A DNA stretch of 29,145 bases from a virus. The notes beneath the pieces are model-generated. The model had not been told where the DNA came from and searched no databases. It saw only the letters and a list, made by a program, of their open reading frames with translations. The first letter of the stretch is position 1. The number at the start of each line of letters is the position of its first letter. A program made the position numbers and the translations under genes. The stretch is from IMG/VR virus record IMGVR_UViG_3300006734_000028, positions 1-29,145 of that record, one strand, 5' to 3'. Below, piece after piece: positions 1 through 29,145 of this stretch.

Positions 1-3000
1 AAATAAAGTATCATAAGAAAACTTCTTACCTTTTTTATACCCAAATGCTTTAGCAGAAAGGAAAGCTATAAATTGATTTTTAAGAGCTTTTGCATTATCA
101 GTATAGTTTAAAACACTACTATTTTTTCTTTCCTTAAATGAAAGCTTAACTCTATCAAATGTTTTGAGGGCAAACTTTGTTTGAGTTATAACAAACATTT
201 CAGATATTTTCATTATAGCTGCAAATGTTTTTAGGTTAGAACTCACTAAGCCATCTCCTTTTAAGATAGGAAGCAAATCATATGGAATATCTAAATCATC
301 AAAATCTTTAGTATGCTTTATTTCATAATCATTAGGGTCTAAACCTCTAGTGCCTGATTTAGCTACAACCTCAATACCTAATTTTTTAAGGCTTTCAGTT
401 ATACCATTCATTTCTATGAAGTCTGTTTTACTACCTTTAATTAAACTTAGTACATTACCTAACTCTCTTATAGTTTCTGATTCTTTTGTAGCAGCATCTA
501 TTGCCAGCAAAGATTGAAGTTGTATTTCTAAATACTGCCACCTTTGCATTGTACTAGGTTTATCCTCTGCAAATAGTTTAGCTTGTATCAGATTTTCAGG
601 AGTAAGTTCTACATTTCCAGCTCCTTCAGGTTTGATTTTTTTAAGTTCCTCAGAGTACTCACTAATTAAATCAAGAATAGCATCTGCTTTGGTAAAACTT
701 TTTTCTTCTTGAGTTTTCAGTTGACCTCCAACAACTTTAGCTGCCTTTTCATACTCTAATACAGCAGGCTGGATATTGATTAGCATTGCTCTATCAAAAG
801 ACATTCCTTTGCCTGTCATAACTAAAACAGGTCCTAAAGTATTAGTAGACAAGTTAAAATATGCAGCATACTGAAACTTAGCGTTATCCACAGCAAATGT
901 AATTTGAGTAGAGTTAATGTGCACTATCCTAACACTATTTCTAGTTTCAGTTGTATCTCTAGTGTAATCAGTATCAAAAGAATAGTTTAGGATAGTTTTT
1001 ACTGCATTATCAAATCCCATAGCACTTAATAGTAAGTTCCTATCATCTAAAAATTGCTTTCTTAAACCTATTGTATTTTGTCTTAGATATGCATAGGCTA
1101 CATTCCATATAGCAGCTATACCTACGTTATCCTTACCAATACTGTTAGCACTATTAGCTTTTACAATATCTGTTGGTGTAAATATAGTAGCAACACTAGA
1201 AGGGTTGTTGAATTTATTACTAGAATCTTCTTCTTCAGCATTGTAATTTTTCTTCATAAAATCCTGACCTAGTTTATCATCAGCAGGTGATGTAGCTATG
1301 TCAGCATTTCCTTCATTATAAATTAAACTCTTTTCAATCTCTAAAGTCATATTGTTGCCTTCTCCAATTGTCAGAGGAGTAATACCAGTAATATCTCCTT
1401 TATTAAAGGCTTCAATGTTATCTTTAATTTGTTTTCCGTATCTATAATCAAAGTCTTCTTGAGTGTTAGGATAACCATTTTTATCCAATACAGCTAGTAG
1501 AATTTCTTTTTTAACTTTCTTAATACTTTTATTAAGAGTCTTTATCTTCTTTAAAATTTCCTTTTGCTGGTCAGATATTCTCTCATTTCTTTGGGCTTCA
1601 TATTCTGAAAGTAAAGCATCTAAGCCTTCTTCATCATCTAAGAATTCTTCTAAGTCAGCATCTGATAAATCAGAAGCAAGCAAGGAAACACCTAATTCAT
1701 CTTCTAATCTCTTTAAAGAATTTTGTAAAGTAGCTTTCTCATTAACTAGCTTTATGTAATCTTCATTTTGACTTTCAAAGTCTTTAATGTCTTTCTTAAC
1801 TCTCTTATCTTGCTTCTTAATAGAATTGATAAACTCTTGGAAAGCTACCTGATTAGGATTTTTACTTTCTAAGTAATCTCCATATACTCTAATCTTTCCT
1901 TTTTCATCTCTATAAAAGTCAGCAGTCCTTACAAACTCAGAGTCAATGTCAAAGTCAGCACCAGATAAGTCTAATATATCTGCAGGCATAACAATTTGAT
2001 TACCTGTTACACCAGGAAGAATATCTACCACCTTAAGAAAAACCATAGAGTGTTTATCCTGTGTAGGAATCCTAACACCTACTAATTCTAGCATGTATGG
2101 TGGTATTTTATCACCTGGCTTTAAACCTAGTTCAGTTGCTAACTGTGCTGAAATCATACACTCAGCATAGTATACATTTTTAGAATCATCTTTTTTGTGG
2201 TATTGTAATCTACTAGGCTCTCCTAATTTAGAAGGTAAAAGTAAGCTTGCTTCTTTACCAGTATAAGGTTCACCTTTTTCATTTCTATAAATTTGATATC
2301 CATCATCTGATACTAAGGTAAACTTATGTCCTGGTACCTTTTGACTTAATACACCTTTACTCATAAAAGCAAGGAACATATTTTCAAACTTTTGCTCTAT
2401 GCTAGGTAAGTTCAAATTATATTCAGGCATATCAGCACTTTGGTAAGCACTACTAAACATTTCCATTAGTAATGGGTCACCTCCAGATTCAAGAATAGAA
2501 CCTCTAAAGCTATCTAGTAAATACTTATACTTAGGAATATCTTCGTCTAGAATAGCTTCACGCATCATTCTAAAGCTATCAATAACTCTATCACCTAGAA
2601 GCTTACGATAGAACTTCCTTAAATCACCTATAGTAGTATTCTTCCCTTTGAAGATAACTGGAGTATCATCCTTATGCTCAGAAGATATTAATTGCATTAA
2701 CTGAGTACCATGAACAATTTTATCTTTCATAGAGTCAGTAGATACTTGCTCTCTTACAAATTGATTGTTAATTACTGTAGTTTGGTACTCTTCATCTTCA
2801 TTAGCATTTAGATTTGTAATAGCTCCTTTAATAGCAGAAGCATGTATTACAAAAGGAACATTTTCAAGTTCCATTTTATTTAACCTATTATGAAGAGTTT
2901 CTCTTCCACGTATAGGTTTCCAGAATTTATGAATCTCTCTTAGTGTAGCTTTAAACTCATCACTAGATTGGTCAAGGGTTTTAAGGTTATCATAAAGAGA

Positions 3001-6000
3001 ATCTACATAAGCTCTATCTCTAGAGCTTCCTTTGAACTCTGATGTTTCTTCTCTTATTAATAGCTTAATAGATGTTTTACCATATAGGTATGTATCAAAA
3101 AATGCAATCTTTCTAGGATTAGCTAAAGCACCTTGCTGTTTTAATAAGCTAATCTCTTCGCTAGTTAAAGGATAACCTTTAATTATTCTATCGTAAATCT
3201 TTTTAACTGCACTTGTATTTTTACCTAATGCAGGTAAATAAGTCCTAGTATACCAAAAAGGATTGGAGTAACCTTGAGCATTTGTAGTTTCTGTTCCTTT
3301 AGCATTATATACATCATCAAGTATAGCAACTTTAGATTCTCCATAACCTATAGCAGGTCCAGCTGAGTTAGGCCCTGCCATTCTTTTTACAAAGTCAATA
3401 GGGTTTTTAAAGTTATAAGCTATATCCCCAAACATTAAGTTATTATAGTTTAAGGAGTTCATGCTAGAGTTAAAGAAAAACTCTGCTATATTGTTCATGT
3501 TTAAAGTATTACCTTCTGTCCTATAGAACATAGGTAGAATGTTTACTTTAATCTCCCCTTCTTTATTTTCATAAACAAGTTTCTCTGATTTAAGAAGCTC
3601 AACAAATTCTTCTAGCTGAGAATTAAAGGCATTTTTAATAAGGTCTTTAATTTCTGATTGGCTTACAGGAAGATCATTATTACTTCTAGCAGCTTCAACT
3701 AGTTTGTCATAAAGAAGAGGGTTTGTATTTCTAAGGAATTTAAAGTTAAAGAAGTCTGTACCTCTATCTCCTAATTTAGTATTGTATCCTTTTACAATAT
3801 CTCTTTCTGAGTTTTCTTGAATTTCCTTTGTTACTTTTCTAATCCTTTCATACTCTTGCATGAAATGAGTAAAAGCTATATCAGCACCAGCATTATTTAA
3901 ACCATTATCAGCAGTTGAAAGTTTACTCACAGGCATACTAACAGCTACTTGAGTATTCTTAGCTTCAATGTGCAGAGGAATAAATGGTGCAAATCTTACT
4001 TCTTTTCCACCTGGGATGGTTGCTTTTTTGTTGAAAGTATTTTGGCCATTATCAACAAAGTAAGTCATCATAGTGTACAGAGTAGCTCTAGCATCTAAGT
4101 CTGCATATACAGAACCAGATGATTCTTTATAGTTCTCAGCAACTACTTGAGCACCACCATCTGCTGAATCAATACTCTTCAATGATTTGTTTCTTAAACC
4201 ATCATTAAAGAATAACTTAAAGTTTTGGAAAATGATATTAGTAACTCTAGAGTTATCAGATTCTATTGCAGTAGAATTAATAGGAGTAATCATGCTATGA
4301 AGCAGAGGATTGTTTTTTACAGAATCATAGAATGATTCAATCTGATAGTCAGTAAATGACTTACCAAACTGCTGTAAAACATCTTTAAGCATTGAAATGC
4401 CATCCTCTCTATTTTCTGCATTAATCCAAGACCTAAAGTTTTTATCTTGGAAAGCTAAAGTTTGAATTAAAAAATAGTTAGGTGCTAAGTGAGTATATTG
4501 AGTTTCACCATCAGCATTTTGAACTACAGTAGAACCTACATTTTCATCAAAGTAGCTATTACCTAGTGCCATATTTTTTAACCTACCTACAGCTCCTGCA
4601 GTAACTGACTTAGCATTTTTTACATCTTCTAAGTCTTCCATTTCATCAAAAGCAGTGATTGTTGAATCAACCAAAAATGGACTACCTGTTTTTAATGAAT
4701 CTAATATACCTTGTATATCATCTTCTCCAAATACCTCTACACCTATAAACAAATCATAGTTATCTTTGATTTCATCTAGGTATTGTTTTAGTTCAGGTGA
4801 AGATTTTAAGTAAACTTCTTCATACTTTCCTTTTTGAATAGCAGTATCTAAAAGAACATACTCAACATAATTTTTAGATAGAGATATTCCTAAGCTATCG
4901 AATAACCCTTGAACCTTAGCAACATAAGCAGGTTTCTCATCTGGGTTTAGCATTTTGCTATAATCTTTTAAAGAACGCTTAATTTCTTCAAGGATGTCTC
5001 TAGCTGCAGTTTTATTTTCATCAAAGCCTTTTATTCTCCAGTTTTTTGCCCATTCAGATATCTGCTTTTCTTGGACATCATACATATTTGTTCTAAATAC
5101 TTTGAATAGTCCATTACTAGGGTCAGCTAAAGTTGTAATTTGGTTTGACTTATATTTGTTAAAGTTGGCTATAAATAAGTTGTACTTGTTGGATTTAAAC
5201 AAAACAGAAGAATGCATGTTAGCAATATCTTCATTGGATGCATTAATCATTCCTAGTTCTGTTTTAATATCCTGCATTAAAACATTAAAGAAGTTTTGAA
5301 CCTTAGGATTACTCTTAGCTTGGAAAGCTAGTTTCTTTAACATGTCCTCTCTTCTAGTGTTAGTCATAATAGCCTCTACACTAGTGTATAGTTCATTAGG
5401 GTCTATGTAACTATTAAATAGCCCTGATGCTAATTGTGCTTCAGTAAGACCAATGTTAAATTCATCCACAGGCATTTCCATTAGAGACATATATTCTCTC
5501 ATCTGTTTAGATGTAGAACCTAGTCCTCCTAATGTTCTATTATCTTTAATGGCTAAATCCATTGGGGTATCATCTTCTTGATACTCTAACCCATCAGGGT
5601 CATCTTCAAATTGGACAGATTCTAGTCTTCTTCTAATTTCTTTTGCAAATTCAATACTTGCGTTAGAACTTAAAAGAGAAATAAGACTATCATATATCTC
5701 TTTAATTTCTAGCTCAATTTTAGTAGCTTTAGCAGCATCAATCTTAGCTAGTATATCTCCATAGATAAAATTATCACTATTTACATCATAGTAATTATCT
5801 ATTACGTTTAATAATGCCTCTTGAATACTATCATCTGTTACAATCCCTTCTTCCTCTCTTATTTTAAATACTTCTTTTAGTACTCTATTGTAAACTCTCA
5901 AACTAGTTGTAGAGTCTAAATACCCTAGCGTACGTTTTGGAATTAACTTATATACTTCAGTATCTGCTCCATAGAAAATAGGGAAAGCTCCAGTTTCTTT

Positions 6001-9000
6001 AGATGCTTTAAAGTTTCCATGGTAGATGCTATCAAATAGAGCATCTATATCAGCCTTATTATTTGTTACCCAATTGGCTAATGCTTTTAGTTTATCAAAG
6101 AATCTTTTGATTAATCCTTTTATTCCAGTATACTCTTTGTCTTTTCTTACTGCATAGCTTTGGAAATCATCAGCCATCTTCTCTTCATACCACAAAAGCT
6201 CAAGCTGTCTATCATTTAAGTTTTGATTTTTAGGAGCTTGGTTTTTTAACTTTTTTAGTTGAATAGATGTAGGCTTTCCATATCTAACTTTAGCTTCTTT
6301 AAACAATAAGTTAAGTTCTGCATCACTTAAAAATGTTCTTACTACTGCATGGAATGCTTCATGATACTCTACACCTTTAGAAGCATTTCTAGCTAAGTAG
6401 ATAACTTTCTTGAAGAAAGCTCCAGAAATCTGTCCTTTATTTTTAAGGTTCCTTTTGATAGTTTCAAACTCTCTAAATGTAATTACATTTGGAGGCAGCA
6501 TTCTTTGAAGGTTAGTAAAGGCTTCTTCTAAATCAATATTATCTTCAGAAGGGTTCTCTTCTATTTTAAAAGCTGATGATGTTTTTGAAATAATTTTTGC
6601 TTTTCTTTCTTCTAGATCTTTTATTTCTGCATCTAGTCTCTGTAAATCTGGATTGGTTTTTCTAGCTTTTACAATTGCTTTATTGACTCCTTTATTATCT
6701 TCTCTTATCTTTTCAATTATTTTTGCTGCTTCATCTTTTTTCTCACCTATCTGTTTATTGATATCAGCAAGTTGAGCATTAAGTTCTTCACTTTCATCTT
6801 CATTAGTAAACATAGAAGGAGTCATAGTAGTAAATTCCTTATCTATGTAATTTTGTAAATAGGCTATATATTTTTGAAGTGCAGTTGCTAAACTAAGGTC
6901 TTTTTTAATTTCTTGTTCTATTCTTTTCTTTAAGTCTCTAGCTTTATCTTTATCCTCAGCAGTATCAGTATTAATATTCTTTACTGCTTCAACAATATCG
7001 CTAACTAAATTAGTAGTTTTAGAACTAGCTGGTGGTTTTGGTTTTGAAGCAGCTGCAGATAAACTCTTAGGCCTAAAGCTTAAAGAAGCTAGCATATCTA
7101 TTCTAGCTTGCAGGTTATCTGTTTCTAGACCTACTACAGATGTTTTACCTTCTTCATCAGTTTCTTTAATCTCAGCAGATTGTTGGAAAGAAGATACTTC
7201 AATATTTTCTGTAAAATAAAAAGAAACTACTTTAGATATAGCCTCAGCAAGTTCTTCATTTGATTCAATTATTTTAGGTTTTACAGAACTATCTTCACTA
7301 TTAAAGATTATTAGGTTTGTCTCAGGATTTACTAGAATGTGTGGTGCCTTTATTCTTGTTCCATTTTCAGATACATAAGGCATATTAATGTATATCGTTT
7401 TATTCTTTTCTGATGTAGCATTAGGATTATATACCTGTATAACCAATCTAGGATTAGCTTTAACAACACTATCTTTATCTTTTTGGTAAGTGCTATTATA
7501 CTTGCTAAATAATAAGTTTATTCTAAGTTTAGCACTATCTTTTAATGCAATAAATCCTGTGTCTACAGGAAAAATATCTAGCTCATCTCTATTAGTAGTA
7601 TTTGCATTTTTAACACTAGTCTCAAAATCAGAGTAAGTATCTAGAATAGCTACTTTAAGAGAATCTTCAACTGGCCTATCTGGATATGTTAAACCTATAG
7701 TATTAATAGTTTCTTCATTATTACCAATCAATATATATTGGTTAGTAATTACATGGTCAATTTTATCTCTATTAGGTGCTACATAAGTATCATAATAAAA
7801 ATTATAATCATCATCAGCAACTTTTTCATAGTTACCTGATTCTTCAGAATAAAGAAAAATACTTTGGTCATAGCTCCTATAAATAATAGGTCTAGTAGGT
7901 TTGCCTTCCTTATCTGTAATCTGTAAGTTAGGATTAGAAGATAAAGATTCTAAAGACTCAATAGTACCTGTAGTGTAATTTAAAGATAAGTTAGGGAATA
8001 AAAAGTTATCCAAAAATTCAGATGGAAGAGTTAGGTTATTCTTAAATGCTTCATCTGCAACTGTCCAGAAATTTTGTAGAGCATTGTAAGTATTAATAAA
8101 CTCTGTGCCTAATCCTGATGGTACTAGTGCACCATTATCTATCATTACAAAATCAGGATTTAATTTTTCAAGGTCTTCAGCAGTACCATTGAAATTTCTT
8201 AAACCTCCACTACCATCATCAAACTGATATCTATTGGGGTCATATATATAACCTATGATAGTCCCTTCATATTTAACAGCTAATTGTTGTTGCTTTCCAT
8301 TATACCCTTTTCTAATTTTAACACCTTGGTTAGTAACCTCTTGGTTGTTTTCATCAGTAGGGTTAACTATTTTTCCACCTTCAGTATCAGTAACTAACTC
8401 AATAGTTATTCCTTCAAAGTTTTTAACCTTATCCTTAGTTAAGGATTTTAAAATCTCAACAGCATCTGGATTTTTTAAATCAGGTTTAACTGTAAATAGC
8501 TGAGAGGCTTTTACAATAATAGGAACAAACCCTTTACCTTTTTTAGGTGCAGGTTGATTAGTAGCTTTTAGTTGTTGTTTTAAATTACTAATAATATTTT
8601 GTAACTCATTAGAATCTAAAAACTCTTTATAGTTATCTCCTTCTTGTGTGCCTTTAAAACTATCAGCAAACTTTTTAGCTTCTTTAAGTTTTTCCTCTAA
8701 GTATTTAATTAACTCTGGAAGAGGAGTTTCACTTTCTAATAAGTCTGTGTATTCTTTACTAAATTGGTCTATCCAAGATTTAAATTGAGCACTAGCATTA
8801 CTATTTTGAACTACTCTGTTTAATGAATCTAAAGCTTGATTATTTTGAACAATTCCAGTTTCTTGTTTTACTGCATGGGTAACAAACATATTACCTCTAA
8901 TCATAAAGGCAGCTTCTTGAATTTCCTTTACTTTAGTTTCTTCAGTAATAGGTGTAGTAGAAGATGCCATAATAAACTCATCAGAAATTCTATCTTTCTC

Positions 9001-11715
9001 AGCGAGCTGATTTATATTTTCAATAGATTTAGTAAAGTCTTCTCTACCTTGTTCAGATAAGAACATATTATATTCACTAATAACTTGTTCTCTATACTTA
9101 GCAAGTTTCTTTAAATCCTCATATACTTTTTTAGGATTTTGAGCAGTTCTTTCTGCAGAAACAGGTAACTGAGCTTGGAGATTGATTTGGTCTTTAAAGT
9201 CTATAAACATTTCCATGTCTTGACCAAAAGCATCTACATCATTATTATACTCAAGACTAGAACCTCTTCTAAGAATCTGTAGCATTTCTCTAGCTACTCT
9301 CTTTCTTTCTTTTTCAAGCTCTATAATTTCTTTTTCAATTCTCTCAATCTTTTGTCTATCTTTAATTAAAGTCTGTTCTCTTCCAGCCCAGAGTGTGCTG
9401 TAACCAGCAAACTTAGCTTCTCCATTTATAAGTGTTTCCCTTCTTAAATTCTTTTTATTTATCTCAGCAATAATTCTTTTATACCCTTTGATGGTTTGGT
9501 CATCTAATGCTAATCCTAGTTGAATATATCTCTTAACATCTGCATCATTAATTAGCTTTCCAGAGTATTTAATAGCCAAATCAGATAAAGATTTTTCTCT
9601 TTCATCAATGTTATCTAATGTACTAATAGTCCAAGCTAACCCATGATTAAGAGCTATGTTATCTGAATTTGTAATGTTCTTAGCTGTCAATAACCCATCT
9701 CTAATTTGTTTTGCTCTAACTTTTGTTTGAGCTATAGCTTCATTCTTTCTTTGAGTTATCTCTTCATCAGTCATGTTTTCATAACCAAACTCTTCAGCAA
9801 ACTCATCATTTGTCATTGAGGAAACAGTCTTAATAATATCTCCTTCAATAGCATCATACATTCCAGCTTCTGTTCTTCCTAATACATATCCAACAAATGC
9901 ATCATTCTCAGCATTTTTATATTTGAACATATCATTAAGCTCAGCTGCTTTATCCATTTTTTGAGTAGCTACAAGTCTTTGCTGACCTGCTAAATACATT
10001 CCTTTGAATATATTTCCAAAGTCTTTAGACCTGTTAACAGTATCTACTAATCTATCTACTTGTTGCTGATTAGCTTTATCTGCTTTATAAGAACCATATA
10101 TACCACCTTGCCAACCACCAGGTCCTGCAAATCCAGTTAATCCTAATATAGCACCAATTAATACTTCTTTTAATCCTTCTTTACTGCCGTAGGTATCTTC
10201 CATACCTTTAGCAAAAGCAGACATAAGACCTACACTAGTATCTTTAGCTTCTGGGTCATAGTAGTTTGTTACATATTCTAATGCTCCTCCACTTAAAGAA
10301 CCCTGCATACCTTCTTCCCATACACCTTCAGCAAATGCTGATTCTGTTCTTCTTCCTACAGTTCTTAGTGTATTTAATACTTTATCTGTTGTAGTAGTAC
10401 CTCTAATAGCTTTTTTACTTACTACATTCATTGCCTTAACTTCATCGATAGATACTCCTAAATTCTTAGCAGCATTCTTAAGTTGTTTTGGAGTTAAAGA
10501 CTTAGTAGCAATAACATTGGCTTCTCTTGTACCAAAGATTCCTTTACTAAATGCTGCTTCATTAGCAGCCTTATGACTAGCACCTGCACCAAACCTTTTA
10601 GTTAGTCCTGGCCCAAAGCTATTAGGTAAAGTAATCATATTGTTTAATGAAACTAATGCAGCATTAGCAGCAAACAAAGCATTACCTACATTATGAGCAT
10701 TATCCATAAATGCAGACATTTCTTCTGGCAAAGGGTCTCTACCTTCTCTGTTTCTGAAATCTTCAATATAGTTTCTTCTAGCTTCATCTACAAAGTGTCT
10801 AGCTTCTACACCAGCTTCATAGAAAGAGCCTACTGCCATTTGTCTAGAAAACTTTCCTAGCTCTTGCAGTGTTTTACTATTTACTCCTATTGCAGTTTTA
10901 GCACCAAAAGCAGCAGTTTGGTAACCTTTCATAACATCAGAAGCTCTGTCTGTATATTTTAAAGCTTTGGCTGCTCTAGGAACAATCATAGCTGATGCTA
11001 AACCTGCAGTTAAATACTCAGAGATAACAGCTCCTGCTACAAATGACATACCTCCAAGCATATCATTTGCCCAGAAATTAACAGTTCCCATTTGTTGTAG
11101 TAAGCTATAATCTTCTACTTCCCTTCTTACATAATTAGGAAGATACTCATCCATAGCTTCATTAGCACTATCTAATGCTCTTTGAAAATCATTATCATAG
11201 AATGAACTAAAAGACCTATTAGCTATAGCAGCTCCTATTCCATATGCTGTACCTATAATACTTCCAGCTACATTAGTAGTAGTTTTACCTGCAAACTTAA
11301 TTACACCATTAGTTATTTGAGATAAAGCTGATTGGTCTTCTGCTAGTAAGTCTTGAGTATCTGCACCAATACCAGGATTATATCCTAGTTCTTCAGCAGC
11401 TTTTTGATAATTAGCAGCAGCTTCTCCTTTTATCTCAGGAGCTTCATAACCTGTAGATATACCTCCTGGAGTGTACTCTGGAGTTTCAAACATATCATCA
11501 TAGGCATATCCTTCTTCTTCTAATGCTTTTTTAGTTCCAGATTGTCTGGCTAACTCAGAAAGCTGAGAAGGACCTACACCCATAGACCTAGCTATTGATC
11601 TTTCTAAGGATGCGTCTTTTTGAGATTGATATTGTTGTGCTTGAGCTTTAGTTTTAAATTTAGGGTCTTCCCCAAATTCCCAAACTCCTTTTTGTTCGTT
11701 GTATACTAAAGGCAT
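1..11715 (-). CDS. Giant virion RNA polymerase polypeptide (DFDID type) with zincin domain; 3' end outside window
   Basis: The frame starts at ATG 11715-11713 (an in-frame TAA lies at 11733-11731) and stays open to the left edge: 3905 codons with no stop yet. The first 600 residues hold hydrophobic, Gly/Ala-rich stretches (about 146-165, 225-245 and 516-541), suggesting membrane interaction. Charged coiled-coil regions follow. An HEAFH zinc motif lies at 1785-1789 with likely ligand E1844/E1845 (WYEEKMADDF). From about 2700 the chain matches the crAss-like RNA polymerase family: FFFNSSMNSLNYNN, Gly-Asp, FVKRMAG (K2777, R2778), RIPTQDKHSMV, and then SGADFDIDSEF with D3254-F-D-I-D3258 as the metal-binding site. 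In phi14:2 gp66, this family is a virion-packaged single-chain RNA polymerase that transcribes early genes after injection. Here it carries a much longer N-terminal part than gp66. A lysine/glutamate coiled coil (3300-3405) follows DFDID. Confidence 0.85.
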   Translation of the reverse strand, partial: MPLVYNEQKGVWEFGEDPKFKTKAQAQQYQSQKDASLERSIARSMGVGPSQLSELARQSGTKKALEEEGYAYDDMFETPEYTPGGISTGYEAPEIKGEAAANYQKAAEELGYNPGIGADTQDLLAEDQSALSQITNGVIKFAGKTTTNVAGSIIGTAYGIGAAIANRSFSSFYDNDFQRALDSANEAMDEYLPNYVRREVEDYSLLQQMGTVNFWANDMLGGMSFVAGAVISEYLTAGLASAMIVPRAAKALKYTDRASDVMKGYQTAAFGAKTAIGVNSKTLQELGKFSRQMAVGSFYEAGVEARHFVDEARRNYIEDFRNREGRDPLPEEMSAFMDNAHNVGNALFAANAALVSLNNMITLPNSFGPGLTKRFGAGASHKAANEAAFSKGIFGTREANVIATKSLTPKQLKNAAKNLGVSIDEVKAMNVVSKKAIRGTTTTDKVLNTLRTVGRRTESAFAEGVWEEGMQGSLSGGALEYVTNYYDPEAKDTSVGLMSAFAKGMEDTYGSKEGLKEVLIGAILGLTGFAGPGGWQGGIYGSYKADKANQQQVDRLVDTVNRSKDFGNIFKGMYLAGQQRLVATQKMDKAAELNDMFKYKNAENDAFVGYVLGRTEAGMYDAIEGDIIKTVSSMTNDEFAEEFGYENMTDEEITQRKNEAIAQTKVRAKQIRDGLLTAKNITNSDNIALNHGLAWTISTLDNIDEREKSLSDLAIKYSGKLINDADVKRYIQLGLALDDQTIKGYKRIIAEINKKNLRRETLINGEAKFAGYSTLWAGREQTLIKDRQKIERIEKEIIELEKERKRVAREMLQILRRGSSLEYNNDVDAFGQDMEMFIDFKDQINLQAQLPVSAERTAQNPKKVYEDLKKLAKYREQVISEYNMFLSEQGREDFTKSIENINQLAEKDRISDEFIMASSTTPITEETKVKEIQEAAFMIRGNMFVTHAVKQETGIVQNNQALDSLNRVVQNSNASAQFKSWIDQFSKEYTDLLESETPLPELIKYLEEKLKEAKKFADSFKGTQEGDNYKEFLDSNELQNIISNLKQQLKATNQPAPKKGKGFVPIIVKASQLFTVKPDLKNPDAVEILKSLTKDKVKNFEGITIELVTDTEGGKIVNPTDENNQEVTNQGVKIRKGYNGKQQQLAVKYEGTIIGYIYDPNRYQFDDGSGGLRNFNGTAEDLEKLNPDFVMIDNGALVPSGLGTEFINTYNALQNFWTVADEAFKNNLTLPSEFLDNFLFPNLSLNYTTGTIESLESLSSNPNLQITDKEGKPTRPIIYRSYDQSIFLYSEESGNYEKVADDDYNFYYDTYVAPNRDKIDHVITNQYILIGNNEETINTIGLTYPDRPVEDSLKVAILDTYSDFETSVKNANTTNRDELDIFPVDTGFIALKDSAKLRINLLFSKYNSTYQKDKDSVVKANPRLVIQVYNPNATSEKNKTIYINMPYVSENGTRIKAPHILVNPETNLIIFNSEDSSVKPKIIESNEELAEAISKVVSFYFTENIEVSSFQQSAEIKETDEEGKTSVVGLETDNLQARIDMLASLSFRPKSLSAAASKPKPPASSKTTNLVSDIVEAVKNINTDTAEDKDKARDLKKRIEQEIKKDLSLATALQKYIAYLQNYIDKEFTTMTPSMFTNEDESEELNAQLADINKQIGEKKDEAAKIIEKIREDNKGVNKAIVKARKTNPDLQRLDAEIKDLEERKAKIISKTSSAFKIEENPSEDNIDLEEAFTNLQRMLPPNVITFREFETIKRNLKNKGQISGAFFKKVIYLARNASKGVEYHEAFHAVVRTFLSDAELNLLFKEAKVRYGKPTSIQLKKLKNQAPKNQNLNDRQLELLWYEEKMADDFQSYAVRKDKEYTGIKGLIKRFFDKLKALANWVTNNKADIDALFDSIYHGNFKASKETGAFPIFYGADTEVYKLIPKRTLGYLDSTTSLRVYNRVLKEVFKIREEEGIVTDDSIQEALLNVIDNYYDVNSDNFIYGDILAKIDAAKATKIELEIKEIYDSLISLLSSNASIEFAKEIRRRLESVQFEDDPDGLEYQEDDTPMDLAIKDNRTLGGLGSTSKQMREYMSLMEMPVDEFNIGLTEAQLASGLFNSYIDPNELYTSVEAIMTNTRREDMLKKLAFQAKSNPKVQNFFNVLMQDIKTELGMINASNEDIANMHSSVLFKSNKYNLFIANFNKYKSNQITTLADPSNGLFKVFRTNMYDVQEKQISEWAKNWRIKGFDENKTAARDILEEIKRSLKDYSKMLNPDEKPAYVAKVQGLFDSLGISLSKNYVEYVLLDTAIQKGKYEEVYLKSSPELKQYLDEIKDNYDLFIGVEVFGEDDIQGILDSLKTGSPFLVDSTITAFDEMEDLEDVKNAKSVTAGAVGRLKNMALGNSYFDENVGSTVVQNADGETQYTHLAPNYFLIQTLAFQDKNFRSWINAENREDGISMLKDVLQQFGKSFTDYQIESFYDSVKNNPLLHSMITPINSTAIESDNSRVTNIIFQNFKLFFNDGLRNKSLKSIDSADGGAQVVAENYKESSGSVYADLDARATLYTMMTYFVDNGQNTFNKKATIPGGKEVRFAPFIPLHIEAKNTQVAVSMPVSKLSTADNGLNNAGADIAFTHFMQEYERIRKVTKEIQENSERDIVKGYNTKLGDRGTDFFNFKFLRNTNPLLYDKLVEAARSNNDLPVSQSEIKDLIKNAFNSQLEEFVELLKSEKLVYENKEGEIKVNILPMFYRTEGNTLNMNNIAEFFFNSSMNSLNYNNLMFGDIAYNFKNPIDFVKRMAGPNSAGPAIGYGESKVAILDDVYNAKGTETTNAQGYSNPFWYTRTYLPALGKNTSAVKKIYDRIIKGYPLTSEEISLLKQQGALANPRKIAFFDTYLYGKTSIKLLIREETSEFKGSSRDRAYVDSLYDNLKTLDQSSDEFKATLREIHKFWKPIRGRETLHNRLNKMELENVPFVIHASAIKGAITNLNANEDEEYQTTVINNQFVREQVSTDSMKDKIVHGTQLMQLISSEHKDDTPVIFKGKNTTIGDLRKFYRKLLGDRVIDSFRMMREAILDEDIPKYKYLLDSFRGSILESGGDPLLMEMFSSAYQSADMPEYNLNLPSIEQKFENMFLAFMSKGVLSQKVPGHKFTLVSDDGYQIYRNEKGEPYTGKEASLLLPSKLGEPSRLQYHKKDDSKNVYYAECMISAQLATELGLKPGDKIPPYMLELVGVRIPTQDKHSMVFLKVVDILPGVTGNQIVMPADILDLSGADFDIDSEFVRTADFYRDEKGKIRVYGDYLESKNPNQVAFQEFINSIKKQDKRVKKDIKDFESQNEDYIKLVNEKATLQNSLKRLEDELGVSLLASDLSDADLEEFLDDEEGLDALLSEYEAQRNERISDQQKEILKKIKTLNKSIKKVKKEILLAVLDKNGYPNTQEDFDYRYGKQIKDNIEAFNKGDITGITPLTIGEGNNMTLEIEKSLIYNEGNADIATSPADDKLGQDFMKKNYNAEEEDSSNKFNNPSSVATIFTPTDIVKANSANSIGKDNVGIAAIWNVAYAYLRQNTIGLRKQFLDDRNLLLSAMGFDNAVKTILNYSFDTDYTRDTTETRNSVRIVHINSTQITFAVDNAKFQYAAYFNLSTNTLGPVLVMTGKGMSFDRAMLINIQPAVLEYEKAAKVVGGQLKTQEEKSFTKADAILDLISEYSEELKKIKPEGAGNVELTPENLIQAKLFAEDKPSTMQRWQYLEIQLQSLLAIDAATKESETIRELGNVLSLIKGSKTDFIEMNGITESLKKLGIEVVAKSGTRGLDPNDYEIKHTKDFDDLDIPYDLLPILKGDGLVSSNLKTFAAIMKISEMFVITQTKFALKTFDRVKLSFKERKNSSVLNYTDNAKALKNQFIAFLSAKAFGYKKGKKFSYDTLF

Positions 11716-11767
11716 GAAATTATGTTTATATTATATACGTCAAATTTAAATAAAAGTTGCTAAAAGA
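11716..11767 (-). promoter_or_regulatory. Only sizeable intergenic gap; possible promoter before the polymerase gene
   Basis: These 52 bases separate the hydrolase stop (TAA 11770-11768) from the polymerase ATG, whereas all other junctions have two bases or a one-base overlap. The gap is about 85% A+T and contains an 8-bp ATTTAAAT palindrome and, reading on the minus strand, TTGACGTATATAATATAA just before the start. The elements are too close together for a normal sigma-70 promoter, and I do not see the Bacteroidota TTTG / TAnnTTTG pair. There is no Shine-Dalgarno motif and no GC stem with a U-tract for termination. A promoter here is only a guess from the spacing. Confidence 0.3.
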
Positions 11768-12652
11768 TTAACTAGAATAGAATTCATCATATATTTCTTT
11801 AGCGTTATTTATTCTTTTATCTAAGTGGGGTACTCCTGGATTCTCAAATATTTCCATAAATATTCTAGCAATCTCTTGAGGGTTATCTAAAGAATCAAGA
11901 GCTTCTTTAAGTTTTTTTCTGTTTCCAGCACTCATCATATTCACTCTTCCATTGATTACATCATCCATATAATCAATTTGGGATTGTATACCATCTTGCT
12001 TATTATTATCTTTTAAGTACTGCTCATAGTACTTTCTCATAAAGTCATACTGAAATATTCCATAACCATTACCACCTTTCTGTTGTAATGTTGGGTCAAA
12101 AGTACTACCTGTTTCTACTGCAATATTACCCATTATACCAGCAACTGCTGCTGGAGAATATCCTTTAGATTCAAGATAAGATTTAACAAGAGCTTTATTT
12201 TCAGTAGGGTTTGTTCCTTTTGGTACTGTTACTACATCACTCATTTGAGGTTGTTTTACACCAGAGTATCTTCCTACATATCTTCTTTTAGCTTTTTTGT
12301 CAAACTCTTGAATGGCTTGGTTTAAAGGCATTATGTTTACACCTCTTGATGAATCAGACTGGAAAAACATTAAGTTTCCATCTTTACCTTGTATAACCAT
12401 ACCTACATGGTCAATACCATGTTTTCTTCCTTTATCCCAAGTCTTATCACCAGTATCTTCAAATAGTAAATCACCATGTCTTAAGTCTCCTGCTATTTCA
12501 GCAAAAGAGCTAAATCCTGAAAACTTTTCAGTAGCTTTTTCATATATATTTTCTGATGTGCCTGAAGCATTAATACCATCTGCTTTAAGTAATTCACATA
12601 CTGCACCAGAGCAGTCTATACCTTCTGCATTTTTTTTAGTTCTCCACTGCAT
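11768..12652 (-). CDS. NlpC/P60 endopeptidase plus phage tail lysozyme frame
   Basis: The first ATG gives 294 aa. Residues 1-130 are NlpC/P60-like: catalytic Cys in GIDCSG (C14), then RHGDLLFEDTG and GIDHVGMV (His82). Residues 152-294 resemble the phage tail lysozyme family (Phage_lysozyme2): SPAAVAGIMGNIAVETGSTF with E180 as probable catalytic Glu, then GGNGYGIFQYDF. Together they would cut peptide stems and glycan strands of the cell wall during entry. The ATG is a poor start because it cuts the NlpC domain. The frame stays open upstream to a TAG at 12736-12734, and those codons encode ANQLLGKPYD, the usual segment before the DCSG Cys. No ATG, GTG or TTG lies in that extension. I therefore think this frame is mainly translated by -1 frameshifting from the 932-aa gene. 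Internal initiation at 12652 remains the alternative. Confidence 0.8.
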   Translation of the reverse strand: MQWRTKKNAEGIDCSGAVCELLKADGINASGTSENIYEKATEKFSGFSSFAEIAGDLRHGDLLFEDTGDKTWDKGRKHGIDHVGMVIQGKDGNLMFFQSDSSRGVNIMPLNQAIQEFDKKAKRRYVGRYSGVKQPQMSDVVTVPKGTNPTENKALVKSYLESKGYSPAAVAGIMGNIAVETGSTFDPTLQQKGGNGYGIFQYDFMRKYYEQYLKDNNKQDGIQSQIDYMDDVINGRVNMMSAGNRKKLKEALDSLDNPQEIARIFMEIFENPGVPHLDKRINNAKEIYDEFYSS

Positions 12653-12688
12653 ATCATAAGGCTTACCTAATAGCTGATTAGCTTTATC

Positions 12689-12730
12689 TAGAACAGGAGT
12701 TCCTTCTCCTATTCCACCCTGTACTTTCCC
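12689..12730 (-). promoter_or_regulatory. Programmed -1 ribosomal frameshift signal (slippery GGGAAAG plus hairpin)
   Basis: On the minus strand, GGGAAAG lies at 12730-12724 and is read in the zero frame as G GGA AAG, the X XXY YYZ form used at the lambda gpG/gpGT shift. A 7-nt spacer (UACAGGG) follows. Then comes a hairpin with 5' arm UGGAAUAGGAG (12716-12706), loop AAGGAA and 3' arm CUCCUGUUCUA (12699-12689): 11 pairs, two of them G-U. The zero-frame UAG lies within the 5' arm. A -1 shift gives GGG AAA GUA, which is the hydrolase frame. All the spacing is typical for -1 frameshift elements. Confidence 0.8.
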
Positions 12731-15507
12731 AGGCTACCTGTAGAGCCTCCCACTCCAGATGAAGATTGATTAGATGCACCACCTGAGTACATTTGGGTTA
12801 CACTAGGTATTGCAGATATTTGTGCTTGTCTTTCTGCTGCAGCTTGCTGTCTTTCTATATCCCCTTGTGATTCTAAGTAGGCCATTTGGTGATATCCCAT
12901 AAACTTCAAGAACTGACTAAAGTTAGATACATTAACAGGAAGTTCAACTTCACCTTTAGTTCTAGTATTAGATAAAGGAGCAAATGCTCCAGTTACATCA
13001 TTTATTAGTTTTCCAATAGTAGCGCTATTTCGGCCATTAATTTTTAGTGCATAAGGTTCTTGTCCTAGTTTAAACTTAACAATTTGACCTTTTAGTCTAT
13101 CTGAATTTTCTGTGATAGCTAATGCTGTAGATACGCTAGATATTGAAGAAGGACTTAATAAAACCCTAGCATAAATTTCTGCTCCTTTGTCTTGAACATT
13201 AGGGTCATCATCTTGAACAAAAGAAGTAATAAATCTAGCTAAATTGTTTTTATTCATATCAGGCAATGTAATTGGGACAGTAGATGAATTGCCAGCTTTA
13301 TCTTTTACAGTAAAGTATAGTATTGGTAGAGAAGACTCACCAAGACTGCCTAAATTAACATCTGAAACTTCAACTTTATCATCTTCAGCTAAAGCAAAAT
13401 TAGGACTTTTTAATATAGCATTGTTAAATACTTCCCTTACATCATTTAAGTTTAGATTTGTTTTTCCTATATCTCTTCCACCTGTGTACCCATAAGTTTG
13501 AAATAAACTAAGTAAGTTTTGAGGGTTATCATTATAGTAAGCTTTTTGCTCTTCTAAAAAAGTTTTAAATTCAGACTTCTTAGAATCTGTACTTCCTAAG
13601 TCTCTTATAAATGTTTCTTGTTGAATTTTAGCATTTACTGGTGATTTTTGTCTAAACTTGTCAAGTGCAGAATAAAGCTTATCATATCCAAATTGTTTAG
13701 TTAAATCTCTAGCTTGACCTAAATATTGTTGTTCAAGGTCACTGCTAAATATACCTTTAACATAGTTTCCAACACCAGGGTCAAGTATACTTAGTTCATA
13801 TTTATCTCCTCCTAATGCTTTATAGAATTGTAAAGCTGTATTATTATCTCCACCATTTTCTTCTAAAGCTTTTATTACATTGTTTCTTACATTAGCATCT
13901 GGATAAATATTTTCTAACTCTTGCTTAAACTCTGGATCTTTTAAAGCTTCAGATATAATAGTCTTACCTATTTGCTCTTCTATATTTTGAAGATTCGCTA
14001 AAACTAACTTTTTGTCAGTTATCTCAGTATTAAGTTTAAAAAACTCTTCTGCTATAGCTTGAGTTGAGGCATTAGGAGAATCTGCTAAACCATTCATTAA
14101 AGTAAAAAACTTCTCTCTAGCTTCTTTATATGCAGATTTATTTTGCCCTTCTTCACTTAATTCATCCATTAATGCTGCTAAAACTTTATCTGCTCTTCCT
14201 GCTTGTTTGTCTTGCAAAATTGAAACAAGAGTATATTTATTCCCCTGAGCATCTCCATCTCTAAAAAGCTCAATTGCTCTATTTTTAGTATTTATTGTAG
14301 CATCAGCTAGTAGTTGATTTAGTATTTCATCCATGCTCATTAAAAGATCATAAGCTGGTCTTCCTTCTTCTGTGTTGCTAGCAGCTAAAGGAGCTAATTT
14401 TTGTAAGTACTCATTAAATGCTGTAGCTTCAGCTCTTTCAATATTTAATTGTAAATCACCTATATTTTGAGAATAGTTAGAAGTTCCAGTTACATCTACT
14501 ACTGGTCCAGGAACCATAATATAATTATAATCCTCAGGTTCAGGAGTAACTCCACCAGCTGTAGCAGGGTCCAAAACAGTTCCTTCTGTTTTTACAGTAG
14601 TCTCAGCTGGATGTTCTTTGTAGTCTATAAATGAAGAAATATCAAGAACTTCAGATATATATTTATGAATATCTTCATATGTATCATAACCTTTTCCTGC
14701 TTCTACTTTTACTGATCCATCAGGATTTTGAATTCTAACTGCAGGTTTATTTTTATTATCCTTAAAAGTTTTAAGAAGCATAGCTTGTCCTGAGTTATCA
14801 TCAAGAATTAAACTAGCAGCACTTTGAATAGCCTGATCTATTACTGGATCACCTTTTATAATTACTTTTTTTGTTCTACCTCCAGGTTTATCCATAATGA
14901 TAAATGCTCCAGATGCTTTATCTTGGAATACATAAGCATTAGGCACATCGTATGTTGTCCTAGCCTGTTCTTTTAGTCTTTCAATTACTTGCTTATAAAC
15001 AAAGTTTTGAGCATCATCATTGATAGGCTGTACAATATCTTCATCATTAATTTCTCTCCAATTTCTAAACTTAATCTCTTGAGTTATAGGGTCTACATAT
15101 TGTAATGTAGGAAAGTATGCTGTACCTCCTGCAATCTTAGTTAAATCCAGTTTATCTGCTAAATCTTTTTGTCTAGCAAGTTTTTTAACATCAGGGTCTT
15201 CTTTAAAAGCAGTACTTATCTTACCTAAATTAGATGCTATACCTGTAAAGTTACCTTTGTCTTTTTCTAATTGTGCAGACAACTCGTTAATTTGTGCTTT
15301 ATACTTATTAACAATTGGCTCAACAGCTCCTTGTTGTTCAGCCCAAAAAGGTGCTTTAACAGGTATATCTGGATTATTTAAAGCAGTTCTAGTTTCCTCA
15401 AGACCTTTCTGTTTAGCTTCTATATTTGAATACATAAAATCTAAAGGCAGTGGTACAAACTGACTTTGATACTCTGACTCAACAGGTTTAATAAATTGGA
15501 CTGCCAT
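12709..15507 (-). CDS. Internal virion (cargo-type) protein, zero-frame product
   Basis: This is a 932-aa protein. Its N-terminal segment (FIKPVESEYQSQFVPLPLDFMYSNIEAKQK is split here as SEYQSQFVPLPLDF and MYSNIEAKQK) resembles the opening of internal or cargo proteins in crAss-like and other podovirus-like phages: a Pro-rich 'fvPlPld' patch followed by a helix. The rest is mainly charged helices with some mixed alpha/beta stretches, and no catalytic motif that I can recognise. The C-terminal 60 residues become Gln/Ala and then Ser/Gly rich (SGGASNQSSSGVGGSTGS), like a flexible linker that leads directly into a frameshift signal. ATG follows the upstream TAA by two bases (TAATTATG), so translation is probably coupled. 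It terminates at TAG (12711-12709) inside a hairpin. Before that stop, GGGAAAG allows a -1 shift into the hydrolase frame, so this gene probably yields both a 932-aa form and an extended form. Confidence 0.8.
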   Translation of the reverse strand: MAVQFIKPVESEYQSQFVPLPLDFMYSNIEAKQKGLEETRTALNNPDIPVKAPFWAEQQGAVEPIVNKYKAQINELSAQLEKDKGNFTGIASNLGKISTAFKEDPDVKKLARQKDLADKLDLTKIAGGTAYFPTLQYVDPITQEIKFRNWREINDEDIVQPINDDAQNFVYKQVIERLKEQARTTYDVPNAYVFQDKASGAFIIMDKPGGRTKKVIIKGDPVIDQAIQSAASLILDDNSGQAMLLKTFKDNKNKPAVRIQNPDGSVKVEAGKGYDTYEDIHKYISEVLDISSFIDYKEHPAETTVKTEGTVLDPATAGGVTPEPEDYNYIMVPGPVVDVTGTSNYSQNIGDLQLNIERAEATAFNEYLQKLAPLAASNTEEGRPAYDLLMSMDEILNQLLADATINTKNRAIELFRDGDAQGNKYTLVSILQDKQAGRADKVLAALMDELSEEGQNKSAYKEAREKFFTLMNGLADSPNASTQAIAEEFFKLNTEITDKKLVLANLQNIEEQIGKTIISEALKDPEFKQELENIYPDANVRNNVIKALEENGGDNNTALQFYKALGGDKYELSILDPGVGNYVKGIFSSDLEQQYLGQARDLTKQFGYDKLYSALDKFRQKSPVNAKIQQETFIRDLGSTDSKKSEFKTFLEEQKAYYNDNPQNLLSLFQTYGYTGGRDIGKTNLNLNDVREVFNNAILKSPNFALAEDDKVEVSDVNLGSLGESSLPILYFTVKDKAGNSSTVPITLPDMNKNNLARFITSFVQDDDPNVQDKGAEIYARVLLSPSSISSVSTALAITENSDRLKGQIVKFKLGQEPYALKINGRNSATIGKLINDVTGAFAPLSNTRTKGEVELPVNVSNFSQFLKFMGYHQMAYLESQGDIERQQAAAERQAQISAIPSVTQMYSGGASNQSSSGVGGSTGSLGKYRVE

Positions 15508-15509
15508 AA

Positions 15510-18500
15510 TTATTGAATTTTTCTTATTGTTCCATTAGGTAATACTTCGTATGTATTACCTTCACTATCTGTTACTACTTTGTTAGTTCCTTTAGAATTC
15601 ATATAATATTCAGCTCCTCTAGGACTTAAAACTTGTCTCCATCTTCCTCTAGCATCTCTTTCAAACTTAAATGGACTAAAATCTTTGGTTTCCAAAGCTC
15701 TTAGGATTTCTTCTTGTCCTCTAGTTTTAGCAACATCAGTTATAACACCTTGGCCAATATCTCCCAATCCAGCTGCACCTTGCATTCTTAATTGGTTTCT
15801 GGCAGCTTCATCTCTAGCTTGGTTCAAGATATTAAACTGTCTAATTCTATCATTATACATTTGTTCTTGTCCTTGGATTTGTGCTCTTCTAGTATCAATG
15901 TTAGCTCTTTGTTCAGCTACTTGTTTTCCTACATTAACACCCATAGAAGGAGCTGTTACTGCTAGGTTAGATAAGTAAGCTCCTGCAGTAGGACTTCCTG
16001 CTCTTAAAGCACTTCTATATGTACCTAATGCTTGGTTACCAGCTTGTCTTGCTAAAGCTACTGGCTCATAACCTGGCCTTTCAAATTTAACAGGTGCTGC
16101 TGCTCTAGTATCTTCAGCAGTAAAAGAAGTTACAATATTAGCTAAAGGTGCAGCTGATGCTGCTAATCCTCCTGCTACAATAGGAGCATAGTTAGACCTC
16201 CAAGGAATATATCTTTCATCTTCTCCAGGACCAGTTTCTGTTTCATCTTTTCCAGAACCAGTTGGTGTTGCTGAAACCTGTGGCCTAGGTCGATTAAAGT
16301 TTCTTAGTGCTATTTCAGTAGGGTTTAAAAGAACACCAGTTCCTGGAGCAGTTGGTGAGGCAGTACTTGTTGTGTTAACAACTGGTTGTGAAGTAGGTGT
16401 TTGTCCAGTAGATGATTGTGTATTACTCCACATATTTATTCTAGGCAAAGAAGTTTTTTGATATACATCAGGTGTACCTTTAGTTGTCCAAGTATTTTTG
16501 TAAACTTCTCTTTTTGCTTGGTCTAATAAGTCTGTATATCCAGGTTCATTCATTCCCCTAATAATGGCATCTTTAGAAATAGACCATAAATTAGCATCAT
16601 ATGGTTTACTTTGGATATCCTCAAGTGACCTTACACCTCCTGTATATAATAATAAATCTTCAACACTTCTTCCTGTATTATATGCGTAATCCATTAATCT
16701 TTTTTGAACTTCTTCTGGGTAGCCTTCTACTAAAGGTTGGTATTCTTTAGATAAAAACTCTAAAGCTTCATCTTCAGTTATTTTATTATCAGCCCACATA
16801 TCAGGATATTTCCCAGCATACTTACTTTGATTTATTCCATAATTAGGCAATCCAGTTCCTTGTGAAGAACCTTGTGTAGATTCATAATTTAAAATCTGAT
16901 TATACCATGAAGGGTATTTACTACCAGGAAGAACATCTCCATCTTGATAATACAACTTACCACCATTTCTTCTCATCAAAGGATTATATCTCCCACCATA
17001 TCTCATAGGAGGTTGACCACTTCCCATCATTCCTTGTTCATAAGGAGGTTGAGGTTGTTGTTGTTGTCCTTGTTGTGATTGTTGCATTACCATTTGAACT
17101 GCTTGTATAGCAGCTTCTTGAGGTAATCCCATTTGTACAAGCTGAGCTACAATCTCTTCAGGTTGCATACCTTGTTGTAACATCTGCATAATAGCTTGAA
17201 CTATCTGTTCTGCACCACCTTGAGCCTGTTGTTGAGGAGCCATTTCTCCACCCATTTGATACATATATCCACCACCTCTCATCATAGGAGGAGCTTGTTG
17301 TGGTTCCTGTTGTGGAGCTTGTTGTTGTCCTTGCATTTGTTGAACAACCATTTGTACTATTTGAATAGCTTGTTCTTGTGGTACACCCATTTGAACTAGT
17401 TGTCCTACAATTTCTTCAGGAGACATACCTTGCTGTAGCATTTGTGCTACTTGCTGAAGTATTTGCTCTTCACCACCACCACCTTGAGGTTGACCTTGTT
17501 GTGGGGCTTGCATCATTTCACCACCCATTTGATAATATCCTCCATATTCTTTTGCAAAGTTTCCAGCAAAGATAGCTTTTTTTATCATAGCTGAAGAATA
17601 TTTACCTTTAGGTGCATTTCGAATAGTTCTAGCTGCCTCTTGTACACCCATTCCCATTTTAGAAGCTTGAGCTTTAAAAGTACCTTTTTTAGCAGGGTCA
17701 ATGTGAATACCACCTTGAGCATACATCATAGGACCACCATAAGCATACATAGGTGCTTCCATATCTGGAATATCAACATTTGCATTTAGCATATCCATAT
17801 AACCACCATCTTCCCAAGTAGCTCTAGCATAAGCTCTAAAGTATGGATTCTTAGCTAAGTTCTTTTTATGTCTAGCATAGAAAGCATCTTTACCATATTT
17901 AGATTTACCTCTTTCTCCTAGCTTAGGGTCACCAAAATATTTCTTAGTTCCATCAGGACCAATAACTACGTGAGTTTTTCCTTTTCTGTCATTAGACCTT
18001 CTAACAGTATATCCACCTTCTCCATACTCCATAGTATCATCATCACCAATGTAATCTCCCATATATCCACCTACTTCCATATTAGATTTAATCTTTGCTT
18101 GTACATAATCAGGTAAAGCACGAAATCCAGGATTGTTTATACCACCTCCGTTACCATACTCAAGCATGCCTCCCATTGCTTTGCTTTCTTCTGCTTGAAT
18201 TCTTTTTTCTTCCCATAACATTTTATCAGTAGGCTTTTTTGGTGTTTTACCAGTACGTTTATTTTCTGCTGCTTTTTTACGAATGTTATCCCAGAGTCCT
18301 CTTCTAGAGTAAGAGCCATCTGCTCTTTTAATCATTTTACCTCCTTGTGCCATTTTTTCTTCAATAAAAGGTGCTTGTGTTTCAATAGGTTCATCTGTTA
18401 ACATTTGCTGAGAACCATCAGCTCCTGTAACCATTATAGGGTCATTGTTATAAGTAGGAACTACAGATGTTGGTCCACTACCAGGGAATGCAATACTTTG

Positions 18501-21500
18501 AGCATTAGGATACATATTATATCCACCAGCTCTTTCTTCAGGAGTTTCAGCTATAATATTAGAGCCACCCATTATTTGAGACCTCATAGCTTCCTCTTGC
18601 ATTCTTTTAGCTTCTCTGTCATACTCATGTGCCATCATAAGTTTTTTCATTTCCTTATCTAGCATCTTCTTTGACAAAGGGTCATTAGGTCTAAGTTTAT
18701 CTCCTGCTTTTGATTTAATCATTTTACTTAAATCAGCATAGCTTTTACCAGCTAATCTTTTAGCAGCCTTACCAGTAATACCAGCAAACTCTAAAGCTTC
18801 TAGTGAAGCTTTCATTTTCTCTGACATTACATAATTTTCTGGAGTATAGATAGTTTCTGGACCTTCAACTTCTACATCTGGTCTTCCACCATTATTAGGT
18901 AAAGTAACACCACCTTCTTCATGTGATGGTCCATCAATTTCTGTTAATCCCATATTTTGGTTTAACATATGACCACCACCTTGATAGCCATATCTAAATC
19001 TACCACCATTTCTGGCCATAAATATTTTTGAAAATCCTTCCATACCTTCTGGTATTTTATCTTTATCGTTAAGTCCTGTAAATGCTTTTGTGCTACCCAT
19101 ACCTTCTAAAGCAGTTCCTATTCCAGTAGCTGTAGGACTATTAGGGTCAATACCTTTAATACCTTGTCCTAGTCCTTCTGTACCTTCTTCTATGGCAGAA
19201 CCCATAGCTCCAGGATTAAGAAAAGCTCCACCTACAGCTCCACCTATATTTCCCCAACCTTTAAGACCTGCTTGTCGTTTAGCTTCTTCAGAATTAACAT
19301 CATGTCCAGCAGCAGATTGTAATGCTTTAAAACCAGCATCAGTTAGTTCATTAGTTGCACCAAAACTTATAGTATCTAAGAATCCTGCACCTACACCATA
19401 ATTAAAAGCCATAAAATCTTCAAAAGCACTAGCCTTTTTGGTATCTTTTCTCGCTACATCTTTATTCAAGTCAACAGCTTGTGCTGTATCTTGTGCAGAT
19501 GTTAATGAACCACCTCTAGCATATGTTCTTCTTTTAAATATATAATTACCTTCTTTAGGTATAGAGTCTGCTCCTAATTTACCATACTGTTCTAAGTTCA
19601 TCATAAACTCATCTTTTGGTGTTCTTAAAACCACTCTGGTTTCAGTTTCACCTGTCATGGGATTTATATATGGTACTTGACTAATAGTTTCTCTAAAGTT
19701 TCTAAAAGGTGCAGAAGTTTTTGGTGAAGGATTTGTAGATGTAACTGCAGGTTTGTATTCTACACGTTCTACTGGTTTTTTGTAGATTAGGGCTGCTGAA
19801 GGTGTTTCTGGTGAAATCATATTAGTAGGATATACACCAGTTTTTAAAGATTGATTTAAAAGAGCTAATCGCTGATTTAAATTTTGTCTAACAAATTTAT
19901 TAGGTTGCCAAGATAGTTCTTGTTTAATTTCTTTAATATCATTGATTATATCAGATTTTTTAACATTAGTGTTTCCCAAATTTTTAGTTGGTTTATATTC
20001 TGATTTCTGAAACATTTTTTCTTCATTTGGCTCTCCATAATAATTAAAGTTAACAAATGGTTGTAATCCTTTTTTATATAAACTCGAACTATCTTGATAA
20101 GCTTCATACCTAGCTCTACCTGCTGGGTCATTAGGGTCTACATATAAAGTAGGTAGTGGACCTACATCTTGTTGATAGTATAATTTACCTCCTTGTCTTC
20201 TCATAGTAGGTTGTGAATCTTGCATTTGATTTACTCCGTATATTGCAGAACCTATTGCTATTGGAGGAACTATTGTTTTCATAGTACCGTAAACAGTTCT
20301 TGGGTCATTGTAAAATCCTACAGCTCTACCAGATTTAATAAAGTTTTCCCAAGCACCTCTTGAAAAACTTGTTTGAGAATTAAAACCTGGTTTTACTCTA
20401 CCTAAATCTAATCTTTTAAGATATTCGTTTATAGCTTCATAAGCACCTGTACCTCTTCTAGGTATATTATCTGCAAATACTCCTTGAGTTGTATTACTCA
20501 TTTCTAAACCAGGAATACCTCTATAGTACATTGTATTTGCAATATCTTCTACATTACCTCTCCATTGTCCAGGATTCAGTCTAACTCCCCAACTTGATTG
20601 TCCAGATGGTATAGTTACATTTACATCCCCCTGTTTTATAGTTTGTTCTGGTGTATAAAAAACTAGTCTACCATTTTCATCTAAACCTTTAACTCTATAT
20701 TCTACACCAGATCTATTTTTTTGAGCAATTATATCATTAAGTAAATCTAATTTTGAATTAAATTCATCAGTATATTCTTTGTAGCTTAAAGGTACAACAT
20801 TTTGAGAACCACTAAATTGAGGTTCTAAAGAACCTTGATAGTAAGGAACAATTTCTCCATTAGGTTTTAATACTGTATTTTCAAATTCTTCTTCAGACAT
20901 TTTAGAAATAACATCTTTATCTTTATCCCCTGCTACTAGTAATGTTTCTTCTTTAGTTAATCCTGATTTATTTTTTACTATAGGTTTACTACTAGCTGTA
21001 GATGTAGAAGCAGTATTATTAAAAGAATTATTGTAATTTATCCTTGCTCTATACAAATCTTCTGTAGTCATTAATCTAGGAACTTCAGAAATAATATCTT
21101 TTAAAAATTGAGATTTTTGTGAACTGCTAACACGTTCAAGAAGCCTAGCAGCATCATCAACATCTCTTACATCAGTAGGTATATTATATCTATCAAATAT
21201 ATGCTGAAAACTTCCTCTTTCAAAATAAGGTACTTCAAGTCTATTTTGATTAGACCAGTTAATTAAAGCCTCTTCTGCACTTTGTAAACTATTTACATTA
21301 GAAAGATCTGGATTTCTATACTGTAGCATTTGTTTAGCCGCTCTTCTTAATTCTTCAGGAGTATCTTGAGCCAATCTTTGGTTTAAGTTATTAATTTGAA
21401 AATTAGAGGAGTTTAGTGTATTCTCGTCAAGCCAATTTGTAGCTCTCCAGTTATTAGCTTCTGTATATTGGTTATAAGCTTCATTATTTGCATATTTTGA

Positions 21501-24047
21501 CCTTTTACCAAATCCATATTTACCTAAAAGTTCAACTTCGCTGCGACTTAAAAATCTTTCTGAATTATGAAATACTCTTCTAAGCTTTTCTAAATTTTTA
21601 CGCTCTTGTGAGGATAAGTTCGTAATAGGCTTTTTAATTCTTTTACCAGCTTGTTTTAATCCTCTACCAGTCATTCTAAACAAACCTGTTGGGTCAAGAG
21701 TTTCTCTTAATGCTGCTTTAACTGGACTTTTCAAAAGTCCAGCACCTACTAAGTTTAATGGGTCAGCACTCATATCCATACCAAAATTACCTACATCTTC
21801 CCAACCAAGGCCAGGTTTATTTTCAAAACCCCAAACATCAGAAGGTACTCTTTGAAGATTTGGGTCAAAGACTCTTTTTAAACTGGCATCTTTACCTCTT
21901 AATCCCTGAACACCTTCAACTATTGCAGATTGAGGAATTTGAAAAACTGATAAAGGTGTTTTGTATAACAGACCTGTTGCAAATTGATTTACTTCATCTG
22001 TAAATCCTTCTCTACCTCTACTTGCTGTTCTTCTTACATTTCTGCCTATTGGACTTGTATCTCTAAAATATTTCTTTTCTTCTTCAGTTAAAGTATTAAA
22101 GTAAGGATAGTTTTCTAATACATTTTGACCACTTTCTTTAAAAGCTTCAAAAGTAACTTCTGGTAACATCCTAGCTCTAAGTGGAGTATCTTCTGCATCA
22201 CCAGATAATCTAGTAACTAATGTTCCTTGATTATATGCCTGTTTATATTCTGGTGTACCATATTTTACCTCATTAGGATTTTCTGTTTGTAATACTGGTT
22301 GAGCTTTTGGTAAAGCACCGCCAATTTGATATGAAAAATTATTTTGATATGAAAAATTATTATTTAAGTATTTCAATAAATCCTTTTTCTGGTATTTATA
22401 TAACTCTAATAAATCTTGTACATCAGATGGTATACTTATAGATGTTCCATAACCACCTTCTTTACTCAATAAATAATAAATATCTGAAAGATCTTTTTCT
22501 TTTATTTCTCCAGACCTTATATCTTTATTTAACTTTTTATTCATAAAATAAAGAGTAGACATTTTTCTAGCTTCAATTTCACTAGGATCTGTAACATAAT
22601 CAAATCTTTCTTGAGTTAATCTAGTACCATACTTACCAAGTTTATCTATATTAACTTCTGGTATTCTTGTATTTTCTTTATAATAATCTTCGTATCTTCT
22701 TTCAGTATCTGCTTTGTGTGATAATTCATGAACATGAGTAGTAAAATCGTCTGTAGTACCTCTATCACTTATATAGAATTTTTTATCTTTAGCACTTTGA
22801 TACCCTAATAGACCAGAAGTTAAATCAGGTTGAGAAGTTATAGAGAAATAATATGAAGGGTCGTTTAATGCCTTTAAGTATTGTTCTCTAGGGGAATTTA
22901 AATACTTAACTTTTGCATCTTCTGGAAACTCGGAAAATACTATAGGATCATCTACTTTCTCTAATGAATCGCTTATTTCCCAATATCTTTTATTAGGTGT
23001 TTTAGGGTCATTCAATTCTTTTTTTCTTTTATCATAAAAATCTGACCAAGTATAACCGTATTTATTTTTTGTAAAGTCTTTCCAGAATTGTCCAAGGTCA
23101 TAATAACTTGTTGTATCAGGCAGTAAAAAGAATGGTTCATTTTTATAGTAATCTTCTAAAAACTTTTTACTATCCCAGTATCTATCTGAAACTTCTTTAG
23201 GAGCAAGTTCTGTAGTAAACCTTTTACCATTCCAAATAAATTTTTTATCTTTATTGGTTCTTGCTTTTCTAAAAGCATTGTTAAATGTGCCTGAATTTGA
23301 ATAGTCATTTAACCCCCAATTTCTAAAATCAATTGTTTCGTACCAATTTACTTTATCTTGTTCTTTATCAGACTCTCTACTTTTTAGGTTATTTGTTTTT
23401 GTTTTTGTAGTGTATAAATTAAATTCTGGTAATGTTCTAGCTCTAACAAAATCTTCAGGGTCACCAGAGAATCTAGTAGTTAGTGTTCCTTGATTATATG
23501 CCTGCTCATATTCTGGAGAACCATATTTTACAGTTACTGGGATAGTACTGTTATCTTCTTGATAGTACAGTTTTCCACCATTTCGCTTATTTTTTTCTAC
23601 ATACTGTAGTTGATTTTCTCCAAAGTAACCTTCTGGATTATGTACTATATTGTAGTTTTTATAAACTTCAGGATTAAGTTGATAGCCATACATAGACTCC
23701 ATCCAAGCTGAAGGGTGTTGTGTAGGTTTTAACCACATACCATTAATACCAACAGATGTACCATGATATAAACCATCATCTTGTAAAGGCATATAAGGTG
23801 TGTCTTTTATATCTTCAAAAGACTTAGGACTACCAAAAGATTCCCACATACCTCTAAGATTATAATTAGAAGTATCTGTATTTCTTAAATTATCAGGAAG
23901 TGTTTTTACAAAACTTTCATATTCCTTATCACCTCCTGTTTGCATATATACAGGATTCATACCTAATGCCTTTCTAAAAGACATTTCTCCAGGATAGTCA
24001 GATTTCTTTTTCCTTCTAATAGGCTTTTTAATTCTTTTACTAGGCAT
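15510..24047 (-). CDS. Giant modular virion protein with zincin, Gly-Gly linkers and lysozyme-like domain
   Basis: This is a 2845-aa protein. Order of parts: a very basic start (KRIKKPIRRKKK); an HELSH zinc-protease motif at residues 440-444, with E490/E492 in DPSEIEAR as likely third ligand; several Gly-Gly linkers, three reading GGKLYYQ (first Gly at 157, 1286 and 2362); and a region near 1600-1700 with HEEGGVTLPNNGG and VEVEGPETIYTPENYVMSEKM, a type common in large phage virion proteins. Next come two Q-rich amphipathic repeats (from about 2193 and 2279) and a lysozyme-like domain (about 2370-2480) with NYEST (E2389), YGIN and a DYAYNTGRS segment, resembling GH108/GH24 muramidases. The Ala/Gln/Arg-rich tail (about 2650-2800) looks like a long helix. 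It starts at ATG overlapping the upstream TAA and ends two bases before the next ATG. I infer an ejected cargo or tail-internal protein. The lysozyme and protease calls rest on motifs only. Confidence 0.75.
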   Translation of the reverse strand: MPSKRIKKPIRRKKKSDYPGEMSFRKALGMNPVYMQTGGDKEYESFVKTLPDNLRNTDTSNYNLRGMWESFGSPKSFEDIKDTPYMPLQDDGLYHGTSVGINGMWLKPTQHPSAWMESMYGYQLNPEVYKNYNIVHNPEGYFGENQLQYVEKNKRNGGKLYYQEDNSTIPVTVKYGSPEYEQAYNQGTLTTRFSGDPEDFVRARTLPEFNLYTTKTKTNNLKSRESDKEQDKVNWYETIDFRNWGLNDYSNSGTFNNAFRKARTNKDKKFIWNGKRFTTELAPKEVSDRYWDSKKFLEDYYKNEPFFLLPDTTSYYDLGQFWKDFTKNKYGYTWSDFYDKRKKELNDPKTPNKRYWEISDSLEKVDDPIVFSEFPEDAKVKYLNSPREQYLKALNDPSYYFSITSQPDLTSGLLGYQSAKDKKFYISDRGTTDDFTTHVHELSHKADTERRYEDYYKENTRIPEVNIDKLGKYGTRLTQERFDYVTDPSEIEARKMSTLYFMNKKLNKDIRSGEIKEKDLSDIYYLLSKEGGYGTSISIPSDVQDLLELYKYQKKDLLKYLNNNFSYQNNFSYQIGGALPKAQPVLQTENPNEVKYGTPEYKQAYNQGTLVTRLSGDAEDTPLRARMLPEVTFEAFKESGQNVLENYPYFNTLTEEEKKYFRDTSPIGRNVRRTASRGREGFTDEVNQFATGLLYKTPLSVFQIPQSAIVEGVQGLRGKDASLKRVFDPNLQRVPSDVWGFENKPGLGWEDVGNFGMDMSADPLNLVGAGLLKSPVKAALRETLDPTGLFRMTGRGLKQAGKRIKKPITNLSSQERKNLEKLRRVFHNSERFLSRSEVELLGKYGFGKRSKYANNEAYNQYTEANNWRATNWLDENTLNSSNFQINNLNQRLAQDTPEELRRAAKQMLQYRNPDLSNVNSLQSAEEALINWSNQNRLEVPYFERGSFQHIFDRYNIPTDVRDVDDAARLLERVSSSQKSQFLKDIISEVPRLMTTEDLYRARINYNNSFNNTASTSTASSKPIVKNKSGLTKEETLLVAGDKDKDVISKMSEEEFENTVLKPNGEIVPYYQGSLEPQFSGSQNVVPLSYKEYTDEFNSKLDLLNDIIAQKNRSGVEYRVKGLDENGRLVFYTPEQTIKQGDVNVTIPSGQSSWGVRLNPGQWRGNVEDIANTMYYRGIPGLEMSNTTQGVFADNIPRRGTGAYEAINEYLKRLDLGRVKPGFNSQTSFSRGAWENFIKSGRAVGFYNDPRTVYGTMKTIVPPIAIGSAIYGVNQMQDSQPTMRRQGGKLYYQQDVGPLPTLYVDPNDPAGRARYEAYQDSSSLYKKGLQPFVNFNYYGEPNEEKMFQKSEYKPTKNLGNTNVKKSDIINDIKEIKQELSWQPNKFVRQNLNQRLALLNQSLKTGVYPTNMISPETPSAALIYKKPVERVEYKPAVTSTNPSPKTSAPFRNFRETISQVPYINPMTGETETRVVLRTPKDEFMMNLEQYGKLGADSIPKEGNYIFKRRTYARGGSLTSAQDTAQAVDLNKDVARKDTKKASAFEDFMAFNYGVGAGFLDTISFGATNELTDAGFKALQSAAGHDVNSEEAKRQAGLKGWGNIGGAVGGAFLNPGAMGSAIEEGTEGLGQGIKGIDPNSPTATGIGTALEGMGSTKAFTGLNDKDKIPEGMEGFSKIFMARNGGRFRYGYQGGGHMLNQNMGLTEIDGPSHEEGGVTLPNNGGRPDVEVEGPETIYTPENYVMSEKMKASLEALEFAGITGKAAKRLAGKSYADLSKMIKSKAGDKLRPNDPLSKKMLDKEMKKLMMAHEYDREAKRMQEEAMRSQIMGGSNIIAETPEERAGGYNMYPNAQSIAFPGSGPTSVVPTYNNDPIMVTGADGSQQMLTDEPIETQAPFIEEKMAQGGKMIKRADGSYSRRGLWDNIRKKAAENKRTGKTPKKPTDKMLWEEKRIQAEESKAMGGMLEYGNGGGINNPGFRALPDYVQAKIKSNMEVGGYMGDYIGDDDTMEYGEGGYTVRRSNDRKGKTHVVIGPDGTKKYFGDPKLGERGKSKYGKDAFYARHKKNLAKNPYFRAYARATWEDGGYMDMLNANVDIPDMEAPMYAYGGPMMYAQGGIHIDPAKKGTFKAQASKMGMGVQEAARTIRNAPKGKYSSAMIKKAIFAGNFAKEYGGYYQMGGEMMQAPQQGQPQGGGGEEQILQQVAQMLQQGMSPEEIVGQLVQMGVPQEQAIQIVQMVVQQMQGQQQAPQQEPQQAPPMMRGGGYMYQMGGEMAPQQQAQGGAEQIVQAIMQMLQQGMQPEEIVAQLVQMGLPQEAAIQAVQMVMQQSQQGQQQQPQPPYEQGMMGSGQPPMRYGGRYNPLMRRNGGKLYYQDGDVLPGSKYPSWYNQILNYESTQGSSQGTGLPNYGINQSKYAGKYPDMWADNKITEDEALEFLSKEYQPLVEGYPEEVQKRLMDYAYNTGRSVEDLLLYTGGVRSLEDIQSKPYDANLWSISKDAIIRGMNEPGYTDLLDQAKREVYKNTWTTKGTPDVYQKTSLPRINMWSNTQSSTGQTPTSQPVVNTTSTASPTAPGTGVLLNPTEIALRNFNRPRPQVSATPTGSGKDETETGPGEDERYIPWRSNYAPIVAGGLAASAAPLANIVTSFTAEDTRAAAPVKFERPGYEPVALARQAGNQALGTYRSALRAGSPTAGAYLSNLAVTAPSMGVNVGKQVAEQRANIDTRRAQIQGQEQMYNDRIRQFNILNQARDEAARNQLRMQGAAGLGDIGQGVITDVAKTRGQEEILRALETKDFSPFKFERDARGRWRQVLSPRGAEYYMNSKGTNKVVTDSEGNTYEVLPNGTIRKIQ
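17030..17545 (-). repeat. Two Q/M-rich tandem units of about 86 codons in the 2845-aa protein
   Basis: Residues from about 2193 (EEQILQQVAQMLQQGMSPEE) and from about 2279 (AEQIVQAIMQMLQQGMQPEE) are clearly homologous, with IV.QLVQMG.PQE.AIQ.VQMV following in both. Each is preceded by YQMGGEM and a Pro/Gln-rich stretch, and the register offset is 86 residues (258 nt). Each unit looks like two or three short amphipathic helices flanked by low-complexity linkers. The DNA copies have diverged, so this is an old duplication kept at protein level. Confidence 0.8.
22155..23528 (-). repeat. Two copies of a 40-residue linker module in the 2845-aa protein
   Basis: Residues about 173-210 (VKYGSPEYEQAYNQGTLTTR, then FSGDPED..RART LPEF) and about 594-632 (VKYGTPEYKQAYNQGTLVTR, then LSGDAED..RARM LPEV) are near-identical, 421 residues apart. 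The corresponding DNA lies at roughly 23415-23528 and 22155-22266. The first copy lies about 18 residues after GGKLYYQ and the second follows an IGG linker. A weaker third version (DPNDPAGRARYEAYQDSSS) follows GGKLYYQ at 1286. The zincin domain sits between the first two copies, so the module seems to mark domain boundaries. Confidence 0.75.
22325..22361 (-). repeat. Perfect 18-bp tandem duplication (NNFSYQ twice)
   Basis: The plus-strand unit TTGATATGAAAAATTATT occurs twice in direct succession (22326-22343 and 22344-22361). It encodes NNFSYQ-NNFSYQ just before the IGGALPKAQP linker of the 2845-aa protein. The exact identity suggests a recent slippage event, in frame and located in a linker. 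Confidence 0.85.
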
Positions 24048-27000
24048 TAGTAATAACTTAAAGTAATATTAGTATTAAAATCATTAAGCCTAAAGTATCT
24101 GTTACCTTGGTTATTATAAAAGATTTTAATCTTAACATATACATCTCTAAGGTATGGCTTAATTGGCAAAGGGCTGTTGAAATCTCTGATAGCATTGATT
24201 CTCCATGTTCTTTCTCTTCTAACAACATTTTGTTGTGGTGTTAATAGTAACAGAGATGAACCAGTAGTTTGATAGTCATTATACAATAGAATACCTGTTA
24301 TGGTTTCTAGAGGAATATCAATGCCATTTATATCAAATACTTCTGACCAGAACTCTAATGTATCTAAACGAAATGTAGGAGTTTTAGTTGCATCTGGGAA
24401 GTTAACTATAAACTCTGCTTCTGATATAGATGGGTTCTGATTATAGAATTGTCCAAAGTTTCCTTCATTATGCAGATACACAGAGTTACTAGTATCAAAA
24501 GGGTTTGATGATAGTAATCTTTTACCTGTAGGTAAATATAGTGAAGGAGTGAAAGAATAGAAAGATTCAAATGCTTGCAACATTTCATTGAAAGCAATAG
24601 TGAACTTATAAACAATCTGATTCTTTTGTAGTAATGGAGTTATAGAACCAGTAACTAATGATACAGTTAATTGAGTAGTATTGATATCTTCTACCTTGTA
24701 AATATTAGAACCAATGTAAAATATATCTCCTATGCTTAGTACTGATAGCTCTTTAGGTGAGTAACCATTAAGTATATACTTAGTAGGGCTTCCTGGTACA
24801 ACAGTTTCAGTAGTAAAATCAATATCAAACTTATTCATGAAAGTCATATAGACTTTATTGTACTTAGAATCATAAGCACCATGGATACCTGTATTAAGTA
24901 ATACTTGGTCAGAGTCTAGAATAACTCCTTGTAGTTTTTTTCTAAAGAAAGCTGATAAGCCTTTAACATCAGATATATTCTCTAATCCCCGGCTTACTCT
25001 GAAGAACTTTTTAGTTCTAGCATCAAAAGAGTAAATAGCAGCAGGGCCAGTAACTACACTATGCTGATGGAAAGAACCATAATCTTTACTTAAGTAATCA
25101 TACCTAGCTAATACATTACCAGTACCTACTTGATAAACAGCACCAGTACCTACATCAGGTACAGCTGTATTTTCTTGAGAACTAACTTGAGCTATAGCTC
25201 TACTTTGGAAAGCTACAATTGCTTCTTTGAGATTTGTTATTTTATTAATCTCTCCATAGTTACCTTCAAGAGCTAAGTAGTTATTAATCAAATATTTTCT
25301 CCAGTTATCTTCAATTTCTCTATCAAACTTTTCTTCTGATACCCACACCCAGTTAGGTTGGTCTTCATCAGTATCTAAGTTAAAAGGTTTAGGAGAATAT
25401 ACTTTTAAGTTATTGTCCTGAGAATATGCTCTATTGTAGGTATATTCATCTACTAAGAATTTAGCAAAATCAGTTCCAGCTGCTCCAGGAGTTACATTCT
25501 GAATACCATTATTAGGTGAGGTAAATACTTGACTATTATTCCAATAAGAGCCATCTCTGTACTCAGTATTAATACTAGTTTCACAAGGAAAAGCTAAAGC
25601 AAATGCTGACATTGACTGTGCTACAGGGTAATAGTTTTCTCCTAGTCCTGAAGGTGATGCATTAGTAAATCCATAAGTTTCTTTCCAATGAAAGAACCCT
25701 AATGTAGTGCTATAGTAAGAGCAATAGATATCTCCACCAAATACTTTAATAGCTTGTGTAGAAGCTATTACACTTTTAGGGAAAAAATCAGATGCAGATA
25801 TGTAAGTATTATTATACCTAGAAGCTCTCCAAGGTCCACCATATTGTCCAAAATTATATCTACAAAGAGATACTACTCTATAAGCAGGGTCTTTAGGACC
25901 TACTACAACATTATCTTCATAAGCTCCACCTTGTGTAACTGGGTCAAGAACATTGCAATTACCATTAAAATCACAAAATAGTGACTTAGAAGCAAATCCA
26001 GATAATTCCCAATCAGTACCAGCACCATCTGTTTCAGTGTTAGGTAATGTGTATATTGATATATGGTGGTAATCTTTACTAGCCATTTTTACAGGAGAAA
26101 AACTAGAAGGTATAATTCCTTCAATATCTACTTCTGTTTGTCTTAAAATATTTACAATGGTATTACCTCTAGGAGCTAGAGAATAAGCTAAAGTTTGATA
26201 CTTAGCTAAAAATGCTCCAGCTTGTCTAGAAGCACCACTAATATAATCTGCCCAATAACAAACACCTTGGTTATAGAATTCTCTTAGTCCTGTAAATGTT
26301 CCTGTGTAGTAAGTATTTGCATCTGGAAGTCCTGGCACAATACCTGAGGTAGGAGTAAATTCAAATGCTTGAATAAGCTTAATATGTGAAGCATCTCCTA
26401 CAGTATATTCTTCAAAATCAAATTCTGGGAATTTAATTATACCTAGCTCATTTTTTCGTAGTACTATAGCACTAGTAGCACCAGTATCTGCTCCATGATG
26501 TGCAGGTGCAGCTCCAGTGCTTAAACCAGAATTCCAAGTTTCTCCTTCGCTAAAATCATTATTAATAAATAGTAGAGGTATTTCTGGATTAGCTCCAGTA
26601 TTAGTTTCAGAGTTACTAAAAGACATTAAGTGAAAACAATCAGTAGAAACACCTGTGCCTGATAGCATAATTCTGCTATCTAGTAATCCAAATAAAGCAC
26701 CTGTACCAAACCTAGTTTTATCTTTCTTTTGTCTTTCTACTCTTACTATTCTTAAGCCTGTAATGTTTGCAGGTAGGTTTTGGAATGTAAATTCTACACC
26801 CATTGACCTAGTATAAATTCTCTTATCTCCAAGTCCATCATCTTCATATGTAGATAAATCTGCATACTCACTACCATCTATAACTCCTTCCCAAGGCTCA
26901 GGTATTCTAATATCAGCTATCCAATTAACAAATGATTCTTGACCTTTGTCATTATAAAATACTACACCAAACCTATAAACTTCTCCTCTGGCATAGCCAT

Positions 27001-28849
27001 CATAAATGGTAGACTTAAGAGGGTTTTTATAACCACCCCAACCTTGTATAGGATGATTAAATCCACTTAAAGGAGGAGTACCAAAGTTTACAAAACTTGT
27101 ACTTGTAACTAAATTATCAACAAATGGAGCATTTGTCATGTTATAGTTTTTAAGTCCAAATGTTGCTGTACCTATATTAGGATAAACCATTTGAGAGTCA
27201 CCTCTCAAGTCATGGTAAGTAAACTTGTAAGAAACATTAGGACCTTCTCCACCTATTGTAGTACCATCAGTTTGATATTTATACTGATAGTTATTAATCC
27301 AGTAAGTGTAATCTTGTGCTGGAATTAAACCAAACACTTCTCCTGATTCATCATTGTAAGGAGTAACTGCATCAGCATCTTCAGGTAAAGCATATAGAGC
27401 TGCTAATTGAACTGGATCAGTAGCATCATAATCATTAAAAGAACCATCTCTAGAGTAAAGCCTACAAATTTGTGGAATACTTGAGCCTAATTCTCCAAAC
27501 CTATAAGCTCTAGAATCATATTCTACTTCAAAGGTTTGAGTTTCAGTATTAGCAGGATATAATCTATTCTTTTTCTGAGTAAAGGTTTTAACCTTATCAA
27601 AGAATATCAAAGGATTAACAAACTCTTCTACTGTTATAGCTATTTTATCTTCACCACCACTAATTACAAATTCCATAGAATCCCCATCAATAGCAACATC
27701 ATAGACATAATTAATAATAGGTACATCTTGCACAGAGTATTCAATAAGAATTACTTTGATAAAGTCATACCTTAAATCTATATTACTGATAGTAGTAATT
27801 ATAGATTTACCTGAAGGTGTTTCTACAGGAGCACCATCATATTGATAGTAAGGCCCATTTAAGCTAGAATCTGTAATAGGTACTAATGTACTAGCAGGAC
27901 TATAAGCTGTAACAGCTCCATCTTTACTATATAGTTGATATGCTGTTTGATATGTACCTACTAGTAATAAACCACCTTCTACCACATTTTCTATGATAGG
28001 GGTGCTCATATCTACAGAAGGTTTCCAATCTAAAAGTCCTACAGGTATAGCAGGACATTGGGGGTTAAAGATATTAAGACAACGAGGGTTATTATAATCA
28101 TCAGTCCAATAAAAATTCCCACGTAAGGAAGATTCTCTTCTACCAATTGCTTCACGGTAAACTTCATGTGCTAGTGAAAAGTTAAGAATATTGTTATATC
28201 TAAGATGTGTAGAAGCAACTAAAGAAGTACCTGATAATCCTATTACTGTATTAGTAGCATCATCATACTCTAATACCCACACTTGACCAGCAGTATTGTT
28301 TGGAGTAGCTGAAGTATTAGTTCTACTAGTAGTAAGTAGAATAATCTCTTCTTCTAAAGTTCCCCAACCAATAATGGATAAATCAGTTTGTGCAGTAACT
28401 AAAGTAGTTACAGTTAAATCATCTCCTCCAGAAGATACCAATGGGTCTAGAGAGTATCCTTGAATTACTACCTCTTGGGTATTATAATAAACTCCATATT
28501 CACCAGCAGCTATATCAGCAGCTATTGCTGGGTCAGCAATTATCTGATTATAGATATCAATAGAATCTGTAATAGCTGATAGTGAAATAACTACTGGTGT
28601 ACCATTAATAGTAAGTGTAGTAGCTGCTATAGGTGCTACAGGAGTGAATTTAATAGAGTATAAAGGCTGAATATTAGGTATGCTAAACTGTAGTTTATTT
28701 CCTTTGTGGTTGGAAATAATACCAGAAGATTCACCAGTATCTGTAACTAAATCAATATCCAAAGCATTGTAAAGATGCTCATTGTCATTTTTAGCTATAG
28801 CCAAATCTTGGCTTAGACCTTTAATATAAGAACTGGTTATTTTTGGCAT
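24047..28849 (-). CDS. Large tail protein, crAss-like stabilization/muzzle type
   Basis: This is a 1600-aa protein with no signal peptide or membrane segment, mostly short beta-strand-like stretches with many aromatic, Asn and Gly residues. The N-terminus (MPKITSSYIKGLSQDLA, then NEHLYNALDIDLVTDTGESS and NHKGNKLQF) matches my memory of the proteins annotated 'stabilization protein' in crAss-like phages: an opening in which a protein binds early, then 'aLn..l...tG...N..GN'. An FYWTDDYNNPRCLNI stretch near residue 250 and a C-terminus of the type 'YLRDVYVKIKIFYNN..NRYFRLNDFNT' also fit. In phi-crAss001 the corresponding protein forms the muzzle closing the tail tube. It follows the upstream fragment at TAATTATG and overlaps the next gene by one base (TAATG), so translation is probably coupled. 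There is no Shine-Dalgarno sequence at the start. Structural tail role: likely. Exact muzzle equivalence: inferred from order and motifs. Confidence 0.7.
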   Translation of the reverse strand: MPKITSSYIKGLSQDLAIAKNDNEHLYNALDIDLVTDTGESSGIISNHKGNKLQFSIPNIQPLYSIKFTPVAPIAATTLTINGTPVVISLSAITDSIDIYNQIIADPAIAADIAAGEYGVYYNTQEVVIQGYSLDPLVSSGGDDLTVTTLVTAQTDLSIIGWGTLEEEIILLTTSRTNTSATPNNTAGQVWVLEYDDATNTVIGLSGTSLVASTHLRYNNILNFSLAHEVYREAIGRRESSLRGNFYWTDDYNNPRCLNIFNPQCPAIPVGLLDWKPSVDMSTPIIENVVEGGLLLVGTYQTAYQLYSKDGAVTAYSPASTLVPITDSSLNGPYYQYDGAPVETPSGKSIITTISNIDLRYDFIKVILIEYSVQDVPIINYVYDVAIDGDSMEFVISGGEDKIAITVEEFVNPLIFFDKVKTFTQKKNRLYPANTETQTFEVEYDSRAYRFGELGSSIPQICRLYSRDGSFNDYDATDPVQLAALYALPEDADAVTPYNDESGEVFGLIPAQDYTYWINNYQYKYQTDGTTIGGEGPNVSYKFTYHDLRGDSQMVYPNIGTATFGLKNYNMTNAPFVDNLVTSTSFVNFGTPPLSGFNHPIQGWGGYKNPLKSTIYDGYARGEVYRFGVVFYNDKGQESFVNWIADIRIPEPWEGVIDGSEYADLSTYEDDGLGDKRIYTRSMGVEFTFQNLPANITGLRIVRVERQKKDKTRFGTGALFGLLDSRIMLSGTGVSTDCFHLMSFSNSETNTGANPEIPLLFINNDFSEGETWNSGLSTGAAPAHHGADTGATSAIVLRKNELGIIKFPEFDFEEYTVGDASHIKLIQAFEFTPTSGIVPGLPDANTYYTGTFTGLREFYNQGVCYWADYISGASRQAGAFLAKYQTLAYSLAPRGNTIVNILRQTEVDIEGIIPSSFSPVKMASKDYHHISIYTLPNTETDGAGTDWELSGFASKSLFCDFNGNCNVLDPVTQGGAYEDNVVVGPKDPAYRVVSLCRYNFGQYGGPWRASRYNNTYISASDFFPKSVIASTQAIKVFGGDIYCSYYSTTLGFFHWKETYGFTNASPSGLGENYYPVAQSMSAFALAFPCETSINTEYRDGSYWNNSQVFTSPNNGIQNVTPGAAGTDFAKFLVDEYTYNRAYSQDNNLKVYSPKPFNLDTDEDQPNWVWVSEEKFDREIEDNWRKYLINNYLALEGNYGEINKITNLKEAIVAFQSRAIAQVSSQENTAVPDVGTGAVYQVGTGNVLARYDYLSKDYGSFHQHSVVTGPAAIYSFDARTKKFFRVSRGLENISDVKGLSAFFRKKLQGVILDSDQVLLNTGIHGAYDSKYNKVYMTFMNKFDIDFTTETVVPGSPTKYILNGYSPKELSVLSIGDIFYIGSNIYKVEDINTTQLTVSLVTGSITPLLQKNQIVYKFTIAFNEMLQAFESFYSFTPSLYLPTGKRLLSSNPFDTSNSVYLHNEGNFGQFYNQNPSISEAEFIVNFPDATKTPTFRLDTLEFWSEVFDINGIDIPLETITGILLYNDYQTTGSSLLLLTPQQNVVRRERTWRINAIRDFNSPLPIKPYLRDVYVKIKIFYNNQGNRYFRLNDFNTNITLSYY

Positions 28850-28851
28850 AA

Positions 28852-29145
28852 TTAATAAGCTAGTCTACTGCTAAATCCTCCTAATGTGCTAATTCTAGGA
28901 TGGTTATATCTTTCTTCAGGTCTTTGTAGGTTACCAAAGAATCTCTTATGTTCAAAGAACTTAGGAATAGTTCTAAGTCTTTGGTTTTTATAAGACTCCC
29001 ATTCATCCAAACTCTTAGGCATCTTGCCTTCATTTTTAGCCTTTTGATAGTATAGAGATAAGTATCCTTTAAATTCTTCATACTTATCTCTAGTATACTT
29101 ATCAGTAAGATAAAGCTGGAATGCAATTTTATTACCTAAGTACCA
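28852..29145 (-). CDS. C-terminal fragment of an unidentified structural-module protein
   Basis: This minus-strand frame enters from the right edge and ends at TAA (28854-28852), leaving 97 codons. The visible part starts WYLGNKIAFQLY, is rich in charged and aromatic residues (YTRDKYEEFKGYLSLYYQ), and ends in a Gly/Ser/Arg tail (STLGGFSSRLAY). I do not recognise the family from this piece. The stop is two bases from the next start (TAATTATG), so it is almost certainly co-transcribed with the large tail protein that follows. In crAss-like phages the gene just before the muzzle/stabilization protein usually encodes a tail ring or connector protein. That role is plausible by position only. A competing 81-aa minus frame at 28881-29126 overlaps it, is rich in Leu and Ile, and looks like a shadow. 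Confidence 0.75.
   Translation of the reverse strand, partial: WYLGNKIAFQLYLTDKYTRDKYEEFKGYLSLYYQKAKNEGKMPKSLDEWESYKNQRLRTIPKFFEHKRFFGNLQRPEERYNHPRISTLGGFSSRLAY

Follow-up and report, generated by a model that had tools for sequence, protein, structure and literature searches.

A programmed −1 ribosomal frameshift very likely (probability about 0.93) joins c2, a gene of a crAss-like phage, to a peptidoglycan-hydrolase module encoded in the overlapping frame. The slippery heptamer, its phase and conservation, the exchange of domains behind it and, for some loci, the lack of any ordinary start codon are all shown by sequence; slippage itself, its rate, packaging of the product, enzyme activity and a role in entry are inferred. 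The window, by which we mean the whole stretch of DNA analysed (29,145 nt), is a 29-kb fragment of a crAss-like phage from IMG/VR, in which the genes follow the order muzzle, ring-1 fragment, cargo-1-domain protein, c2, −1 module and gp47-like protein (Table 1). Its placement among crAss-like phages is supported by matches to the muzzle (PF25731), ring-1 (PF24228) and cargo-1 (PF25725) families in crAss order, and the N-terminus of the 3905-aa protein matches phi17:2 gp039, csAssE-Sib and crAss001 gp47. The cargo-1 type protein is more than three times as long as crAss001 gp45 (842 aa), and has a sub-threshold UBA-like match at residues 2297-2325.

Table 1. Coordinates of features in the window
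Feature	Position	Strand	Remark
Muzzle protein	24047..28849	−	PF25731, 7e-135; places the phage among crAss-like phages
2845-aa protein with crAss cargo-1 domain, upstream of c2	15510..24047	−	PF25725, 1.5e-12
c2, 932-aa zero-frame product	12709..15507	−	Probable virion/cargo protein, judged by position
Slippery heptamer G GGA AAG, in c2 slippage phase	12724..12730	−	Conserved in 15/15 distinct loci
Spacer TACAGGG, 7 nt	12717..12723	−	TTCAGGA in L009/L010
11-bp hairpin, arms TGGAATAGGAG (12716-12706) and CTCCTGTTCTA (12699-12689), loop AAGGAA	12689..12716	−	Holds the zero-frame stop
c2 zero-frame stop TAG	12709..12711	−	In 5′ arm of hairpin
−1 frame extension, 318 aa after the putative slip	11768..12730	−	NlpC/P60 (PF00877), then Phage_lysozyme2 (PF18013)
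First ATG of the −1 frame	12650..12652	−	Start here removes first NlpC/P60 helix
3905-aa protein downstream of −1 module, gp47-like N-terminus	1..11715	−	Runs off contig

The slippery heptamer and its conservation

In the zero frame of the minus strand, the 3′ end of c2 reads ...GGC TCT ACA GGT AGC CTG GGA AAG TAC AGG GTG GAA TAG, and no stop interrupts the −1 frame between a point shortly before the heptamer and position 11768. The original prediction described a GGGAAAG phased to the zero frame and, after a spacer of 7 nt, a hairpin of 11 bp that includes the UAG, all of which held on the minus strand. It also assigned NlpC/P60 and tail-lysozyme domains to the −1 frame, and both met our requirement of a profile match above the curated Pfam cut-off (PF00877, 1.6e-7, 31.7 bits against a cut-off of 23; PF18013, 1.4e-29, 103.5 bits against 28.2). 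Its further claim that codons ahead of the first −1-frame ATG encode the missing beginning of NlpC/P60 held as well: the N-terminal stretch VLDKANQLLGKPYD lies ahead of this ATG, and the −1-frame peptide VQGGIGEGTPVLDK is wholly upstream of it. The predicted fusion junction is ...GSLGK-VQGG....

We identified 14 further distinct IMG/VR loci of the c2 gene family, all of them metagenomic contigs, bringing the set with c2 or its tail to 15 (the window, L009, L010, L011, L014, L015, L024, L036, L016, L017, L018, L097, L102, L105 and L113); L012 and L013, nearly identical to L011, were not counted separately. These relatives were reached by scanning IMG/VR with an alignment of the gp47-like N-terminus and distantly related proteins, then with c2 profiles, and then with a second gp47-like alignment, an alignment including crAss001 being too divergent for scanning. 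Scanning IMG/VR with the hydrolase or c2 as single proteins returned no relatives, DNA and protein searches of named phages yielded no c2 relative, and no c2-family locus was found in GTDB genome contigs. Identity to the window c2 protein is 49-50% in L009 and L010 and 14-24% in the other loci; judged by the gp47-like N-terminus (53% identity), L105 is the closest after the L009/L010 group. Both frames are under protein constraint (58% and 50% identity).

In all 15 loci, the short 0/−1 overlap that closes c2 contains a correctly phased GGGAAA[G/A], and the −1 frame passes through it without a stop. The heptamer is GGGAAAG in every locus except L018 (GGGAAAA), and its distance to the zero-frame stop is 15-54 nt in the 13 loci first analysed. 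The 13 full-length c2 genes (11,258 codons) contain 13 in-phase copies of GGGAAA[AG], all 13 within the overlaps (265 codons) and none in the approximately 11,000 other c2 codons; L105 and L113, which were added after this count, also have the heptamer in phase. A relative in which the heptamer was lost with the two frames still separate would have refuted the original prediction, and no such case exists among the 15 loci; its frameshift reading is instead supported by retention of the phased heptamer in c2 proteins 14-50% identical to that of the window.

Although Gly-Lys is encoded at the site in every member, in both frames, protein conservation does not explain the heptamer, because the preceding codon varies (L, V, M, G, S or P) yet always ends in G, as do only 5-10% of c2 codons, and because the Lys codon is AAG in 13/14 loci versus 16% expected. 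Conservation at the site is at the nucleotide level. As a control outside the c2 family, 331 ORF ends gave a single GGGAAAG in an overlap, located three bases before the stop in an ordinary start-stop gene overlap. In the comparison of the window with L009/L010, the last c2 codons show only mildly raised conservation at synonymous positions (p about 0.02).

Structures around the heptamer

The 40-nt stretch with the window hairpin has a minimum free energy of −14.7 kcal/mol (z = −3.4), and none of 200 shuffles was as stable. This hairpin is common to only two relatives, L009 and L010, in which 10 bp are kept through two one-sided pair-preserving changes without any double compensation. The description of the hairpin as textbook likewise holds for the window and these two relatives only, the heptamer being the conserved part of the signal. 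Strong downstream structure is seen in the window, L009, L010, L017, L018, L102 and L113, and weak structure in L016 and L097; L018, L102 and L113 have strong stems of their own downstream of the heptamer, and L017 has an 8-bp stem with a possible pseudoknot formed by a GGGG/CCCC crossing (GAGTGGAG/CTCCACTC). No downstream hairpin was evident in six loci (L011, L014, L015, L024, L036 and L105), and an RNA structure common to all members was looked for and not found. In those six loci we infer, from sequence alone, that the stimulator differs or is absent. A stimulatory structure 5-9 nt downstream is common at bacterial −1 sites, and is not obligatory.

Upstream of the heptamer, at 9-15 nt, many members contain GGAGG, which also encodes a Gly-rich linker. 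In dnaX, an upstream Shine-Dalgarno sequence serves as a stimulator; it is possible that GGAGG acts in the same manner, but this is no more than a lead, since the linker is encoded by it too. A GGAGG...GGAGGNNCCTCC-like element, palindromic and Shine-Dalgarno-like, is located about 10-35 nt upstream of the heptamer in L011, L014, L015 and L036, and the mean fold energy of the 50 nt upstream of the slip site is also strong across members.

Exchange of modules in the −1 frame

The −1 extensions range from 119 to 715 aa. Three of them (L011, L014 and L024) contain no ATG, GTG or TTG anywhere, and therefore have no ordinary start of their own; in L036, L018 and L097 no start codon is present ahead of a large part of the domain, and the first −1-frame ATG of the window, like those of L009 and L010, falls after the first NlpC/P60 helix.

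Nearly every locus encodes a cell-wall hydrolase, or a domain similar to one, downstream. NlpC/P60 followed by Phage_lysozyme2 occurs in the window and in L009 and L010, and L105 has an M15-type domain in place of NlpC/P60, with the lysozyme domain kept. M15-type modules that have HxxGxAxDxR...HYH motifs and, by profile, weakly match L-Ala-D-Glu and D-Ala-D-Ala peptidases are found in L011, L014, L024, L097 and L015, while L017 carries M23 (PF01551, 6.3e-29) and a second module in common with L016. A helical module with an ‘ES...N...GKYQ’ lysozyme-like motif is common to L018, L036, L102 and L113; its predicted fold gives weak, non-significant matches, many of them to T4 lysozyme, and a PDB profile search with it returned only implausible matches. 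The best match of the predicted fold of the L016 module, an endolysin, is also not significant. The lysozyme-like label for L016, L018, L036, L102 and L113 has only motifs and weak fold matches behind it. The lysozyme-like module of L036 (4047-4601) does not have the Glu present in its homologues, and may be inactive or mis-assigned. Three sister pairs on the c2 tree, L015/L036, L016/L102 and L017/L018, differ in their modules, indicating that modules were exchanged several times behind an unchanged slip site. After the hydrolase modules, the C-terminal 250 aa or so of the extension are common to L015, L017 and L113 (more weakly L016 and L102); this domain of unknown function has the motif AYHDLGSFSAKP near its end and no Pfam match.

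The c2 protein

The c2 protein belongs to no Pfam or PHROG family. No relationship to crAss cargo 2 was detectable by sequence: there is no Pfam match to crAss_CARGO2 (PF25712, gp46), and the profile-profile probability is 0.1%. Nor is homology detectable to any proven crAss virion protein. The c2 gene is flanked by the cargo-1 and gp47-like genes, and the equivalent interval of crAss001 encodes three proteins that mass spectrometry has detected in virions, namely cargo 1 (gp45), cargo 2 (gp46) and gp47 (PMC10172136); c2 therefore occupies the slot expected of a cargo protein. It is likely that c2 is packaged in the virion with other ejected proteins, although packaging has not been shown, and the original designation of c2 as a cargo protein remains an inference from position.

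Alternative explanations

One alternative is that c2 and the hydrolase are two separate genes, the latter being translated from its own start by internal initiation or by termination-reinitiation after the c2 stop. In its favor, the window offers an in-frame ATG at 12652, followed by a 294-aa ORF. We consider it very unlikely, as this ATG falls behind the beginning of the NlpC/P60 domain, three relatives have no candidate start codon at all, and the phase-locked heptamer in 15/15 loci would be left unexplained. Also very unlikely is that Gly-Lys was kept at the c2 C-terminus for a reason of protein function, with the heptamer as a by-product. The presence of Gly-Lys in every member fits this view, but the invariant G before it and the near-invariant AAG go against a strong opposite codon bias, and, counted from exactly this heptamer, the −1 frame runs without a stop for 119-715 codons.

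Judged by its anatomy, rather than by a test, a single contig in which one gene had been split by a one-base change, whether through assembly or sequencing error or through decay of an in-frame fusion into a pseudogene, would look alike; this is all but ruled out by recurrence of the arrangement in 15 distinct contigs whose downstream domains differ, and by protein constraint on both frames. Reassignment of the stop codon, joining the frames by readthrough, has in its support the TAG stop of the window and the reported reading of TAG as Gln in some crAss-like phages (PMC9523058). It can be practically dismissed, since the hydrolase is in the −1 frame and cannot be reached by TAG readthrough, and the relatives L011, L024 and L016 use TAA as the zero-frame stop. 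Transcriptional slippage, which requires a long homopolymer run, was rejected, there being no such run at the site.

Comparison with known systems

The nearest analogues of the proposed c2 frameshift are T7/T3 10B, the Ig-domain frameshifts and lambda G-T. T7/T3 10A/10B and the Ig-like frameshifts of Lactobacillus phage A2 and Listeria phages A118, A500 and PSA have been reviewed (PMC5009743); as proposed for c2, the shift occurs late in a structural gene, close to its 3′ end, and places a C-terminal domain on a fraction of the copies, and the added domain can move between phages (PMC5009743). Those shifts, however, extend a major capsid or tail protein, usually by an Ig-like domain, whereas c2 encodes a presumed cargo-zone protein, which would gain a peptidoglycan hydrolase. 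Furthermore, the direction of the shift, and even the need for it, vary between phages (PMC5009743), whereas in c2 one heptamer and its phase are fixed and the domain changes. The lambda gpG/gpGT −1 frameshift uses the same GGGAAAG. The gpG/gpGT ratio is 30:1 (PMC5009743). Unlike c2 with its hydrolase, lambda G and GT are chaperones of tail assembly that are absent from virions and lack an enzyme domain, and no relation between them and the c2 proteins was detected.

Among crAss-like phages, Phage_lysozyme2 is likewise encoded between the muzzle and gp47-like genes in bajarodcaudo virus 1 (cargo-1), phi17:2 (gp042) and csAssE-Sib, but there it is in-frame on a cargo-1 type protein or forms a separate protein, without a frameshift on c2. 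In bajarodcaudo virus 1 (L008 15011-17974) the match is partial and in-frame on the cargo-1 protein, a counterpart of the frameshifted arrangement. In csAssE-Sib (L002 7299-8933), a gene for a Ro60-related protein is located beside tRNA genes, between the muzzle and the tail lysozyme. Tape-measure lysins, matches to which were seen in our searches, have a wall-degrading domain on a virion protein, as proposed for the long form of c2. T7 gp16 is also a virion protein with a wall-degrading domain. Neither T7 gp16 nor the tape-measure lysins are known to involve recoding, and the domain is part of each copy, unlike what is proposed for c2. The original prediction was unaware of any such shift described in crAss-like phages, and we found none either in the open-licence literature searched.

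Proposed mechanism and implications

Under the frameshift reading, most ribosomes would end c2 at the zero-frame stop, and a fraction would shift one base backward at G GGA AAG, with both tRNAs pairing anew on GGG AAA, aided in the window by the hairpin seven bases downstream. The slipped ribosomes would read on into the peptidoglycan-hydrolase module and produce a protein of about 137 kDa, in which c2 is extended at its C-terminus by a wall-cutting enzyme. A subset of packaged c2 copies would thus bring along an enzyme that breaches the periplasmic wall as the DNA enters. The original proposal that the long form makes up a minority and sets hydrolase stoichiometry remains an inference. The slip site would constitute a fixed socket, behind which the enzyme has been exchanged several times (NlpC/P60 with lysozyme, M15 with lysozyme, M15, M23 and lysozyme-like).

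In a bolder version, toward which we lean only slightly, a socket conserved in one crAss-like lineage arms a sub-population of a virion-cargo protein, and recombination behind the site swaps enzymes from at least four hydrolase families, perhaps to match different host walls, with the dose set by slippage. Recoding would then give interchangeable entry enzymes a stable point of attachment. We found no such role for it in a review of frameshifting (PMC5009743) or in the crAss papers searched. Gene callers will annotate proteins of this kind as separate, truncated or missing, and some of the extensions lack a start codon altogether. The arrangement offers a direct and testable answer to the question of how a wall hydrolase could be present in only a few copies in these phages.
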